DNA of 64,000 nt, taken from NCBI GenBank assembly GCA_902793465.1, contig CADBDT010000001.1, positions 62,001-126,000 of the forward strand. Reading direction: 5' to 3'. The first letter of the stretch is position 1; every line of letters begins with the position of its first letter. Source of the DNA: an uncultured Coriobacteriaceae bacterium (GTDB lineage Bacteria; Actinomycetota; Coriobacteriia; Coriobacteriales; Atopobiaceae). Below, piece by piece: positions 1 to 64,000 of this stretch. A program made the position numbers and the translations under genes. The notes beneath the pieces were generated by a model. The model had not been told where the DNA came from. It saw only the letters and a list, made by a program, of their open reading frames with translations, and searched no databases.

Positions 1-899
1 TCGGCCTCACGCTTGAGCATGGCCTCCTTGCGGCGATTCTCTGCGTACATGATGTTGTACGAATCCACCATGTTGCGCAGCTCTATTGCACCCAGGCTGT
101 CCAGCGGCATGTTTTGTCGAATGCGCTCGGCGTGAATCTTAAGAGGGCGCACCACAAGCAGGTAGTTAAGAACGACTGTAAACAGAATGATACCCACGAG
201 GGCAAAGACGATAATCCTAAAATTTGCGAGCAGAGAGTTTAATAGTTTTTCCGAGCTCTGCTTGCTCGCCTCAAGGCTGGAAAGAAGTTCCTTTGTGCAC
301 GAGTCTGCGTTTTCCTGAATAGATCGCTTGGTCGACTCGTAGTCCTCGCCAGCCACAATCTGCTCGGCTCGCGCCAGCTTTTGAGCGTCGGTAAGCATCG
401 CGTCGTTGCCCAAACGAATACTTTCTAGCTCGGCAGGCATCGGGTCCAGGTGCGTTGCCTCCGCGGCAAGCCTCATTGCATAGAGCTCGTGGCTGCCCAG
501 CTTGGTGCTGGACTCGTACGCTTCGGATAATTCGAGGTAAGCAGCGTCGCTGGTTACGAGTTTTCGCAGTGTTTCGAGTGACTCTTCGCGCGTCCTCGTT
601 TGCGCGTACTCGCGAATGTATTCGTCCAAATACTCCTGCTGCCCCGTTATCACATACATGCGTGCGCAGGAGGTTAGATGATCGGATGCTCCTGTGAGCT
701 CGGCGGTAGCGTTTGCACAGCTCTCGTAGTTCTGGTGGACCTCTTCCAATGCCGTGTGTTCGAACATTATGCGTGTTGCCGTTGCGGCGGCAACAATGGA
801 GAGCACGATGGCAACAACGAGCGCACAGGTGTTTATAACCTGCAGGCTTACGGAGCGTCTGCCCTTTTTGCTCGTAATATCGCTTGTTTTTGCATCCAT
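1..899 (-). CDS. Membrane sensor protein, C-terminus cut by window edge
   Basis: About 300 N-terminal residues are visible on the minus strand. They comprise a short basic cytoplasmic tail, a transmembrane helix (about residues 20-42), a roughly 190-residue mainly helical extracytoplasmic region, a second transmembrane helix, and a HAMP-like linker running into a charged helix at the edge. This is the layout of a sensor histidine kinase, diguanylate cyclase or chemoreceptor. The output domain lies outside the window, so the class cannot be decided. The start is taken at the ATG at 899 (Met-Asp-Ala-Lys). An in-frame ATG at 932 would add 11 residues, and neither has a strong Shine-Dalgarno. It diverges from the cobalamin genes and has no visible link to them. 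Confidence 0.7.
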   Translation of the reverse strand, partial: MDAKTSDITSKKGRRSVSLQVINTCALVVAIVLSIVAAATATRIMFEHTALEEVHQNYESCANATAELTGASDHLTSCARMYVITGQQEYLDEYIREYAQTRTREESLETLRKLVTSDAAYLELSEAYESSTKLGSHELYAMRLAAEATHLDPMPAELESIRLGNDAMLTDAQKLARAEQIVAGEDYESTKRSIQENADSCTKELLSSLEASKQSSEKLLNSLLANFRIIVFALVGIILFTVVLNYLLVVRPLKIHAERIRQNMPLDSLGAIELRNMVDSYNIMYAENRRKEAMLKREA

Positions 900-1033
900 G
901 CGCAAAACCCCGTCGATGCCTGCATGACCCATCACGGTATAAATACTACTTAATTCCAATACGGATAGGCCAAATCTAACCGCGAGGGGTCGCAAATAGC
1001 CCATGAAACAGGCAATATTTAGGGAGGTATACA

Positions 1034-1126
1034 ATGCGGCATAGCGAGTCGTTCGTTCGTATTTCGTATACGGTACTTGATACAATTCTTGTGACGAACA
1101 TGCATGTATTGGCCCAAGGATGGTGA
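1034..1126 (+). CDS. 30-codon upstream ORF, possible leader peptide
   Basis: An ATG lies 6 bases after a strong Shine-Dalgarno (AGGGAGG, 1021-1027). It opens a 30-codon frame whose TGA (1124-1126) shares its A with an ATG of the next gene, a TGATG junction. The peptide is not recognised and has no run of regulatory codons. The strong ribosome site and the stop-start overlap suggest translational coupling to the cobalamin cluster. It could be a leader peptide or a remnant of an older gene start. This is inference from two signals only. Confidence 0.45.
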   Translation: MRHSESFVRISYTVLDTILVTNMHVLAQGW

Positions 1127-1467
1127 TGCGCATGGAATCCATAGGATGCGGCCAGCGCAGTGGATCAACGTTTTTTAGCAACACGGAATGTGCGTACTTT
1201 CCGTGTCACAAAGGCGTTGATGAACGCGAGTTTAATTGCCTGTTTTGCTACTGCCCGCTGTACGTCTTGGGCCCGCGCTGCGGAGGGGACTATCGGTATA
1301 CCAAAGCGGGAACGAAGGACTGTACGCTCTGCACGCGGCTCCATGAAGGAGATGCTGGTGCGACCTTGGTAAAGGAGCGCTTTGCGGAGTTGGCAGACCT
1401 TGCGCGCGAGGACGTTGGCCCTGTGTGCGGGGATGCGCAGGACGCGTGCGGGGACGGTCGCCAATGA
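1126..1467 (+). CDS. Cysteine-rich small zinc-finger-like protein of cobalamin clusters
   Basis: A 113-residue protein with a conserved cysteine-rich core. It contains CAYFPCHKG, then FNCLFCYCPLY, then a Cys-Gly-Gly and a CTLC pair, which is the pattern of the Cys-rich small domain (zf-like) often encoded beside cob/cbi genes. It probably binds a metal through these cysteines; its biochemical role is not established. The start at 1126 is preferred because it overlaps the stop of the 30-codon ORF and follows AAGGA at 1116-1120. An ATG at 1132 is also possible. Its own stop overlaps cobU by ATGA, so it is the first large gene of the plus-strand operon. Confidence 0.8.
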   Translation: MRMESIGCGQRSGSTFFSNTECAYFPCHKGVDEREFNCLFCYCPLYVLGPRCGGDYRYTKAGTKDCTLCTRLHEGDAGATLVKERFAELADLAREDVGPVCGDAQDACGDGRQ

Positions 1468-2003
1468 GGGTGCTCGTAATTGGCGGCGCTGGTAGCGGCA
1501 AGTCAGCCTTTGCAGAGAAGCTTGCCTGTGGCCTGAGCGAAAGTCGTACGTACGTGGCAACCATGGCGCGCAAGGGTCGCGAGGCGCGCGAGCGCATAGA
1601 GCGGCATCGGCAGCAACGCGCGCATTTGGGGTTCCGCACGGTCGAGTGTGCGGACGGTAGCTTGGAGGCTGGATTGCGCGCGGCGGACAAGACTGGCGTG
1701 GTGCTGCTGGACGACTTGGGAAACCTGCTGGCAAACGCGCTGTTCTCGTTGGACGGGAGCATGGCCAAGCCCCAAGCGGTGCAGGATTGCCTGCTGCGGG
1801 AGGTCGTGGCGCTTTGCTCGGGCTATTCGCATGCGGTTGTAGTGGGAAACCTGGTGGGCAGCGAGGGGTTGTTGGCAGACGAATACACCCTTGCATGGGT
1901 GCGATCCATGGGCGCGCTATGCTGCGGTCTTGCACAGGAGTTCGATGCGGTGGTAGAGGTTGTTGCCGGCGTTCCGTGCGTGGTTAAGGGTGATATAGCA
2001 TGA
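1464..2003 (+). CDS. cobU: Adenosylcobinamide kinase / adenosylcobinamide-phosphate guanylyltransferase
   Basis: CobU phosphorylates adenosylcobinamide and transfers GMP to give adenosylcobinamide-GDP, the substrate of CobS. The 179-residue protein begins MRVLVIGGAGSGKS, with an intact Walker A (GGAGSGKS), followed by the YVATM strand and the RIERHRQQR segment typical of the nucleotide- and GMP-binding part. Length matches the family (about 180). The start at 1464 overlaps the previous TGA, and an upstream GTG or ATG would only add low-complexity residues. The end overlaps cobS by ATGA. Confidence 0.93.
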   Translation: MRVLVIGGAGSGKSAFAEKLACGLSESRTYVATMARKGREARERIERHRQQRAHLGFRTVECADGSLEAGLRAADKTGVVLLDDLGNLLANALFSLDGSMAKPQAVQDCLLREVVALCSGYSHAVVVGNLVGSEGLLADEYTLAWVRSMGALCCGLAQEFDAVVEVVAGVPCVVKGDIA

Positions 2004-2764
2004 GCTTCTTGCGTTCTGTTGGCATGGTATTCTCGTGCTTTTCGGCCGTGCCCATGCCGCATATTGAGTGGGACGAAAAAAACATGCGCCATATGCTGGC
2101 TGCGTTCCCGCTGGTGGGGGTGCTAATTGGCGCCCTGGTGTGGCTGTGGACTCTTGGTGCTAACGCTCTGGGCGTGAGTCCCATTTTGCGCGGTGCGGGT
2201 ATTGCGCTGCTGCCGCTGGCTGTGAGCGGTGGCATTCACATGGACGGCTTTGCGGATGTGGTGGATGCGCAGGCGAGCCACGCAAGCCCACAGCGAAAGC
2301 GCGAGATACTAAAGGATCCCCACGTAGGTGCCTTTGCCGTTATGGGGGTGGCCAGCTATTTGCTGCTGTTGTTTGCGCTGGCATGCGAGGCGGACGTTAG
2401 CCTTGTGCCGACGGTTGCGGCGGTTCCTGTAGTGAGTAGGTGCCTGTGCGGAATTGCAACCCTCACCTGGCCTGCTTCGGGAGGCAGTGGCATGCTTTCG
2501 GCCTTGCGTGGTGCGTCGAACGTGCGTGTGTCGCGCGTGGCGCTGGTGGTACAGCTCGTGCTCGCGGCGGGATTTATTGTGTTTATAAACGCGGTGGTGG
2601 GAGCAACCGTGCTTGCGTGCGTATTGCTGGTGTTCCTGTGGGTACGGCGCGTCTCCGACGTGCAGTTTGGCGGAATGAGCGGCGACATAAGCGGCTTTTT
2701 GTTGCAGATGCTGGAAGTTGTCGCAATAGCCGCCATCGTTGTAGTGGGAAAGCTGGTGCTGTAA
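2000..2764 (+). CDS. cobS: Adenosylcobinamide-GDP ribazoletransferase (cobalamin synthase)
   Basis: Integral membrane enzyme that joins adenosylcobinamide-GDP to alpha-ribazole(-phosphate), the last assembly step of cobalamin. The 254-residue product has several hydrophobic helices. It keeps the family signature GGIHMDGFADVVDAQAS with its acidic Mg-binding residues near residues 74-90, and a second conserved segment around GGMSGDISGF. Length is normal. Start and stop overlap cobU (ATGA) and the next gene (TAATG), which indicates strict translational coupling. Confidence 0.93.
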   Translation: MSFLRSVGMVFSCFSAVPMPHIEWDEKNMRHMLAAFPLVGVLIGALVWLWTLGANALGVSPILRGAGIALLPLAVSGGIHMDGFADVVDAQASHASPQRKREILKDPHVGAFAVMGVASYLLLLFALACEADVSLVPTVAAVPVVSRCLCGIATLTWPASGGSGMLSALRGASNVRVSRVALVVQLVLAAGFIVFINAVVGATVLACVLLVFLWVRRVSDVQFGGMSGDISGFLLQMLEVVAIAAIVVVGKLVL

Positions 2765-3105
2765 TGATTCTGGTGCTAGGTGGCATAGCGTCGGGAAAAC
2801 GTACGTACGTAGCGTCGCTGGGATACGACGAGTCGCAGATGAGCGGGTCTGTTGGTTCGGATGCTCCCGTGCTTTGCGACCTGCAGGACGTGCTGCGTGG
2901 CGGCCCGCTAAGCCATGAGGAGCTTGAGGCGGCGGCACGCAAGGACGTGGTCGTGTGCTGCGAGGTGGGTCAGGGCGTCGTACCGCTGGACCCACAGGAG
3001 CGCGCATGGAGAGAACTTGTGGGACGCACATGCGCGCAGCTTGCGCGGCACGCCCGTGTGGTGCGCATGGTGTGCGGTATTCCCGTTGTAATTAAGGAGG
3101 CGTAG
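2764..3105 (+). CDS. Short CobU-like protein with altered P-loop
   Basis: A 113-residue protein starts MILVLGGIASGKRT and ends VRMVCGIPVVIKEA, resembling both ends of the true CobU encoded two genes upstream. It is about 65 residues shorter and lacks the middle. Its Walker A has Arg where Ser or Thr normally follows the Lys (GGIASGKR), so nucleotide hydrolysis may be impaired. It may be a degenerate CobU duplicate, a regulatory partner or a GTP/cobinamide-binding accessory. Transcription is coupled to cobS by a one-base overlap, and its 3' end carries the AAGGAGG that serves the next gene. Confidence 0.6.
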   Translation: MILVLGGIASGKRTYVASLGYDESQMSGSVGSDAPVLCDLQDVLRGGPLSHEELEAAARKDVVVCCEVGQGVVPLDPQERAWRELVGRTCAQLARHARVVRMVCGIPVVIKEA

Positions 3106-3108
3106 GGA

Positions 3109-3678
3109 ATGGAGAAGCTTAAGAGAAGCATGAACAGGGGACGTGTCAGGTGTTCATGTTTGCGTGAACACCTGACACGTCCCCTGTTCATGCTCGCGGT
3201 GCTTCTGTGTGTAACGTGCTTGCTTCCGTCGCGTGCTTGGGCGTCGTCGAGCACTGTGGATCTTGATGACGGCAACTATACCGTTGAGGTGAGCCTGGAA
3301 GGTGGAAGTGGTCGTGCGAGCGTTACCACTCCAACAAAACTTACGGTGCATAACGGGCGCGCAAACATTGTGGTGGAATGGTCCAGCCCGAACTACGACT
3401 ACATGGTTGTGGACGGAGCGCGCTACACGCCCACGAACAGCTCGGGCAATTCCACCTTTAGCATTCCCGTGCCGTTATTTGACGAGCCCTTTGAGGTGGT
3501 GGCCGACACCACCGCCATGAGTCAGCCGCACGAGATTACATACACCTTGCGGGTGGACTCCCACAGCGTGCGGGCTGTGGCCGACTGGCGAACGCTCGCC
3601 CCCATAGTCGTGGCGTTTGTTGCGGTTGCCATAGTGGTCGTATGGCGATTTAAGACCCGTGGCGGCGTGGTTAGATAG
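3109..3678 (+). CDS. Cell-surface Shp/NEAT-like protein with C-terminal membrane anchor
   Basis: A 189-residue protein with an N-terminal signal sequence ending near PSRAWA, a beta-rich domain (about 45-150) and a C-terminal transmembrane helix followed by basic residues. The domain contains DGNYTVEVSLEGGSGRAS, then WSSPNYDYMVVDG, then DTTAMSQPHEITYTL. This pattern recalls surface heme-binding Shp/NEAT-type domains, so a tetrapyrrole (heme or corrinoid) ligand is plausible; the assignment is from recall, not search. Oddly, residues 7-28, the n-region and start of the signal peptide, are translated from a perfect palindromic repeat (3129-3192). AAGGAGG 8 bases upstream supports the ATG at 3109. 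Confidence 0.6.
   Translation: MEKLKRSMNRGRVRCSCLREHLTRPLFMLAVLLCVTCLLPSRAWASSSTVDLDDGNYTVEVSLEGGSGRASVTTPTKLTVHNGRANIVVEWSSPNYDYMVVDGARYTPTNSSGNSTFSIPVPLFDEPFEVVADTTAMSQPHEITYTLRVDSHSVRAVADWRTLAPIVVAFVAVAIVVVWRFKTRGGVVR
3129..3192. repeat. Family C palindrome inside a gene
   Basis: Perfect 28-base arms flank an 8-base loop, beginning with the motif ATGAACAGGGGACGTG. The same arm occurs at 36780-36837 (full), 48767-48801 and 52921-52951 (partial). Here it lies in frame inside the signal peptide of the Shp-like protein. Confidence 0.9.
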
Positions 3679-3716
3679 AGGCACGGTGGGGTGTCCACTA
3701 ATTGGGGCGACCCCTC

Positions 3717-3808
3717 AGGCTGTTCGAAAAATCGTACGGAGCAGCCTGGGCAGACTGCCGTCCCCGCCTGGCACAAAGGCACGCCGCGATGGGTTTTCGA
3801 ACGGCCTG
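3717..3808. repeat. Imperfect inverted repeat in intergenic region
   Basis: Arms of about 20 bases (centre motif GTTCGAAAA and its complement TTTTCGAAC) enclose a 50-base loop. It lies between the convergent cobU and cobC operons, so it could act as a bidirectional terminator. No gene is visible in 3679-3989. Confidence 0.55.
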
Positions 3809-3846
3809 CCCCATAGCCCTGCGGCACAAAGTGCAACATCAAAAAA

Positions 3847-3949
3847 GTAACGTGCGCACTAAACGTCCCGTGAGAGTCGCGTCGTGCGCACTACGGCCTC
3901 TTGAGTGCGCACGACGCGACTTTTATGGACCACTTAGTGCGCAGGTTAC
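3847..3949. repeat. Nested palindrome between convergent operons
   Basis: An outer pair of 16-base imperfect arms (GTAACGTGCGCACTAA and complement) encloses a perfect inner stem built on AGTCGCGTCGTGCGCACT. Its position between convergent operons suits a terminator or a MITE-like element. Confidence 0.75.
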
Positions 3950-3989
3950 GAAATTTATGTTACAAGTAGCTGCCGCAATTACAGGTCGG

Positions 3990-4601
3990 TTAACGTGATA
4001 AGCCAAACGCGCGTGGATTCACCAGCTCAACGCCGTTGTCTCCGACCCGAACCCCGGCTTGGTATCCGCCGCAGTTGGGCGCATGCCAGTCGAAAGGGGA
4101 CTGCCGCGCGTACTCCGGCGCGGTAAGCTCCCAGAGGACGGCCATTATGGTGCCGCCGTGAGCGACTACGACCACCTCCTGATCCCCGTGAGCAAAGGCC
4201 GCGCGAAGCAGCTCTTCCATCGCATGTGCCGTGCGTGCGGTGTAGTCGTACAGCGCGTCGCCTCCCGGGCAGGGAGCAACGCAGCCGCTCTGTACCCATG
4301 CACGGTACTGCTCGTCGTTTTCCATCTGTGCGGCCGCTCGTCCCTCAAACACGCCGAAGTCGAACTCCTCCAGGAGCGGAACAACTGTTACCTGGGTATG
4401 GGCAAAGCACAGACGAGCCGTCTGTTGGGCGCGTTGCATGGTGCTGGCATACACCTTGTGCGTGCTCGCGCTCGTAGGAACGCTCGCCCTCTTGCATTGC
4501 TCGATGCCTAGCTCGCAAAGAGGGGAGTCCGTTCTGGCGCCCTCGTAGCGATGGGCGAGGTTTGCCTCGGTTGCCGCATGACGCATTAGGGTAAGCCTCA
4601 T
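3990..4601 (-). CDS. cobC: Alpha-ribazole phosphatase, histidine phosphatase family
   Basis: Removes phosphate from alpha-ribazole phosphate (or adenosylcobalamin phosphate) late in cobalamin assembly. The 203-residue product begins MRLTLMRHAATEAN, holding the catalytic RHG-like motif (here RHA) near residue 7. The second catalytic His lies in VVVVAHGG near residue 155. The start at 4601 overlaps the cobT stop by ATGA. It is the last gene of the long minus-strand operon. Confidence 0.85.
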   Translation of the reverse strand: MRLTLMRHAATEANLAHRYEGARTDSPLCELGIEQCKRASVPTSASTHKVYASTMQRAQQTARLCFAHTQVTVVPLLEEFDFGVFEGRAAAQMENDEQYRAWVQSGCVAPCPGGDALYDYTARTAHAMEELLRAAFAHGDQEVVVVAHGGTIMAVLWELTAPEYARQSPFDWHAPNCGGYQAGVRVGDNGVELVNPRAFGLSR

Positions 4602-5647
4602 TGCTGCGCGTCCTCGGTCTTGTCTTCGTCTACGAAGGCCTCTATGCCGCAGTCGTCGTAGGTTGGTCCCGTTTGGTAGAGACTTACGGCCATGTCGAGC
4701 AGAGGTATAAGGCACGCTGCGCCTGTTCCTTCGCCCAGACGCATGCCAGCGTGAATTACGGGCTGCATGTTCATGTGCTCCAGCAAAAGTGGCATGGCCG
4801 GCTCTGCTGAGAGGTGCGAGGGGAGGATGGCCTTTTCGCAACCAGGCTGGAGCTGCATTGCGCAGTACGCTGCAACAGTGCTTATGACGCCGTCCATAAC
4901 TATGGGAACGCGATGCTGGGCGCCACCCATAAACATGCCGCACATGGCGGCTATGTCCAGGCCGCCCAGCTTGGACAGGACGTCCAGCGGATCGAAGGCG
5001 TCCGGTTTGTTTACTTCTAGCGCGCGCGTGATTACCTGCACCTTGTGCTCGAGTGCCTCGTCGCTAAGGCCGGCGCCTCTGCCCGTTATGCGTGCGGGCT
5101 CGATGCCCAAAAACGCGCACGCCATGGCCGTGGCGGTGGTAGTGTTGCCAATGCCCATCTCGCCCGTGGCCACAAGGTTGTAGCCCTGCTCCTTAAGGTC
5201 ACCCACCAGCCGTATGCCAACCTCTATTGCCTCTTGCGCCTGCTCACGAAGCATAGCTGGCCCAGTGGCTATGTTTGCGGTGCCGGCAGCAACACGCCGG
5301 TTTAGGATATTTGCGTTCGCAACGGGCTTTTTCATGCCAACGTCAACGGCCACGCAGTCTATGCCAAAAGGCGCGCACATGCGGCATACCGACGACATAT
5401 TTTGCGCAATGTTGTGCGCGATTACCTGCGTAACCACGGCAGGGCTCGAAGTAACGCCCTCCTCCACCACGCCATTGTCGGCACAGACGATTGCCACGCA
5501 TCGCTTGCGAATGTTTACGTGTGGGTCTTGCGTGAGCGCGCATATTTTGGTTACAAGGTCCTCCAGCGCACCCAGAGAACCCAGCGGCTTGGCAATGGCG
5601 TCCCATCGCTCCCGTGCCTCCTGCGCAGCCTGCTTGCTTTTGTCCAT
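4598..5647 (-). CDS. cobT: Nicotinate-nucleotide-dimethylbenzimidazole phosphoribosyltransferase
   Basis: Activates the lower-ligand base to alpha-ribazole phosphate. The 349-residue protein has the family hallmarks CADNGVVEEGV near residue 56, GEMGIGNTTTA near residue 165, a GGLDIAAMCG segment and the C-terminal RLGEGTGAA with its catalytic Glu. Length is normal. An AAAAGGAGAAACAAC leader precedes the ATG at 5647. It is separated from cbiC by the 187-bp F1 palindrome, so it may have its own ribosome loading or be attenuated by that structure. Confidence 0.95.
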   Translation of the reverse strand: MDKSKQAAQEARERWDAIAKPLGSLGALEDLVTKICALTQDPHVNIRKRCVAIVCADNGVVEEGVTSSPAVVTQVIAHNIAQNMSSVCRMCAPFGIDCVAVDVGMKKPVANANILNRRVAAGTANIATGPAMLREQAQEAIEVGIRLVGDLKEQGYNLVATGEMGIGNTTTATAMACAFLGIEPARITGRGAGLSDEALEHKVQVITRALEVNKPDAFDPLDVLSKLGGLDIAAMCGMFMGGAQHRVPIVMDGVISTVAAYCAMQLQPGCEKAILPSHLSAEPAMPLLLEHMNMQPVIHAGMRLGEGTGAACLIPLLDMAVSLYQTGPTYDDCGIEAFVDEDKTEDAQQ

Positions 5648-5685
5648 GTTGTTTCTCCTTTTAAATCGTAACAGTCAGCTTGCAG

Positions 5686-5872
5686 GGGGACGGCTCCTCA
5701 GCCCCTGCGATGGATGGCCGCGAGGGTGGTGCGGAGGAGGTCGTGCTCAAACAGTCCTCGCGCGACGAGCCGTTTCGAACCTTCGTGGTCGCCTCGCGCT
5801 GCGGAACTGCGTGCGGCCTCGCTCCGCACCACCCTCGCGGCCATCCATCGCTGGCACTGAGGAGCCGTCCCC
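5686..5872. repeat. Family F palindromic element, copy 1
   Basis: Arms of about 50 bases (outer motif GGGGACGGCTCCTCAG) enclose an 85-base loop containing GTGCTCAAACAGTCCTCG and GCGGAACTGCG. The same loop motifs recur in copies 2 (18276-18383) and 3 (19479-19613) although the arms differ. Intergenic here, between cbiC and cobT. Confidence 0.85.
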
Positions 5873-5881
5873 ATCTGTGCT

Positions 5882-6547
5882 CTACGGCACCTCCTCGTTA
5901 TCGCGCGCGAGGTACAGGAGCGCGTTGCAGATGGCGGCGGCAACGTTGGAGCCTCCCTTGCGCCCGCGTGCAACAATGGACTCCACGTCCGCGCCAAGGA
6001 TAAGCTCCTTGGACTCCACCACGTTTACGAACCCAACCGGAACGGCGATAACCAACGCGGGCGCGCGCAGGGCGCCGCGTCCCAAAAGGTCGTGCAAGCT
6101 CACGAGAGCGGTCGGCGCGTTTCCTACGGCAAACAGCAGCGAACCCTCGAGCTGCGCCGCACGCTCCATGGCCACGGCAGATCGCGTAACGCCACGGCGT
6201 TTGGCTTCCTCTGCCACGTCCTCGTTTGCCACAAAGGTGTGCACCGCGCCACCAAAGCTGGCCAGCACGCGCTTGTTTATGCCGGCGGCCACCATGGTCG
6301 TGTCGGTTACTATGTGGGCGCCTTTGCGTAGCGCCTCCATGCCATTGTGCACGGCATGGTGAGAAAACCGCAGGTTATATGCGTAGTCAAAGTCTGCTGT
6401 GGTATGGATAACGCGCTTGAGTACCTGCAACTCGCCAGCGCTCAGCTCCTGCACGTCGCGCGACGCGAGCTCGGACTCTATTATGGAGAAGCTTCGTGCC
6501 TCTATGGTTGCCGGCGTGGCAAACTCGAGCTCTTCCATCTGGCTCAT
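5882..6547 (-). CDS. cbiC: Cobalt-precorrin-8 methylmutase
   Basis: Moves the C11 methyl group to C12, giving cobyrinic acid. The 221-residue protein shows the CbiC/CobH pattern: VIHTTADFDYAYNLRFS with the catalytic His near residue 48, a GAHIVTDTTMV segment, VGNAPTAL near residue 142, the VGFVNVVESKE loop and the ARGRKGGSNVAAA C-terminal region. The start overlaps the cbiP stop by ATGA. Confidence 0.93.
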   Translation of the reverse strand: MSQMEELEFATPATIEARSFSIIESELASRDVQELSAGELQVLKRVIHTTADFDYAYNLRFSHHAVHNGMEALRKGAHIVTDTTMVAAGINKRVLASFGGAVHTFVANEDVAEEAKRRGVTRSAVAMERAAQLEGSLLFAVGNAPTALVSLHDLLGRGALRAPALVIAVPVGFVNVVESKELILGADVESIVARGRKGGSNVAAAICNALLYLARDNEEVP

Positions 6548-8163
6548 ATGCCCTCCTCAATAATGCGATACACAAGGTCCATGTTCATGCTGGCGCGAAT
6601 GCCTTCGGCCAGGAGGTCGAGCTGCTGGTTGCGGTAGGCGGCCATGTCTATGCCGGAGATGCTGCGTACACTCCGGGGTAACACCCCTGTGCGTACTCCG
6701 TTGGGGTACACCCAGGGGTGGCACCCCGGAGTGTGCGCAGCGCCGTCATGTCCTGGGGTGTTCCTGGGCAAATCGCGACATACGGCCAAGCCCTTTGCGT
6801 GCAGGAGCGCTTCCACCAGCGCCTGGCCTGCTTCCGGTTCGTCAAAGAGGCCGTGTAGGTAGCAGCCGTACACGTTGCCCAGTGCGCAGCCGTCCTCGCG
6901 CACCTGCCCGTTGTTGCTACGAATGGTGAGCAGGGCCGTACCGCTTTCGCGTGTGGTCGTGCCCATGTGAATCTCGTATCCGCTTACCGTGGCGCCTTCC
7001 ATCTGTGCGAGGGGGCCGCCTATGTCCTGTACCTTTCCGTACGAGCGCACCGTGTGCTTGCTTTTTTCAAAGGTGGTGCGCACGGGCAGGAGTCCCAAGC
7101 CATCCATTGTGCCGCCACCCTCTGTGCTGCATGGGTCTGCAATCGATAGGCCCAGCATCTGGTAGCCTCCGCAGATGCCGAGCGTCGGCGTGCCATGCGA
7201 GGCGGCGTTGCAAAAGGCGTCCGCGAGCCCGGTGTCGCGCAGCCACTGCAGGTCGCGCAAGGTGGACTTGGTGCCGGGCAGCACGAGCAGGTCGGGGTCT
7301 CCCAGCTCGCTGGGACGGCTTACGTAGCGCACGCCCACAAGGTCGTGGGCGGCGAGCGGCGCAAAGTCGGTGTAGTTGGATATGCGCGGCAGCCGCACCA
7401 CGGCCACGTCCAGCACCTTGTTGTGAGAGCGCACGTTAAGCTGTTCGGACAGGCTGTCCTCCTCGTCCAGGTCTAGGTGCATGTATGGCACCACGCCTGC
7501 CACGGGCACGCTCATGCGTTGCTGCAGGATGCTTACGCCCTCGTCGAAGAGCGAGATATCGCCCCTAAACTTGTTTACAACCGAGGCCCTAACCATATGG
7601 CGCTCCTCGGGCTCGAGCAGCTGGAGTGTGCCTATGAGCTGGGCAAACACGCCGCCCCTGTCTATGTCTCCCACCAGGAGCACGGGTGATTGCGCCATTT
7701 GGGCCATGCCCATGTTTACTATGTCGTCGCGCTTGAGGTTGAGCTCCACCGGGCTCCCCGCACCCTCTATGAGCACCACGTCAAAGTCGGCCGCAAGCTC
7801 CCCGTAGGCATCCATTATGGTTTTGCGCAGCGAGCCGCGATACCCAAAGTATTCGCGTGCGGCCATGTTTGCCACGGGCTTGCCGTTAACAACAACCTGG
7901 CTGCCCGTGTCCGTGGTGGGCTTAAGGAGTATGGGGTTCATGGCAGCACGCGGCTCGGTTCCCGCCGCCTCGGCCTGCAGCGCCTGGGCACGACCCATCT
8001 CCAGGCCCTCGTCGGTGATGGCCGAGTTGAGCGCCATGTTCTGCGACTTAAACGGTGCCACACGCACGCCGTCCTGTGCGAGCACCCTGCAGAGCCCGGC
8101 CACGAGCAGGCTCTTGCCCACGCCAGACATTGTGCCCTGGATCATAAGCGGCTTGGCAGTCAT
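6544..8163 (-). CDS. cbiP: Cobyric acid synthase (glutamine amidotransferase) with palindrome insert
   Basis: Amidates four side chains of adenosylcobyrinic diamide. The 539-residue protein has an N-terminal P-loop ATPase domain (MIQGTMSGVGKSLLVAG), then a C-terminal type I glutamine amidotransferase domain with GICGGYQMLG (catalytic Cys) and a late GCYLHGLFDEPE. Residues about 474-500 are encoded by a palindrome (6661-6740), adding a Pro/Gly-rich insert before the last helix. An AAGGAAGGT Shine-Dalgarno precedes the ATG at 8163. Coupled by ATGA to cobD upstream and to cbiC downstream. Confidence 0.94.
   Translation of the reverse strand: MTAKPLMIQGTMSGVGKSLLVAGLCRVLAQDGVRVAPFKSQNMALNSAITDEGLEMGRAQALQAEAAGTEPRAAMNPILLKPTTDTGSQVVVNGKPVANMAAREYFGYRGSLRKTIMDAYGELAADFDVVLIEGAGSPVELNLKRDDIVNMGMAQMAQSPVLLVGDIDRGGVFAQLIGTLQLLEPEERHMVRASVVNKFRGDISLFDEGVSILQQRMSVPVAGVVPYMHLDLDEEDSLSEQLNVRSHNKVLDVAVVRLPRISNYTDFAPLAAHDLVGVRYVSRPSELGDPDLLVLPGTKSTLRDLQWLRDTGLADAFCNAASHGTPTLGICGGYQMLGLSIADPCSTEGGGTMDGLGLLPVRTTFEKSKHTVRSYGKVQDIGGPLAQMEGATVSGYEIHMGTTTRESGTALLTIRSNNGQVREDGCALGNVYGCYLHGLFDEPEAGQALVEALLHAKGLAVCRDLPRNTPGHDGAAHTPGCHPWVYPNGVRTGVLPRSVRSISGIDMAAYRNQQLDLLAEGIRASMNMDLVYRIIEEGI
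6661..6740. repeat. Palindrome inserted in frame in cbiP
   Basis: Arms of about 29 bases (GCTGCGTACACTCCGGGGT and near-complement ending GTGTGCGCAGC) enclose a 23-base loop. It is translated without a stop near the CbiP C-terminus. Confidence 0.9.
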
Positions 8164-9191
8164 TGCGTTACCTTCCTTAGGGCGCGAACCAGTAGGTCGT
8201 TTTGAGGCGCCGTCCTTATGGCCACACGCAGCCACCGCATGTCCAACTCGCAAAAGTTGTTGCAGGGTCGCGCCAGGATTCCTTGGCAAAGCAAGCGGTC
8301 ATACATACCCGCGTCGGCCTCAAACAGCAGGTAGTTGGCCTCTCCGGGCACCACGTAAAGGCCCAGCGACTGCAGTTCGCGCATTAGGTGAGTGCGCTCT
8401 CGCGCAATGGTGCCGCGACTTCGCTGCAGGTAGGTCTTGTCTGCAAGCGCCGCCACGCCCGCAAGCTGGGCTGGAACGCTTACCGCCCAGGGCTGGCCAG
8501 CCTTGCGTAGGTTGGACAGAAGCCTGGCATCGGAGCACAGGGCGTAGCCTACGCGAAGCCCGGCAAGGCAAAATGACTTGGTAAGTGCCTTTACTATAAC
8601 GAGGTTCGAGAACCGTTGAAGGAGATCGTTTGAACCCTTATGGGATGTGAGGTCAATAAAGCACTCGTCGAGCACTACCGTTGCGCCCTGCACTTTTGCC
8701 CGCTCCAAGAGTTGCTCCAGCACGTCGCGTGGCACGCAGCGTCCCGTGGGGTTGTTGGGGTTGGCCACAAACACGATGTCTACGGATTCGCGAAGCTCCT
8801 CTACGACGCGCTCGGTTACGGCAAAGTCCTCCTCTTTTTGGAGCGCGTGGTGGGTTAGGCGCGCGCCTACAAGCTCGAGCGCCTGCTCGTAGCCAGAGTA
8901 GCAGGGATCGCAAACCAGCGCATTGGTTGGCCTCAGGGCCAGGCATATGCGGGCGAAGGCGTCCGTTGCGCCTGCGCAGGGGAGCACCCATTTGCGTGGC
9001 ACATGCTCAAAGGTGGCAAGCGCGCTCGTAAGCTCGCGGCATTGCGGATCGGGATACGCCTCGCATGCGTCTGCGCACGTACGCAACGCGTCGCGAGCCG
9101 CCGCGGGCATACCCAGCGGGTTGAGGTTTGCTGAGAAGTCCACGCAGTTGGGATGCTCGTATATGTTGCCGCCGTGCTCGTATTGCCTCAC
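8160..9191 (-). CDS. cobD: PLP-dependent threonine-phosphate decarboxylase / histidinol-phosphate aminotransferase family
   Basis: Fold-type I PLP enzyme of 343 residues. In this operon it most likely decarboxylates L-threonine O-3-phosphate to the aminopropanol phosphate arm. It shows the N-terminal VDFSANLNPLG typical of CobD, ANPNNPTGR, a DECFIDLT Asp, the KALTKSF Schiff-base Lys and GLRVGYAL with the phosphate-binding Arg. It starts with GTG at 9191, 8 bases after GGGAGG and just past the cbiB TAA. Its end overlaps cbiP. Confidence 0.88.
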   Translation of the reverse strand: MRQYEHGGNIYEHPNCVDFSANLNPLGMPAAARDALRTCADACEAYPDPQCRELTSALATFEHVPRKWVLPCAGATDAFARICLALRPTNALVCDPCYSGYEQALELVGARLTHHALQKEEDFAVTERVVEELRESVDIVFVANPNNPTGRCVPRDVLEQLLERAKVQGATVVLDECFIDLTSHKGSNDLLQRFSNLVIVKALTKSFCLAGLRVGYALCSDARLLSNLRKAGQPWAVSVPAQLAGVAALADKTYLQRSRGTIARERTHLMRELQSLGLYVVPGEANYLLFEADAGMYDRLLCQGILARPCNNFCELDMRWLRVAIRTAPQNDLLVRALRKVTQ

Positions 9192-9192
9192 G

Positions 9193-10164
9193 TTAACGCC
9201 TCCCTCTTGCGGTTAGCGCCAGCGACAAGCCCGCGGACAGTACGAGCGCGGCAACGCTGGTGGCAGCCAACAGTTGCGTGGAGCGGGAAATGTCGTCGGT
9301 CTCCACGGGACGCAAGTCGTCGCCGATGGTGGGCTTGTTATGCACCTTTCCAAAGTAGCTCGCAGGTCCCGCCAGCTGCACGCCAAGCGCGCCGGCGCAT
9401 GCCGCCTCGGGATGTCCTGCGTTGGGGGAGGCATGACGCCTGCGGTCGCGGCGAAGGATGCGCCACGCGCCCTTGCCGTCTAACCCCACCACCGGCGCCA
9501 CAAGGCACATGAGGAGTGCCGTAACGCGCGCGGGGATGTAGTTGAGCGCGTCGTCTGCGCGCGCGGCTGCGGTTCCAAAGTGGTGGTAGCGCTCGTTCTT
9601 GTATCCCACCATGGAGTCCATGGTGCTTACGGCCTTGTACAGCATTCCTGCCGGTGCGCCTCCCAGAGCTAGGTACAGCAAGGGGGCGACCACTCCGTCG
9701 GAGGCGTTTTCGGCCACCGTCTCCACGGTGGCGCGCACGATGCCAGCCTTGTCCAGGTCCTGCGTGTCGCGCCCCACGATCATGCTTACCGCAGCGCGAC
9801 CCGCCTCCACGCCCTCGCGCTCTAGTGCGTCGCGCACCTTGAGTGCCTCCACGCCCAGCTGTCGCGCGGCGATTGCCTGGTAGCACAAAAGCGTCTTAAC
9901 GGCGAAGCCAAGCGCGGGGCTCGCCGATCGTGCCGCCCTGAGTACGAGGCTCGTTGCCACGTACGAGCCGCCTGCCACCACAGCGACAAGCGCCGCCCCA
10001 GCAGCGTGCTCGCCTGCACGTGTTTTGGGGAATGCCTTGCGCAGCACAGGCTCCAGTCGCGATATGGCGAAGCCCATAAGGCGTACGGGATGCGGCATGC
10101 TATACGGGTCCCCCAGTAGGGCGTCCAGCGCAAAACCGCAGGAAATCGCGAGTGTTTTTGTCAT
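9193..10164 (-). CDS. cbiB: Adenosylcobinamide-phosphate synthase
   Basis: Membrane protein that attaches the aminopropanol (phosphate) arm to cobyric acid. The 323-residue sequence has the N-terminal ALDALLGDPYSMPHPVRLMG, the ATVETVAENASDGVVAPLLYL signature and AVSTMDSMVGYKNERY, all standard for CbiB/CobD(Pseudomonas type). Several hydrophobic helices are present. The ATG at 10164 overlaps the cbiA stop. Confidence 0.94.
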   Translation of the reverse strand: MTKTLAISCGFALDALLGDPYSMPHPVRLMGFAISRLEPVLRKAFPKTRAGEHAAGAALVAVVAGGSYVATSLVLRAARSASPALGFAVKTLLCYQAIAARQLGVEALKVRDALEREGVEAGRAAVSMIVGRDTQDLDKAGIVRATVETVAENASDGVVAPLLYLALGGAPAGMLYKAVSTMDSMVGYKNERYHHFGTAAARADDALNYIPARVTALLMCLVAPVVGLDGKGAWRILRRDRRRHASPNAGHPEAACAGALGVQLAGPASYFGKVHNKPTIGDDLRPVETDDISRSTQLLAATSVAALVLSAGLSLALTARGRR

Positions 10165-11552
10165 TGTGCGCGCCTCCCAAAGCTGGTTGCAAACGCGGTG
10201 CAGGCATCCACAAAACGCCGTGCTGCCTCCTGATGCGCGGGAAGGTACAAGTGCGGATATCCAGCGTAGAGCGTGCGCGTGTGCACTCCCGTAATCCAGC
10301 CGCGCTCGCTCTGCGGCTTTTGCGCGCAAAAGGCCTTTCCGGGTGCGGTGGAGTCCCAGTAGTGAAACTCGTGAGCGCACAGGGTGTTACCACGATTTGC
10401 CAGAAGACCGTCCTGCTGAGCTTCCAGAGACACATAGCCAAAGCGTACCAACCGCGACTTCCCAAAGCTGCGACCCTCAAGTGCGCCCACCATGGGCCAC
10501 GACGTTCCGTGGTCGTCTTCCAGCGACTCCTGCAGGTACATAAAGCCGCCGCACTCGGCAATCGTGGGCATGCCATCGCGCACTGCCGCGCGCACGCATT
10601 CGAGCATGGGGGCGTTTTTGCTCAGCTGCTTGGCGTGCAGCTCGGGATACCCGCCGCCAAGGTACAGCCCGCTCGTACCTTTGGGCAGGGCTTCGTCCTC
10701 TAGCGGGCTAAAGAACGCCAGCTGCGCACCCAGCCGCTCGAGCAGTGCGAGCGCATCGGTGTAGTAGAACGCAAACGCCGCGTCGCGCGCAACCGCAACA
10801 ATGGGTCGGTCGTGGGGTGTTTGCGATGATGGGTCTTCCCACGGCTCCACCTCTAGGTCCTCCGCTGTGATTGCAATGCGAATGAGCTTGTCCAAGTCTA
10901 TGGTGCGGCTCAGTTTGGCGGCAACGGAGTCGAGCTTTTGCCTAAGGTCCGCTATCTCCGCAGGCGCGACCAGACCCAGATGGCGGCTGGGGAGCTCGGC
11001 CTCGCTCAGATGCGGAACGTATCCCAGCACGCAGACCCCCGTCTCGCGCTCCACAGCCTCTTTGAGCAGGGGATAGTAGCTCTCCGATACGTGGTTTAGC
11101 ACCACGCCCGCAATGTGGGAGGGCTGCCGCAGTTGCATGAAGCCCACCACCTCGGCAGCAACGGAAAGCGCGCGACCGCGGGCGTCTACCACCAGCACCA
11201 CGGGTGCGTTCAAAGCGCATGCCACGTCGTAGGTCGACGCGCGGTGGCTGCAGGCAATGCCGTCGTAGTAGCCCATTACGCCCTCCACCAGCGTGAGTTC
11301 TGCATGGCGCGCGCCCTCCGCTACAAGCTGGCGAGCTAGTGCGGCATTGCCCAAAAACAGGTCTAGGTTGCGTGACGGGGTGCCCAGCACCTCCTGGTGA
11401 AAGAGCGGGTCCAGGTAGTCGGGGCCGCACTTGGCGGCCTGCACGCGCAAGCCGCGGCCTACCAGCGCACGCAGCAGTCCACACGTTACGGTGGTCTTGC
11501 CCGCGCCGCTCCTTGTTGCGGCAACGATTATGCGAGGTGCATGTACCCGCAT
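10161..11552 (-). CDS. cbiA: Cobyrinic acid a,c-diamide synthase
   Basis: ATP- and glutamine-dependent amidation of the a and c side chains. The 463-residue protein opens with a P-loop (IIVAATRSGAGKTTVTCGLL) and has the amidotransferase core with GLYLGGGYPELHA and TIAECGGFMYLQE (catalytic Cys). A late HEFHYW supplies the conserved His. Length fits CbiA/CobB. A 4-base gap separates it from cbiET, and its end overlaps cbiB by ATGA. Confidence 0.95.
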   Translation of the reverse strand: MRVHAPRIIVAATRSGAGKTTVTCGLLRALVGRGLRVQAAKCGPDYLDPLFHQEVLGTPSRNLDLFLGNAALARQLVAEGARHAELTLVEGVMGYYDGIACSHRASTYDVACALNAPVVLVVDARGRALSVAAEVVGFMQLRQPSHIAGVVLNHVSESYYPLLKEAVERETGVCVLGYVPHLSEAELPSRHLGLVAPAEIADLRQKLDSVAAKLSRTIDLDKLIRIAITAEDLEVEPWEDPSSQTPHDRPIVAVARDAAFAFYYTDALALLERLGAQLAFFSPLEDEALPKGTSGLYLGGGYPELHAKQLSKNAPMLECVRAAVRDGMPTIAECGGFMYLQESLEDDHGTSWPMVGALEGRSFGKSRLVRFGYVSLEAQQDGLLANRGNTLCAHEFHYWDSTAPGKAFCAQKPQSERGWITGVHTRTLYAGYPHLYLPAHQEAARRFVDACTAFATSFGRRAQ

Positions 11553-11556
11553 GGCC

Positions 11557-12795
11557 TTAGCCTCTCTCTTCGCAATCCTCGCGAGCGCCCTCGGCGCTTA
11601 TCACATACACGGGGTTGTTCGCGCGCAACAGGTTGGAGGCACCCGCTTTGTGTGCCTTGGCAACGCTCAGCTGCACAATGTCCACGTTTGCCAGGTCCAG
11701 CTCGCGGGTGCAGCGCACGGCTTCTCCCAGCGTCTCTAGCGTAACGGCCGTTATGCACAGGCGTGCGCGGGGGTTGGCCGCAAGCACCGCGCGCAGCACG
11801 TCCTCGAGCCTGCCGCCCGATCCGCCCACAAACACGCGGTCCGGTGCGGGAAGGCTGGCCAGCACGTAGGGAGCTTCGCCTTCCACCACATGCAGGTTGG
11901 GCAGACAGAAGGCCTCCTTGTTGCGGCGGAGCAGATCCTGCGCCTGCGGGCTTCTTTCCACCGCGAACACCTGGCCCTCGCAGGCAGCGCGCGCTGCCTC
12001 CACGCTTACCGAGCCCGTGCCCGCACCTACGTCCCACACCACGTGGTTGGGCGCAATACGCAGCTTGCAGATGGCAACCTCGCGTACCTCCTCTTTTGTC
12101 ATGGGCACCCGCTCGCGCAGGAACGCTGAGTCGGGGAGGTGCGGCGCGCGCACGTGGGGCGCAACGGGTGTGGGGTTGAGCACCAGGAGCGCCGAGAGCG
12201 CATGGAAGTCCTGGTCGCTTAGCTCGGCCGCCGTGCCGCTTGTTATGCGCTCGTCCGCATACGAAAGACGCTCTCCCACGTGTACCGTAACGTTGCCGAG
12301 CTCGCGCTGCACCAGCTGCTCGCAGATGCCGCGTGCCGAAGACGCACCCGTACCTGCAAGCACGAACGTCTTGGCGTGGGACTGCACGGCGCCCGTCACG
12401 TCGCTCGTGCGCCCGTGGGCCGACACAACGTAGGCGTCGTGCCAAGCGGTGTGCAACTGCGCGCAGAGGTAGGAGAGGGACGAGACGCCCGGAAGCACCT
12501 CCACGCTGGCGTCCAGGCTTTCCAGCCGCTCGTACAGCTGGTTTGCCCCGCTGTAGAAGCCCACGTCGCCGCTCATTACCACGCACGCCCGCTGCGCCTG
12601 GCACTCATGCAGCGCGTGTACGATCTTGTCTGCACCCACGAGGGGCTTCTTGTGAGCGTCGAAATCCGAAAGGGCGTCCAGCAGTCGCTGCGCTCCGATG
12701 ATAAGATCGCAGTCCTCGAGTGCCTGTTGTGCGGCAACCGTGAGCGTGTTGGGGTTGCCCATGCCAATGCCTATTATGTACAGCTCACGCACCAT
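11557..12795 (-). CDS. cbiET: Bifunctional cobalt-precorrin-7 C5/C15 methyltransferase-decarboxylase
   Basis: A fused enzyme of 412 residues. The N-terminal half (about 1-200) is a tetrapyrrole methyltransferase (CbiE) with IIGIGMGNPN and GDVGFYSG. The C-terminal half (about 220-400) is a class I SAM methyltransferase (CbiT) with VWDVGAGTGSVSVEAA and GGSGGRLEDVL. It methylates C5 and C15 and decarboxylates the C12 acetate. It overlaps the end of the cbiGHJ gene by 11 bases. This fusion is common, unlike the palindrome-bridged one upstream. Confidence 0.94.
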   Translation of the reverse strand: MVRELYIIGIGMGNPNTLTVAAQQALEDCDLIIGAQRLLDALSDFDAHKKPLVGADKIVHALHECQAQRACVVMSGDVGFYSGANQLYERLESLDASVEVLPGVSSLSYLCAQLHTAWHDAYVVSAHGRTSDVTGAVQSHAKTFVLAGTGASSARGICEQLVQRELGNVTVHVGERLSYADERITSGTAAELSDQDFHALSALLVLNPTPVAPHVRAPHLPDSAFLRERVPMTKEEVREVAICKLRIAPNHVVWDVGAGTGSVSVEAARAACEGQVFAVERSPQAQDLLRRNKEAFCLPNLHVVEGEAPYVLASLPAPDRVFVGGSGGRLEDVLRAVLAANPRARLCITAVTLETLGEAVRCTRELDLANVDIVQLSVAKAHKAGASNLLRANNPVYVISAEGAREDCEERG

Positions 12796-15472
12796 AGCGT
12801 TCCTCCAAGTGCTGTTTGGCCTGCTCCAACAGGAGCCCCTCGTATGCCTGCGGGCGACGTATTACCACCAGCTCTGCTCCGCACTCACGCGCCGCCTGTG
12901 CCTTTTGCTCAAAGCCTCCCGCCTGTCCCGATTGCTTGGTTACCAGGTAGCGCGCGTCCACCTCGCGCAGGAGCGCGGCGTTGAGCTGGGCAGAAAAGGG
13001 CCCTTGCATGGCAATAACGTGATCCACGGGCACACCGAGCTTGGCCACGCGCGCAACGGACGTGGGTACGGGAAGCACGCGCACGTAGAGGCGCTGCTCA
13101 AAGTGGGGGAGTGCCTCCGTAAAGGCTGCGAGGTCCTTGCTGCCGGTGGTTAGGAGGACGTTGCCCTGCGTTGTTGCGAGGTAGCGGGCTGCCTCCTGCG
13201 CGCTGGAGACCGTGGTGCAGCTGTCCGCGTCCGCCTCCTCGCGCACGATGCGCACCACATCCGTGCCGTAGGTGCGTGCGAGCTCGTTGATGCTTGTCGA
13301 TATGTGCTGCGCAAAAGGATGTGTGGCATCCACTATGCACGCGAAGTCGTGGCTCTCCATAAGCTCGCGCTTCTTACTGGCGTTCAGGGGTCCGCGCACG
13401 GACTGGACGCGCGCTCCCGTTGGCAGCAGGCTGGAGCCGTACTCCGTGGCCGTGCACGCCACCACGTTGCAGGTGCCGCGCGCGTCGAGCCATTCCACCA
13501 GCTCGCGTCCCTCGGAGGTTCCGCCGAATACCAGGATCTCCCTGCACCTATCAAGGGGGAGTACCCCTCTTGATTGGTGCCTATCAAGAGGGGTACTCCC
13601 CCTTGATAGGTTTGCGTACCCGCGGGGCGTTACCATGCGCCCGTCTATAATGCGGGTCTGGGCGTTGCCCACGTACACGCAGGTTCGCATGTCTGCAGGT
13701 GCGTTGGCGAGTTCTCGCAGCAAAAGCACGCGGCCGCACTCGCCCGTGCGTCCCACGTTTTGGACAATGCCACATACGGTATCGGGTTGCAGATGGCGCA
13801 GCAGAACGTCGCAGGCTTTGCGCAGGTGGTCCGCACGTCCGCGCGACGCAGGGTTGTACAGGCAAATGCACATGCCGGACTCCGCTGCTGCCTCCAGGCG
13901 CTTTTCGATGGCGTCCCAGGGGGTCATGAGGTCGGAGAGCGATATGCAGCACCAGTCGTGCATGAGCGGCGCACCCAGAATGGCCGCGCCTCCCGTGGCT
14001 GCCGTAACGCCTGGCACCACGCGCACCTCTACGTTTTCCATTCCCTCGGCTAGCTCGAGCACGAGTCCAGCCATGGCATACACGCCCGGGTCGCCCGAGC
14101 ACACTACGGCAACGCGCTTGCCCGCCTGCGCCTGTTCGAGTGCTTGGCTGCAACGCCGCACTTCGGAGCGCATGGGGGAGCGCACCAGCTTTTGCGGCGG
14201 ATAGTCGTTGCGTATAAGGTCCACGTAAGTGGAGTATCCCACTATGAGGTCCGCTTGGTCTAGCGCCTTACGCGCCTGTGCCGTCATCTGGTCTCCCGCG
14301 CCGGGGCCCAGTCCCACGCAGGTTACGAGGCCGCGGGGAAAACCACAAATGGGGGGCTGTCCCTTAGGTGTGGTTTTGTCCGAAACCACAACTTGGGGAC
14401 TGCTCCCCATTTGTGGTAGGAGCCCGCCGCAGGCAAGAGCAACGGTAACGCCGTCGCATGCGTGCTTGCCTAGCAGCAGGGTTTCTTTGCACGCGCACGC
14501 GGCGCGCTCGCACACGTTGTCTACGCCTACGGTCTGGCGAACGAACTCCGAAGAGCAAAAGGTCCCAGGGACGGAGACCAGCTCGTCCGCGCTGTGCACG
14601 CGCAGCTGCCAGCCGCGCTGTTCGCAAAGCTCAAGGAGGCCGGGCTCGCTTGCCTTTACGTCTATGGTTGCCAGGGTGGCTACGGCTTGCGGCGCAACGT
14701 GCGCCTCTTCCAGGCAGGCGTCCACCAGCGCGGCTATGCTGCTCGCAGGTGTGTCGCGCCTGCATCCCACGCCTACCGTAACCGTTTGCGGAACAAGGTG
14801 GAGCGTGCGCTGGAACGGGCTTCCCTGCGCGTCGAGGGAGATAAGGATTCCGCAGCGAGCGGTCTTGTCGTTAGCCAAAAGGCCGTCTGGGAGGTTGCGC
14901 ATAAACGCGTCCAACTCCGTGTTTGGGGCCGTGCCGGCAGCCACGAGATCGCAGGCAATGCCTACGTTCCCGCCTTCCAAAAGCGTTGCGGATACCTCCT
15001 TGACAACGTCGTGCTCCAAAATGGCCATGTTGTGCCGCGTTGCCCACTCGTCCACGGCAAAGACCCCGCGTACGTCCGTCGCCGTGGTAATGGCTGCCTG
15101 CGCGCCGCATGCAGCGGCCACGCGCCGTGCCAGCTCGTTGGCCCCACCTACGTGGCCGCTCAGGAGCGGAATTGCAAACGAGCCCGCCTCGTCCACGCAC
15201 ACCACGGCAGGGTCCTCGTACTTGTTGCGCGCCAAAGGTGCCACCGTGCGCACGGCAATTCCGCAGGCACTCACAAACAGCAGCGCATCTGCCTGCACCC
15301 ATGCGTCGCGCACCCACGCGTCCAGGCTTTCGTAGGGCGCCAGGCCCAATGCGGACGCAATGCGTGCGGGACCGCTGAGAGCGCACGAGTCGCCATGTGC
15401 CTCCAACGTGCGCGCTATGCGGCTTGCAAGCTGCATGCCATCTCTGGAAAACGCAACAAGCTTTACTCGCAT
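12785..15472 (-). CDS. Trifunctional CbiG-CbiH-CbiJ fusion with palindromic linkers
   Basis: An 895-residue polypeptide with three complete corrin enzymes. CbiG (about 1-350) opens the delta-lactone: SACGIAVRTVAPL, LLSGHVGGANELAR and the C-terminal GVGCRRDTP domain. CbiH (about 385-618) is the C17 methyltransferase with CVGLGPGAGDQMT and CSGDPGVYAMAG. CbiJ (about 645-895) is the precorrin-6A reductase with ILVFGGTSEGREL and a TTGSKDLAAF segment. Both interdomain linkers are translated exactly from palindromic repeats: 14342-14417 (residues about 352-377) and 13547-13610 (about 621-642). Separate genes are the usual arrangement, so the repeats appear to have joined them. Start ATG at 15472; it overlaps cbiF by 10 bases. 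Confidence 0.93.
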   Translation of the reverse strand: MRVKLVAFSRDGMQLASRIARTLEAHGDSCALSGPARIASALGLAPYESLDAWVRDAWVQADALLFVSACGIAVRTVAPLARNKYEDPAVVCVDEAGSFAIPLLSGHVGGANELARRVAAACGAQAAITTATDVRGVFAVDEWATRHNMAILEHDVVKEVSATLLEGGNVGIACDLVAAGTAPNTELDAFMRNLPDGLLANDKTARCGILISLDAQGSPFQRTLHLVPQTVTVGVGCRRDTPASSIAALVDACLEEAHVAPQAVATLATIDVKASEPGLLELCEQRGWQLRVHSADELVSVPGTFCSSEFVRQTVGVDNVCERAACACKETLLLGKHACDGVTVALACGGLLPQMGSSPQVVVSDKTTPKGQPPICGFPRGLVTCVGLGPGAGDQMTAQARKALDQADLIVGYSTYVDLIRNDYPPQKLVRSPMRSEVRRCSQALEQAQAGKRVAVVCSGDPGVYAMAGLVLELAEGMENVEVRVVPGVTAATGGAAILGAPLMHDWCCISLSDLMTPWDAIEKRLEAAAESGMCICLYNPASRGRADHLRKACDVLLRHLQPDTVCGIVQNVGRTGECGRVLLLRELANAPADMRTCVYVGNAQTRIIDGRMVTPRGYANLSRGSTPLDRHQSRGVLPLDRCREILVFGGTSEGRELVEWLDARGTCNVVACTATEYGSSLLPTGARVQSVRGPLNASKKRELMESHDFACIVDATHPFAQHISTSINELARTYGTDVVRIVREEADADSCTTVSSAQEAARYLATTQGNVLLTTGSKDLAAFTEALPHFEQRLYVRVLPVPTSVARVAKLGVPVDHVIAMQGPFSAQLNAALLREVDARYLVTKQSGQAGGFEQKAQAARECGAELVVIRRPQAYEGLLLEQAKQHLEERYGA
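13547..13610. repeat. Family A palindrome forming the CbiH-CbiJ linker
   Basis: Perfect 28-base arms (CCTATCAAGGGGGAGTACCC...) flank an 8-base loop. The 64-bp element is nearly identical to 40584-40647 and 42042-42105. Both this copy and 40584 have GCA on the left and TTT on the right, so the element may extend a few bases. Read in frame within a coding region. Confidence 0.93.
14342..14417. repeat. Palindrome forming the CbiG-CbiH linker
   Basis: The outer arm ACCACAAATGGGG and its complement enclose a second stem (GTGTGGTTT / AAACCACA). It is read in frame as a Gly/Pro/Ser/Gln-rich linker. A partial relative (ACCACAAGTGGGAGG) precedes the F2 element near 18234. Confidence 0.9.
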
Positions 15473-16245
15473 TGCCGTTCCTCCTGGTCCGTTGCCAAGG
15501 CCGCACGGTACTCGTGGCCAAACGCCGGGCTGTACAGATGCGACCGCGTGCCATGTGCCTCAAGTGCGTTGCCAATAAGGACCATGGCGGTCTTGCGCAC
15601 GTTGTTGTTTTGCGCGCATTGGGCCAGCGTGCCCACCGTACACCTATACACCCGCTCGTCTGGCCAGGTGGCACGCACCACCAGCGCAGCGGGCGTATCT
15701 TCCTCATATGCGCCGGCCAGCAGGTCCTCCTGGGCCTTATCTAGCAGGGCTGCCGACAAGAACAACGCCATGGTGGACCCATGTGCCGCAAGCTCGCGCA
15801 GCTGCTCGCGCTCAGGCACGGGCGTGCGGCCCTGCGCGCGCGTGACTATGAGCGTTTGCGATACCTCGGGAACGGTGAGCTCCGCGCCAAGTGCTGCCGC
15901 TGCGCCAAAGAGCGACGACACGCCCGGTACCACCTGGTAGTCCACATCCGCCTCGTCGAGCTTGTCCATCTGCTCGCGAATGGCGCCGTAGAGCGCGGGG
16001 TCACCCGTGTGCAGGCGCACGCACGCCTTGCCCGCGCTGGCTGCCTCCACAAGGATGCTGGTGGTCTGGTCCAGCGTCATGTGTGAGGAGTCGTGGATCT
16101 TGCACGTGGGCTTGCACGAGGCCAAAAGCTCGCGGTTTACGAGCGAGCCTGCATACACCACCACGTCTGCCTCTGCCAGCAGCCGTGCGCCGCGCAACGT
16201 TATGAGGTCGGCCGCGCCCGGCCCTGCTCCCACGAAGTAGATCAT
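15463..16245 (-). CDS. cbiF: Cobalt-precorrin-4 C11-methyltransferase
   Basis: SAM-dependent methylation of C11. The 260-residue protein has MIYFVGAGPGAADLITLRGA, VVYAGSLVN, LHTGDPALYGAI and VPGVSSLFGAAA, the ordered motifs of the CobM/CbiF family. The start at 16245 overlaps the cbiD stop by ATGA. Longer upstream frames would add a Pro/Arg-rich non-family extension. Confidence 0.95.
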   Translation of the reverse strand: MIYFVGAGPGAADLITLRGARLLAEADVVVYAGSLVNRELLASCKPTCKIHDSSHMTLDQTTSILVEAASAGKACVRLHTGDPALYGAIREQMDKLDEADVDYQVVPGVSSLFGAAAALGAELTVPEVSQTLIVTRAQGRTPVPEREQLRELAAHGSTMALFLSAALLDKAQEDLLAGAYEEDTPAALVVRATWPDERVYRCTVGTLAQCAQNNNVRKTAMVLIGNALEAHGTRSHLYSPAFGHEYRAALATDQEERQCE

Positions 16246-17420
16246 GCGTCGGGCTCCTTTCGGTGGAGGGGGGACGGCATGTCCCGGAACGTATGCCGTT
16301 CCATGAGCTCCTGGGCGCCGTCGGTCTGGCCAAGGAGTCCGTGCTGGTTGGAAAAGACGATAGCCTCCACGCAAAGCGAGTCCGCGGCACGCCTACGAAG
16401 GTGCTCGCCGAGTCGCTGCACGAGCGATGCCATCGTCTTCTGCAAAATGCCCCTTTGGGCAAGCAGGTCGAGCATGGCGTCGGTGGTAACCGCTTCCAGC
16501 AGCGCCGCTATGATCGCGACGTCCGCACCGGCCAACGCCGCGTGCGTGGCAAGCGCCTCCGCCCTGCAGTCGGCCACGCGCGAGTGGGTGTTCATAACGC
16601 CTGCCGCCACCTTTGCAAGCTTGCCAATGTGGCCCACGAGCAGCAGGGACGTAAACCCCAAGCGCCCTGCCTCGTCTATGGTCTCGCCCAGGTAGTTGGA
16701 GCACACCACGGCATCGCACGCGTCCAAGCCCAGCGACTCGCGCGCAAACGTCTTGCCATAGTTGCCAGGCACCACCAGCACGTGCTCCATGCCCTCGCTG
16801 CGACGCACGGCGAGCTCCAGCTTTATGGAAGACACAAGCGCGTCCTCGCTCATGGGGCGCACGATGCCGGTCGTGCCGAGCACCGAGATTCCTCCCTCTA
16901 TGCCAAGGTTGGGGTTAAAGGTGCGCTTTGCCAGCTCTACGCCAGCGGGGATGGAAATCCGCACGCTCAGCCCGCCAGCGTGGCCATGCTCGTTTGCCGA
17001 CTCCTGCGCCGCATTGCGAATCATGGCACGGGGAACGCTGTTTATGGCCGCGTTTCCCGGCGGCTGGTCGAGCCCCGGCTTGGTAACAACGCCCACGCCC
17101 TCGCCGCCCAGAACCACAACGCCTGGCTCCGAGGTGCGCTGCACCTCGGCCCACACCAGCACGCCATCGGTAACGTCGGGGTCGTCGCCTGCGTCCTTGC
17201 GAACGGCGCAGCGCGCCCAGCCGTCGCCGCGCTCGCACTTCTCTACGTCCACAACCACGGTTATGCCTGCGGGAGTCTGGATGCAGACGGCAGGCGGAAG
17301 CTCGTTTGCCAGCAGCAGGTCCGTTGCCGCACGCGCGGCCGCAGCGGCGCACGTGCCTGTGGTGTAGCCGCAGCGCAACAGCTTGCCGCCGGCGCTTACG
17401 TATTCCTCCAGCCGCCTCAT
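16242..17420 (-). CDS. cbiD: Cobalt-precorrin-5B C1-methyltransferase
   Basis: Anaerobic-route enzyme that methylates C1 during ring contraction. The 392-residue protein has the N-terminal LRCGYTTGTCAAAAA signature, EGGISVLGTTGIVRPMSE near residue 180 and a GHIGKLAKVAAGVMNTHS segment near residue 265, all characteristic of CbiD. Length is normal. Its ATG overlaps the stop of the BtuCD fusion. Confidence 0.95.
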   Translation of the reverse strand: MRRLEEYVSAGGKLLRCGYTTGTCAAAAARAATDLLLANELPPAVCIQTPAGITVVVDVEKCERGDGWARCAVRKDAGDDPDVTDGVLVWAEVQRTSEPGVVVLGGEGVGVVTKPGLDQPPGNAAINSVPRAMIRNAAQESANEHGHAGGLSVRISIPAGVELAKRTFNPNLGIEGGISVLGTTGIVRPMSEDALVSSIKLELAVRRSEGMEHVLVVPGNYGKTFARESLGLDACDAVVCSNYLGETIDEAGRLGFTSLLLVGHIGKLAKVAAGVMNTHSRVADCRAEALATHAALAGADVAIIAALLEAVTTDAMLDLLAQRGILQKTMASLVQRLGEHLRRRAADSLCVEAIVFSNQHGLLGQTDGAQELMERHTFRDMPSPLHRKEPDA

Positions 17421-19438
17421 CGTGCGCTCCTTTGATTCGCGTCTGTACCTGCGGATTTGCTGTTAGGCAGCGCATCCAGCGCAATGGTACCCGTGTGCGC
17501 ATCGTAGCTGCCGGGCTTTAGGTCGTAGAGCTTGTTTATAACCTGCGGTTGGCAGATTTCCTGCGGAGTGCCCTGCGCCGCTATGGCGCCGTCCTTAACG
17601 CACGCCAGCCAGTCGGAGGCCTCGCGCGCGAGCGAGAGCTCGTGCATGGTCATAATTACGCCCACGTTGCGCGAGCGAACCAGGTATCGCAGCACCTCCA
17701 AGAGCTCGATTTGATACCGGATGTCCAGGTAGCTCGTGGGCTCGTCCAGCATAAGGATGCGCGGTTCCTGGCATATGGCCCGCGCGAGCATAACGCGCTG
17801 GCGCTGCCCGTCCGATATGTGCATAAAGTCGCGTCCTCGCAGGTCCCATACGCCCACCAGCTCCATGGCGTCGCGCACTGCCTCGTGGTCGCGCTCCTGC
17901 AGGATGCCGAGGCTGCCCGTGTAGGGGTAGCGTCCCGCCTCGACCACGTCCTCGCAGGTTAGCAGGTTTGTTCGCGGCCGCTCGGTTAGCAGCACAGAGC
18001 GCTCTTGCGCGAGTTCTCGCGCGCTCATGCCGGCAAGGTCGCGCTCGCCCATGAGCACCGTGCCACCAAGGGGCGCAAGCTCGCCCGCGAGCGTCTTGAG
18101 TATGGTGGACTTGCCTGCGCCGTTGGGTCCAATAAGGGTTACGACGCTTCCCGGGCTTACCTCCAGCTCAACGTTGCTTACCAGCGGGTTTGCGTCGTAG
18201 CCAACGGCTAGGTTGGTGGTGCGGAGGGTGGGACCACAAGTGGGAGGCGCTCCCCCCGACGCGTGGTCTGTGAGTGGGGTCAGGTCGCGAGGCGGCCGCA
18301 TAAGGTGTTCGTGCTCAAACAGTGCTCGTTCCTGCGGAACTGCGCGCGAACACTCTTCTGCGACCGCCTCGCGACCTGACCCCTCTGTTGTGACTGCTTT
18401 GCTTTCTACCCGCGGGGACCTCCTGCTCTGCAGCAGAACCCAAATGACCACGGGGGCGCCAAGCGCCGCGGTAACGGTAGACACCGTCATTTCTGTGGGC
18501 GCAAACGCACAGCGGGAGATAAGGTCGCACAGCAGGCAAAAGGCCGCTCCGCCCAAAAACGAGGCCGGCACCACCTGCAGCGGCCTGTTTGTGCCCAGGG
18601 CGTTGCGCACGAGGTGCGGCACGGCAATGCCCACAAAGCTAATGGGTCCCGCATACGCGGTAACGCAGGCAGAAAGCACGCTGGAAAGGAGGATGAGCGC
18701 GGCTCTAAACGCACGGATGTTAACGCCGGCACTTTGTGCGTACTGCTCGCCCAAAAGATAGGCCCCCAGCGGCTTGGAGAGCAAGAACACGCAGGCACTG
18801 CAAAGCAGCACGACTACACTCATGCCGGCAACATCGGACCAGCTGGTGCCCGAAAAGCTTCCCATGGACCAGTTGCGTAGGTTAACGATGCTTGCGTCGC
18901 TGGCAAAGGTTATTACGAAGTCCGTCATTGCGTTGCACAGGTAGCCTATCATCACACCCACCACAATGAGCATGCTCGACGACGTTATGCGCCGCGATGC
19001 GAGCATTACGAGGCCGGTAACCGCAAGCGATCCCAGCGTGGCGGCTAGTATGCTCATCCACGAGGTCATTACGCCTGTGGCGCCCACGACCACCACCATA
19101 AGGAGAGCCACGGCAAGCTTGGCTCCGTGCGAGATGCCCAGGATAAAGGGCCCGGCAATGGGATTGTTAAAGAAGGTCTGCAGCAGCAGGCCCGAAAGCG
19201 CCAGCGCACCGCCCAACAGCATGGCGGCAACGAGGCGCGGCAGGCGAATGTCCCAGACCACCTGGTAAAAAGTGCTCGAGGTGTCTGAGCGCGTAAGGAT
19301 TGCGCCCAAGTCGTGCAAGGGCACGGCAACGCTTCCCATGCACAGGTTGGTTGCGGCAAGCGCCACCAGCAGCACGCCCAGTGCCGCGAACACCGCCGCC
19401 GTGCGTGTATGCCTTATGCCTGCGTTGCCGTCGTGCAC
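17417..19438 (-). CDS. BtuC-BtuD fusion: corrinoid/iron-type ABC permease joined to its ATPase
   Basis: A 673-residue protein. Residues about 1-340 form a FecCD/BtuC-type permease with many transmembrane helices (PRLVAAMLLGGALALSG, GISHGAKLA, SFVGIAVPHLVRN). Residues about 408-650 form an ABC ATPase with Walker A IGPNGAGKST, a signature read as ISDGQRQRV and Walker B RILMLDEPTSYLD. These are normally two proteins. The roughly 58-residue linker is translated from the F2 palindrome (18276-18383) and adjoining repeat. It starts with GTG at 19438 after GAGGGAGGG. With btuF upstream it should import corrinoids, or possibly heme or siderophore. Confidence 0.92.
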   Translation of the reverse strand: MHDGNAGIRHTRTAAVFAALGVLLVALAATNLCMGSVAVPLHDLGAILTRSDTSSTFYQVVWDIRLPRLVAAMLLGGALALSGLLLQTFFNNPIAGPFILGISHGAKLAVALLMVVVVGATGVMTSWMSILAATLGSLAVTGLVMLASRRITSSSMLIVVGVMIGYLCNAMTDFVITFASDASIVNLRNWSMGSFSGTSWSDVAGMSVVVLLCSACVFLLSKPLGAYLLGEQYAQSAGVNIRAFRAALILLSSVLSACVTAYAGPISFVGIAVPHLVRNALGTNRPLQVVPASFLGGAAFCLLCDLISRCAFAPTEMTVSTVTAALGAPVVIWVLLQSRRSPRVESKAVTTEGSGREAVAEECSRAVPQERALFEHEHLMRPPRDLTPLTDHASGGAPPTCGPTLRTTNLAVGYDANPLVSNVELEVSPGSVVTLIGPNGAGKSTILKTLAGELAPLGGTVLMGERDLAGMSARELAQERSVLLTERPRTNLLTCEDVVEAGRYPYTGSLGILQERDHEAVRDAMELVGVWDLRGRDFMHISDGQRQRVMLARAICQEPRILMLDEPTSYLDIRYQIELLEVLRYLVRSRNVGVIMTMHELSLAREASDWLACVKDGAIAAQGTPQEICQPQVINKLYDLKPGSYDAHTGTIALDALPNSKSAGTDANQRSAR
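18276..18383. repeat. Family F element copy 2, linker of the BtuCD fusion
   Basis: Arms GGGGTCAGGTCGCGAGGCGG and complement enclose GTGTTCGTGCTCAAACAGTG...GCGGAACTGCGCGCGAACAC, the family loop. It has no stop codon in the BtuCD frame. Confidence 0.9.
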
Positions 19439-19478
19439 GAGCCCTCCCTCGTTTTCCCTTGCCTACTTGAGTCGCCGC

Positions 19479-19613
19479 CTGACCCTAAACAAAGATCAAG
19501 AGCCTCCCGGCGCCATGGACAAGCGCCGTGCTCAGACAGTCCTCGTTCCTGCGGTACTGCGCGCGGCTGCTTTCCATGGCGCCTCACGGTTCTTGATCTT
19601 TGTTTAGGGGCAA
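19479..19613. mobile_element. Family F element copy 3 with 10-bp flanking direct repeat
   Basis: A 135-bp palindromic element with terminal arms CCTAAACAAAGATCAAGA and an inner GGCGCCATGGA stem around the family loop (GTGCTCAGACAGTCCTCG...GCGGTACTGCG). It is bounded by the direct repeat GAGTCGCCGC at 19469-19478 and 19614-19623. Removing one repeat plus the element restores a BtuF C-terminus ending Leu-Arg-Arg-Leu-Lys-stop. This is the pattern expected of transposition with target duplication. Confidence 0.85.
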
Positions 19614-20852
19614 GAGTCGCCGCAGATAGACCAAGCTTTCGTCCGACCCCTCCAAAACATGCCTGAAGTCGGAGATAATCCCGCCCGCGTTGAGCATCTG
19701 CTGGTACATGTTCTGGTCGGTTACCCACACGTTGCCGTTGCGCACCGCCTTGCATTCCTTGAGCATCTGGCTCTTTTGTAGGAGGTCGTCCATCGTGCGG
19801 ACGCCCTCGTCTATGGAGCTGTTGTATACCATTACGTCGGCGTCCTTTGCCGCGGCAAAGAACTGCTCCATCTGCATGGTGGTGGTGCTCGAGCCCGCGG
19901 TGGCCTTGTCCACGCTGCCAAAGGCGTAGGTTCCGCCTGCCTGCTCGATCATCTTGGTAACGTAGTCTCCCGGCTTGCGAACCACGGCCGCGCCGCTGGC
20001 GTTGAGGTAGAAGTAGGCCATGGACTTTCCCGTTGGCTGACCGCTTGCGGCGCTTACCTGGTCCACCTGCTGCTGGAACACCTTTTGTGCCTGGTCCTGC
20101 TTGTTGCACAGGATTCCGTAGAGCTTTATCCACTCCGCGCGGCCCAGGGGCTCGCTCTCGTAGCTCGACATTTCCACGAGTACGGGGATGCCCAGCTCAA
20201 CGAGCTTCTCGCGAACATCTGGCGCGTGGTTTATCATCGTGCTCTCGAGCGCAAGACGCACGTTGCGCGAGAGCAGCAGCTCGTAGTCGGGCGCGCGATA
20301 CTTGCCGCCGTAGACCACCTTGCCCTCGTCCATGGCGCTTTGCATGGCGGGGAGGTACCAGTCGTCGCGCTCTATACCAGAAACCGAAATGCAGTCCAGC
20401 GCATCCAGGGCGTCAAACAGGCACAGGGTGTCGCTTGCCGCCAGGTACACGTTGCCCGCAGGCTGGTTGAGCACGACAACGTCTTTGGGCAGGTCCGCCG
20501 GTGGCTGCGCGCCTTCGGGCACTACCAGATAGCGGTTGCCGTCGGCCATGCAGACCAGCACATAGCCGCCCTCGTAGATGTCCAGCGTATAGCAGCGGGC
20601 GTACTGGAGCTCCATCGACCCCGAGTGCTTGAGCGTGGCGCCGAGGTCGGTGTTGCGGAAGTCGTCCACCAGTTGGGTGGTTGCGCTTGACGCCGACGCA
20701 ATGGCCCCAGCGTTCTGGCTCGCAGGGCTGGCAGCGCAGCCAACGGAGCCGGAAACAAAGCCTGCCAAGTAGAGAACCAGGCAGAGGGCCATTATCCGGA
20801 TATGCAGGTTTTCTAACAAGCGAGCTGCTATGCGGTGCGGTCTTCTAAGCAT
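19584..20852 (-). CDS. btuF: Corrinoid/iron ABC transporter substrate-binding lipoprotein
   Basis: A 422-residue binding protein. After a basic N-terminus it has a hydrophobic segment (MALCLVLYLAGFVSG) and a Gly-Cys lipobox, then a Ser/Ala linker and a two-lobed periplasmic-binding-protein domain of the BtuF/FhuD class (PVLVEMSSYES, MIEQAGGTYAFGSVD, ADVMVYNSSIDEG). The long N-terminal basic stretch is unusual and ATGs downstream are possible. The last eight or so residues come from the F3 insertion element. It immediately precedes the BtuCD fusion and follows a surface lipoprotein gene by 23 bases. Confidence 0.82.
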   Translation of the reverse strand: MLRRPHRIAARLLENLHIRIMALCLVLYLAGFVSGSVGCAASPASQNAGAIASASSATTQLVDDFRNTDLGATLKHSGSMELQYARCYTLDIYEGGYVLVCMADGNRYLVVPEGAQPPADLPKDVVVLNQPAGNVYLAASDTLCLFDALDALDCISVSGIERDDWYLPAMQSAMDEGKVVYGGKYRAPDYELLLSRNVRLALESTMINHAPDVREKLVELGIPVLVEMSSYESEPLGRAEWIKLYGILCNKQDQAQKVFQQQVDQVSAASGQPTGKSMAYFYLNASGAAVVRKPGDYVTKMIEQAGGTYAFGSVDKATAGSSTTTMQMEQFFAAAKDADVMVYNSSIDEGVRTMDDLLQKSQMLKECKAVRNGNVWVTDQNMYQQMLNAGGIISDFRHVLEGSDESLVYLRRLLPLNKDQEP

Positions 20853-20875
20853 GCGGATCTTTGGCTCCGAAACGC

Positions 20876-21424
20876 CTATTGCGCCTGCTCGGCGGGCTTG
20901 GTGTCTGAGGCCGGCGCGTGGAATACGATGGTGTGGTCGTACCATGTGTCGCGGCGCTGGCCGTAGGTGGCTATGGACAGTTCCTGCTCGAGCGTGGACA
21001 CGGGGATGCTAAAGGTGTACTTGCCCTCGTCGTTGAGGTGGTATTCGTAGACGTCGCTACTCGACTCTTCGGCAGCCTTCTTGGCCTCTTCGGCCTTGCC
21101 AAAGTACAGCTTAGAAAAGCCCTCGCCGGGCAGCGTGAGTTCGGCCGTGTACCTTCCGTCGGTTACCGTGAGCTTGCAGGATTCGGACCTAAACATGCTG
21201 GAGTCGGTGGTTACCTCTATGTCGTAGGTGCCGTTTGCGGGCTCGTCGTAGTACGGTGCATCCACATCGGTCGCACCCGGGTCATAAACAGGCTCCGGCT
21301 CCTGTTTGCTCTCGATTACCTGCGGGCTGTTTGCGCTTGCGTTCGTGCCACACGCCGCAAGAGCGATGGGGGACGCGCTCGCCAATATGCCGGCGAGCAG
21401 AAAGGTTGAAATACGGTGCTTCAT
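20876..21424 (-). CDS. Surface lipoprotein, possible ligand-capture partner of the corrinoid importer
   Basis: A 182-residue lipoprotein (signal peptide, then ALAACG lipobox) with an acidic linker and a beta-rich domain: NGTYDIEVTTDSSMFRSES, LPGEGFSKLYFGKAEEA, YGQRRDTWYDHTIVFHA. The composition is similar in style to the Shp-like protein at 3109-3678, but the sequence is distinct. Located between cbiK and btuF, it may hand a tetrapyrrole to the transporter; this is inference. GGAG 5 bases before the ATG supports the start. Confidence 0.6.
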   Translation of the reverse strand: MKHRISTFLLAGILASASPIALAACGTNASANSPQVIESKQEPEPVYDPGATDVDAPYYDEPANGTYDIEVTTDSSMFRSESCKLTVTDGRYTAELTLPGEGFSKLYFGKAEEAKKAAEESSSDVYEYHLNDEGKYTFSIPVSTLEQELSIATYGQRRDTWYDHTIVFHAPASDTKPAEQAQ

Positions 21425-21483
21425 GGTTGCTCCTGGCTCGTTGCTCGTTCTTGTAACTGGCTGTTGGGCTTTGTGTGCGCCGG

Positions 21484-22407
21484 CTATGCCTTTGCGTCTA
21501 TAGCTGCCTTTACGTGCTGCACGTACACCTCGTCCACGTCGGCCAGCTGGCCAAGGCCTTCGAGCACGCTTTGCACCTCAAAGCCAGCGGCTGTCATCTT
21601 GGAGGCAAGTGACTCGGGGTCGGTGGTATCGGCCATGTCGTTTGTGGCATGGTCGCCGGCCACCACCATAAAGGGACGCAGTACTGCCTTGGTGTAGCCG
21701 GCATCCTTGGCGGCCTTTATCATGTCGTCGAACGTGGGCGTGGCCTCTACCGTGCACATAAAGTAGTTGTTGTAGCCCAGCTCGGTAAACAGCTGCTGCA
21801 TGGTGGCGTATATCTTGTTGGACTCGGCCTCGGTGCCATGTCCCATAAGGCAGATGGCAACGCCTTCGCCCTCGTACCGCTTGCTGGCCTCCTTTACGGC
21901 CTGTGCCACGGCCACCTGGTCTTCCTTGGACGCGAGCAGCGGCGCGCCCAGGGCGCACTTGCTAAACTTGGACTTGTAGTTTTCCAGGGACTTTGTGATG
22001 TCCTGGTACTCAAAGCCGTCCATAAGGTGGGTGGGCTGGACAATTACCTCTTTTACGCCCTCGCTCACGAGCTTGTCCATGGCCTCTTCGAAGTTGTCTA
22101 TGTGGCGGCCGGTGTCGGACTCTATGTGGTCGATTACGGTTTGGGCGGTAAAGGCGCGGCGAACGTCGTAGTTGGCATACGCCTCGCGGATGTCGGACTC
22201 AATGGCGCCTATGGTTGCGTGGCGGCTGCTTGCGTAGCTGGTACCAAAGCTCGTTACGAGGATAGCTGGCTTTGGGCCGGAAGCGGCAGACGCGGATGCG
22301 GAGGAGCCGCTGGCGCCGGCGCAGCCCGTAAGACCGGCGGAGACAAGGGCTGCCGCACCGAGGGATGCCTTGGCAAAGTTTCGACGAGACACGGATGAGA
22401 ATGACAT
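21484..22407 (-). CDS. cbiK: Exported sirohydrochlorin cobaltochelatase (CbiK type), Tat lipoprotein
   Basis: Inserts cobalt into sirohydrochlorin, the entry of the anaerobic B12 route. The 307-residue protein has an N-terminal SRRNFAK twin-arginine motif, a hydrophobic stretch and the lipobox LTGC, then a Ser/Ala linker. The chelatase domain (about 46-300) shows ILVTSFGTSYASSR, VQPTHLMDGFEYQD with a metal-binding His, ICLMGHGTEAESN and RPFMVVAGDHATNDM. Export would place cobalt insertion outside the cytoplasm, as in Desulfovibrio periplasmic CbiK. It heads the minus-strand operon, and AAGGGG precedes the ATG. Confidence 0.92.
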   Translation of the reverse strand: MSFSSVSRRNFAKASLGAAALVSAGLTGCAGASGSSASASAASGPKPAILVTSFGTSYASSRHATIGAIESDIREAYANYDVRRAFTAQTVIDHIESDTGRHIDNFEEAMDKLVSEGVKEVIVQPTHLMDGFEYQDITKSLENYKSKFSKCALGAPLLASKEDQVAVAQAVKEASKRYEGEGVAICLMGHGTEAESNKIYATMQQLFTELGYNNYFMCTVEATPTFDDMIKAAKDAGYTKAVLRPFMVVAGDHATNDMADTTDPESLASKMTAAGFEVQSVLEGLGQLADVDEVYVQHVKAAIDAKA

Positions 22408-22499
22408 TTTCTGCCCCTTTCTTCTTTGGCACGCATGCCAATGCGAGGGCAGACAAAAGCGGGAAATAGACCGCGCACAAACCCCGCCGTCCTATGACG

Positions 22500-22610
22500 A
22501 CGCGGGCATGTGCCCAAAGTACATCGACGACTGGTCCGGAGTTGAACCGGAATCCTTTTAGTGAGGCCTAACAGCTCGCAGATCGTACCCTCATGTTTTA
22601 GATGACAGAA
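22500..22610 (-). promoter_or_regulatory. Structured leader upstream of cbiK, identity unknown
   Basis: On the minus strand a hairpin TCCGG-TTCAACT-CCGGA, identical in form to a tRNA T-arm, follows a second possible stem (GAGG...CCTC). No acceptor or anticodon arm could be fitted, so it is not a tRNA. No B12-box or other riboswitch consensus was recognised. Its place about 100 bases before the operon head makes a regulatory RNA plausible. Confidence 0.3.
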
Positions 22611-22638
22611 TCATATCATCTTTTGCGCCCACGGTGCA

Positions 22639-22905
22639 TGCCCGCAACCGCCGGACTCTTGTGCACCCAGTACTGGGTGCACGGGATAGGCCCCGTTTTC
22701 TCCTGCACGCCCACGCTTGGGGCGCGAAGGCCTGGTCCTGTTTTCTCCCGCATGCTCAGCGCTCACTGCGTTCGCTCACTCGCTTCGCTCGTGATTCGCT
22801 GCGGGAGAAAACAGGACCAGGCCTTCGCTCATTTGCCGGAGGAGAAAACAGCGGCCGGCCGGCGCTCACGATTAGCGGTGCGCAAGAGTCCGGCGGTTGC
22901 GGGCA
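22639..22905. repeat. Large nested palindromic element
   Basis: The outer arms (GCCCGCAACCGCCGGACTC and complement) span 267 bp. Inside lie a perfect 22-bp palindrome GTGCACCCAGTACTGGGTGC.. (22661-22682) and a second long stem (GAAGGCCTGGTCCTGTTTTC and complement) around a core similar to 39640-39705 (TCAGCGCTCAC..GCGTTCGCTC). It looks like one element inserted into another. No gene is visible here. Confidence 0.85.
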
Positions 22906-22996
22906 CGCGTGGAATTCGCGGAGGGGGAGGGGGGTGTCCCCGCCATCCGACCACCCGAAAGGGTCGCGGCCTCACTGTCACCCTTGCAGGCATCCA

Positions 22997-23160
22997 AAAA
23001 GTGTACATTCTTTTGGCGGCTTTTGGCTGCCAACAGGCATTTTGCAAACGGATGCCTAAAGAATGTGCACCTGCTATTTTACAAGGTGTACATTCTTTGG
23101 ACCGCGTTTTGCAAAATGCCTGTTGGCGGAAAGCGGCGACGCGAAGAATGTGCACATTCG
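22997..23160. repeat. Family H repeat, left copy flanking the nuclease gene
   Basis: Four copies of GTGTACATTCTTT or its complement alternate in orientation, with a central palindrome AAAGAATGTGCACCT...AGGTGTACATTCTTT. The two spacers are inverted copies of each other, so the whole unit folds back. The other copy is at 24695-24858. Confidence 0.88.
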
Positions 23161-23637
23161 CGGCGCCTTCCGAGAAGTGAGTCCCCGCTACGGCAGATCT
23201 CGCGGGAGGTCCGCAAGCGATCGCCTCCGTGAACCGTCGAGGAGGCCGAGCGTATGATGTAGGGGGCAGTCCGAAACCCTTTGTCGTTGGCCTTGCGCTT
23301 AGGGGTTGACCCTCGTTGCGCTGCAGAACCATGCGCGGTCGCCTTGCATGGCATCTCGTGGGTTTGGCCTTTGTATAGGGGCGGATCTGGGCGAGGGTGT
23401 CACCTCTAGATGTATCCTCTGTACAGATTGGCATACAAGGCAAACGTTGGCGGGTACTACGTTTTTTCGAGAACGGTTTGGTACGGTCTTATTTGGCGCT
23501 AGGCGATGGGCTGGGTCATTTTGGGAACAACAAGTGTCTTCCGCTTGTGGCCTTTCCGTGGCATGCGGAGCCTAAAACGTAGTGGGCAAGCTGATACCAT
23601 TACGGTGTGCGAACGTAAGGGTACGGAAGGGTCTGAC

Positions 23638-24447
23638 TTGTTTAGAACGAAGGCCAAACGCGGCAAAAGGCGTGGACAAAAGAGTGGCGTGGCTGCGATC
23701 GTCGTGCTGCTGCTCGTTCTTGTGTGCGTTCTGGGCACGGCGTTTCCGCAGCTACGCGACCTCGTGTTTTGGGGTGGCCTGCCGTTGCCGTTTGCTGGTG
23801 GCCCGACCCTGGAGCGGGTTGAAGATGCGCCTTTGGAGTGGGACGAGTCGGTTGCACCCAACTACTACCTGGTAACCGGGCCGGCAGAGCTAACGTCGCA
23901 GCCAGACGTGGGCACGGTGGAGTATGGCTCGTTGGATGCGCTGGGCCGCGCCACAGGCGTGGTCGCGTGTGTGGACGCTCCTCTGGCCGAGCAGGGCGCC
24001 AGTCGCGAGCGAGAGAACCTTTCCAACGTAAATCCCTCGGGATGGGGAAACAACGCAAAGGCCGAGGTCGAGTTACCCAACGGGAAGACGTATAAGGGAT
24101 ACTTTTGGAACCGCTCCCACCTGCTTGCAAAGTCGCTCGGCGGAAGCGACGAGCTGGAAAACCTCGTGTGCGGCACACGCATGCAAAACGTGGGTTCCAA
24201 CGTGCGAGGAAGCGAGGGTGGTATGGCATACCCGGAATCGCTCGCTCGCAACTGGCTGGACAAGAATCCAAATGGCTACGTGTACTATGCGGCAACCCCG
24301 TGCTACGTGGGCGACGAGCCCGTGTGTCGCTACGTGGTGGTGGACGTTCTTTCGTCGGATGGCCAGATTGACTGCCGCGTGGTGGTGTACAACGCAGCCA
24401 AGGGGTATGCAATCGACTACGGTAGCGGGAGCTTTACCAGCCCCTAA
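23638..24447 (+). CDS. Secreted or membrane-anchored non-specific DNA/RNA endonuclease
   Basis: About 269 residues from a TTG at 23638 that follows GGAAGGG; in-frame ATGs at 23506 and 23563 lack a ribosome site. A basic N-terminus and one transmembrane/signal helix (VAAIVVLLLVLVCVLG) precede a DNA-entry-type nuclease domain of the streptococcal mitogenic-factor class. It has WNRSHLLAKSLGG with the catalytic His, then ENLVCGTRMQNVGSN and a GGMAY segment. It probably degrades extracellular DNA. The gene sits alone between two family H repeats, which suggests transfer or repeat-mediated mobilisation as a cassette. Confidence 0.85.
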   Translation: MFRTKAKRGKRRGQKSGVAAIVVLLLVLVCVLGTAFPQLRDLVFWGGLPLPFAGGPTLERVEDAPLEWDESVAPNYYLVTGPAELTSQPDVGTVEYGSLDALGRATGVVACVDAPLAEQGASRERENLSNVNPSGWGNNAKAEVELPNGKTYKGYFWNRSHLLAKSLGGSDELENLVCGTRMQNVGSNVRGSEGGMAYPESLARNWLDKNPNGYVYYAATPCYVGDEPVCRYVVVDVLSSDGQIDCRVVVYNAAKGYAIDYGSGSFTSP

Positions 24448-24694
24448 GCAATGGCCAAATCCTTATGGTCGTTATGGATGCGCCATGCTCAAACGGCCTT
24501 CGCTGCTAACGACACGTACACCTGCTTCGTTCTTCGCGCAAGTCAGGTGCAGCTAACCGTACAGGCTGCCTTTCGCTGGCGACTTTACCCACAGCTCGTT
24601 TCTAGGGCCAGAAATCTTGTCTTTTTGGTTGCTGTCTTCCCAATAATTTGGTCAATAGTACAACCCGAACAGAAGCGCTGTCATGAGGCAGGCA

Positions 24695-24858
24695 GAAAGT
24701 GTACATTCTTTTTCGTGAGTTTTTGGGACAACTGGTCTTTTGCAATATTTGATGTAAAGGAATATACACCTCGTATTTTATAAGGTGCATATTCTTTGTT
24801 AGCAGTCCAAGCACCAACAGGGACTTTACAAAAATTGATGTAAAGAATGTGCACATTT
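24695..24858. repeat. Family H repeat, right copy
   Basis: Same alternating units and nearly the same spacing as the left copy (164 bp each), but the spacer sequences have diverged. No gene is visible in 24448-25067 apart from this repeat and the terminator. Confidence 0.85.
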
Positions 24859-25001
24859 TGCCCGTGCGAACGCAAAGCCAGGCTAAATCGCTGGTAGTTA
24901 TTAGCCGCAGTGGCACCGAAACGACTATAGGCACTGATTGGAGAGGGTGTGTGGCGGGATTCCTTGCCCGCGGTTCAGGAGTGCTCGGCTCGCAGGGTAG
25001 A

Positions 25002-25039
25002 GAAAAAAGGGGGCACACCATAAAAGGCATGCCCCCTTG
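25002..25039 (-). terminator. Rho-independent terminator of the aquaporin gene
   Basis: On the minus strand a stem AAGGGGGCATGCC / GGTGTGCCCCCTT with a TTTTAT loop is followed by a run of T, about 30 bases after the aqpZ stop. Confidence 0.85.
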
Positions 25040-25067
25040 CTTGCAATCCAGTTTCCAACCGCGAGGT

Positions 25068-25760
25068 CTACTCCTCTGACTCCAGAAGGCCGTATACGAT
25101 GGCGGCGAGGAAGGCGCCGACCAGCGGACCAACAATAAACACCCACAGGCTAATGAGCGGAGCCATGTTGCCCGAGAAGAGCGCGGTAATTGCGGGGCCA
25201 ATGCTGCGCGCGGGGTTAACCGAGGTGCCGGTAAGACCAATGCCCAGAATGTGTACGAACGTAAGGGTAAGGCCAATAACCAGTCCGGCAAAGCTTCCGT
25301 GACGGAACTTGGGCGAGGTAACGCCCAGAATGGTAAGCACGAAGATAAACGTAAGGACGATCTCTACCAGCAGGCCGGCAATCATGCTGCCGTTAACGCC
25401 AGCGAGGCCGTTTGCGCCCATGCCGCCGGTCTGGTCAATAACGCCGCCGAGGCTAAAGATGCCAAAGAGCAAAAGCGAGCCAACAAAGGCACCCAGAATC
25501 TGAGCAATTACGTAACCGAGGAAGTCCCTTCCGCTAATGCCGCCGCGAATGTAGACGCCCAGCGATACCGCCGGATTAATGTGGCAGCCGGAGATATTGC
25601 CAATGCTGTATGCCATGGCCACGATGGACAGGCCAAAGGCAAGGGCGGTAAGCAGGTATCCGCTTCCCGAAGCGGCGTCGCACCCCACGAGCATGGCGGT
25701 GCCGCAGCCCATGGTAACCAGCACCATGGTTCCAATGAATTCCGCAATGTACTTTTTCAT
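25068..25760 (-). CDS. aqpZ: Aquaporin Z-like water channel (MIP family)
   Basis: A 230-residue six-helix channel with both pore motifs, HINPAVSLG near residue 62 and SVNPARSIGP near residue 184. An Arg follows the second NPA. The first NPA is followed by Val-Ser rather than a glycerol-facilitator pattern, so water is the likely substrate. The start at 25760 follows a GGAAAGGACC-type site; the upstream ATG adds 12 non-family residues. Followed by a clear terminator. Confidence 0.92.
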   Translation of the reverse strand: MKKYIAEFIGTMVLVTMGCGTAMLVGCDAASGSGYLLTALAFGLSIVAMAYSIGNISGCHINPAVSLGVYIRGGISGRDFLGYVIAQILGAFVGSLLLFGIFSLGGVIDQTGGMGANGLAGVNGSMIAGLLVEIVLTFIFVLTILGVTSPKFRHGSFAGLVIGLTLTFVHILGIGLTGTSVNPARSIGPAITALFSGNMAPLISLWVFIVGPLVGAFLAAIVYGLLESEE

Positions 25761-25887
25761 TTCTGGTCCTTTCCTTGCGTAACATCCAAACGACAATGCA
25801 CCGATGCTTGTGCGCCGCCGTCTTGTTTATTCTATTCTACCTACTCGTTAAGCGGCAAGAAAAAACGTGCAGGAGCCACCCCGTTTG

Positions 25888-26547
25888 CTATATGCGGTTG
25901 TGCCTCAAATACGTTGCCGAAACGGGGAACGAGAAGTAAGTGTCGGGATAGGGCTCGTCCTTTAGCGTAAAGTGCCACCACTCGTTCTCGTAGGGCACAA
26001 AGCCGTTGCGCTCCATTACCCTTCGCAGCACCATGCGATTGCCGTATTGCTCGTCCGTTACTTCGCGACAGGTGGGATGCGATAGCTCGCCAAAGAAATC
26101 GAAGGGGCTGCCCATGTCCACCTCTTTGCCGGTTTGCATGTCAAGCAGCGTGAGGTCTATGGTGCTGCCGCGGCTATGGCTGGAATCTTTGGCAATGTAT
26201 CCCTTCGAAATCGTTTCTTCCTTGCTGATCTCGGGATAGAAGTAGGGCTTCATGCGAATATCGGTGTCCTCCAGCGCCCAGAAAACAAACTGTTTAACCG
26301 CCGTCGTGGGGCGATAGGCGTCGAACACCTTGAGCCTATAGCCCATTACGTTGAGCTCGTTGCTCGCACTCTTGAGCGCCCGCGCTGCCTCGGCGGTAAT
26401 AATCGCGCATGGCTCCTCGTAGCCGTCGATGCGCTCGCCCACAAAGTTGTACGTGGAATAGTAGCGAATCTCTTGGATTATCTGCGGAACGAAGTCGGAA
26501 AGAAGTACGAAACCGGAGGGGTCCTTTGTGTAGTCTCTTGCACACAT
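25888..26547 (-). CDS. VanX-like D-Ala-D-Ala dipeptidase (M15D)
   Basis: Zinc dipeptidase of 219 residues. It has the substrate-binding Arg in DAYRP (R79), the zinc site SSHSRGSTIDLTL (H124, D131) and the catalytic EWWH (E189, H192). Length is close to VanX (about 200). No VanA/VanH or VanRS genes are nearby, so a role in peptidoglycan recycling or dipeptide use is more likely than glycopeptide resistance. No signal peptide, hence cytoplasmic. AGAAAGG precedes the ATG. Confidence 0.9.
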   Translation of the reverse strand: MCARDYTKDPSGFVLLSDFVPQIIQEIRYYSTYNFVGERIDGYEEPCAIITAEAARALKSASNELNVMGYRLKVFDAYRPTTAVKQFVFWALEDTDIRMKPYFYPEISKEETISKGYIAKDSSHSRGSTIDLTLLDMQTGKEVDMGSPFDFFGELSHPTCREVTDEQYGNRMVLRRVMERNGFVPYENEWWHFTLKDEPYPDTYFSFPVSATYLRHNRI

Positions 26548-26684
26548 GCTGGCACCTTTCTGTAGGCTAACGAATACATAATACTACAGGCCAGAAGCTG
26601 CGGAGAATAGCGCGTGCATCCAGTAGGCAAGACGAATCGGCTGGTGGAGTTGCAGGCGGGGGTTATCCAAAAAACGGGGTACAC

Positions 26685-26752
26685 GCTGGGGAGTATCCAT
26701 GTGCGCACCCCACGCTACGGTTTTTCGCGAATACTCCCCACCTACTCGCACA
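26685..26752. repeat. Inverted repeat upstream of the D1 array
   Basis: CTGGGGAGTATCC and its complement enclose a 40-base loop. The sequence just left (GGTTATCCAAAAAACGGG, near 26664) recurs with one change near 33925. Confidence 0.5.
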
Positions 26753-26861
26753 CAGCCGACCTACATGCCATTGGCAACCGTGGTTATCGATATTGCAATC
26801 TGCCACCAGGGCTGTTCTATTTTAGACGCCTAGTGTACAGATTGAGACTTGCACGTTTTTG

Positions 26862-27147
26862 CGTATGGTCGGGCACGACGCTACGCAGCTGCGTGCATCT
26901 GGGCGGCCGCAGGCGGCGGAAACGCACGCCATTGCGTGTAGTCGGCGGCCACTACGCGCATGGACGTGCGTTTGGAGTCGTCCGTGCCACCGAAATGTCG
27001 TTCGCTGCGTGCAGTCGGCGGCTACTATACGCAGCCGCGTGCAGCAGGGTGACCGAGCGTGCCCGAAACGCACGCCATTGCGTATAGTCGGCAACCACTA
27101 CGCGCATCCGTGTGCATCTGGGAGGCCGCGGACGGCAGAAACACTCG
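26862..27147. repeat. Family D alternating-inverted array D1
   Basis: Short hairpin units of the form CACGCAnnnCGTGCnTTT alternate with their complements, separated by variable 10-20 base spacers. Fills the gap between vanX and ecfT; no gene seen. Confidence 0.85.
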
Positions 27148-27213
27148 CCGTTCCCAAAACGCGCCTTCCAAACAACCTGCCCAGTGTGCATGGGCGAGCG
27201 CTCTTGTCTGCGG

Positions 27214-28008
27214 CTACCCGAGCGCCAAAAGCAGTGCGATGTATGCCGCAACGCACGCAAACGCCACCCAGTCGCTCCAGCGCATGCGCAGCGGATGCCA
27301 ATGGCTGCGGCTCTGCGAGCCCACGTAGCAGCGTGCGTCGAGCGCGCGGGAGAGGTCCTCGGCATGGTGTAGCGAGCTGGCAAGAAGCGCCACCACTACG
27401 GGCACCAAGGCGCGGACCCTCTTTATGGGGGACCCTTCGCCCAGCCCGCCGCCGCGCGCAGTCTGCGCATCGCTTACAGCGCGTGCCTCGTCTGCCAGCG
27501 TGGGCACGAACCTAAGCATGAGCGAAAAGACCATTGCGAGCTCGTGTCCGGGAAGCCCTATGTGCGAAAGCGGGGCAAGCAGCGCGTCAAACGCGTCGGT
27601 GAGTCGCGAGGGCGTGGTGGTAAGCAGGATCAATAGCCCGGCCAGTACGCCAACCAGCAAACGCAGGCTGTACAAAAACGCCGCGCGCACGCCGTCGGTG
27701 GTAATCACTATGGCCCACCACTCCCAAAGCACCTCGCCGGTCCGTACCGTAAACAGGTTAAAGAGGCCCAGAAGCAGGAGGACAAACGCCACGGGACGCA
27801 CGGCGCCAATTACGCTGCGCGCGGGAATGTGCGCCACCACCACCAGGCCGAGCGAGAAGGCCAGGCCAAGCGCAAGCTGCCAGGGCGTGTGGATAAAGAA
27901 CACGGTAACCATTATGGCCAGCGCGCCCAGGATCTTTACGCGCGGGTCCATCCGATGGATGGGGGAGTCGGCCGCATAGTATTGTCCCAGCGTAATGCGA
28001 AGCGCCAT
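27214..28008 (-). CDS. ecfT: ECF transporter transmembrane component
   Basis: A 264-residue membrane coupling subunit (CbiQ/EcfT family) with hydrophobic helices at about 28-110 and 240-264. Near the C-terminus are the two coupling motifs (DAQTARGGG and ALDARCYVG) that contact the ATPases; the second has Cys in place of the usual Gly. A GGAGGAGG site precedes the ATG at 28008, and the ecfA stop lies 1 base upstream. Confidence 0.92.
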   Translation of the reverse strand: MALRITLGQYYAADSPIHRMDPRVKILGALAIMVTVFFIHTPWQLALGLAFSLGLVVVAHIPARSVIGAVRPVAFVLLLLGLFNLFTVRTGEVLWEWWAIVITTDGVRAAFLYSLRLLVGVLAGLLILLTTTPSRLTDAFDALLAPLSHIGLPGHELAMVFSLMLRFVPTLADEARAVSDAQTARGGGLGEGSPIKRVRALVPVVVALLASSLHHAEDLSRALDARCYVGSQSRSHWHPLRMRWSDWVAFACVAAYIALLLALG

Positions 28009-28009
28009 G

Positions 28010-29785
28010 CTACCTCCTCCTTCCGGCGTCGTCCACAACAACCAGCCTGCTGGCTGCGTCTTCTGGCGCAGTAAGGGCTTCCACAAGTGCGCTCATGGTA
28101 AGGGGAGACCCCAGTGGCGGAAGGCCTGCGTCCTCCAGGCGGTTGGCAAAGGCCAGAGAGGCGGGCAGGCCAAGTCCGGCCTGCGCAAGCGTGCGAGCCG
28201 TCTGCCTGCAAAAGACCGCGCTGGGAGCGCCCTCCATAAGGTTGCGTGCCTGGTCGAGCACCACCACCCAGTCTGCCCGCGCGGCGTCTTCCATGTTGTG
28301 GGTTACCTGCACAATGGTAACGCCTCGTTCGCGTATGCTTTCCAGAATGTGGCGCAGCTCGCGTCGTCCGCGCGGGTCCAGCCCCGCCGTGGGCTCGTCC
28401 AAAATAAGCAGGCTGGGTTCCATGGCAAGAATGCCGGCAATGGCGCACAGGCGTTGTCGTCCGCCAGAGAGCTCGAAGGGCGATGCGTCCTCCAAGCCCG
28501 CGAGTCCCACCAGCTCGAGCGCGTGCGTGCATCGGCGCTGTACTTCGTCGTGGCTAAGCCCCAGGTTCTTGGGGCCAAAGGCCACGTCGCTAAGGACCGT
28601 TTCGGCAAAGAGCTGCCGCTCGGGATGCTGCATTACGTAGCCAATGGTTCCCTGCAGGCGGCGACGGTCGCGCTTGCGCCGCGTGTTCGTACCATTTACC
28701 ACCACGCTTCCGGAGTCGGGTTCCTCCAGCGCGCACAGTAGGCGCAGCAAAGTGGACTTTCCGGAGCCGGTCTGTCCAACGATGGCAACCGAGGAGCCCT
28801 TGTCTACAGCGAGCGACACCTCGTCCAGCGCATGCCGGCTTTGGTCGTAGGAATAGGAAACGCCGATTGCCTCGAGCACATGCTCTGCAGATGGCGTGGC
28901 AAGGCCTCGCTCCTGCGTGCGGCCGCCGCGTACGGGACCACCTCGCGCGATCCTTTGCAGCAGCTCGTCCTCGTCGCAGGTCCAGGGCAGGCCGAGCTTG
29001 CGAGAAAGACGTGCGGCAAAGGGCTCTTCCAGGCCAAGCGACCTTATCTGCTGGGTGTGAGAGAACACCTCCACGGGGGTGCCCTCCAGCGCTATGCGGC
29101 CCTGCTCCAAAACGATTACGCGGTCTGCCTGCAGTGCCTCTTCCATAAAGTGGGTAATGTGCACGATGGTTATGCCGTCGTCGTGCAGGCGACCCATAAC
29201 GCGCATTATGGCGGAGCGGCCACGCACGTCCAAAAGGGACCCCGGCTCGTCGAACACGATGAGCTGCGGCTCCATGGCAAGCGCGCCCGCAATGGCTACG
29301 CGCTGTTTTTGTCCGCCACTAAGCCGCGTGGGATCGGCCTTTGCGTAGTCGGTCATCGCTACCCGGCGCAGCTCGCGCTCCACGCGAACGCCTATTTGGC
29401 GCGAAGGAACGCCCAGGTTCTCGGGCCCAAACGCAACGTCTTCCTCCACCACGGTGGTAACAATCTGGTCGTCCGGGTTTTGGAACACCAACCCCAGATT
29501 GCGACGCGCGCGCCCGTAGGCATCGTAGTCCACGGGCGCTGGCCGCGTGGCGTCAAACACGTGCTCGCCCGCAAGAAACACCTGCCCCTCGTCGGGAGCC
29601 AAAAGCCCGCATACCACGGACGCGAGCGTAGACTTGCCCGACCCGTTTGCGCCCAGCACGCACACGTGCTCGCCGGGACGTATGCTAAGCGAGACGTCGA
29701 CCAAGGCTTGGTTCCCGCTGTCGTAGCTTAGCGTAACGTGCGAGAGCGACGCGACGGGCTTGTTGCTGTTTGCGGGGCTGGTCAT
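28010..29785 (-). CDS. ecfA: Fused ECF transporter ATPases (EcfA1-EcfA2)
   Basis: A 591-residue protein with two ABC ATPase domains. The first (about 10-250) has GANGSGKST, LSGGQKQRVAIAG and IVFDEP. The second (about 305-570) has GQTGSGKST, LSGGRQRLCAIAG and LILDEPTAGLD. Both look catalytically complete, with a slightly altered second signature (GGRQR). Lies between ecfS and ecfT, giving a complete ECF importer. The tandem ATPase fusion is known in ECF systems. Confidence 0.93.
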   Translation of the reverse strand: MTSPANSNKPVASLSHVTLSYDSGNQALVDVSLSIRPGEHVCVLGANGSGKSTLASVVCGLLAPDEGQVFLAGEHVFDATRPAPVDYDAYGRARRNLGLVFQNPDDQIVTTVVEEDVAFGPENLGVPSRQIGVRVERELRRVAMTDYAKADPTRLSGGQKQRVAIAGALAMEPQLIVFDEPGSLLDVRGRSAIMRVMGRLHDDGITIVHITHFMEEALQADRVIVLEQGRIALEGTPVEVFSHTQQIRSLGLEEPFAARLSRKLGLPWTCDEDELLQRIARGGPVRGGRTQERGLATPSAEHVLEAIGVSYSYDQSRHALDEVSLAVDKGSSVAIVGQTGSGKSTLLRLLCALEEPDSGSVVVNGTNTRRKRDRRRLQGTIGYVMQHPERQLFAETVLSDVAFGPKNLGLSHDEVQRRCTHALELVGLAGLEDASPFELSGGRQRLCAIAGILAMEPSLLILDEPTAGLDPRGRRELRHILESIRERGVTIVQVTHNMEDAARADWVVVLDQARNLMEGAPSAVFCRQTARTLAQAGLGLPASLAFANRLEDAGLPPLGSPLTMSALVEALTAPEDAASRLVVVDDAGRRR

Positions 29786-29800
29786 GGGCGAGCCTTTTGC

Positions 29801-30388
29801 CTAGTTGCCAAGAGCCTTGGTTATGGGCTTGTACACGAGTGCGGTAACTATGCAGTTTATTGCAATCTTTATTACGTTGAAGGGGAGAAGGGCAGGCACG
29901 ATCATGTTTGCCACGTCCTCTACGGTAGATCCCAGGAATATGGGCGTTACCACCAGGTTTGCCAGAATGCAGCATGCCAGGCACACAACGGCGCCCACGC
30001 CAAGGCCAATGAGGGCCCCCTTAAACGTGGTGTTCTTCCTGTATATGAGGGAGGCGGGAAGCACGAGGCTCAGCGTGGCGATAATGGCCATTATCATGCC
30101 GTAGATTCCGCTGGATGTTGCAATGTGGGGCAGGTACGACACGGTGCTTACGACCGCTCCCGTGCCGGGGCCAAACGCAAAGCCGGCTATGAGGGCCACG
30201 ATGGCGGACGGGTCGTACTTTAAAAAGGGCACGCCTGGGAGTATGGGGAACTCGAGGAACAGCGTGCTTATTGCGGCGACCGCGCAGAACAGTGCGGTTA
30301 TCGCGATGCGCTTGGTGCTCCAGCCCGTGCCCTGCGCGGTGGTGGAGTGGTTGTCGTGACGAGATGTAGAGCTGGTTTTGGTGGCCAT
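29801..30388 (-). CDS. ribU: Riboflavin-specific ECF substrate-binding membrane protein
   Basis: A 195-residue integral membrane S-component with about six hydrophobic segments, after a polar N-terminal tail. It has the RibU-like FPILPGVPFLKYDPSAIVALIAGFAFGP region. The FMN riboswitch directly upstream makes riboflavin the substrate with good confidence. GGAGG 8 bases before the ATG lies directly against the riboswitch 3' end, so translation can be switched by ligand. Confidence 0.93.
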   Translation of the reverse strand: MATKTSSTSRHDNHSTTAQGTGWSTKRIAITALFCAVAAISTLFLEFPILPGVPFLKYDPSAIVALIAGFAFGPGTGAVVSTVSYLPHIATSSGIYGMIMAIIATLSLVLPASLIYRKNTTFKGALIGLGVGAVVCLACCILANLVVTPIFLGSTVEDVANMIVPALLPFNVIKIAINCIVTALVYKPITKALGN

Positions 30389-30399
30389 TGTGGCGCCTC

Positions 30400-30532
30400 C
30401 GTTTCTTCCATCCGGACTGTAACCGTTGGCTCTGGAATCGCACCAGATCAGCCGCCCTTATGTGCGGCACGCGGGCTTGGGAATGCTGTGCACCCTTACC
30501 GCCAGTGGGGAATTTCACCCCGCCCCGAAACT
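30400..30532 (-). promoter_or_regulatory. FMN riboswitch (RFN element)
   Basis: The minus strand matches the RFN consensus throughout: GGGGCGGGGTGAAATTCCCC, TGGCGGTAA, AGCCCGCG, GATCTGGTGCGATTCC, AGAGCC, ACGGTTACAGTCCGGATG and GAAGAAA. The ribU Shine-Dalgarno follows at once, implying translational control. FMN binding would shut off riboflavin import. Confidence 0.96.
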
Positions 30533-30597
30533 GTTTGCAGAAGCATAGCACAACAGCAATGGTGCGGGCTGCAGATAAGACAGGCCATTTGGGGCGG

Positions 30598-30772
30598 GGT
30601 GCACAAGGGGGATGCTCCCCACGCCATGCAGTTTAGCCGGGGGAGTGGAACTGAGGGGATGCCCCCTACAGTTCCCTGCGTGCCCGTTGCAGCTACGAGC
30701 ACTGCGGAACTGTAGGGGGCATCCCCTCAGTTCCAATAGCATAGTGGCGGTGGGATGCTCCCTTTGCGCACC
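30598..30772. repeat. Nested palindromic element upstream of ribU
   Basis: An inner perfect stem (GGAACTGAGGGGATGCCCCC.. and complement, 29-base arms) lies within an outer arm pair (GGTGCACAAGGGGGATGCTC and near-complement). Located just 5' of the riboswitch on the transcribed side. Confidence 0.85.
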
Positions 30773-30777
30773 TTGCT

Positions 30778-31243
30778 TATCGACTATACGCAGCGAACGA
30801 CGTTTCGGGGGCGCGGCGGAGTCCAAATGCACGTGGGTGCGCGGTATGGCGGTCGACCATACGCAAATACGTGCGTTTCCGCCGGCTTTGGCCGCCCAGA
30901 TGCACGCAGTTGCGGGCAGTGCGGGCAGACTACACGCAACGGCGTGCGTTTCCGCCGGCTTTGGCCGCCCAGATGCACGCAGTTGCGGGCAGTGCGGGCA
31001 GACTACACGCAACGGCGTGCATTTCGCTCGCGGACGGCCACCCAGATGCACGCGGTTGCGTAGCGTCGTGCCCGACTACACGCAGCCGCGTGCGTTTCGG
31101 CAGTATCTGGCCACCCAGATGCACGTCTCTGCGTGGTGTCGCTGGCCACTACACGCAGCCGCATGCATTTCGCTTGCGGACGGCTACCCAAATGCACGCG
31201 ATTGCGGGTAGTGCTCCCTGGCTACACGCAGCCGCGTGCTTTT
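30778..31243. repeat. Family D array D2, with an identical 73-bp tandem pair
   Basis: About six units. Units 30871-30943 and 30944-31016 are identical in all 73 bases, showing recent tandem expansion. No gene in 30389-31265. Confidence 0.9.
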
Positions 31244-31265
31244 CATGTTTCACACGTAGCGCATC

Positions 31266-32186
31266 CTACCCGCGCTCCTGCGTCCGAGCCTGAAGCGCAA
31301 CGAGGACGATGGTGGCCACCATAAGCGCCAAGCCAGCCCAGTCCGCCCAGCTAAAAACCGTGCCAAGCCACAGCGCTCCAATAACCGTGGCGCTCACCGG
31401 CTCGGCGGCCCCAAGCATGTTGCCAGCAACGGGACCCACGATGGATATGCCGTGCAGGAACAGGCCATATGCGGCACAGGTTCCCACCAGCACCGCCACA
31501 ACAAGCACCACGACGCCCGTCGGCCCCACCTCGGGCAACCCGCCCGCAAGACTGCCGGAAGCGGTGCAGCAAACGAGGCCCGTAATGCCTCCCACGAGCA
31601 TGCCCAGCCCGGTTGTGGCCAGCGATCCCCACCGCTCGAAAAGGGGCCGGGGATACATGGTGTAAAACGTTGCCGCCGCTGCGGTCGCAAGGCCAAACAG
31701 CAGTCCGGGAAGTGGCATCTTGAGCTCGGAGGGGTCGCCGTGGGTGGCAATCAAAAACGTGGCGGCCACGGCGCATGCGAGCGCGGCCACCTCCTTGCCC
31801 CGCGGCATTCGAGGCGCCAGCACGCAGGTGACGCCAAGCGCCATTACTATGTTGAGGCTCTGCAGCACGGTTGCCGTGCCGGCGTTGGTGTACGAGATTG
31901 TGGTGGCATAGAGTGACGAGTTAAGAAACAGCCCGCACGAGCCAAACACCAGCAGCCGCACAACGGTGCCTTTGTCTGCAAGCATGGCGCAAAGCGTGTC
32001 CTTGTGCCGCAAAAGAATGAATGCAAGAAACACGAGTCCCGCGCCGAGCTGTCGGATGGTGGTAAGAAGGAGGGCATCCATGCTCGTGGAGGCAAACAGG
32101 TACTGCACGCAGGTGCCCGAAAAGCCCCATGCTACGGCGCCCAGCAACGCGGACGCGACGCCTTCTACCGTGCGGTTCCTTGGCAT
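31266..32186 (-). CDS. EamA/DMT-family metabolite exporter
   Basis: A 306-residue membrane protein with ten hydrophobic segments in two related halves (EamA domains at about 10-145 and 160-300). Motifs such as AVAWGFSGTCVQYLF, NSSLYATTISYTNAG and GAAEPVSATVIGALWLG fit the drug/metabolite transporter superfamily. The substrate cannot be told. The start lies 30 bases after aroD on the same strand, suggesting cotranscription and perhaps a shikimate or amino-acid link, which is speculative. Confidence 0.88.
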   Translation of the reverse strand: MPRNRTVEGVASALLGAVAWGFSGTCVQYLFASTSMDALLLTTIRQLGAGLVFLAFILLRHKDTLCAMLADKGTVVRLLVFGSCGLFLNSSLYATTISYTNAGTATVLQSLNIVMALGVTCVLAPRMPRGKEVAALACAVAATFLIATHGDPSELKMPLPGLLFGLATAAAATFYTMYPRPLFERWGSLATTGLGMLVGGITGLVCCTASGSLAGGLPEVGPTGVVVLVVAVLVGTCAAYGLFLHGISIVGPVAGNMLGAAEPVSATVIGALWLGTVFSWADWAGLALMVATIVLVALQARTQERG

Positions 32187-32216
32187 AGATCCTCCCTCGT
32201 AACCGTCGTCGCGTCG

Positions 32217-32996
32217 CTACGCGCTGTGGTCGTTTGCTGCAAGCACGGCATCCAGCTCGTCCAGCACGCGCGTGGCTTGCGCAAGCGAGACCTGCCCCGG
32301 CGCAGACGGCGTGCCCAGCGAGCAGAACGTTAACGCGCTGCCAACGGCCTGCCCGCACAGGCGCGAGAGCGCGCCGGCCCGCCCCATGGCAATGGTAAGG
32401 AGCACCACGTCGAGCTGCTGGCGCGCCTGCTCGGTGGCATCCATGAGTCGCAGACAATCCCGCACATCGTGAGCGAACACGGCAAGCTTGGCAACATCGG
32501 CGCCAAGGCCGGCCATCTGCTCGAGCAGTTGCGTCATCGCAGCCATAGTAGGCGTGCCTCCAAAGTCGTGGTGCGACGCCACGGCCCGCGCCCCGCAACC
32601 ATGCGCGGCCTCTACCAGCGCACGAACCACGTCCTGGCCTGCGCCCAGCTCCACGTCCACAAGGTCGATAGCCCCAGTTTCCAGCACTGCGCGGTTAAGC
32701 TTCTCGTACGCTAGCGGCTCGAGCGGAAGCTGGCCTCCTTGTTCCTTGCTGCGAAACGTAAACAGCAGCGGCGTGGCGACGAGTACCGCCGAAAGCTCGC
32801 GCGCAGCAAGTGCCATGGCCTGCGGGTCGCCTACGTTGCGTGCGAAGTCTGCGCGCCACTCCACGCAGTCGGCTCCTGCGCCAACCGCGCGCGTTGCCTG
32901 GTTAACCAGCTCGTCCGTCGTGGCGCCCATAAGCGACACCACGGTCTTCGGTCGCCCTTCTCCAATGCGAACGCCCTTTACTGCAAACGACGCCAT
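32217..32996 (-). CDS. aroD: 3-dehydroquinate dehydratase, type I
   Basis: Third step of the shikimate pathway. The 259-residue class I aldolase-like barrel keeps EWRADF, the general base in SHHDF (H143) and the Schiff-base Lys in AKLAVF (K170), the same numbering as the E. coli enzyme. Cytoplasmic. Stands apart from other aro genes and precedes the EamA exporter. Confidence 0.95.
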   Translation of the reverse strand: MASFAVKGVRIGEGRPKTVVSLMGATTDELVNQATRAVGAGADCVEWRADFARNVGDPQAMALAARELSAVLVATPLLFTFRSKEQGGQLPLEPLAYEKLNRAVLETGAIDLVDVELGAGQDVVRALVEAAHGCGARAVASHHDFGGTPTMAAMTQLLEQMAGLGADVAKLAVFAHDVRDCLRLMDATEQARQQLDVVLLTIAMGRAGALSRLCGQAVGSALTFCSLGTPSAPGQVSLAQATRVLDELDAVLAANDHSA

Positions 32997-33048
32997 GCGC
33001 CCTCCTTCCGTTGCGCGTCCATCTTACGCGATTGCACGCACGCTGCGC

Positions 33049-33816
33049 CTACAGGCGCAGGTTTTTGATTGCCAGGATCACAGCCAGGTGCAGCGGGTAG
33101 TAGGCGTAGAAGAAGTACTTGAGCCCCGCGCCTCCGCGTCCCATGTCCCCGCGCTCGCCGTTGTAGATCGCCAGCGGAATGAGCGAGAGAAGCCCCCACC
33201 ATTGGCTCTGGGTACCCGTTACCATGCCTAGTATTACAAGGCCGATGCCAAACAGGGCAACCGACGCAATATGGCCCGAGGACTGCACGTAGGGCACGCT
33301 CTTGCTGCGCTCGTCCTTGTCCAGTCCCAGCATGTATGGCAGGTATGCAAGGACGGGAAGCAGCACCCCCACGATTCCGTACTGAACACGAAGGCCGTGG
33401 CCGACGAGGTCAGGCAGCATCTGGCAGCAAAAGACGTCGAGCGCAATTGCGGCCACGGGCGCCAGTGCGCGCGGGCTTATCCAACCGCGGTCGGGGTCGT
33501 CCTGGCTCGGTTTCCACCACTGCAGGGCGTACACGGTAACAACCGAGAGCGCAAGCGTGCAAAATATGTTGAGCAGAAGATCGCCGCGGCCAATGCTTAG
33601 CACCAGCTGCGAAACCACGCCAAAGGCGCACATGTTTGCCAGGTAGCTACCCTTGTGGCGGGTGTGCATGCAGCCCTCGCACACCATAAAGGAAAACAGG
33701 GGAAAGGCCAGCCGGCCAATGTAGCGCAGGATCCACACTTGGGGGAGCAGATAGGCCCCCACGTGGTCGATGGTCATGGATACGAGCGCGAGTATCTTTA
33801 GCTGCGTGTTGTTCAT
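33049..33816 (-). CDS. TraX-family membrane protein
   Basis: A 255-residue protein with about eight transmembrane helices. It opens LKILALVSMTIDHVGAYLLP, followed by GRLAFPLFSFMVCEGCMHT, the conserved TraX start. It ends KYFFYAYYPLHLAVI, a signature shared with TraX and acyltransferase-3 proteins. TraX acetylates F-pilin in plasmids, but chromosomal homologues like this have no known substrate. Possibly an envelope acyltransferase. Confidence 0.85.
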   Translation of the reverse strand: MNNTQLKILALVSMTIDHVGAYLLPQVWILRYIGRLAFPLFSFMVCEGCMHTRHKGSYLANMCAFGVVSQLVLSIGRGDLLLNIFCTLALSVVTVYALQWWKPSQDDPDRGWISPRALAPVAAIALDVFCCQMLPDLVGHGLRVQYGIVGVLLPVLAYLPYMLGLDKDERSKSVPYVQSSGHIASVALFGIGLVILGMVTGTQSQWWGLLSLIPLAIYNGERGDMGRGGAGLKYFFYAYYPLHLAVILAIKNLRL

Positions 33817-34022
33817 GGGGCTCGATTCTGGCTTGCAGGTGGTGTTGCAGCGGGATAGCTCCAGAAGTGTAACAGAACAAAAGGGAATGCGGCCTGTGGT
33901 GGCAACGCTCGCTCAACAATACGGGCGGTTATCCGAAAAACGGGCGTGTGCTGGCGTTTTGCCGCGCTTGATTTGATAGTGTCGAAGCAAGGTTTTACAA
34001 GGCAGGAGTACAGGAGGCTACT

Positions 34023-34481
34023 ATGAGAATCGCCATGGCAAACGATCATGCGGGAACGCAGCTCAAAAACCAGATTAAGGCGTGGCTGGAGGAGCAAGGC
34101 CACGAGGTGGTTGACTTTGGAACCTACGACGAAGAGGGCTGCGACCTCTCCGACTTTATCTATCCTGCATCCAAGGCCGTTGCGACGGGCGACTGCGAGC
34201 GCGGCATTTTTGTGGACGGCGTGGGGTATGGCTCTGCCATGATTGCAAACAAGTTCCGCGGCATCTTTGCGTGCGTATGCCAGGATCCCGTGTGCGCCGA
34301 GCTCGCGCGTCAGCACAACGACGCCAACGTGCTGTGCATTGGCGGAAAGCTCATTGGCCCCGTGCTTGCCATGGCAATCGTGGAAACGTGGATGTCCACC
34401 GATGCCCTTACGGCAGAGCGCTATGCCAACCGTCGTCGCAAGGTAGCCGCGATTGACGAGGAGCGCACCGTAGCGCTGTAG
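34023..34481 (+). CDS. RpiB/LacAB-family sugar-phosphate isomerase
   Basis: A 152-residue isomerase. It begins MRIAMANDHAGTQLK (substrate-binding Asp-His) and continues DFGTYDEE, VDGVGYGSAMIANKFRGI and HNDANVLCIGGKLIG. The usual RpiB GTGIGM loop with its catalytic Cys is replaced by Asp-Gly-Val-Gly-Tyr-Gly, so it may act on a sugar phosphate other than ribose 5-phosphate. AGGAGG lies 6 bases before the ATG. Divergent from the TraX-like gene. Confidence 0.82.
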   Translation: MRIAMANDHAGTQLKNQIKAWLEEQGHEVVDFGTYDEEGCDLSDFIYPASKAVATGDCERGIFVDGVGYGSAMIANKFRGIFACVCQDPVCAELARQHNDANVLCIGGKLIGPVLAMAIVETWMSTDALTAERYANRRRKVAAIDEERTVAL

Positions 34482-34499
34482 GCGTGGTGCGGCGCGTGG

Positions 34500-34688
34500 C
34501 CGCGGTTGCGCGCCAAAAATGCACGCGGGTGCGTGGCGTTGCGGTCCTGAGCACGCAGCCACGTGCGTTTGGGTGGACGAACGTGCTGGAAACGCACGCG
34601 GGTGCGTGACGTTGCGGGTGTGTACACGCATCGACGTGCGTTTGGGGTCTCGCCCGCGCGTGAAACGCACGTAGATGCGTGTGGTCGC
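34500..34688. repeat. Family D array D3
   Basis: Two to three alternating units (CACGCA..CGTGCGTTT and complements). Directly followed by an E array, an order repeated at 56.9-57.8 kb and 59.8-60.05 kb. Confidence 0.82.
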
Positions 34689-34696
34689 CGCCGCGA

Positions 34697-34893
34697 GCGT
34701 ACACGGTAGGGACCCATCCGTCCGATAACTGCGCACGGTGGCAGGGACTGTACACGGTAGGGACCCATCCGTCCGATAACTGCGCACGGTGTCACCGTGT
34801 ACACTTCCGGGACGTAAGCCTTCCTACCGTGTACGGTAAAGGCCGAAAACCGCGCACGGTAGGGACCCATCCGTCCCATAACTGTACACGGCG
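34697..34893. repeat. Family E array E1
   Basis: Units of GTACACGGTAGGGACCCATC...GCGCACGGT in both orientations, four to five copies. Two are identical over about 45 bases (34697-34739 and 34750-34792). No gene between 34482 and 35061; the last 150 bases are the likely promoter/leader of the protease gene. Confidence 0.85.
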
Positions 34894-35061
34894 GCGGGGC
34901 CGGCGCACTCCGCCGCCGCGCCCGCAGTGCGAGCCGCGGCTCTTACAAATTTGTGACATTTTTCTGGCTGTTGGACGGGGGATTTGCAAGGTCCCCCGCC
35001 ATTATTCTCGTTGTAGTTTAACGGTCGAGGACCGTAGGACAACACAGAGAAAGGAACGGCC

Positions 35062-36768
35062 ATGAAGCACTTCGCAGACAACAACCAAACTTCGTTCCAC
35101 AAAAACGACGAGCGCGCGGGTAAACGATTCAAGCGACCCCTCAACTACGTACTTATGGCAATGGTGGCCGGCGCCATGGTCTTTGGCGGCACGAGCCTCT
35201 CCACGGCGCAGAATGCATTTGGCGCCACACGTCCTGGCGGACCAGGTCACGGCGATCCGGGCAGCATGATGCAGGGAGCGCCTGGGCAGAGCGGCCACGG
35301 TTCGAGCCAGAGCCAAGGCCAGGGCCAAGGCGGCTTTGGCCAGGACCAGGCAAGCAACACCAACACGACCGACGCAGACAAGGTAACCAAGGAGGTGTCT
35401 CCTGCGGCGAGCGCTGCCACGGTACTGGTGTACATGAACGGCTCCGACCTCGAGTCGTACAGCGGCGAGGCCTCCACGGACATTAAGGAGATGCTGGAGT
35501 CCAGCGTCGGCAAAAACGTTAACGTTATTATCCAGACCATGGGCACGAGCCAGTGGCAGGCCTACGGCATCGCTTCCGACCACGCACAACGGTATCGCGT
35601 AAACCAGGGCAAGCTCGAGCTCGTGGACGACAGCCTTGGCCAGTTGGACACTACCTCGGCAAACACGCTCTCCGACTTTATCTCCTGGGGCACCAAGAAC
35701 TATCCGGCCGATCGCTACATGCTGGTGTTCTGGAACCACGGCGCCGGCCCCGTGTACGGCTTTGGCTACGACGAGTTCCAGGACGACTACGCCGCGCTCA
35801 CGCTCGACGAAATGCAGACGGCCCTTAAGAACAACTCCAACGTGCACTTCGACTTTATAGGCATGGACTGCTGCCTTATGTCCAGCCTGGAAACCTGCCA
35901 GGTGTTTGCCCCATACTGCGACTACACCATTCTTTCCGAGGACTTTGAGCCGGGCGTTGGCTGGAGCTACACCAACTGGCTTAAGAAGCTCGAAGAGAAC
36001 CCCACCATTAACGTAAAGGACCTTGGCAAGGTAATCGTGGACGACATGATATCCGCAACCTCGGCAGATCCCGAAAACGGCGAGGCCACCCTGGCAGTAA
36101 TTGACGAGAAGGCCATCGACGGACTGTATAAGGCATGGACGAACTTTGCCTACGAGAACAAAGACGCGTTGCTCAACACCAACTACAGCCAGGAGACCAG
36201 CTGGCGCACCCGCCCCGGAAAGCCTGGCGGCATGGGCTCGCATAACGGCTGGGGTGGCCAAGGCGGCGAGGGCTACGGCAACGAGTACGGCTACGAGGCT
36301 GGCGACGACTTTGGCTTCGAAGACTGGAACGAGCTCTTTGAGATGTGGGACTCCGACATGAGCAACGTAACCATGTCCGACTACTACGTAACCGACATCC
36401 TGGACGTGGCTTCCTCCATCAACAGCAATTCGGCCAAGGAGCTCAAGTCGGCCATGGAAAAGGCAATCGTGTACTACGGCCAGACGTCTGGCGAGGAGGG
36501 CATGAACGGCATTGGAATCACGCTTCCTTACGGCGACGCGGAATTCTACGACCAGCTAAAAGACGTATTTGGCAAGTGCGGATTGGACAAGGACTACATT
36601 GCCTGGCTCGAGGAGTTCGTAAACGTCCCCAACGCCAACGCATCCGGATCCGAGGAAGAGCACGCGACGAACAACGACTACGACTACGGTTACGGCTACG
36701 ACAACGACCAGTTCTACGGGCTTATCAACGACTTTGCGAACCTCTTTGACGGAGGAATGGCCGCATAG
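35062..36768 (+). CDS. Clostripain-type secreted cysteine protease (C11)
   Basis: A 568-residue exported protease. It has a long basic N-terminus, a signal helix (about 28-50), a Gly/Gln/Ser-rich linker (56-100), then the C11 catalytic core with FWNHGAG (H226) and GMDCCLMSS (nucleophile probably C271, after Asp-Cys). A Gly/Tyr/Glu-rich insert lies at about 385-420. An acidic Asp/Tyr-rich stretch near the C-terminus may bind calcium or the cell wall. AGAAAGGAAC precedes the ATG. Family C hairpin follows the stop and may terminate transcription. Confidence 0.9.
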   Translation: MKHFADNNQTSFHKNDERAGKRFKRPLNYVLMAMVAGAMVFGGTSLSTAQNAFGATRPGGPGHGDPGSMMQGAPGQSGHGSSQSQGQGQGGFGQDQASNTNTTDADKVTKEVSPAASAATVLVYMNGSDLESYSGEASTDIKEMLESSVGKNVNVIIQTMGTSQWQAYGIASDHAQRYRVNQGKLELVDDSLGQLDTTSANTLSDFISWGTKNYPADRYMLVFWNHGAGPVYGFGYDEFQDDYAALTLDEMQTALKNNSNVHFDFIGMDCCLMSSLETCQVFAPYCDYTILSEDFEPGVGWSYTNWLKKLEENPTINVKDLGKVIVDDMISATSADPENGEATLAVIDEKAIDGLYKAWTNFAYENKDALLNTNYSQETSWRTRPGKPGGMGSHNGWGGQGGEGYGNEYGYEAGDDFGFEDWNELFEMWDSDMSNVTMSDYYVTDILDVASSINSNSAKELKSAMEKAIVYYGQTSGEEGMNGIGITLPYGDAEFYDQLKDVFGKCGLDKDYIAWLEEFVNVPNANASGSEEEHATNNDYDYGYGYDNDQFYGLINDFANLFDGGMAA

Positions 36769-36779
36769 CAGACGGAAAA

Positions 36780-36837
36780 ATGAACAGGGGACGTGCCTGG
36801 TGTTCATTTTTGAACACCAGGCACGTCCCCTGTTCAT
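36780..36837. repeat. Family C palindrome, likely terminator
   Basis: A 27-base perfect stem (ATGAACAGGGGACGTGCC..) with a short T-rich loop starts 12 bases after the protease stop. It serves as a strong hairpin between two co-oriented genes. Confidence 0.9.
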
Positions 36838-36885
36838 ACGCCTCTCGTCTATAATTGCAGGGCAACCATGCGGAGGTGTTCTTAG

Positions 36886-37347
36886 ATGTCTATGGAAGTC
36901 AAGGGTATTGTTTTTGGCGTGCTGTTGGTGGCACTGGCTGTTGTTGTGATCATGTTCATTCGCAATGTAATGGGCAAGTCCACGCGTGGCGTGCTCCATG
37001 TGCCGCAGGGTAAGACCATCGTGCCAGTGGTCGTGTGTCAGCAAAATTCGCTTAAGTCCATAAAGTATAGTCAGGTGTTCGATGTGGATCTTATAGCCGA
37101 GCCAACAACCATAACAAACGAGTACACGGGCGAGGAGCTAAGCGGGACCTGTGCAATTGAGTACAGGAACAAGCCGGTAGGGTTTATGGATCAGTCCAGC
37201 AGGTATGTGGGCGTTCTTTCCAAGCTCGGACAAAACAAACGCAAGCTGGTGGTTAGCGCTATGCTTCTTGCCGCAGACGAGGACGGTCGGCCCATAATGC
37301 ACGTTAGGCTTCCCGACGACAAGTGGTTCCTGCGTGCGCTCAAATAA
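36886..37347 (+). CDS. Small membrane-anchored protein of unknown function
   Basis: A 153-residue protein with one N-terminal transmembrane helix (about 7-27) and a soluble domain of about 115 residues. I do not recognise the domain. It contains PVVVCQQNSLKSIKY and YRNKPVGFMDQSSRYVGVL and is rich in beta-forming residues. GGAGG precedes the ATG. It stands alone between a hairpin and a giant palindrome. Confidence 0.75.
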   Translation: MSMEVKGIVFGVLLVALAVVVIMFIRNVMGKSTRGVLHVPQGKTIVPVVVCQQNSLKSIKYSQVFDVDLIAEPTTITNEYTGEELSGTCAIEYRNKPVGFMDQSSRYVGVLSKLGQNKRKLVVSAMLLAADEDGRPIMHVRLPDDKWFLRALK

Positions 37348-37702
37348 GGTGCCGCTCGGGGATGTTCCCCTACGGGTACGTCGCGGATGGGGTGCACAGT
37401 GGGGATACTCCCACCGCCATTTAGTTAAGGGTCTGGGGGCGCTGTGCACATAGGGGATACTCCCCATCGGGTACATCGCGAGCAGGGCTTACGTTGGAGG
37501 CCGGCTTATCCGCGATGTACCCGCAGGGGAATATCCCCTATGTACACAGCGCTAACTTAATGGCGTTGGGATACTCCCCATCGGGTACGTCGCGAGAAGG
37601 CCTTCTCATCATAGGTGGACTATCCGCGACGTACCCGTAGGGGAATATCCCCACTGTGCACCCCTTGCCACTGCCCGCAGGAGCGCATCCCCGAGCGGCA
37701 CC
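37348..37702. repeat. Family B giant nested palindrome
   Basis: A 355-bp fold-back starts on the base after the preceding stop. Ends GGTGCCGCTCGGGGATG and complement pair; inside pair GGGGTGCACAGTGGGGATAC, ACCGCCATTTAGTTAA and TGTGCACATAGGGGATACTC arms, and two CGGGTACATCGCG / CGCGATGTACCCG stems. It lies between convergent genes and could end both transcripts. Confidence 0.9.
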
Positions 37703-37742
37703 CCACGGAAGACTAGCGTCCGCTCATTTTACGTAGATGCCT

Positions 37743-39032
37743 TTATAGCGCCTGCACGGCGTCGAAGCCACGCTGGAGGTCGGCAAGAATGTCGTCTATG
37801 TGTTCGCAGCCAATGGAGAGGCGGATGGTGCTGGGCTTGATGCCCTGGTCTAGGAGCTCCTCCTCCGTAAGCTGCGAATGCGTGGTGGTGGCGGGGTGGA
37901 TGGCCAGGCTCTTTACGTCGGCAACGTTGGCAAGCAGGCTAAAGATCTCGAGCGCGTCCAGGAACGCCCAGGCCTCTTTTTGCCCACCCTTGATGTCAAA
38001 GGTAAAGATGGAGCCGCCGCCGTTGGGGAAGTACTTTTGGTACAGGTCGTTGTCGCGATGCGAGGCAAGGCTCGGGTGGCTTACGCCCTCCACCAGCGGG
38101 TGGTTTGCAAGGAAATCAACCACCTTGGCGGTGTTCTGTGCGTGGCGGTCCAGGCGCAGCGAGAGGGTCTCGACGCCCTGGAGCAGCAGGAACGCATTAA
38201 ACGGCGAGATGCACGCGCCGGTGTCGCGCAGAAGGATTGCGCGAATGTAGGTGGCAAGCGCCGCGGGACCGGCCGCGTCCACAAACGACACGCCGTGGTA
38301 GCTGGGGTTGGCCTCGGCAATGGGGGCGTATGCGCCGGCGGCGCGCCAGTCAAACGTGCCGGCGTCCACAATTACGCCGCCGAGGGTGGTGCCGTGGCCG
38401 CCAAAGAACTTGGTGGCGGAGTGCACGACCACGTCGGCGCCGTGCTCGATGGGGCGCACCCAGTAGGCTGCTCCAAAGGTATTGTCAATAACCAGGGGAA
38501 GGTTGTGGGCATGGGCGATCTTTGCAATTGCATCGATGTCCGGAATGTCGGATGTGGGGTTGCCCAGCGTCTCTATAAACACTGCCTTGGTGTTGGGCCT
38601 AATGGCAGCCTCTACCTCTGCGAGGTCGTGGGAGTCCACAAAGGTGGTCTGTATGCCGTAGAGGGGGAGCGTGTGGGCCAGGAGGTTAAAGCTTCCGCCG
38701 TAGATGGTCTTTTGCGCCACAATGTGGTCGCCTGCCTGGGCGAGGGCCTGGATGGTGTAGGTGATGGCCGCTGCGCCGCTTGCCGTGGCCAGCGCTGCCA
38801 CGCCGCCCTCGAGCGCCGCGACGCGCTTTTCCAGTACGTCCTGGGTGGAGTTGGTTAATCGACCGTAGATATTGCCCGCGTCCGCGAGCCCAAACCGTGC
38901 CGCAGCGTGTTCCGAGTTATGGAACACGTACGAGGTCGTTTGGTAGATAGGCACCGCGCGGGAGTCGGTGGTGGGGTCGGCCTGCTCCTGTCCAACGTGA
39001 AGCTGCAGGGTCTCAAATTTATAGTTGCTCAT
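37743..39032 (-). CDS. metY: O-acetylhomoserine sulfhydrylase
   Basis: PLP enzyme that makes homocysteine from O-acetylhomoserine and sulfide. The 429-residue protein has the Cys/Met-metabolism fold with [25 protein letters not shown] and [12 protein letters not shown] with the PLP Lys. The extra length and central SYHGV region distinguish MetY from MetB or methionine gamma-lyase. Divergent from an Rrf2 regulator, with inverted repeats between them. Confidence 0.93.
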
Positions 39033-39068
39033 GGTGTTCTCCTTTCGAGTTAACTTGCGAGAAGGATA

Positions 39069-39130
39069 AACCTACTTAACAGGTTGGTTGAATGACGTAA
39101 CAACTTGATAACCTACTCACTTGATGGTTA
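39069..39130. promoter_or_regulatory. Two candidate operators between metY and the Rrf2 gene
   Basis: AACCT-N7-AGGTT (39069-39085) and TAACC-N12-GGTTA (39109-39130) lie in the AT-rich divergent region. Rrf2 proteins bind such dyads, so autoregulation and control of metY is plausible. Confidence 0.5.
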
Positions 39131-39187
39131 AATTAGTGCCAAGTGTTAGCCAGAGTTTCCGACTATGCACAGACGGGAGATGAGTGC

Positions 39188-39604
39188 ATGATTTCCACCA
39201 AGGGCCGATATGCTGTACGGGTGCTGGTAGACCTCGCGGGTTGCGAGGACGGGGACTTTGTTCCGCTGCGCGACGTTGCTGAGCGCCAGCAGATTTCCGA
39301 GAAGTATCTGCAGCGCATATCCAGGCAGCTGGTGGATGCGGGCATACTCGAAGGCATTAGGGGCAAGGGCGGCGGATATCGGCTTGCCAAGCCTGCAAAC
39401 GAGATCTGCGTGTACGATGTGCTCGAGGCTGCGGAAGGAACGCTGGCGCCTGTGGCCTGTCTCGCGGATGGTGCGCCTGCGTGCGAACGCGCCGATTTGT
39501 GCAAGACGCTGCCGCTTTGGGAGCAGTTTTATGCAAACGTGCGCGAGCTCTTTGGGTCGGTGAGCATTGCAGACCTAGCGGAAGGCGCAATCGACTGCGT
39601 ATAG
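39188..39604 (+). CDS. Rrf2-family transcriptional regulator with three conserved Cys
   Basis: A 138-residue regulator with an N-terminal winged helix (MISTKGRYAVRVLVDLA...QISEKYLQRISRQL), wing GIRGKGGGYRLAKP, and a C-terminal ACLADGAPACERADLC. The Cys-x7-Cys-x5-Cys spacing differs from IscR (x5, x5) but could hold an Fe-S cluster. Being divergent from metY suggests a CymR/IscR-like sulfur-responsive role. The start at 39188 follows GGGAG. Confidence 0.88.
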   Translation: MISTKGRYAVRVLVDLAGCEDGDFVPLRDVAERQQISEKYLQRISRQLVDAGILEGIRGKGGGYRLAKPANEICVYDVLEAAEGTLAPVACLADGAPACERADLCKTLPLWEQFYANVRELFGSVSIADLAEGAIDCV

Positions 39605-39769
39605 GGCGCTCGTGGGAGCGCGCGAGGTGTCCGCCGGCCTCTCCCGCATGCCCAGCGCTCACCGCGTTCGCTCGTTCGCTGTGCTCACGAATCGCGTTAG
39701 GGGACAGGCTCGTGCGCCATGGTCCGAATGAGGTAGTATACAAACGGCAGGGCGGACCAGAGAGGCGGC

Positions 39770-40579
39770 GTGATCCAATTGATTACCAACTTTGTGCAGG
39801 ACCTAGCGGACGGAAGACCCTTAGCGATTGCGGGAATAGCCCTTGCCATGTTTTTGATAACGGCGGTCGTGGTGCATCTTGCAGCCAAGGTGCTCACTCG
39901 TGCAATGCAGGTGGATGGCATACCCATTCCATCGAGCAGCATCCTGGTCAACATTGTGCGCGGGGCCCTGTGGGTTATAGGAATATCAACTATTTTGTCT
40001 GCATGCTTTAAGGTGGACGTAAACGGCATTGTTGCAGCGGTTGGAGTAGGCGGCGTCGCGCTTTCGCTGGGCATGCAGGACACCATAAAGAACTTTATTG
40101 GCGGCCTGCAGGTTACGCTTATGGGCATCGTTCGCCCTGGCGACCACATTATTGTGGACGGCGTGGAAGGCATTGTACAGGACGTAACGTGGCGCCAGAC
40201 CACGGTAATAGACTACGAGAAGAACAACATTATTATTCCCAATGCCGTGGTTAACGCCACCACGGTGCAAAAGGTAACGCCAGAGTTTCTTGTTTCCACC
40301 ATGCTCTCGTTTACCAACGACGGCCGCGACCTCGACAAGATGATTCCCCAGATGGAGGCGCTTGCCAAGGAGGCTGTAGAAAAGGTCGCGCCGCTGGAAA
40401 AGGACCCGTGGATTCTGCTTACGCAAATTGGTGAGTACGGCACCTGGGCAAAGCTGCGCTTTGTGCTCAAGGACGTGGAGCACGCCCGCGAGGCGCGCGA
40501 CGCGGCCCTACGTGCCGTATCGCCCTTTACCCGCAACAACGCACCCGATGTTCTGGGTGCGCTGGAGGAAGCCGAATAG
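39770..40579 (+). CDS. MscS-family mechanosensitive channel
   Basis: A 269-residue channel with two N-terminal transmembrane helices, then the pore helix and beta domain. It has GIVAAVGVGGVALSLGMQDT and IKNFIGGLQVTLMGIVRPGD, a clear MscS core, and ends in a soluble domain. Starts with GTG at 39770 after AGAGAGG. Shorter than MscK-type proteins. Probably an osmotic safety valve. Confidence 0.92.
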   Translation: MIQLITNFVQDLADGRPLAIAGIALAMFLITAVVVHLAAKVLTRAMQVDGIPIPSSSILVNIVRGALWVIGISTILSACFKVDVNGIVAAVGVGGVALSLGMQDTIKNFIGGLQVTLMGIVRPGDHIIVDGVEGIVQDVTWRQTTVIDYEKNNIIIPNAVVNATTVQKVTPEFLVSTMLSFTNDGRDLDKMIPQMEALAKEAVEKVAPLEKDPWILLTQIGEYGTWAKLRFVLKDVEHAREARDAALRAVSPFTRNNAPDVLGALEEAE

Positions 40580-40583
40580 GGCA

Positions 40584-40647
40584 CCTATCAAGGGGGAGTA
40601 CCCCTCTTGATTGGTACCTATCAAGAGGGGTACTCCCCCTTGATAGG
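40584..40647. repeat. Family A palindrome between convergent genes
   Basis: A 64-bp copy almost identical to the one in cbiGHJ (13547-13610). It begins 5 bases after the mscS stop and ends 1 base before the stop of the minus-strand pseudogene. Confidence 0.93.
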
Positions 40648-40648
40648 T

Positions 40649-41270
40649 TTACTGCTTGGAGAGCTGCGTTACGGCCTCGATAAGCGCGTCTACGTCTTCT
40701 TCGGTGTTGTACATGCCCATGCTCACGCGAACCATTGCCGGGGCTTCGAAGCCGGGCTTGTCGCGATCGGCCAAAATCTGCTCGTCCGAAATGCCCATGA
40801 GGCGATGGCAGAGCGGATGCGCGCAAAACTCACCCTGGCGCACGGCAATGCCGTACTTGTTTGCAAACGCCTGCGCCACGTCGGCCGCCTTAACTTTTTG
40901 GAGGTTAAAGGTAAGCACGCCCACGCGGTCCTCTATGTTCTGGCTGTCTGCGTAGAGCGTAACGCCGTCGATTGCTTGCAGGCCGTCAATCGCGCGGCGC
41001 AGGAGCACCTGCTCGTGCTTTTGGATGGCATCGAAGCCAACCGTAGAGAGTGCCTCGCATGCCTTGCCCAGCGCAATTTGCCCAAAGTAGTTGGGCGAGC
41101 CTGCCTCCCATAGTTCGGGCGCCTTGAGCCAGGTAACGTCCGAGTCGGACACCACGTCCACCATGCCGCCGCTGCGGTAGGCGGGCACGTGGGCGTTCAT
41201 TATCTCCGTCTTGCCCACAATGCATCCGCCGCCAAAGGGCGCGTACATCTTGTGGGCTGAGCACACAAAG
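40649..41270 (-). pseudogene. Class V aminotransferase (Csd/SufS-like), N-terminal half deleted
   Basis: The remaining 207 or so codons match the second half of cysteine desulfurase-type enzymes. They begin at the PLP-Lys segment CSAHKMYAPFGGG and continue through GEFCAHPLCHRLMG (active-site Cys loop) to the C-terminus. The first roughly 200 residues are missing. The break coincides with a half copy of the family A repeat (41271-41297), immediately followed by an unrelated promoter and gene. No proper start exists. Most likely a non-functional remnant. Confidence 0.85.
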
Positions 41271-41297
41271 TCAAGATGGGGACTCCCCCTTGATTGG
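41271..41297. repeat. Family A half element at the aminotransferase breakpoint
   Basis: TCAAGATGGGGACTCCCCC followed by TTGATTGG, a short copy of the family A palindrome. Confidence 0.8.
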
Positions 41298-41343
41298 CTG
41301 CCGTATGATATACACGTGTTGGGGTTCGGTAGAGGAGGCTCAA

Positions 41344-42015
41344 ATGGATACAGGGCTATTTAAAGCCGCAATAGCAAAGTTTGTGGCTGGTTTTGTGGCC
41401 GTGGGGTTGCTTCTGTTCGTGCCTGCGGGAACGCTGGCATGGTGGAGGGGCTGGCTCCTTATGGCAATCCTCTTTGTTCCAATGTTTGTGGCTGGCCTCG
41501 TAATGCTTGCAAAGGCACCCGACCTCCTAAAAAAGCGCCTGGATGTGGACGAGAAGGAGGACGAGCAAAAGTCGGTCGTGGTCTTGTCTGCAGTAATGTT
41601 TGTGTCTGCTTTTGTGGTGGCGGGACTCGGTTTTCGCTTGGGATGGCCTACGCTTCCTAGCTGGGCATCGTGGGTGGGTGCTGCCGTGTTCCTTGCATCG
41701 TATGCTCTCTACGCAGAGGTTATGCGCCAGAATGCCTACCTGTCGCGTACGATTGGTGTGCAAGAGGGCCAGCGCGTTGTGGATACGGGGCTTTACGGAA
41801 TCGTGCGTCATCCTATGTACAGCGCTACGCTGCTGCTGTTTTTGTCTATGCCCATCGTGCTCGGGTCGCCGTTTTCCTTTGCGATTACGCTGGTATACCT
41901 GCCCATAATTGCCAAGCGGATCAAAAACGAGGAAGAAGTCCTGTGCAAGGGCCTGCCCGGATATCGCGAGTACATGCAACGGGTAAGGTGGCGGCTCGTG
42001 CCCCACGTGTGGTAG
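41344..42015 (+). CDS. Isoprenylcysteine methyltransferase-like (ICMT/PEMT) membrane protein
   Basis: A 223-residue protein with about five transmembrane helices. The conserved C-terminal methyltransferase motif comprises GLYGIVRHPMYSATLL and then EEVLCKGLPGYREYMQRVRWRLVP. Such proteins methylate lipids or carboxyl groups using SAM; the bacterial substrate is unknown. GGAGG 6 bases before the ATG at 41344 sets the start. Confidence 0.87.
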   Translation: MDTGLFKAAIAKFVAGFVAVGLLLFVPAGTLAWWRGWLLMAILFVPMFVAGLVMLAKAPDLLKKRLDVDEKEDEQKSVVVLSAVMFVSAFVVAGLGFRLGWPTLPSWASWVGAAVFLASYALYAEVMRQNAYLSRTIGVQEGQRVVDTGLYGIVRHPMYSATLLLFLSMPIVLGSPFSFAITLVYLPIIAKRIKNEEEVLCKGLPGYREYMQRVRWRLVPHVW

Positions 42016-42041
42016 CGGAACTGCTGGATTGATGCGCGCTT

Positions 42042-42105
42042 TCAATCAAGGGGGAGTACCCCTCTTGATAGGTACCAATCAAAGGGGGTACTCCCCCTTG
42101 ATTGG
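42042..42105. repeat. Family A palindrome
   Basis: A 64-bp fold-back (CAATCAAGGGGGAGTACCCC..), 27 bases after the ICMT-like stop. Confidence 0.9.
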
Positions 42106-42183
42106 TTAGGCAACTACCTATTGCGTGACAATACCCAGCGCGGCTCTTACGCTATTGCCGTATGGCAACGGAAGGGGGGCACC

Positions 42184-43002
42184 ATGAGTGTTGGCAAAAC
42201 GATTTCGAGCGCGCGCAAGAGAGCTGGACTCACGCAAGAGCAGCTCGCGGCCAAGGTGTACGTTACGCGGCAGGCAGTAAGCAGATGGGAGACGGGGGAG
42301 AGCGAGCCGGGCATCGACATGCGCAAGCTCTTGTCAAGCGTGCTGGATGTGCCTGTGGCGAGCCTGCTCGACCTGCCCGACGGCCCTTCGTGCCAGTGCT
42401 GCGGCACGCCCTTCGACGTGCCAAACATGCCCCTGGGGACAAACGCGGACGGCACGCAGAACCCCGACTACTGCGGATGGTGTTATCAAAACGGCGAGTT
42501 TACCAGCGCCGGGTTGGACGAGATAATAGAGCAAAACGTGCCGTACCTCATGCAAGCTACCGGCTATACGGCCGAGGAGGCGGTGTCGTTTATGGGGGCG
42601 CTCCTGCCAACGCTCAAGCGGTGGAGCGGCGTAGAGAACCGCAACGTGGCGGCCAACCTTAAGAGGAGCAACTTCTATGTGTGTCCCGACTGCGGCAACG
42701 TTGTTTGGTCGGCGGGCGAGGTGGCGGCAAGCTGCTGCGGGAATGCACTCGAGCCGCTTGTGGCACGGCGCAACGACGGCATTCTGAACGCAACCGTGGA
42801 CGTAGCGGACGGATTCCAGCGCGTGCACGTGGAGCATCCCATGAGCAAGGATGATTACCTGCTGTTTATTGCGGCCGTTGGCGACAATCTGGTTCGCATC
42901 AAGCGGCTTTATCCCGAGCAAGAGGCGCGCGCCGAGTTCTGGCTGCAGGGTCCCTGCAAGATCTACGCGTACGGGACTGGGTGCGGCTTGGTGGAGGTGT
43001 GA
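42184..43002 (+). CDS. XRE-family regulator with zinc ribbon
   Basis: A 272-residue protein. An N-terminal helix-turn-helix (about 5-60: ISSARKRAGLTQEQLAAKV, VSRWETGESEP) is followed by a zinc ribbon (about 80-150) with CQCCGTPFD and DYCGWCYQNGEFT, and a second Cys set at FYVCPDCGNVVW ... ASCCGN. The last 70 residues are unassigned. The combination matches putative regulators with a Zn_ribbon_2 domain. Ligand and targets unknown. GGAAGGGGGG precedes the ATG. Confidence 0.88.
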   Translation: MSVGKTISSARKRAGLTQEQLAAKVYVTRQAVSRWETGESEPGIDMRKLLSSVLDVPVASLLDLPDGPSCQCCGTPFDVPNMPLGTNADGTQNPDYCGWCYQNGEFTSAGLDEIIEQNVPYLMQATGYTAEEAVSFMGALLPTLKRWSGVENRNVAANLKRSNFYVCPDCGNVVWSAGEVAASCCGNALEPLVARRNDGILNATVDVADGFQRVHVEHPMSKDDYLLFIAAVGDNLVRIKRLYPEQEARAEFWLQGPCKIYAYGTGCGLVEV

Positions 43003-43093
43003 GGCAGGCCAGGACAAAGGGGACGGGGGCGTTTGTCCTGCCTGGTTTAACGTGCGAGTGTATGTTGTCGAATGAAAAATTGAGCCAGTTGGA

Positions 43094-43627
43094 AACGCAG
43101 CCGCGTGCATTTGCGTGGCCGCGCATGCCCGAGACGCACGTAGTTGCGTATAGTCGGCCACCACTACCCGCAACCGCGTGCATTTGAGAAGCCAGGTGCC
43201 CTCGAAACGCACGCCCCTGCGTGCAGTTGGCCCACACTGCCCGCAGCCGCGTGCATTTGCGTGGCCGCGCGTGCCCGAAACGCACGCCCCTTCGTGCAGT
43301 CGGCCCACACTACCCGCAAGCACGTGCATCTGGACGATCGGACGCCGTCGAAACGCACGTAGCTGCGTGCAGTCAACTGTCACTCCACGCAGCTGCGTGC
43401 ATCTTGGAAGCCATGCGCCGCCCAAACGCACGTAGTTGCGTATAGTCGGCCACCACTACCCGCAGCCGCGTGCATTTGAGAAGCCAGGTGCCCTCGAAAC
43501 GCACGCCCCTGCGTGCAGTTGGCCCACACTACCCGCAGCCGCGTGCATTTGGATGGCCGCGCGTGCTCGAAACGCACGCCAGTGCGTGCAGTCGGCCGCC
43601 ACTGCCCGCAGCCGCGTGCATTTGGGT
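43094..43627. repeat. Family D array D4
   Basis: About seven units in alternating orientation (CCGCAGCCGCGTGCATTTG and AAACGCACG..TGCGTGCAGT), unit about 78 bp. Some spacers repeat exactly within the array. No gene in 43003-43720. Confidence 0.9.
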
Positions 43628-43720
43628 CGAACGCCGATGTTGCCCTATGGCTCTTCTTGCTATGCTTAAATTATCGTATGCAAGTACGCGTTGGAGCCTC
43701 AAAGCGCAAGGGTGGTCGCC

Positions 43721-44758
43721 ATGCAAAAAAGAATCCTAGCCTGTATTGCTATTGTCGCAACGCTCGTCGTCTGTGGCTGCGCGTCAACCCAAGGTAGCAC
43801 GGCAAGCAGCTCGTCGAGCACCGCCGCGGCAACGGCCGCAAGCGCCGCCGCGCACCGCGAAATAGCCCACCGCTACGCATCTGCACAGGAAGGCAAGGAC
43901 CTGCTGCTCTCCAACAACGAGTACTACGCGGGCTTTAGCCAGAACGACCTCGACTTTAGAATGCAAAAAACAGGTGCAACGATAGAGGAATACAAGTCCT
44001 TTGCCTCCGAACAGGTCCGCGATTTTACCGACAGCGAAAAGGCCCTAATCGACAAGTGCTTTGCGCAGATGGCAACCACGATTGCCGAGCACGGCTACAC
44101 CCTTCCTCCGCTCGACGAGGTAACGTTTGTAAAGACCACCATGGCCGAAGAATGCAATGTTGCTGGATATACGCATGGAACGACCATCTTTTTGGGGCAA
44201 AACGTCTTGGATATGGTTGACTCCACAGGCGGGATTGATGGGGATCCAAACTTCCTAACAACCTTGCTCTGGCACGAGCTTTTTCACTGCCTAACCAGGA
44301 ACAACCCCGACTTTAGGGCAAGCATGTACAAGATTATCCACTTTACCGTGCACGATGCGGGCTACGCCCTGCCGCCGAGCGCGATGGAGTATCACATAAG
44401 CAATCCCGACGTCGAGCACCACGACTCATCCGCCATGTTTAGCATCAACGGAAAGGACGTGGAATGCTTTGCGGACATGGCAACAACGCGGCACTTCCAG
44501 AAGGAAGGAGACTCGTTCTTCGACTGCATTACCACGGCGCTGGTTCCGGTCGATGGCACAGATACCTACTACACCCCCGACCAGGCCGCCAACTTTAGCG
44601 AGGTTTTTGGAAGCAACACAAAGTATGTGGCTGACCCCGAGGAATGCATGGCAGACAACTTTTCCTTTGCGCTTGTTTACGGCAAGGAAGGTAAGAACGG
44701 CAGCGGCTACAAGTCGCCCGAAATTATCGAGGGCGTTATTTCCTATCTGAGTCGATAA
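43721..44758 (+). CDS. Putative zinc metallopeptidase lipoprotein
   Basis: A 345-residue exported lipoprotein (VVCGC lipobox near residue 20, then a Ser/Ala/Thr linker). A central TTLLWHELFHCLTRN gives the HExxH zinc motif. A downstream NGKDVECFADMATTR could supply the third ligand Glu. The family is not recognised; the Cys-flanked motif and tail DPEECMADNFSFAL resemble peptidases with a late ENFA-type Glu. The start at 43721 is preferred to a longer GTG frame because it begins the signal peptide. Confidence 0.75.
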   Translation: MQKRILACIAIVATLVVCGCASTQGSTASSSSSTAAATAASAAAHREIAHRYASAQEGKDLLLSNNEYYAGFSQNDLDFRMQKTGATIEEYKSFASEQVRDFTDSEKALIDKCFAQMATTIAEHGYTLPPLDEVTFVKTTMAEECNVAGYTHGTTIFLGQNVLDMVDSTGGIDGDPNFLTTLLWHELFHCLTRNNPDFRASMYKIIHFTVHDAGYALPPSAMEYHISNPDVEHHDSSAMFSINGKDVECFADMATTRHFQKEGDSFFDCITTALVPVDGTDTYYTPDQAANFSEVFGSNTKYVADPEECMADNFSFALVYGKEGKNGSGYKSPEIIEGVISYLSR

Positions 44759-44841
44759 GGGCGAGGTGCGCGTAGGGCAACTGCGGGTGATGAGCTGGGG
44801 ATAATCCCGCCGTCTGACCACCCGAAAGCTCGTGGTGACAA

Positions 44842-44951
44842 GGGGTGCCCATTGGGGATACTCCCCATCGGGTACATCGCGGATGGTCTCCTCGAAATGG
44901 AACGGGATACTCGCGATGTACCCGCAGGGGAATATCCCCAATGGGCACCCC
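44842..44951. repeat. Family B palindrome
   Basis: Arms GGGGTGCCCATTGGGGATAC and complement with an inner CGGGTACATCGCG stem. Further partial arms lie at 44770-44840 and 44990-45025. No gene in 44759-45154. Confidence 0.85.
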
Positions 44952-45154
44952 ATTTCGCCCGGGGCTGTCCGAAAACCCATGGTGGAGTGAGGTGCGCATA
45001 GGGAGCATCCCCTCAGTCGCACAGCGCTATCCGGTTGGTAAGCTGTTTGAGCTGTTCTCTGTTGCAACGCGAATTGCGCTCCGCTATGCTCGCAGCAACG
45101 GATAGCAAGCGCGCGACGGGCATGCCGCGAGCGCAGAAATGGAGACGCACGAAT

Positions 45155-46960
45155 ATGAATCCTCGTATAAACATGACCCGCAGAACCTTTGCTTCGGTAT
45201 TGTCTGCAAGCGCGCTGGCACTTGTCGGCTGCGCCGCTGGTTCCAACGGCCAGTCGGCCTCGGCCGCCAGCGCAAGCTCATCGGCGTCTGCGCAGGATAT
45301 GCCGTGGTGGAAGAAGACCATTGTGTACGAGGCCTATCCCAAGAGCTTCCAGAGCACGAAGGGTGTCGAGACGGGAGACATTGCCGGCGTTGCGAGCCGC
45401 CTGGACTACCTTAAGGAGCTGGGCGTTGGCGCCATTTGGCTAACGCCGGTGTTTGTGTCGCCAATGGCAGACAACGGATACGACGTTGCCGACTACTACA
45501 ACATAGACCCGTCGTTTGGCACCATGGAGGACATGGAGGAGCTCATTGCAAAAGCTGGCGAGCATGGCATAAAGATTGTGCTGGACATGGTGGTAAACCA
45601 CACCTCCAACAAGAACGCCTGGTTTGTTGAGTCAAGCTCCAGCAAAAACAACAGCAAGGCAGACTGGTACATTTGGCGCGACCCCGCAAAGGACGGCGGG
45701 GCGCCCAACAACTGGCGCGGTATTTTTGGCGGGAGCGCGTGGACCTATGTGGAGGCGCGCGGCCAGTACTATCTGCACACCTTCCTGCCTGAACAGCCGG
45801 ACCTTAACTGGGAGAACGCGGAGGTCCGCAAGGAGGTTGCCAACGTATTCAACTTCTGGCGCAACAAGGGCGCGGGCGGTTTTCGCATCGACGCGGTAAC
45901 CTACATAAAGAAGCCCGCCGGCCTGCCCGATGGCACAGCGGAGTCCGATGGCCTTGCGCCCATTCACGACGCAACGGCCAACACGGAGGGCATCCTCGAT
46001 TTCCTGCACGAGCTGCGCAACAACACCGTTGCGGGCACGGACTGCTTTATGGTGGGCGAGGCCAACGGCGTACAGGCGAGCGAGCTTTCCGATTGGGTAG
46101 GCGAAAACGGCGTCTTTGACATGGTCTTCGAGTTCAGCCATATGGATCTGGACGGACACGACGCCAGCTGGATCGATGCTCACGGCTGGGAGCTCTCGGC
46201 GCTCAAGGACGCGCTTTCGGCCACACAGGCCAACACCGCCAGCAACGGATGGTGTCCGACCTTCTTCGAAAACCACGACCAGCCGCGCTGCGTGGTTAAC
46301 TTTTTCCCGGAAGGCAGCGATACCGACCTGGCGGCCAAGTGCATGGCAACCGTGCAATTGGGGTTGCGGGGTACGCCGTTTGTGTACCAGGGCCAGGAGC
46401 TCGGATTTACCAACGTCGCATGGCCGTCCATCGACTACTACAACGACCCTTCGAGCCACAACCAGTACGACCAGGCAATCGCCAAGGGCCATACGCCCGA
46501 GGAGGCGCTTGCGGGTGTCCACCGCTTTAGCCGCGACAACGCTCGTACGCCCATGCAGTGGGACACGTCGAGCAACGCCGGATTTACCACGGCCCCGACA
46601 ACCTGGTTGCCCGTGCACAACGACTACGAGACTCAGAACGCTGCGGTTGAGTCCGAGCGGGATGACAGCGTGCTTGGGTACTTCCGCCGCATGGCAGAGC
46701 TGCGCGAGAGGAGCGATGTTCTGTTGGCGGGCAACTACGAAGAGGTGGCGCACGACCACGAACAGATCTATGCCTTCGTGCGCGAGCTCAACAGCAAAAA
46801 GATGCTCGTAATGGCCAACTTTTCCACCGAAGAGGCGTCGCTGGGCGACCTTGCCGGCACGATGTCGGACGCGACCAAGGTCCTTATAGACACCTATGGC
46901 AGCGGGCCCGCCCCAACCAGTGCGCTGCGTCCGCTCGAAGCTCGCATATGCGAGCTGTAG
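45155..46960 (+). CDS. Exported GH13 alpha-glucosidase / oligo-glucosidase lipoprotein
   Basis: A 601-residue enzyme. MTRRTFAS followed by a hydrophobic stretch and LVGC suggests a Tat lipoprotein. The GH13 barrel shows DMVVNHTS, GFRIDAV (nucleophile D246), FMVGEANG (acid/base E302) and FFENHDQPR (D375). The insertion and C-terminal domain resemble oligo-1,6-glucosidase/trehalose-6-phosphate hydrolase relatives. It would hydrolyse short alpha-glucans at the cell surface. The ATG at 45155 starts the signal peptide. A histidine phosphatase gene follows at once. Confidence 0.92.
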   Translation: MNPRINMTRRTFASVLSASALALVGCAAGSNGQSASAASASSSASAQDMPWWKKTIVYEAYPKSFQSTKGVETGDIAGVASRLDYLKELGVGAIWLTPVFVSPMADNGYDVADYYNIDPSFGTMEDMEELIAKAGEHGIKIVLDMVVNHTSNKNAWFVESSSSKNNSKADWYIWRDPAKDGGAPNNWRGIFGGSAWTYVEARGQYYLHTFLPEQPDLNWENAEVRKEVANVFNFWRNKGAGGFRIDAVTYIKKPAGLPDGTAESDGLAPIHDATANTEGILDFLHELRNNTVAGTDCFMVGEANGVQASELSDWVGENGVFDMVFEFSHMDLDGHDASWIDAHGWELSALKDALSATQANTASNGWCPTFFENHDQPRCVVNFFPEGSDTDLAAKCMATVQLGLRGTPFVYQGQELGFTNVAWPSIDYYNDPSSHNQYDQAIAKGHTPEEALAGVHRFSRDNARTPMQWDTSSNAGFTTAPTTWLPVHNDYETQNAAVESERDDSVLGYFRRMAELRERSDVLLAGNYEEVAHDHEQIYAFVRELNSKKMLVMANFSTEEASLGDLAGTMSDATKVLIDTYGSGPAPTSALRPLEARICEL

Positions 46961-46985
46961 GCGCAAAGTTTGGGGAGCTAGTCGC

Positions 46986-47552
46986 ATGATTTACGTTATT
47001 CGCCACGGGCAGACGGAGCTCAACAGCGCCCATGCCCTGCAGGGCAGGAGCGATGCGCCTCTTAACGAGAGGGGAAAAGAGCAGGCACGCGAGGTGGGTC
47101 GCCTGCTCGCCGCGCGAGGCGTGACCTTTTCGCACGTCTTTTCCAGCCCGTTGCAGCGGGCCGTGCAGACGGCAAAGATCGTTGCTCCGTATGCCACCGT
47201 GCAGTGCGACGAGCGTCTAATCGAGATGGACTACGGTCCCTACGAGGGCATCGACCTTAAGGATCCGCCGCCGGAGATAATATCGTTCTTTAGCGATTTT
47301 GTTCACAATCCCGCACCGAAGGGTATGGAGCAGCTGGCTCATGTGGTCGAGCGCACCGGCGCGTTTGTTGAGGACATAAAGGGGCTTGCGGGAGACGTGC
47401 TGGTTTTGACGCACGCCATTGCGATGAAGGGCATCTTGGAGTACCTTACGCCCGATTCCGGCGGGGCGCACTGGTCAAAGTTCTTGGGCAACTGTGCGGT
47501 GTATACCATTGCGGTGGAAGACGGCCACCTGGGTGTGCCAGCTGAGCTGTAA
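46986..47552 (+). CDS. Histidine phosphatase family protein
   Basis: A 188-residue phosphoglycerate-mutase-like phosphatase. It has MIYVIRHGQTELNS (catalytic His about residue 7), FSSPLQRAVQTAKIV, an EMDYGPYEG segment and the second His in VLVLTHAIAMKG. The usual Gly after the second His is Ala. Substrate unknown; a sugar phosphate is plausible beside the glucosidase. GGGGAG precedes the ATG, 25 bases after the GH13 stop. Confidence 0.85.
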   Translation: MIYVIRHGQTELNSAHALQGRSDAPLNERGKEQAREVGRLLAARGVTFSHVFSSPLQRAVQTAKIVAPYATVQCDERLIEMDYGPYEGIDLKDPPPEIISFFSDFVHNPAPKGMEQLAHVVERTGAFVEDIKGLAGDVLVLTHAIAMKGILEYLTPDSGGAHWSKFLGNCAVYTIAVEDGHLGVPAEL

Positions 47553-47587
47553 CGCTCGATGCTCAAGGGGCGCACCATCCGCAACGC

Positions 47588-47740
47588 CTAGGCATTGTCC
47601 GAGTTAAGCATGTTCCTGGAAACATGCATGCTAAGCGTGGCACATACCAGCGCGGCCACGGCAATTGCCGCCGCGGCAAATGTTATGCCAAAGCTCTTGA
47701 CTTCAAGTCGCCGAACAAATGACGTCAGTGGCAAACGCGT
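47588..47740 (-). pseudogene. Remnant of a membrane transporter C-terminus
   Basis: About 50 codons on the minus strand end in a hydrophobic helix (ITFAAAAIAVAALVCATLS) and a short polar tail before TAG. There is no start codon in frame before an upstream stop. It resembles the last helix of a multi-spanning transporter. Low confidence. Confidence 0.35.
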
Positions 47741-47809
47741 GCGGCGTTTATCGACGGACTGATATATACTTTTGTGCTACGGCACCTTTCGCGAAACGAA
47801 GGAGAAAAC

Positions 47810-48697
47810 ATGTTCAAGAACAAGATCGTTGCTGTTGGTTTGGCCAGTATGCTCGCCATGCCCTTTGGTCTCGTTGCCTGCGGTGGTCAGTCGGCTGCCG
47901 GCAGCCAGTCCGCGGCCTCTGCTGCCTCGACCGCCTCGACCGCCTCGGCTGCCTCTACCCAGGCCGACAGCACCATTATTTTCTGGCAGGGCACGCTTTC
48001 CGACGGCCAGTCTGTGTTCTACTGCGAAAACGAAAAGGAGTCGACGGCTCTTCTTGCCATCGCCAAGGCCGACGCTTCCGACGGCAAGGCTTGGACTGGC
48101 AAGTGCACGCTGACCGATAACGTAGTAACCATTACAGACGAGACCGAGGGAGAGATCAAGCTCACCGTAGTGGATACCACGCCAGACTTTAGCGCCCTCA
48201 AGATAAACATCGACGGTTACGGCGAGGTTGAGCTCAAGCCGACCACCCAGGGTGAGTTTAGCAAGGAAGTTGAGAACTACGTTTCCGCGGCAGCTACCGC
48301 TGCCGTTACCGAGGCTGTTGACCAGGTGTCTAACGAGCTGTCCAAGACCACCCTCTACTGGGAGGGCAAGCTCGCCGATGGCTCGAATGTTGTTTACCAG
48401 TTCAACGCTGAGACCAACGAAGCCGTTCTTGCCATTGGCACGGAGGGCGCCGACGCCAAGTCTTGGACTGGCAAGGCAACGACAGAGGGCGACAAGACCA
48501 CCATTACGGACGAAAGCACTAAGCAGACCATCTCCTTTACCGGCGCTTCTGGCGTTACTGACAAGGCCACCTCGGCCAAGCTCAACATCGACGGTTACGG
48601 CGAGGTAGAGATTAAGCCGGTAACCGGCGGCGATCTTGCTCAGGAAATCGAGAAGGAAGCGGCAAACGCAAGCTCGAGCGCAACCAGCGCCAATTAA
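47810..48697 (+). CDS. Lipoprotein with two tandem repeats of an unknown domain
   Basis: A 295-residue lipoprotein (LVACGG lipobox, Ser/Ala/Thr linker to about 55). Two related domains of about 100 residues follow (about 58-145 and 180-270). Each contains an aromatic WxGxLxDG strand, AWTGK or SWTGK, a T-I-T-D-E segment and INIDGYGEVE(L/I)KP. The domain is not recognised; it is beta-rich and exported. GGAG before the ATG, a possible TATATA -10 (about 47763) and a terminator after the gene make it a single-gene unit. Confidence 0.8.
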   Translation: MFKNKIVAVGLASMLAMPFGLVACGGQSAAGSQSAASAASTASTASAASTQADSTIIFWQGTLSDGQSVFYCENEKESTALLAIAKADASDGKAWTGKCTLTDNVVTITDETEGEIKLTVVDTTPDFSALKINIDGYGEVELKPTTQGEFSKEVENYVSAAATAAVTEAVDQVSNELSKTTLYWEGKLADGSNVVYQFNAETNEAVLAIGTEGADAKSWTGKATTEGDKTTITDESTKQTISFTGASGVTDKATSAKLNIDGYGEVEIKPVTGGDLAQEIEKEAANASSSATSAN

Positions 48698-48726
48698 CAT
48701 AGCTGCCAATACGGACGTACGTAGTT

Positions 48727-48763
48727 AAGGCACCGGGGCCGTATGGCCTCGGTGCCTTGTTGT
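48727..48763 (+). terminator. Terminator of the duplicated-domain lipoprotein gene
   Basis: Stem AAGGCACCGGGGCC / GGCCTCGGTGCCTT, GTAT loop, then a T-rich GTTGTTGG tail. Confidence 0.8.
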
Positions 48764-48766
48764 TGG

Positions 48767-48943
48767 ATGAACAGGGGACGTGTCTGGTGTTCATTTTTGA
48801 ACGGGGGGACAGGTCTGACATGGGGCGCGTGTGCCCTCGTTTGGGTACACTCTGGGGTGATACCACCGCCAGGCCGTGGGGGTGCGACTGAGGGAGTACC
48901 CCCTCAGTCGCACTAACTAAATGGCATGGGCGCTACCCCAGAT
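48767..48943. repeat. Composite of family C and B palindromes
   Basis: A family C left arm (48767-48801) runs into a perfect palindrome GTGCGACTGAGGGAGT.. (48882-48913) inside a wider stem (ACTCTGGGGTG / CACCCCAGA-like). Lies between convergent genes. Confidence 0.75.
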
Positions 48944-48964
48944 GCATTTCTCGACCGCCCGTTC

Positions 48965-50290
48965 CTACAGCGTATACGTCCCAAACCCGGCAATCGCCTC
49001 GTCGATAGATGCCTCGCCGTTTGCCACCTTGTACGCGGCCACGCGGTACTGAATGGTGGCGTCGTCTGACAGCCCGACCTCCTGAGTCGAAATTATCCGC
49101 GCTGGATCCACCGTGCTAAACGGCGCGTACATGCCGTCATAGGCAAGGTCTTGCGTAACCGTGGGCAGGCGCTTTGCGCGTGCGATGTCGTTGAGCTCCT
49201 GCGGGCTTATCAAAAAGCGCATGAACTCGTTTGCCATGTTGAGGTTTGCGCCGTCCTTGTTTACCGCAAACTGCACCGAGGGCTTGTCGAGCAGGCAAGC
49301 GCCGTCGTTGGTAAGCGTGAGCGGATGGAAGGTGTACGAGAACGGATGGGCGCCAAACGCGTCGGACTGGCTCTCGCGCTTGGCCGTGCCCGACGCCGTG
49401 TCGGCCGAGCTCAGTGCCATGGGAATGTCGCCTTCAAAGAACCTGAGGATAAGCGCGTTGTAGCCGTCCTTAAGCTCGTTGCAAACGGTAAGGTTAATGC
49501 AGCCGCGCTTTATCATTTCGTCAACCTTTTGCAGCACGGGCCTCATGTTTTCGCCAGCCGAGGGATCGAGCGAATTGAGCTGCTCCACCGTGTTGGGGTT
49601 CTTGACGGCATTGCCGTACATAAGCTCGCCAACCAGGTTGCCGTACGAGGACGCAACGTTGTAGGCCAGTATGGGGGTGGGGTAGCCGGCCTTGTTGAAC
49701 TTGTCGCACGCGGCCAGCAGCTCGTCGTAGGTCGTCGGCACGCTAATTCCCTCCTTTTTAAAGAGGTCCTCGTTCACAAGGATGCCGGACGTGCTGGAAA
49801 AGATGGGGGCCATGGGGCACGCACCCGCCTTGTTTTTGCTTAGCAGGCTGGGGCGTACGCACGAAAGGTCTATGTTGAGCGCGGGGTCAGAAAGGTCCTC
49901 CGCGTGCTTAAACAGCTCGTCGTAGCTTTGGTTATCCAGCATAAAGTCCTGCGCAAAAAAGATGTCGGGCGCGTTGCTGGAGCTCATGGCAGTAGACACT
50001 ACCTTGTTGTAGTCGTCGAGCTTGGAGTAGCTAAGCTCAACGTTGGGGTAGTAGGTGTTGAACTTGTCGAACTCGGCCTCGAGCGCCTCAAAGTTGTCGT
50101 AGCTGCCAGCTACGGTGAGGGAGCACTTTGTGGCGGTGTCGAGCGCGGGCGTAAAGCTCTTTTGCCCGCTTGCCTGGCTCGACGAGCTCCCAGATCCAGA
50201 AGACCCTGGCGACGCGGCGCAGGCCACCAGCGCACCCAAAACAAGCGCGACAAACAAAGCGTGCAAACAACGTACGATGGACTTTCTCAT
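48965..50290 (-). CDS. Family 1 extracellular solute-binding lipoprotein, no permease nearby
   Basis: A 441-residue lipoprotein (LVACA lipobox, Ser/Gly-rich linker) with a sugar-type ABC binding-protein fold: PDIFFAQDFML, NEDLFKKEGISVPTTYDELL and EFMRFLISPQELNDIA. Its ATG overlaps the stop of the upstream sensor kinase by ATGA. No permease or ATPase gene is present, so it more likely senses a ligand for the kinase than feeds an importer. Ligand unknown. Confidence 0.87.
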   Translation of the reverse strand: MRKSIVRCLHALFVALVLGALVACAASPGSSGSGSSSSQASGQKSFTPALDTATKCSLTVAGSYDNFEALEAEFDKFNTYYPNVELSYSKLDDYNKVVSTAMSSSNAPDIFFAQDFMLDNQSYDELFKHAEDLSDPALNIDLSCVRPSLLSKNKAGACPMAPIFSSTSGILVNEDLFKKEGISVPTTYDELLAACDKFNKAGYPTPILAYNVASSYGNLVGELMYGNAVKNPNTVEQLNSLDPSAGENMRPVLQKVDEMIKRGCINLTVCNELKDGYNALILRFFEGDIPMALSSADTASGTAKRESQSDAFGAHPFSYTFHPLTLTNDGACLLDKPSVQFAVNKDGANLNMANEFMRFLISPQELNDIARAKRLPTVTQDLAYDGMYAPFSTVDPARIISTQEVGLSDDATIQYRVAAYKVANGEASIDEAIAGFGTYTL

Positions 50291-52842
50291 AACTTGCCCT
50301 CCTTTACCTTTCTTATTTGCTTTAGAACAAGATTGACCTCAAGCGGCTTTGCAAGATGGCCGTTCATGCCGGCATCCAAGCACACTGCCACGTCTTCGGA
50401 AAACGCGTCGGCCGTCGTCGCGATAATTGGGATTGCCGACACCTGCTTGTTGGGCAGCGCACGAATGGCCTTTGTGGCATCGATGCCGTTCATAACGGGC
50501 ATCTGCACGTCCATAAGCACCAGGTCGTAGTCGCCCGGCTGCGACGACGAAACCAATTCTACCGCAATCTGGCCGTCTTCGGCACGTGTGGTCTCTATGC
50601 CGTGCATGCTTAGCAACATGTTGATAATTTCCCAGTTTATGTCGTTGTCCTCGGCTACGAGCACGCGCATGCCCGCGATGTCGGAATAGTCGTCCTCGCG
50701 CGTGGTTGGCGCTGCGGTTAGGTTAAGCTGCTCGTTTATGGCACGGTACAGCGTGGACCTAAACAGCGGCTTGGACACAAACCCGCTGGCACCGGCCTCT
50801 TTTGCGCTCTCCTCGATCTCGGACCAGTCGTAGGTGGAAACAAGGACGTGCGGCGCCTGGCCCTCGTCCAAGGCACGAATGCGGCGCGCGACCTCGATGC
50901 CGTCCATGCCGGGCATCCTTTGGTCTACGATTATTACGTCGTAGTCGTTGTGCGCGTTGTGGCGCGCCTCTACCATCTGGAGCGCTTGCGCGCCCGAAGT
51001 GGCCACCTCCACGTGTGCGCCAAGCGCGCCGAGCGCCTGCTGGGCGGGCTGCAGTACGTCCTCGTTGTTGTCGACCAGCAGCACGTCAACCGACTCCAGC
51101 GTTAGAACCTGGTCCTCGCTCTCTGCAATGGGCACGTCCAGCGAAATGGTAAACGTCGTTCCCTCGCCCTGCTTGCTCTGGCAATCTATGGTGCCACCCA
51201 TAAGGTCGACCATCTGCTTGGTAATGGCAAGGCCGAGCCCCGTGCCCTGCACCTTGTTTACGCGGCTGTCGGTTTGGCGCGAGAACGACTCGTACATGTG
51301 CTCCATAAACTCCTCGCTCATGCCCATGCCCGTGTCGGCCACGCGGTATACGATACGCACCGTCCCAGGCTCGTCGCACGGCAGCTCCTGCAGGTCAACG
51401 CACACGCTCCCGCTGTCCTCGGTGTACTTGAGGGCATTTGAAAGAATATTGATGAACACCTGGTTTATGCGCAGCTGGTCGGCAAAGAGGTGCTCGTGCT
51501 CCACGTTGTTAATGTGAAAGTGGAAGTCCAGGTTCTTGTCCCTAACCATGGGCTGCGAAATGTTAACGAGGTTTTCGGTCGTCTCGGCAATGGAGAACGC
51601 GACCGGCGTAAGTGAGAGCTTGCCGCTTTCCACTTTGGAAATATCCAGGATGTCGTTGATGAGCGTAAGCAGGTGGTTGCTTGCGAGCCCAATCTTGCGC
51701 AGGCTGTCCTTTACGACGGTTGGGTCATCGGCGCTGCGCTGCGCGATAGTGGTAAGACCCAGAATTGCGTTCATGGGCGTGCGGATGTCGTGGGACATGG
51801 TGGAAAGAAAGTCGCTCTTGGCGCGATTTGCCGCCTCGGCCTCCTTTGCGGCCTCGTTTAGGCGCTTGTTAAACCAATTCATAAAGGCCATGTCGCACGC
51901 GAGAAGGAACAGCAAAGCGCACACGATCCCGATTACCAGAATCCAGTCCACGGTGCTTCGGTGCAGGTTGCTCGCTTGGATGTAGTTAAGAATGGTCCAG
52001 CCTCGGTTTGCGCTAATTGGCGTATATGCAATAAGGCACTCCTCGCCGCGCGAGTTTGTCATAAAAAACGACCCGCTCTGCGTTGCCAGGCGCGTTTTGA
52101 GCTCTTCGACCCCAACGGCATCTATTTGGTTGTATGACTTATAGAATTCAATGAAGTTGTTGTTCTTGTAGTCGTGGCCCTTTATAACGTAGTTGCCATC
52201 GCTGTCTATAAGCGAGACCTCGGCGTCCTTGTAGCGGTCGATGGGAAACACCCATTTTTCCTGGAGCTTTTGCGTGGGTATAACGCGCAGGAGAACAGCC
52301 TCGCGCCGCTTTGCGCGGTCGGTGGAGTCCGCGAGCGATACCTTGTTGCAAAACGCCAGCGACTGGGTGCCGCTCATGGGGTTGGTGTACGAGCGCGAAA
52401 CGTTAATGGCGCCATCCCGCTCGGCCAACTTGTTTGGCTGTATGGGAAGGCCGATTGCCTTGTACGACACGGCGTAGTCGTCTTTGGTGCCGGTTTTGGG
52501 ACGCGTGGAAAGTCCCTCGAGCGAGTTGTCGTCCGTAAAAACAATGTGCGCGGCAACGCTGGGCGACACGTGAGAAGACCGAATGAACGCCGCCGCCTCG
52601 TCGATGGTAAGCGAGTTGCTGTTGATGTAGCGGGTCCAAACGTTGCAGACGTTCTGCTCGCTTTCCAGGTAGTTGGCCGTTACCTGCTCCATGGTAACGG
52701 TTGCCGTCTCAAACTGGTTTACCTCGGCGGCAATCGACTCGTTGGCCACCTGCCGTGCGTACAGCAAAACGAAGCCTATGATTCCGAGCATAACGGCAAC
52801 GTTTATTAGGATTACCAGATGTCGCTTGTTCACTCTTCGCAT
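50287..52842 (-). CDS. Hybrid sensor histidine kinase with two receiver domains
   Basis: An 851-residue protein. It has a transmembrane helix (8-29), an extracytoplasmic Cache-like sensor (about 33-295), a second helix (299-318), HisKA with SHDIRTPMNA (H351), and an HATPase with N469 and the DTGMGMS and GTGLGLA boxes. Two receivers follow: REC1 (about 585-705, phospho-acceptor D640) and REC2 (about 725-845, D778). There is no Hpt or DNA-binding domain, so output is by relay or protein contact. Cotranscribed with the solute-binding lipoprotein, which could deliver the signal. Confidence 0.93.
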   Translation of the reverse strand: MRRVNKRHLVILINVAVMLGIIGFVLLYARQVANESIAAEVNQFETATVTMEQVTANYLESEQNVCNVWTRYINSNSLTIDEAAAFIRSSHVSPSVAAHIVFTDDNSLEGLSTRPKTGTKDDYAVSYKAIGLPIQPNKLAERDGAINVSRSYTNPMSGTQSLAFCNKVSLADSTDRAKRREAVLLRVIPTQKLQEKWVFPIDRYKDAEVSLIDSDGNYVIKGHDYKNNNFIEFYKSYNQIDAVGVEELKTRLATQSGSFFMTNSRGEECLIAYTPISANRGWTILNYIQASNLHRSTVDWILVIGIVCALLFLLACDMAFMNWFNKRLNEAAKEAEAANRAKSDFLSTMSHDIRTPMNAILGLTTIAQRSADDPTVVKDSLRKIGLASNHLLTLINDILDISKVESGKLSLTPVAFSIAETTENLVNISQPMVRDKNLDFHFHINNVEHEHLFADQLRINQVFINILSNALKYTEDSGSVCVDLQELPCDEPGTVRIVYRVADTGMGMSEEFMEHMYESFSRQTDSRVNKVQGTGLGLAITKQMVDLMGGTIDCQSKQGEGTTFTISLDVPIAESEDQVLTLESVDVLLVDNNEDVLQPAQQALGALGAHVEVATSGAQALQMVEARHNAHNDYDVIIVDQRMPGMDGIEVARRIRALDEGQAPHVLVSTYDWSEIEESAKEAGASGFVSKPLFRSTLYRAINEQLNLTAAPTTREDDYSDIAGMRVLVAEDNDINWEIINMLLSMHGIETTRAEDGQIAVELVSSSQPGDYDLVLMDVQMPVMNGIDATKAIRALPNKQVSAIPIIATTADAFSEDVAVCLDAGMNGHLAKPLEVNLVLKQIRKVKEGKL

Positions 52843-52920
52843 GTTGAGCCTTTTCTGCTTTGTTTAGAGGCATTATCTCATGCTTTGCCCGCTGCTGGGG
52901 CGTGAACTGGCAAGTATGCG

Positions 52921-52951
52921 AATGAACAGGGAACGGGTCCGGTGTTCATTC
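52921..52951. repeat. Family C half element
   Basis: AATGAACAGGGAACGGGTCC followed by GGTGTTCATT, a diverged arm without its partner, upstream of the kinase gene. Confidence 0.6.
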
Positions 52952-53005
52952 GGGTACGTCCTGGTGAAAAGAACAGCAGGGAAAAGCAGGAAAAGCAACA
53001 TTTTT

Positions 53006-53041
53006 AACGCCCATATTGGCAACGCTGCCAATATGGGCGTT
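53006..53041. repeat. Short perfect palindrome
   Basis: AACGCCCATATTGGCA, 4-base loop, then the exact complement (16-base arms). Confidence 0.85.
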
Positions 53042-53084
53042 ATTCGGCATCCCCTGGCGGCGCTCCTTCGGACGCACTGAGCGC

Positions 53085-53282
53085 GGGGATGGCGAGACCC
53101 CCCTTTCACTTCAAAACGAGGTGCATGTGTTTGAAAACTTAGTCTCTTTCACCCGTACGGGCGATATGGCACCCAATAAACCCGCAGGCCAGAGGCCCGA
53201 AAATGGGACCCCGTAAATGCGGACACCCAAATTTCAAACACATGGGTGGGATTTCGAAGTGAAAGGGGGTCTCGCCGTCCCC
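53085..53282. repeat. Family G 198-bp element, copy 1
   Basis: Terminal inverted arms (GGGGATGGCGAGACCC / GGGTCTCGCCGTCCCC; inner TTCACTTC and GTGTTTGAAA / TTTCAAACAC) around a conserved middle. Same length and order as 57919-58116. No gene in 52843-53348. Confidence 0.9.
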
Positions 53283-53348
53283 GTCGCTCCGGGACGCGTT
53301 ACGGTATGCCCTGACGGGGTTCCTGGCACCGTGCCACACAAATGGCTT

Positions 53349-53745
53349 CTATCCATACATGCTGTAGTACTCCTGAGCCTTGGCTTGCGCCAAGCGCGAG
53401 CCGTTATGACAGCGAGGGTTGTCCAAAGAGCAGTTGCGACGACAAGATCCGCAGGTAAAGCCACTAAGATATTCCTCTAGCGAGGGAATGTTTGCAGCCT
53501 GCGCCTCTTGGCCTGCGTCTTGCGGCTCCTCTTCCGTCAGCTCTTCTCGTGCCTCAGAGTCGGAGGGTGCGAGCGCGTTGTCCGACTCGCTCTGTGCCAT
53601 GGGCTCGCTTTGCGCAGCGGGGCTCGGGGACGCCTGCCCAGGCTGCCCAGCTTGCTCCGTTGCGCTGGAAGTTGCCTCCACGTCTGTGCCCGAGGCCGCC
53701 GAGCCTTCCGTAAGGGCGGCCACCGCGGCAGGTAGAATCGTGTTT
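53349..53745 (-). pseudogene. Fragment of an exported Cys-rich (Fe-S-like) protein
   Basis: About 130 codons without a start codon. They read ILPAAVAALTEG, a long acidic Ser/Gln/Glu linker, then SGFTCGSCRRNCSLDNPRC (Cys-x2-Cys-x3-Cys-x6-Cys) and a short tail. The C-terminal cluster may bind a metal or Fe-S cofactor. The N-terminal part is missing and the frame runs head to head into another fragment at 53747, so this is probably the 3' end of a broken gene. Family not recognised. Confidence 0.5.
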
Positions 53746-53746
53746 C

Positions 53747-53944
53747 GTGCGGTGTTTTCCGCCCGATGACAACTCGCGTTTTGGGGTGATTCACGACAAG
53801 ACCAGGGAAGTGCTCGCCTCCTTCGATGGCCCAGACTCCTTTGCGCAGGCGTCGGCAAAGGCCCAAGAGCTTGGTATGACGACGAACAGAATAACCGACA
53901 ATCAGCTTGATGCATTGCGCGAAAGGTACAAGAAGGGCAAGTAG
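53747..53944 (+). pseudogene. C-terminal fragment of an unknown protein
   Basis: 65 codons with no ribosome site. They read SRFGVIHDKTREVLASFDGP...ITDNQLDALRERYKKGK, which looks like the natural C-terminus of a soluble protein rather than a whole gene. It begins where the minus-strand fragment breaks off. Confidence 0.4.
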
Positions 53945-53972
53945 CATCCTACGGCTTGGACGGGGGCGCCGC

Positions 53973-54033
53973 GGACGATGGGGACGGAGGAGTTTGTCCG
54001 CGGTTGGGACAAACGCCTCCGTCCCCATCGTCC
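53973..54033. repeat. Palindrome before the HipA-like stop
   Basis: GGACGATGGGGACGGAGG, GTTTGTCC and complements with a 6-base loop. It ends 3 bases before the HipA-like stop codon, so it could terminate that gene. Confidence 0.85.
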
Positions 54034-54035
54034 CG

Positions 54036-55250
54036 TCAAACGCCTCCGACCCCGTTGTCGCGCCCCCGTTGTCCCGACGCGGTCTTGCTCACGTAATTAC
54101 GCTGCATAACAAACAGGCGGGCAATGATCTCTGCGAAGGCAGGCGGCAGGGCCTGGCAAGAAGCGTATGCCTGCATTATCACGTCCTCGAAGCCGTCGAG
54201 TGCTCGCGCATCGTACCAGGACCAGTCCCAGGATGGCCTGAGGAAGGAGAAGCGATGGGCGCAGAACAGCTCGACGAAGGCGGGGTTCTCGTATAGATAC
54301 GAAATCGAAGCGCCGTTGATCGGGAAGCCAAAGGCGCCGTCGTAATCGAAGATGGGCGCCGCGCGCCACACATCGGAACCGACTTTGCGGATGGCACCGA
54401 AGTTGCCCGAGTTGAAATCCAAGAGCAGCGAAAGGCAGGCGAAACACGCCCTCTTGGCCACGTGCGCCGAGGCATCCGCGACTCCGATGGCCGCATAGGC
54501 ATCCACCAAGGCATCGCATGCCTCCGCCGTAATGCCTCCCTTGCCACGGCGGGAGCTCTCCCACATGTCCGCCATCGCATAGAGTCGGTAACCGTTGGCG
54601 AGCTCCTCGTTGCCATGCAGCATAAGCGGGCTTATTGAGCAGGGCCTGCCACAGCGCTCCGTCACCTCCAAGGAAACACAGCAGTCTTCGCCGAAGAGCA
54701 GGGAACAAAGCTCGAATCCCAGCTTGGCTCCCGCGAGCTCGGCGCCGTCGGGATATCCGGCCGCCTTAACAAGGTAGACGCCATTATCGTTGCGCTCCCA
54801 TGCTTTGACGGCGTGGCCAGGCGTCGTTACCTCGGGCGCGTCGAGCGAGCATGTCGCCAGGCGGGCGTAATCGCCCAAGAGAACCGCGGTGCCAAAGCCT
54901 GGATCCCATCCGTTGTCGAAGAAGTTAACGTCCTTCCAGCGTTCGGATAATCCAGGGGCGCGGTACCAAAACTGGTCGGTAAGGGAGAGGCTATGCCCCA
55001 TGAGCGCAAGGTCAACGGGCGACTTTGCCCCAAAAGCCGCAAGGACGTCGTCCTTGTCCTTGCGCATAAGCGACAGGGCGCGACCTCTTATGAGCTCCGA
55101 CAAAACCTGGTCCCTGCTTTCCTGGTTCGGCCCCAAAAAAGCGTCCAAGTCGTCGCTCGCCTCGTCGACGATGCGGGCCTTGCCCGTTGCCGGATCGACC
55201 TCGAATTCGACCAGCTCTTGGTCGCGATGCATGAGTGTGCGCCTGGTCAT
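54036..55250 (-). CDS. HipA-like kinase-fold protein
   Basis: A 404-residue protein. The middle SLTDQFWYRAPG and DVNFFDNGWDPGFG match a clade of HipA/CtkA-like proteins. The C-terminal half has the catalytic-loop pattern LDFNSGNFGAIR and IFDYDGAFGFP (metal-binding Asp). No HipB-like antitoxin is adjacent, so it may be an orphan kinase. The last 17 residues (Ser-Lys-Thr-Ala... Gly/Arg/Val-rich) come from repeat-like sequence. The start at 55250 follows GAGAGGG; the longer frame runs into a family B palindrome. Confidence 0.65.
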   Translation of the reverse strand: MTRRTLMHRDQELVEFEVDPATGKARIVDEASDDLDAFLGPNQESRDQVLSELIRGRALSLMRKDKDDVLAAFGAKSPVDLALMGHSLSLTDQFWYRAPGLSERWKDVNFFDNGWDPGFGTAVLLGDYARLATCSLDAPEVTTPGHAVKAWERNDNGVYLVKAAGYPDGAELAGAKLGFELCSLLFGEDCCVSLEVTERCGRPCSISPLMLHGNEELANGYRLYAMADMWESSRRGKGGITAEACDALVDAYAAIGVADASAHVAKRACFACLSLLLDFNSGNFGAIRKVGSDVWRAAPIFDYDGAFGFPINGASISYLYENPAFVELFCAHRFSFLRPSWDWSWYDARALDGFEDVIMQAYASCQALPPAFAEIIARLFVMQRNYVSKTASGQRGRDNGVGGV

Positions 55251-55275
55251 GACCCTCTCTTCCCACTGCAAAAAC

Positions 55276-55440
55276 GGGGTGCCGCTGGGGATGCTTCCAG
55301 CACCATTTACTAAGGGTCTGGGGTTACTGCGCACATTGGGGATACTCCCCTGCGGGTACATCGCGGATAAGCCGGACCCTAATGAAAGCCCTGCTCGCGA
55401 TGTACCCGATGGGGAGTATCCCCAATGTGCGCAGCGCTAA
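55276..55440. repeat. Family B palindrome
   Basis: Arms GCGCACATTGGGGATACTCC and complement (55329-55432) with the CGGGTACATCGCG stem inside. A left part (GCACCATTTACTAAGGGTCT) matches the 37348 element. Confidence 0.85.
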
Positions 55441-55456
55441 CTATCCCCGATGTGCG

Positions 55457-55627
55457 CTACCACGTTTCGTTCATGCAGTTGTACCACGCACCACCTGCGA
55501 TGGCGTCAAGTTGGTCGTCGGTAAGCTCAATGCCCTCATTCTTGGCGAGCTCTACCAGCTCTTCATAGTTCTTGCACGACCTCGCCTTTTCTGCCTGCTC
55601 GGGAGTCAGTTCGTTGAAGCTTGCCAT
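55457..55627 (-). CDS. Nif11-like RiPP precursor peptide, 56 residues
   Basis: A short gene easily missed. AGAAGGTAGGG precedes an ATG at 55627. The peptide has a helical leader (MASFNELTPEQAEKARSCKN...), then ELTDDQLDAIAGG, a double-glycine processing site, and a 10-residue tail AWYNCMNETW. The leader end closely parallels the LanA at 62849 (ELTDDQLKFVAAG). The tail has one Cys and one Thr, enough for a single methyllanthionine, and two Trp and a Tyr. It could be a substrate of the LanM 5 kb away or of the unknown protein just upstream. Confidence 0.75.
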   Translation of the reverse strand: MASFNELTPEQAEKARSCKNYEELVELAKNEGIELTDDQLDAIAGGAWYNCMNETW

Positions 55628-55778
55628 ACCCTACCTTCTTTCGGTCGAATTGTCCGTTTGGACGCTTTTATAACGACTTGCTACTAGTGTAATACGCACG
55701 AGTGAGGCAATCGTCCCAAATAAACTCGTGCTTTTCAATGAATAGATAACATACAAAGCATTGAGGTGCGAGAAAATG

Positions 55779-56777
55779 CTATAGGTTGGGGGCGCCTGCC
55801 TGCAAGTAGATCTTCGTGTCCAGAAGCTTGTTTGCACGCACTCGAAACTTCGCGAACACGGGGACGCAGTACAGCGCCTGCCAGGTGTTGTCGTTTTTTA
55901 CCGCAGTGGAGAACATGGTGTCCGGAATGCGTCGCCATCGGGCGTCGGCGGCACGTGAATCCACGGCAAATTCCATGAGCTGCGCTGCTTCGCCGCCGGC
56001 CTCCCAAAGCTGGCGTGCCGCGCTTGCGGGCATAAGGGGGAATTGGGCGGAAATGCCCACGGTCTGCCCGAGTGCTCCATCGGAGAGAAGATCGAACTGA
56101 AGCTCCAAGCCAAAGGGTGACGCAGCCACTTTGGCGCCGACGCATCGCACCGTCGAGCCTTCGACGGCAAAGCCCACCTTTTGGAGGTCTTCCTCTAGCT
56201 TTGTTGGCTCGGCGGCATACGCGCGTTTCAAGTTCTTGCTAACGTAGCAGTCTATTCGGACGGGGGTGTCCGGCCTGCCCGGATGCACGCCAAAGTACCA
56301 TATGCGCCAGCCCTGCGGGATTCGACTTGCGAAGTCGCGGTAAAGCGCTGCTGCCTCCGGCCTGCCAACGTGGGCGAAGAATCCCTCGGCATCGAAAGCT
56401 TTGGCGGCATTCACGTTAACATGCACGGCGGGAGCGCTAATGCGGCCGTCTCCCACGTCGTAGGCAAGCGCGAGCCCACCGCCCTCGCGGGGCTTGGACG
56501 CAAACCAATTAAGTAGCCCGCCATGCCCGTCCATGGCATCCGGTGCAAACGGGGCATGCCTGTGCAGATCGGTGTTTCCGTGCGCAACGTGCAGATCGAA
56601 GCGCGGCGGACCAGAAAGCGGAACCTCGAACCAAATGGTGGGCGCCGACGTGCCCTCCGTAGCGTGCTCAAAAGCCTCCTGCGCGAGCTGAGCGCTCGTC
56701 CCAAACAGCTCTCGCTCTGCATCCTGGGAGGCAAGGTCGTACAGGGTCTCGTATAGCGCCATCGCATTGGTATTCAC
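55779..56777 (-). CDS. Unknown 332-residue protein beside a RiPP precursor
   Basis: A soluble protein without signal peptide. Notable segments are IWFEVPLSGPPRFDLHVAHG, GLLNWFASKPREGG, RIWYFGVHPGRPDTPVRIDCYV and FGLELQFDLLSDG. I do not recognise the family. It starts with GTG at 56777 (weak GGCGGGG); an ATG 5 codons later is possible. The gap to the precursor is about 150 bases on the same strand, which points to maturation, immunity or regulation for that peptide. Function not assigned. Confidence 0.7.
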   Translation of the reverse strand: MNTNAMALYETLYDLASQDAERELFGTSAQLAQEAFEHATEGTSAPTIWFEVPLSGPPRFDLHVAHGNTDLHRHAPFAPDAMDGHGGLLNWFASKPREGGGLALAYDVGDGRISAPAVHVNVNAAKAFDAEGFFAHVGRPEAAALYRDFASRIPQGWRIWYFGVHPGRPDTPVRIDCYVSKNLKRAYAAEPTKLEEDLQKVGFAVEGSTVRCVGAKVAASPFGLELQFDLLSDGALGQTVGISAQFPLMPASAARQLWEAGGEAAQLMEFAVDSRAADARWRRIPDTMFSTAVKNDNTWQALYCVPVFAKFRVRANKLLDTKIYLQAGAPNL

Positions 56778-56877
56778 GCTTTTACCCCGCCTTTTCTCTT
56801 GTCGCTTTTCACTTGTTCAGTGTACTACGACAGGCCACACGGACGTTAGGGGCGGAGGAATCTGTCCGTGCCGGCCG

Positions 56878-57412
56878 AACGCACGCAAAGGCGTGCGTTT
56901 CGCGCCCGCTCAGCCACCGAAATGCATGCTGGTGCGTGCAGTGCCAGCTGACTGTACGCAATGGCGTGCGTTTCATGTCCGTTCGGCCGCCCAGACGCAC
57001 GCGCCTGCGTGCAGCGCCAGCCAACTACACGCAATGGTGTGCGTTACCTGCGCGTGCGGCTATCCAAATGCACGTGGCTGCGTGCTGTGCCGGCCGACTT
57101 TACGCAAAAACGTGCGTTACCGGCGCGCCCGGCCGCCCAAACGCACGCTGGTGCGTACAGTGCCTGTTGACTACACGCAAAAAAGTGCGTTTCGTGCGCG
57201 CCCGGCCGCCCGAATGCACGCTGGTGCGTGCAGTGCCAGCTGACTGCACGCAAAAACGTGCGTTTCATGCCCGTTTGGCCGCCAGAATGCACGTGTCTGC
57301 GTGCAGTGCCGGCTGACTGTACGCAAAAACGTGCGTTACCAGCGCGCCTGGCCGCCCAAATGCACGTGCCTGCGTGCAGTGCCAGCCAACTACACGCAAA
57401 TACGTGCGTTTC
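56878..57412. repeat. Family D array D5
   Basis: About seven units of 73 bp in alternating orientation, for example TACGCAAAAACGTGCGTT and GCACGTGCCTGCGTGCAGTG, with variable spacers such as GTTTGGCCGCC. Confidence 0.92.
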
Positions 57413-57469
57413 GCGCGGTGGGGGCGGGCCACCGCCATTAAGTTAAGCCGCGGGCTTCGCATGGCCCCG

Positions 57470-57812
57470 CCGCCGTGTACGGTTTTGGGACGGATGGGTC
57501 CCCACCGTGCGCACTTATCGCTCGGAACCGTACACGGTAGAGAGGCTTACGTTCCAGAACCGTACACGGTAACGGGCGCGGGGCGCCGTGAACAGTTACG
57601 GGACGGATGGGTCCCCACCGTGCGCACTTGTCGGGGTCGGGTCAACCGCCGTGTACGGTTACGGGACGAAACGCTTCCCACCGTGCGCACTTATCGCCCG
57701 GAACCGTACACGGTAGGGAAGGCCGGGACCCGGAATTGTACACGGTGACGGGAGTCGCCGTCGCTACTGCGCACGGTAGGGACCCATTTGGGCCGGAAGT
57801 GCGCACGGTGCC
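57470..57812. repeat. Family E array E2
   Basis: Six to seven units of CCGTGTACGGTTACGGGACG / GTCCCCACCGTGCGCACTT and complements. Follows array D5, as E1 follows D3. Confidence 0.88.
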
Positions 57813-57918
57813 AGGTCCGCGCCCACGGCTTGGCTTAACTGCGTTGGGCGGGCCCGTTTGCCCTGCCTGGCGGGCTCGGCCTCTGGCAGGCGCCACCTTG
57901 CCCCGCGCCTGGGACCGC

Positions 57919-58116
57919 GGGGACGGCGAGAGGCCCGTTCACTTCGAAACAGGGGGGATGTGTTTGAAATTTCAGTCTCATTCGCCCGTAGGGGCGGTAT
58001 GGCACCCCACAAACCCGCAGGTCAGAGGTACCGCGGATAGGACCCCGTAAAATCGGGTGCCCGAATTTCAAACACTTGGGCGCCATTTCGAAGTGAACGG
58101 GGGTCTCGCTGTCCCC
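57919..58116. repeat. Family G 198-bp element, copy 2
   Basis: Same 198-bp layout as 53085-53282, including GGCACCC.A.AAACCCGCAG in the middle and TTCACTTCGAA / TTCGAAGTGAA arms. Together with D5 and E2 it fills 56778-58172, which holds no gene. Confidence 0.9.
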
Positions 58117-58172
58117 GGCACCGGGGGAAGAGAGCTTTAGCCCCAAGAGTGGCTTCCTGCTGGCGTGATTCT

Positions 58173-59018
58173 CTACCAGTCAATAGTCTCCATGATTATG
58201 ACGACCGTCTCGCACGCTTGCTGAAGCGTCATATCGTTCACGTACGGGTACCTGCGGGTATAGGCAGTCCATAGACCTATCATTCCTGCGTCGGAGCTAA
58301 CCTGGGCCATTACCTCGCGATAGTTACTCATCGCGGTAAGTGTGCCACGCTTCTTGGCGGTGGCTTCGAGGGCCTTCTTCAGCACTCCGAGGTCGACATC
58401 ACTGTTATTCGTTAGCCACAGCGTGTGGAGGTCGTAGTAGTCGCGCAGTCGGGTATTGGCCACGCTGCGGCTTATAACGGTCTCGAGTTTCTCGGCCAGC
58501 GTAGTGGGAAGAGGGTAAGCCATCAGCGAGAGCGTGCGGTCGTCGAACATAAGAGGGTAGCTGTACTCGACGGCTTCCGGAGTAATTCTGTCACCAGTGG
58601 TTACGTCCACAGTTACAGGCGAACTCATCTTCTCATAGTTGGCTAACAGGTGAACCCTTATACCAGGATAGTTGTCGGCCTCACGTATATCCTCGGTACG
58701 CACAAACTCAAACACGAAGTCGTCGTCGACCTCTACGGCCGCGATTTCACGAAAAGCTTTCTCGGCGTTCTTGTGGGTGAGCGGGAAGCCACGCACTGTG
58801 GTGTCTAGGTCCTTGGTGCTCCGCTTGTCCGCTCCGACGAGGGAACTGATAAGCATGCCACCTTTAACGATAACGTCGTCACGCCAGGGAGAGAGCGAAA
58901 TCCGCTCGAGCAGTCGTTCGAGCAGGTAGTTCTGCATCACGAGCTGCGAAGATACACCTTCGGCCTTGGCTTTGCTGCAAATGATTGCCTATAGCTGCAT
59001 GACGTTCCTGGTTCTCAT
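58173..59018 (-). pseudogene. abiEii: AbiEii-type nucleotidyltransferase toxin with amber codon 10
   Basis: The frame starts with ATG at 59018 (overlapping the abiEi stop) as MRTRNVMQL, then TAG at 58991-58989, then continues without a stop to 58173. It gives the AbiEii nucleotidyltransferase with VIVKGGMLISS, RSTKDLDTTVRG (catalytic Asp pair) and FVRTEDIREAD. The amber replaces what is usually Lys in this segment (one base from AAG). Restart at a GTG (58940) would give a 255-residue product lacking 26 residues, so partial function is possible. Sequencing error or suppression are alternatives. Confidence 0.85.
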
Positions 59019-59599
59019 AGCAGTACCTCCAAGTAGTTTCTAATCTTCTTCTCCACTCCGAGAGTACGCGCGTAGTCCAACAGCTTCTGAATGTCCTTTT
59101 CGTTGCTGCGGACATATTGCTTCATCGCTGGATTGACCACCTGTACATCCACGACGCGCTGCCCCCGGACGATGTCGCAGAGCGTGCGTTCGAGGTCGTA
59201 TGCCCTCACCTGGTTGCCATACGACGTTTTTACGTTGGTGAGCCCCAGTTCAAGCACATCGTTGGCACATGTACGCACCTTAATGCCCGACTCCCGCGCC
59301 TTGGTGGCGCGGTACGAACGCGGGAATGTCATGGTGAGCTGGAAGGGCGTGCGATCCGTGAAGCCATGGAGATAGAGCGCCGTGCTGTCCGAGAAGACAC
59401 CTTTAGGGAAGCGAAGCTGCGTCGATAGGAACTCGTCCTCCCAGGTGTCCGCCAAACAGTAAACGCCGCGCTGTACGCGCTCGAGTTCGCCCTTCTTCAC
59501 CATGTCTGAGATACGGGCTCGCGGGATGCCGGCATCCACTACCTGTCCTGTCGTCACGAGCCCGCCATTCGATTGTGCCAAGTCCACAATAGCTTGCAT
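59015..59599 (-). CDS. abiEi: AbiEi antitoxin / abortive infection regulator
   Basis: A 194-residue antitoxin. An N-terminal winged helix (QSNGGLVTTGQVVDAGI... RVQRGVYCL) binds DNA, and the C-terminal AbiEi domain has VRAYDLERTLCDIVRG and the final KIRNYLEVLL. It normally neutralises AbiEii and represses its own operon. GAGGGG 10 bases upstream supports the ATG at 59599. Its stop overlaps abiEii by ATGA. Confidence 0.92.
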   Translation of the reverse strand: MQAIVDLAQSNGGLVTTGQVVDAGIPRARISDMVKKGELERVQRGVYCLADTWEDEFLSTQLRFPKGVFSDSTALYLHGFTDRTPFQLTMTFPRSYRATKARESGIKVRTCANDVLELGLTNVKTSYGNQVRAYDLERTLCDIVRGQRVVDVQVVNPAMKQYVRSNEKDIQKLLDYARTLGVEKKIRNYLEVLL

Positions 59600-59760
59600 G
59601 CCTGTCAACCCCTCAGATGTACTAACATACTGAAAAATCTATCATGTTCAGTTGATAAGAACAACATTAGGAGATAGAGTGCCTAACACCCTGTCGCACG
59701 AGATTACCTAGTGGCGGGCTTTGCTCTCGGACAATGGGGATAGCGAGTTTGTACGTGTCA

Positions 59761-60012
59761 GCCGACTACACGCAAAAGCGTGCGTTTCGCGCCAGTGCGG
59801 CCACCCAAATGCACGCAGATGCGTGCAGTGCCAGGTGACTATACGCAAAAACGTGCGTTTCGCGCCGGTGCGGCCGCCAGAATGCACGTGCCTGCGTACA
59901 GTGCTGGCCGACTTTACGCAAAAGCGTGCGTTACCGGCGCGCACAGCCGCCCAAATGCACGTGGCTGCGTGCAGTGCCGGTTGACTATACGCAATGGCGT
60001 GCGTTTCGCGCG
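59761..60012. repeat. Family D array D6 with E remnant
   Basis: Three to four 73-bp units like D5. It is followed at 60012-60045 by a fragment of family E (GTGGGGACCCGTCCGTCCC). No gene in 59600-60133. Confidence 0.88.
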
Positions 60013-60133
60013 GTGGGGACCCGTCCGTCCCATAACCGTAGTTTCCCCGTCGATAGATTGCGAAGCCGATATCTGGCCAGCTTCGCAGCGCCACATGGTC
60101 GTTTATGCGGTAGTGCATGTTCGTACGCCCTTA

Positions 60134-62836
60134 TCACAGAACAGAGAGTATCGTGTCTGGGTACGCATAGCGCAGCAGCTCGTAGCCCAAGCCGCAGATC
60201 CCGTTAAAGAGCGTGGCAGTGGAGCTGCAGCTCGCGTTCGAGATTAGGTCACGGCGGCCGCCCTCACGTTGGCCATGCCCGGCTATAGCTCCAAGGACCC
60301 TGCCTGCGGCGTCGCGATCGCCTGTGGACAGGTAGTATTCCACGACGGCCGAGTTCCCGCAGCACAGGTGGTCAAAAGGCATGAGGGGTGGCGTGTCGAC
60401 GCTCTGTCGAACCATGCGGGCGATGGTCTGCGCCCTTGCGTCGCCACGCCCCTCTTCCAACATGCGGTTGACCACGATTCCCGTGCCTGGCGCCCCCGCA
60501 CAATACCCATGCATGTACTTCTCCGGCGGGAATTCCCGCAGGTCGGCCCATGTGCCGAACTTCTTCTTGTACCGCCGATAGGCATCGATCTCGTAGTCCA
60601 GGGCCTCGGTGGCGGCGGGGAGGTACCGGTCGTTGTCCAGAACGCCGCACGCGGCAAGAAGGGCCTCGGCAATCCCGGACATTCCGTGCCCGGCACCGCT
60701 GAGCGTGCGGGGGACGTCGAACATGGTCTTCCAGAGGACGTAGTCCTTGTAGGCAAAGGTCTTCAGCTCGAGGATGCGGTCGGCTGCGTTGCGGATCGTC
60801 GTCGTATGGCCCCGGTATTCCTCGAACCTGCACATGGCGGCAACAAGCCCCGCCAGGCCGCCAATCCGGTCGACCGTGGTGCAGCCAGAGAAGTCCGTCT
60901 TTTCCAGAAGCGACAAGACCTGCTCGCAGAGGGCATCCAGCGTCTCGCTTGGTGCGTAGCGCCGCATAAGTGCGATGCCCGTAAGGATTCCTCCAAAGCC
61001 AGCGCTCTCCCCGGTAGGAACGGCGACGTTGGGATTGCCCATGTGCCTGTCCATGAAGCGACACAGCCCCCGTATCTCGTCGACTGCTTCCTGGACGAGC
61101 ACGTCCGTCCGCTTGCGAACGAGGTCGTCGGGCCATACTGCCGCGCAGGCAGTGGCAAACACCGCAAGTCCGGTAAAGCCATCGAACAGACCAGCGTCGC
61201 TGAATTGGAATGCCTGGGTGTTACTGGAAACATACCCCCACACCAGCCGCCCGTTGGGTGTCCTTATTCCCAGGTCGTGCATCCTTTGGAACACCCTTTT
61301 GGCTTCCTCGATCGCATACTCCCTGGTAATGGGGGAGTCTGGGACAATCCGGCGTATGGGGGCTCCCTTTTGCGGCTCGTCCGAGTCGCGCTCATACAGG
61401 CCGATCGCGCGATCGATGTAGGAGAGGTCAAATGCCTCGTCCTCTTTGCCCATCGCGTCGAGCGTGTCGACTATGCGCTCGATTGCCGTTAGGCTAAATT
61501 TGCCTTGCGCGAGCTCTTTTCCATCGCCATACAGGGACAGGCTGTTTACATAGGTGTAGAGGTACGGCACGTCGCCCCGCCGCATCTGCTCGACCTCGCT
61601 GTCGATTATCGGGGCCTCTGCGGTTACGTCGCTTTCGCGCAAGAGCCGCTCGAGCGTCTCCAAGCTACGCTCCCTGTCTGCGGGGCTTGCCAAGGCCGTA
61701 TGGTGGTACAGCTTTTGCAGCATCAACCAATATCCCCTTGTGGCGCGCATAACGATTCGGACCTTCATGTCCACGGGGAGCGACAACACAGCCTCCCGGA
61801 TCGCCTGCTTGTTCTCCATGATGCGGGTGTAGACAACGTCGTATCCCTGCTTGAACGCGGGCAGATATGGCTCCACGGTAACGATCTTTTCGTCCACGAC
61901 GGGGGCGATCCCGCTCTCCTCCGTGTTGGTAAGGACGCTAAGCTCCATGTCCTCGACTCGGGAAGGCATGAGCAGCGAGGGGGCGAGGGAATGCGTGTGG
62001 CACTCCCTCGTGTCCGCGGACTGCAGATAGGCCAGCCGCTCGGTGGAGATGGGAGACAACATGGTCTCCAGGTCGATGATGTAGGGCTTCGGCCCGCAGC
62101 AGAGGATGTTCTGGAAGTGAAGGTCGGTGCTCCCCAGGAGCTTGGCGAAGGCAGACAGGCCACCCATGTGGTACCAGAAGCGCTCCGCCTCGCCCTTGCC
62201 CTCCGCGCGCCGCTTTTCGACGAACTCGCACACTCCAAACTGGCTGCCGAAGGCTATGGCGCGCGGGATGCCAACAAAATCGCCGAAAAACCGTTCGACA
62301 AATCCGTGGATCTGCTCGTCAACCCGCAGGTCGTGGGGCTTGTATACCAGCTTTCCGGCATCGGTGGTAAAAATCGTCACGCTTCGCCCGTGGTTGTGGA
62401 CGTCGCCAGTGGAAAGAGTGACGTCGTCAATCGTCTGGAAGCCCCTTCCCGCCAAAAGCGTGTCGCAGATCGCATCGCGGTGCTCCACCAGGCGGTCCAG
62501 TGCCTCGAGGAAGGCGCTCGTCGCATAGCCCAGCTGCAGCTCGAGGCATTCAACAAGCGGCTCCGGCAGGGTCATGTCCCCGCTGTCGAGCTGCCTGCGT
62601 ATGGTATCCAAGGCCTGCGCTCGCTCCGCATTGGTAATCAGGTCGGGAAAAGCGGCGGCGAACGGGTTGTCCGTCACCGCCTGGGAGACCATGTGCGTTG
62701 TCGTGCTGCCGGCTATGAGCTCAACTATGCGTTTTAGGGTAGCCTCGAGCCTCTGGTAGACCTTGTCCCCCAGCATGCTCGCCTGCGGGCATTGCCCTAC
62801 ACGGTCAAGCTGATGCTCAACGAAGCGCCGGAACAT
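60134..62836 (-). CDS. lanM: Class II lanthipeptide synthetase (LanM), ProcM-like zinc site
   Basis: A 900-residue bifunctional enzyme that dehydrates Ser/Thr and forms thioether rings. The N-terminal dehydratase domain (about 90-480) has KPHDLRVD, GSTDLHFQNIL and YIIDLETM. The C-terminal cyclase (about 550-890) has GFTGLAVF, SGAGHGMSG, YCAGAPGTG (C779) and HLCCGNSA (C825, C826). The Cys-Cys-Gly instead of Cys-His-Gly marks the three-Cys zinc site of promiscuous ProcM-type enzymes. Translation is coupled to lanA 13 bases upstream. No LanT transporter is visible. Confidence 0.95.
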   Translation of the reverse strand: MFRRFVEHQLDRVGQCPQASMLGDKVYQRLEATLKRIVELIAGSTTTHMVSQAVTDNPFAAAFPDLITNAERAQALDTIRRQLDSGDMTLPEPLVECLELQLGYATSAFLEALDRLVEHRDAICDTLLAGRGFQTIDDVTLSTGDVHNHGRSVTIFTTDAGKLVYKPHDLRVDEQIHGFVERFFGDFVGIPRAIAFGSQFGVCEFVEKRRAEGKGEAERFWYHMGGLSAFAKLLGSTDLHFQNILCCGPKPYIIDLETMLSPISTERLAYLQSADTRECHTHSLAPSLLMPSRVEDMELSVLTNTEESGIAPVVDEKIVTVEPYLPAFKQGYDVVYTRIMENKQAIREAVLSLPVDMKVRIVMRATRGYWLMLQKLYHHTALASPADRERSLETLERLLRESDVTAEAPIIDSEVEQMRRGDVPYLYTYVNSLSLYGDGKELAQGKFSLTAIERIVDTLDAMGKEDEAFDLSYIDRAIGLYERDSDEPQKGAPIRRIVPDSPITREYAIEEAKRVFQRMHDLGIRTPNGRLVWGYVSSNTQAFQFSDAGLFDGFTGLAVFATACAAVWPDDLVRKRTDVLVQEAVDEIRGLCRFMDRHMGNPNVAVPTGESAGFGGILTGIALMRRYAPSETLDALCEQVLSLLEKTDFSGCTTVDRIGGLAGLVAAMCRFEEYRGHTTTIRNAADRILELKTFAYKDYVLWKTMFDVPRTLSGAGHGMSGIAEALLAACGVLDNDRYLPAATEALDYEIDAYRRYKKKFGTWADLREFPPEKYMHGYCAGAPGTGIVVNRMLEEGRGDARAQTIARMVRQSVDTPPLMPFDHLCCGNSAVVEYYLSTGDRDAAGRVLGAIAGHGQREGGRRDLISNASCSSTATLFNGICGLGYELLRYAYPDTILSVL

Positions 62837-62848
62837 TCGCGCGGCTTC

Positions 62849-63148
62849 CTAGCAGCAGTCGCGGATGCAGCTGTTCGAGCAATTGCAAGTGTTGCCTTTA
62901 TGGGAGCATTCGACGCTATCCACAAAGGTGCCGGCAGCCACAAACTTGAGCTGGTCGTCGGTGAGCTCAATCGGGGTGTCCGCAGCCGCCTTCGCCTCGA
63001 GGAACTCCTGGACCTCCTCTGCGGTGGCTTCGCAGCCGTTTGCCTTCAGGAAGTCCTCGAGCTTGTTTGCCTTCATAGCCTTGACGAAGGCCTTCTTCAG
63101 CTTGTCGCTGGCAATGACCTCGCTGTAAAGCTCCTGTACTGTCTTCAT
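62849..63148 (-). CDS. lanA: Nif11-leader lanthipeptide precursor
   Basis: A 99-residue precursor. The leader (1-73) is Nif11-like, with helices MKTVQELYSEVIASDK.. and LTDDQLKFVAAG, ending in Ala-Ala-Gly for bacteriocin-type cleavage. The core (74-99) reads TFVDSVECSHKGNTC then NCSNSCIRDCC. It has six Cys and six Ser/Thr, so up to six rings or three plus disulfides are possible. AAGGAGGGTG precedes the ATG. It leads the lanA-lanM operon. Confidence 0.94.
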   Translation of the reverse strand: MKTVQELYSEVIASDKLKKAFVKAMKANKLEDFLKANGCEATAEEVQEFLEAKAAADTPIELTDDQLKFVAAGTFVDSVECSHKGNTCNCSNSCIRDCC

Positions 63149-63266
63149 ACGATCACCCTCCTTAGCGCTTTAGTACTCACAAACTCGCAGGTCGTCTTTG
63201 TATATTATTCTAGCTTGTGCAAGCAGGCCTGTAAATGAGTCTACGACCTATGAATAATAGACAGGG

Positions 63267-63297
63267 CCTATCAAGAGGGGTACTCCCCCTTGATAGG
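63267..63297. repeat. Family A short palindrome
   Basis: CCTATCAAGAGGGGTACTCC followed by CCCTTGATAGG, one half of the 64-bp element folded on itself, between divergent lanA and the TMEM43-like gene. Confidence 0.9.
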
Positions 63298-63323
63298 CTC
63301 CTTCGACCGCAAAAGGAGCGAAC

Positions 63324-64000
63324 ATGATCAGACCCAAACTACTCATTGCGAGCATAGTGATCGTAGCTCTTGGCATAGCAATGGTGTTGGCGAACAGCGC
63401 GGGCAGGGCAAAAAAGGTCGCAGACGAGCTGGTGGAGGTGAGCACGGTCGAACCGCAAAACGAGGGCAAGCTGGTCATCGTTTCCGGAACACCTGCGCTC
63501 GCAGACGGCGGCGTTATTGCGGACGAAGAGACGGGGCTGCAGGTGAGCAATGCAATTAGCTACAGCAGGGTACCCTACCAAAAAGTGTACAAGGAGGAGT
63601 CGCGCGAGGTCGTGGTCGATAGGGGCGAAGACAAGATAAGGGATTACGACGACAAGACGAGAACCGAGTACCACGTGGTAGAGGCGTGGATCAACGCAGA
63701 TTCCAGCCGGGAACCCTACGTTAGCGGCGACGGCGCGCGCTACGAGAACCCGAAGCCGGTTAACCTGCCCGCATATCACAAGATGGGCGACCTTCGCCTG
63801 GCAGGCTTTAAGATTAGCGCGGGGGACGTTTCGCCGTATCTTCATCGCAGCACAGGTACGTTTACGCCCCAGGAGCTGGCGGCAACCTGCGGCGAGTACA
63901 TCGTGCGCAGCGAGCTGGACCTCAAGGCGGTCGAGCGCAAAGACGGAGGCGGCATGCTCTCCACCGGCAGCGACATCGGGGACGTGCAGGTGCTGTTCTC
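63324..64000 (+). CDS. TMEM43-family membrane protein, C-terminus cut by window edge
   Basis: 225 residues are visible. They show an N-terminal transmembrane helix (about 7-24), then NEGKLVIVSGTPALADG, GLQVSNAISYSRVPYQK and VEAWINADSS, matching the start of the TMEM43 (DUF1625) family. Function in bacteria is unknown. AAAAGGAG precedes the ATG. It is divergent from lanA with a family A repeat between them. Confidence 0.85.
   Translation, partial: MIRPKLLIASIVIVALGIAMVLANSAGRAKKVADELVEVSTVEPQNEGKLVIVSGTPALADGGVIADEETGLQVSNAISYSRVPYQKVYKEESREVVVDRGEDKIRDYDDKTRTEYHVVEAWINADSSREPYVSGDGARYENPKPVNLPAYHKMGDLRLAGFKISAGDVSPYLHRSTGTFTPQELAATCGEYIVRSELDLKAVERKDGGGMLSTGSDIGDVQVLF

Follow-up and report, generated by a model that had tools for sequence, protein, structure and literature searches.

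The CbiG-CbiH-CbiJ fusion gene of a gut Coriobacteriia bacterium has a mobile-type palindromic repeat in each of its two joints, and one of them appears to have made the joint in which it lies. In the reading that we prefer, to which we give a probability of about 60% from the comparison of gene sequences, a copy of an abundant repeat (palindrome A) at the CbiH stop codon welded CbiH to CbiJ, the CbiG-CbiH fusion being older and its own repeat (palindrome B) a later arrival. The routes by which adjacent bacterial genes become fused are usually inferred, the mutation itself leaving no trace, and here the joint still holds the repeat that probably caused the fusion. Within the same genus the CbiH-CbiJ junction is found open in some species, closed by a different repeat in another, and closed with no repeat elsewhere, so that palindrome-built linkers become directly testable. 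Intragenic REPs and Rickettsia palindromic elements are known to decorate proteins, and such a weld would add the joining of genes.

The fusion gene and its two linkers

The window (the whole 64,000-nt stretch of DNA that was analyzed) belongs to a MAG of a gut bacterium, assembled in 68 contigs and labeled G000 below. The domains of the stop-free 895-aa open reading frame were placed with Pfam and NCBIfam profiles (Table 1), and its two inverted repeats fill the stretches left between adjacent domains, as had been proposed for both linkers when the gene was first noticed. Palindrome A is a double palindrome of 66 bp, composed of two inverted, imperfect palindromes of ∼33 nt each. When folded as DNA, A has a z-score of −12 and B one of −5 to −7, and for each of them 0 of 200 dinucleotide shuffles folded equally well. 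No Rfam family matched in a search for structured RNA over window positions 8000–24000. The predicted full-length product of ∼95 kDa contains the linker-spanning peptide stretches NLSRGSTPLDRHQSR and LLPQMGSSPQVVVSDK, and the three-domain form is found in only two genomes of the family, G000 and G003.

Table 1. Positions of the fusion gene, its palindromes and the comparison loci (window coordinates unless a contig is given), and lengths of the fused CbiH-CbiJ junctions
Feature	Position	Strand	Details
CbiG-CbiH-CbiJ fusion ORF	12785..15472	-	895 aa, stop-free
CbiG domain, residues 1–347	14432..15472	-	PF11760, PF11761, PF01890
CbiH domain, residues 383–620	13613..14326	-	TIGR01466, 305.9 bits (cut-off 246.35)
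CbiJ domain, residues 645–879	12836..13540	-	TIGR00715, PF02571
Palindrome A, residues 621–643	13546..13611	.	Inverted repeat, 32-nt arms, 97% complementary
Palindrome B, residues 352–377	14342..14417	.	Inverted repeat, 35-nt arms, 86% complementary
Palindrome A, intergenic copy	40583..40648	.	Inverted-repeat search
Palindrome A, intergenic copy	42043..42104	.	Inverted-repeat search
FecCD permease-ABC ATPase fusion ORF	17417..19438	-	673 aa, comparison case
Palindrome in permease-ATPase linker	18276..18383	.	29-nt arms, 50-nt loop
AddA-type helicase-nuclease	G000 C4:98899-102492 (L072/L073)		In-frame palindrome, residues 390–425
Y1/HUH transposase gene (Y1_Tnp, PF01797)	L067 2213-2959		248 aa, HVH motif
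CbiH-CbiJ junction of G000			Fused, 75 nt, palindrome A
CbiH-CbiJ junction of G013			Fused, 96 nt, palindrome with GGGGGACTGTCCCC core
CbiH-CbiJ junction of G003			Fused, 81 nt, no palindrome
CbiH-CbiJ junction of G011			Fused, 156 nt, direct repeat

Palindrome B entered an older CbiG-CbiH fusion

For this comparison both junctions were taken from 29 family genomes and from several others within the order. Apart from G000, 13 genomes of the family have CbiG joined to CbiH, all of them without B and most through unrelated, non-palindromic linkers (mostly 30–63 nt, G001 included); in others the two genes are split by a stop and an ATG. Since relatives are fused without B, it must have entered a pre-existing linker, and by this comparison the CbiG-CbiH fusion is an old one, older than B. 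The idea that B caused this fusion was therefore rejected. The original prediction, that palindromic elements fused all three genes, thus largely fails at this joint; it stands at CbiH-CbiJ, where 19 compact relatives and the genome pair G013/G015 described below speak for it.

Palindrome B belongs to a dispersed family, a second one in this genome, with 107 half-site matches (1 in the reversed-pattern control), a recurrence that the original prediction had missed; no cognate transposase was found for the B family. A like event is seen in G002, whose CbiG-CbiH linker is ∼220 nt longer than that of its close relative G001; the extra sequence contains a palindrome of its own, which of four genomes tested was present in G002 alone. 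In G130 (L128), a short tandem repeat, CAGCCAGCGGCCAG, is present both in the CbiG-CbiH linker and in the CbiH-CbiJ spacer.

The CbiH-CbiJ junction in relatives

The CbiH-CbiJ junction is compact in 19 relatives, in which the unfused genes are separated by 20–22 nt that include the stop and the ATG. Fusion was found in only four genomes, and in 4 of 4 the junction is enlarged (Table 1); it is enlarged yet unfused in G005, G130, G014, and G010. The G005 (L013) spacer reaches 249 nt with its genes separate. The association between enlargement and fusion has a Fisher p of 0.004 with kinship ignored, and is not significant in a phylogeny-corrected sign test, which with only 3 independent pairs is underpowered. 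Parsimony gives four separate CbiH-CbiJ fusions, and on the junction sequences CbiH-CbiJ is a derived fusion.

A second palindrome-joined case is that of G013. Exact matches to the core of its junction palindrome number 191 in G013 and 65 in the sister genome G015, against 0–4 in the other eight genomes tested. This palindrome is unrelated to A, and each of the two is abundant in its own genome. The clade of G013 and G015 has support of 100/100, and the G015 junction is unfused and 21 nt long. It appears from these sequences that a palindrome-joined CbiH-CbiJ arose independently in two species, G000 and G013, with unrelated repeats. The position of G000 itself is less firmly fixed: inside an 11-genome group it falls with G001/G002 in the best tree (support 70/31), and a clade of G000 with G003 is not rejected (p-AU 0.22), so that in G000 the genes might have been fused before A arrived; G013 is free of this problem.

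These comparisons bear directly on the chief alternative, which is that both fusions are older than the palindromes and that the latter are passengers that came later into insertion-tolerant linkers, as Rickettsia palindromic elements do, and caused neither fusion. Such a history holds for CbiG-CbiH, and the CbiH-CbiJ fusion of G003, which has no palindrome, would fit it also if G003 were the nearest relative of G000. The linkers of G003 and G000 have no evident similarity, however, and an older CbiH-CbiJ fusion is difficult to reconcile with 19 compact, unfused relatives, with the four separate fusions given by parsimony, or with G013, which gained fusion and palindrome together relative to its well-supported sister. 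We consider this alternative unlikely, though it gains some weight from two other genes of G000.

Palindromes inside other genes

Intragenic palindromes were counted in a 464-kb sample of G000 (the window and L068–L087) with genes called by codon usage. This sample contains ∼100 strong inverted repeats, 91 of them intergenic and 4 inside ORFs; the four are A and B in CbiGHJ, one in the linker of a FecCD-ABC ATPase fusion, and one in an AddA-type helicase-nuclease. As there are only four, two of them in CbiGHJ, palindromes at both joints of one protein are not the background pattern.

The other two genes show what such repeats may do elsewhere, and both favor the passenger history. The FecCD permease and ABC ATPase are fused without a palindrome in G001, G002, G003, and G007 (linkers of 75–132 nt) and are separate in ten other genomes of the genus; the G000 linker is 180 nt long including its palindrome. 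The AddA palindrome is a member of another abundant family (GGGGATACTCCCC...GGGTACATCGCG) and lies in a loop between helicase motifs whose length is variable: from VDEFQDTD to ATVGDAQQ it measures 234 nt in G000, whereas its relatives range from −3 to 144 nt. As these two genes show, palindromes can also come into linkers and loops that were already there, a behavior like that of Rickettsia palindromic elements (RPEs). The general claim that palindromes cause fusions is weakened accordingly, and CbiH-CbiJ is left as the specific case.

Two further kinds of repeat were seen in the window. Arrays of imperfect palindromic units with an exact period of 73 bp occupy six intergenic places in the 64 kb (26840–27120, 30775–31244, 34517–34662, 43052–43642, 56870–57453, and 59757–60048), with conserved GCACGC/GCGTGC parts and variable stretches between them. 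An inverted repeat at 19483–19609 lies at the end of the ORF at 19584–20945, whose last residues, LLPLNKDQEP, are inside the repeat.

The palindrome A family and its probable transposase

The A half-site pattern (≤2 mismatches) has 203 matches in the G000 genome and its reversed-pattern control has 0, and the palindrome is present in ∼100 copies genome-wide. Two of these are the intergenic copies of Table 1, which bear out the proposal that one of the two linker palindromes recurs between genes. The family is biased toward gene 3′ ends: a half-site is ≤12 nt away in 28 of 63 stop-codon flanks (null mean 13.6 and maximum 21 in 2000 random placements) and in only 2 of 49 start-codon flanks. Fifteen flanks directly abut a stop codon, at a minimum distance of 3–4 nt from the half-site. 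The commonest ends of A are GACC and AACC, which after a T complete TGA or TAA. Its sequence is also often open to translation, with 169 of 258 frame-copies open versus 41% in shuffles; frames 0 and 2 are open in nearly all copies. Only 1 of the 64 distinct copies examined is within a gene, and this is the CbiH-CbiJ copy. Long open frames over other copies (C19, C8, C2, C1, and C3) were rejected as genes, these frames being unsupported by gene calls and lying beside called genes. An ATPase ORF (L067 2992–4206) beside the Y1 transposase gene reads at its end through a whole A copy (NLSRGSTPLERYQSRGVLPLER), and the read-through peptide is nearly identical to the CbiH-CbiJ linker.

G000 has only one Y1/HUH transposase gene (Table 1), and it is bracketed by A copies at L067 2148–2213 and 2994–3059. 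Y1 genes are present in 15 of 16 genomes of the genus, and in G013, G015, G004, G008, G009, and G012 such a gene stands between paired palindromes of another sequence. In our reading both A and B are dispersed repeats, short and non-autonomous; A is REPIN/TIR-repeat-like, and the single Y1/HUH transposase of G000, probably of the RAYT type, is its probable mobilizer.

Probable origin of the CbiH-CbiJ joint

On the coding strand the G000 junction reads ...GGG TAC GCA AAC CTA TCA AGG ... CTT GAT AGG TGC AGG GAG ATC CTG GTA. The end of CbiH, GCA-AACCTATC, is GCA-TAA-CCTATC less one T, the common border being T-A-A followed by CCTATC. At the position of the CbiJ start there is an AGG (AGG GAG ATC in G000 versus ATG GAG ATC in G070), and the first ATG, GTG, or TTG of the CbiJ part is residue 659, past the VFGGTSEG motif, so that CbiJ is now apparently translated only when CbiH is read through.

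The single T raises the question of whether the full-length ORF might be an artefact of the assembly or of a single strain, CbiH having a true terminal stop and A being an ordinary intergenic element, the more so as the same border pattern is found at 15 other gene-element edges and the assembly is in 68 contigs. The frame is open across both linkers, however, and a CbiJ made on its own would have no standard start codon. The loss of the ATG argues against a 1-nt assembly error that mimics stop loss in this single MAG, all the genomes compared being assemblies. An artefact of this kind is improbable. It is more improbable still, and hardly to be believed, that the palindromes were selected in place, as mRNA hairpins that tune expression of the downstream domains or as flexible linkers of a particular sequence, for although the hairpins are strong and roles in termination and in the stability of mRNA have been proposed for REPs (PMC3733652), the families at the junctions differ by genome and are the locally abundant ones, or there is none, and relatives manage without palindromes.

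The weld at the CbiH stop probably proceeded as follows. Elements such as A are mostly intergenic settlers, and A favors gene 3′ ends, often against the stop. A copy would have inserted at or near the CbiH stop in the tight CbiH-CbiJ junction of the cob operon, and with two of its three frames open it could be translated. Once the CbiH stop had gone with the single T, and the CbiJ start with the change of ATG to AGG, there would have been a single frame with the element as its linker; we infer that insertion came first and these two losses after it. B would later have entered, or replaced part of, the CbiG-CbiH linker, where extra sequence is tolerated. The exact mutational steps are a reconstruction, and one CbiGHJ polypeptide is predicted from gene sequences.

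Repeats that come to rest beside stop codons, have open frames, and can bear being translated might weld adjacent genes repeatedly, as CbiH and CbiJ in two species with unrelated repeats, and we suggest tentatively that RAYT-type repeats could be a recurrent route to multidomain enzymes from operon neighbors. Intragenic REPs are already known; for the repeat as a probable weld between operon genes no description was found in the open-access literature, nor was any report of palindrome-driven fusion of operon neighbors.

Comparison with known systems

Fusion proteins of the CbiG-CbiH kind are common enough, in that the first two domains of the G000 ORF are joined likewise in many relatives; the CbiGHJ form is not. 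As to the repeats, a Y1-type transposase gene flanked by its own repeats is known for both RAYT/REP and TIRYT/TIR (PMC2817692, PMC3733652), and REPs adjoin gene 3′ ends and often provide stop codons with their own ends (PMC3733652). Palindrome A resembles the REP/REPIN and RAYT systems in its dispersed, inverted palindrome pairs (its 203 half-sites lie in the range of tens to hundreds of copies), in the Y1/HUH gene with copies on both sides, and in its site just past gene 3′ ends, with stop codons that its own ends help to form (PMC2817692, PMC3733652). It differs from them in that the GT(A/G)G head is absent (its ends are GACCTATC/AACCTATC), in being a 66-bp double palindrome, and in having one copy that, lying where two genes meet, links their protein domains.

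The likeness to TIRYT/TIRtrons lies in the 66-nt A copies that flank a tyrosine transposase gene on both sides and in a family spread genome-wide (PMC3733652). The G013 and G015 families share the core GGGGACAG with copies of the B family. The motif GGGGWSAS, which is present in some TIR families and not universal to the class (PMC3733652), occurs in the Y1-flanking repeats of G013 and G015; A differs, reading GGGGAGTA, which does not fit it. Having no GTAG head and falling outside GGGGWSAS, A is here termed REP-like and not a classical REP.

A relation in spirit to Rickettsia palindromic elements had also been suggested for these linkers, and it holds for behavior and not for descent, as A looks RAYT-associated. 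Like RPEs, the palindromes of G000 are inserted in frame in conserved ORFs (CbiGHJ, AddA, and FecCD-ABC) at tolerant positions (PMC10969869, PMC3733652). Published intragenic REPs include some in recB and UvrD-type genes (PMC3733652), which parallel the AddA insertion (PMC10969869, PMC3733652). Compared by their ends, the elements are different, since the R. conorii RPE ends in CGTC and A in GACC or AACC. Finally, an RPE interrupts one gene, whereas the A copy marks the meeting point of two genes which most relatives keep apart.
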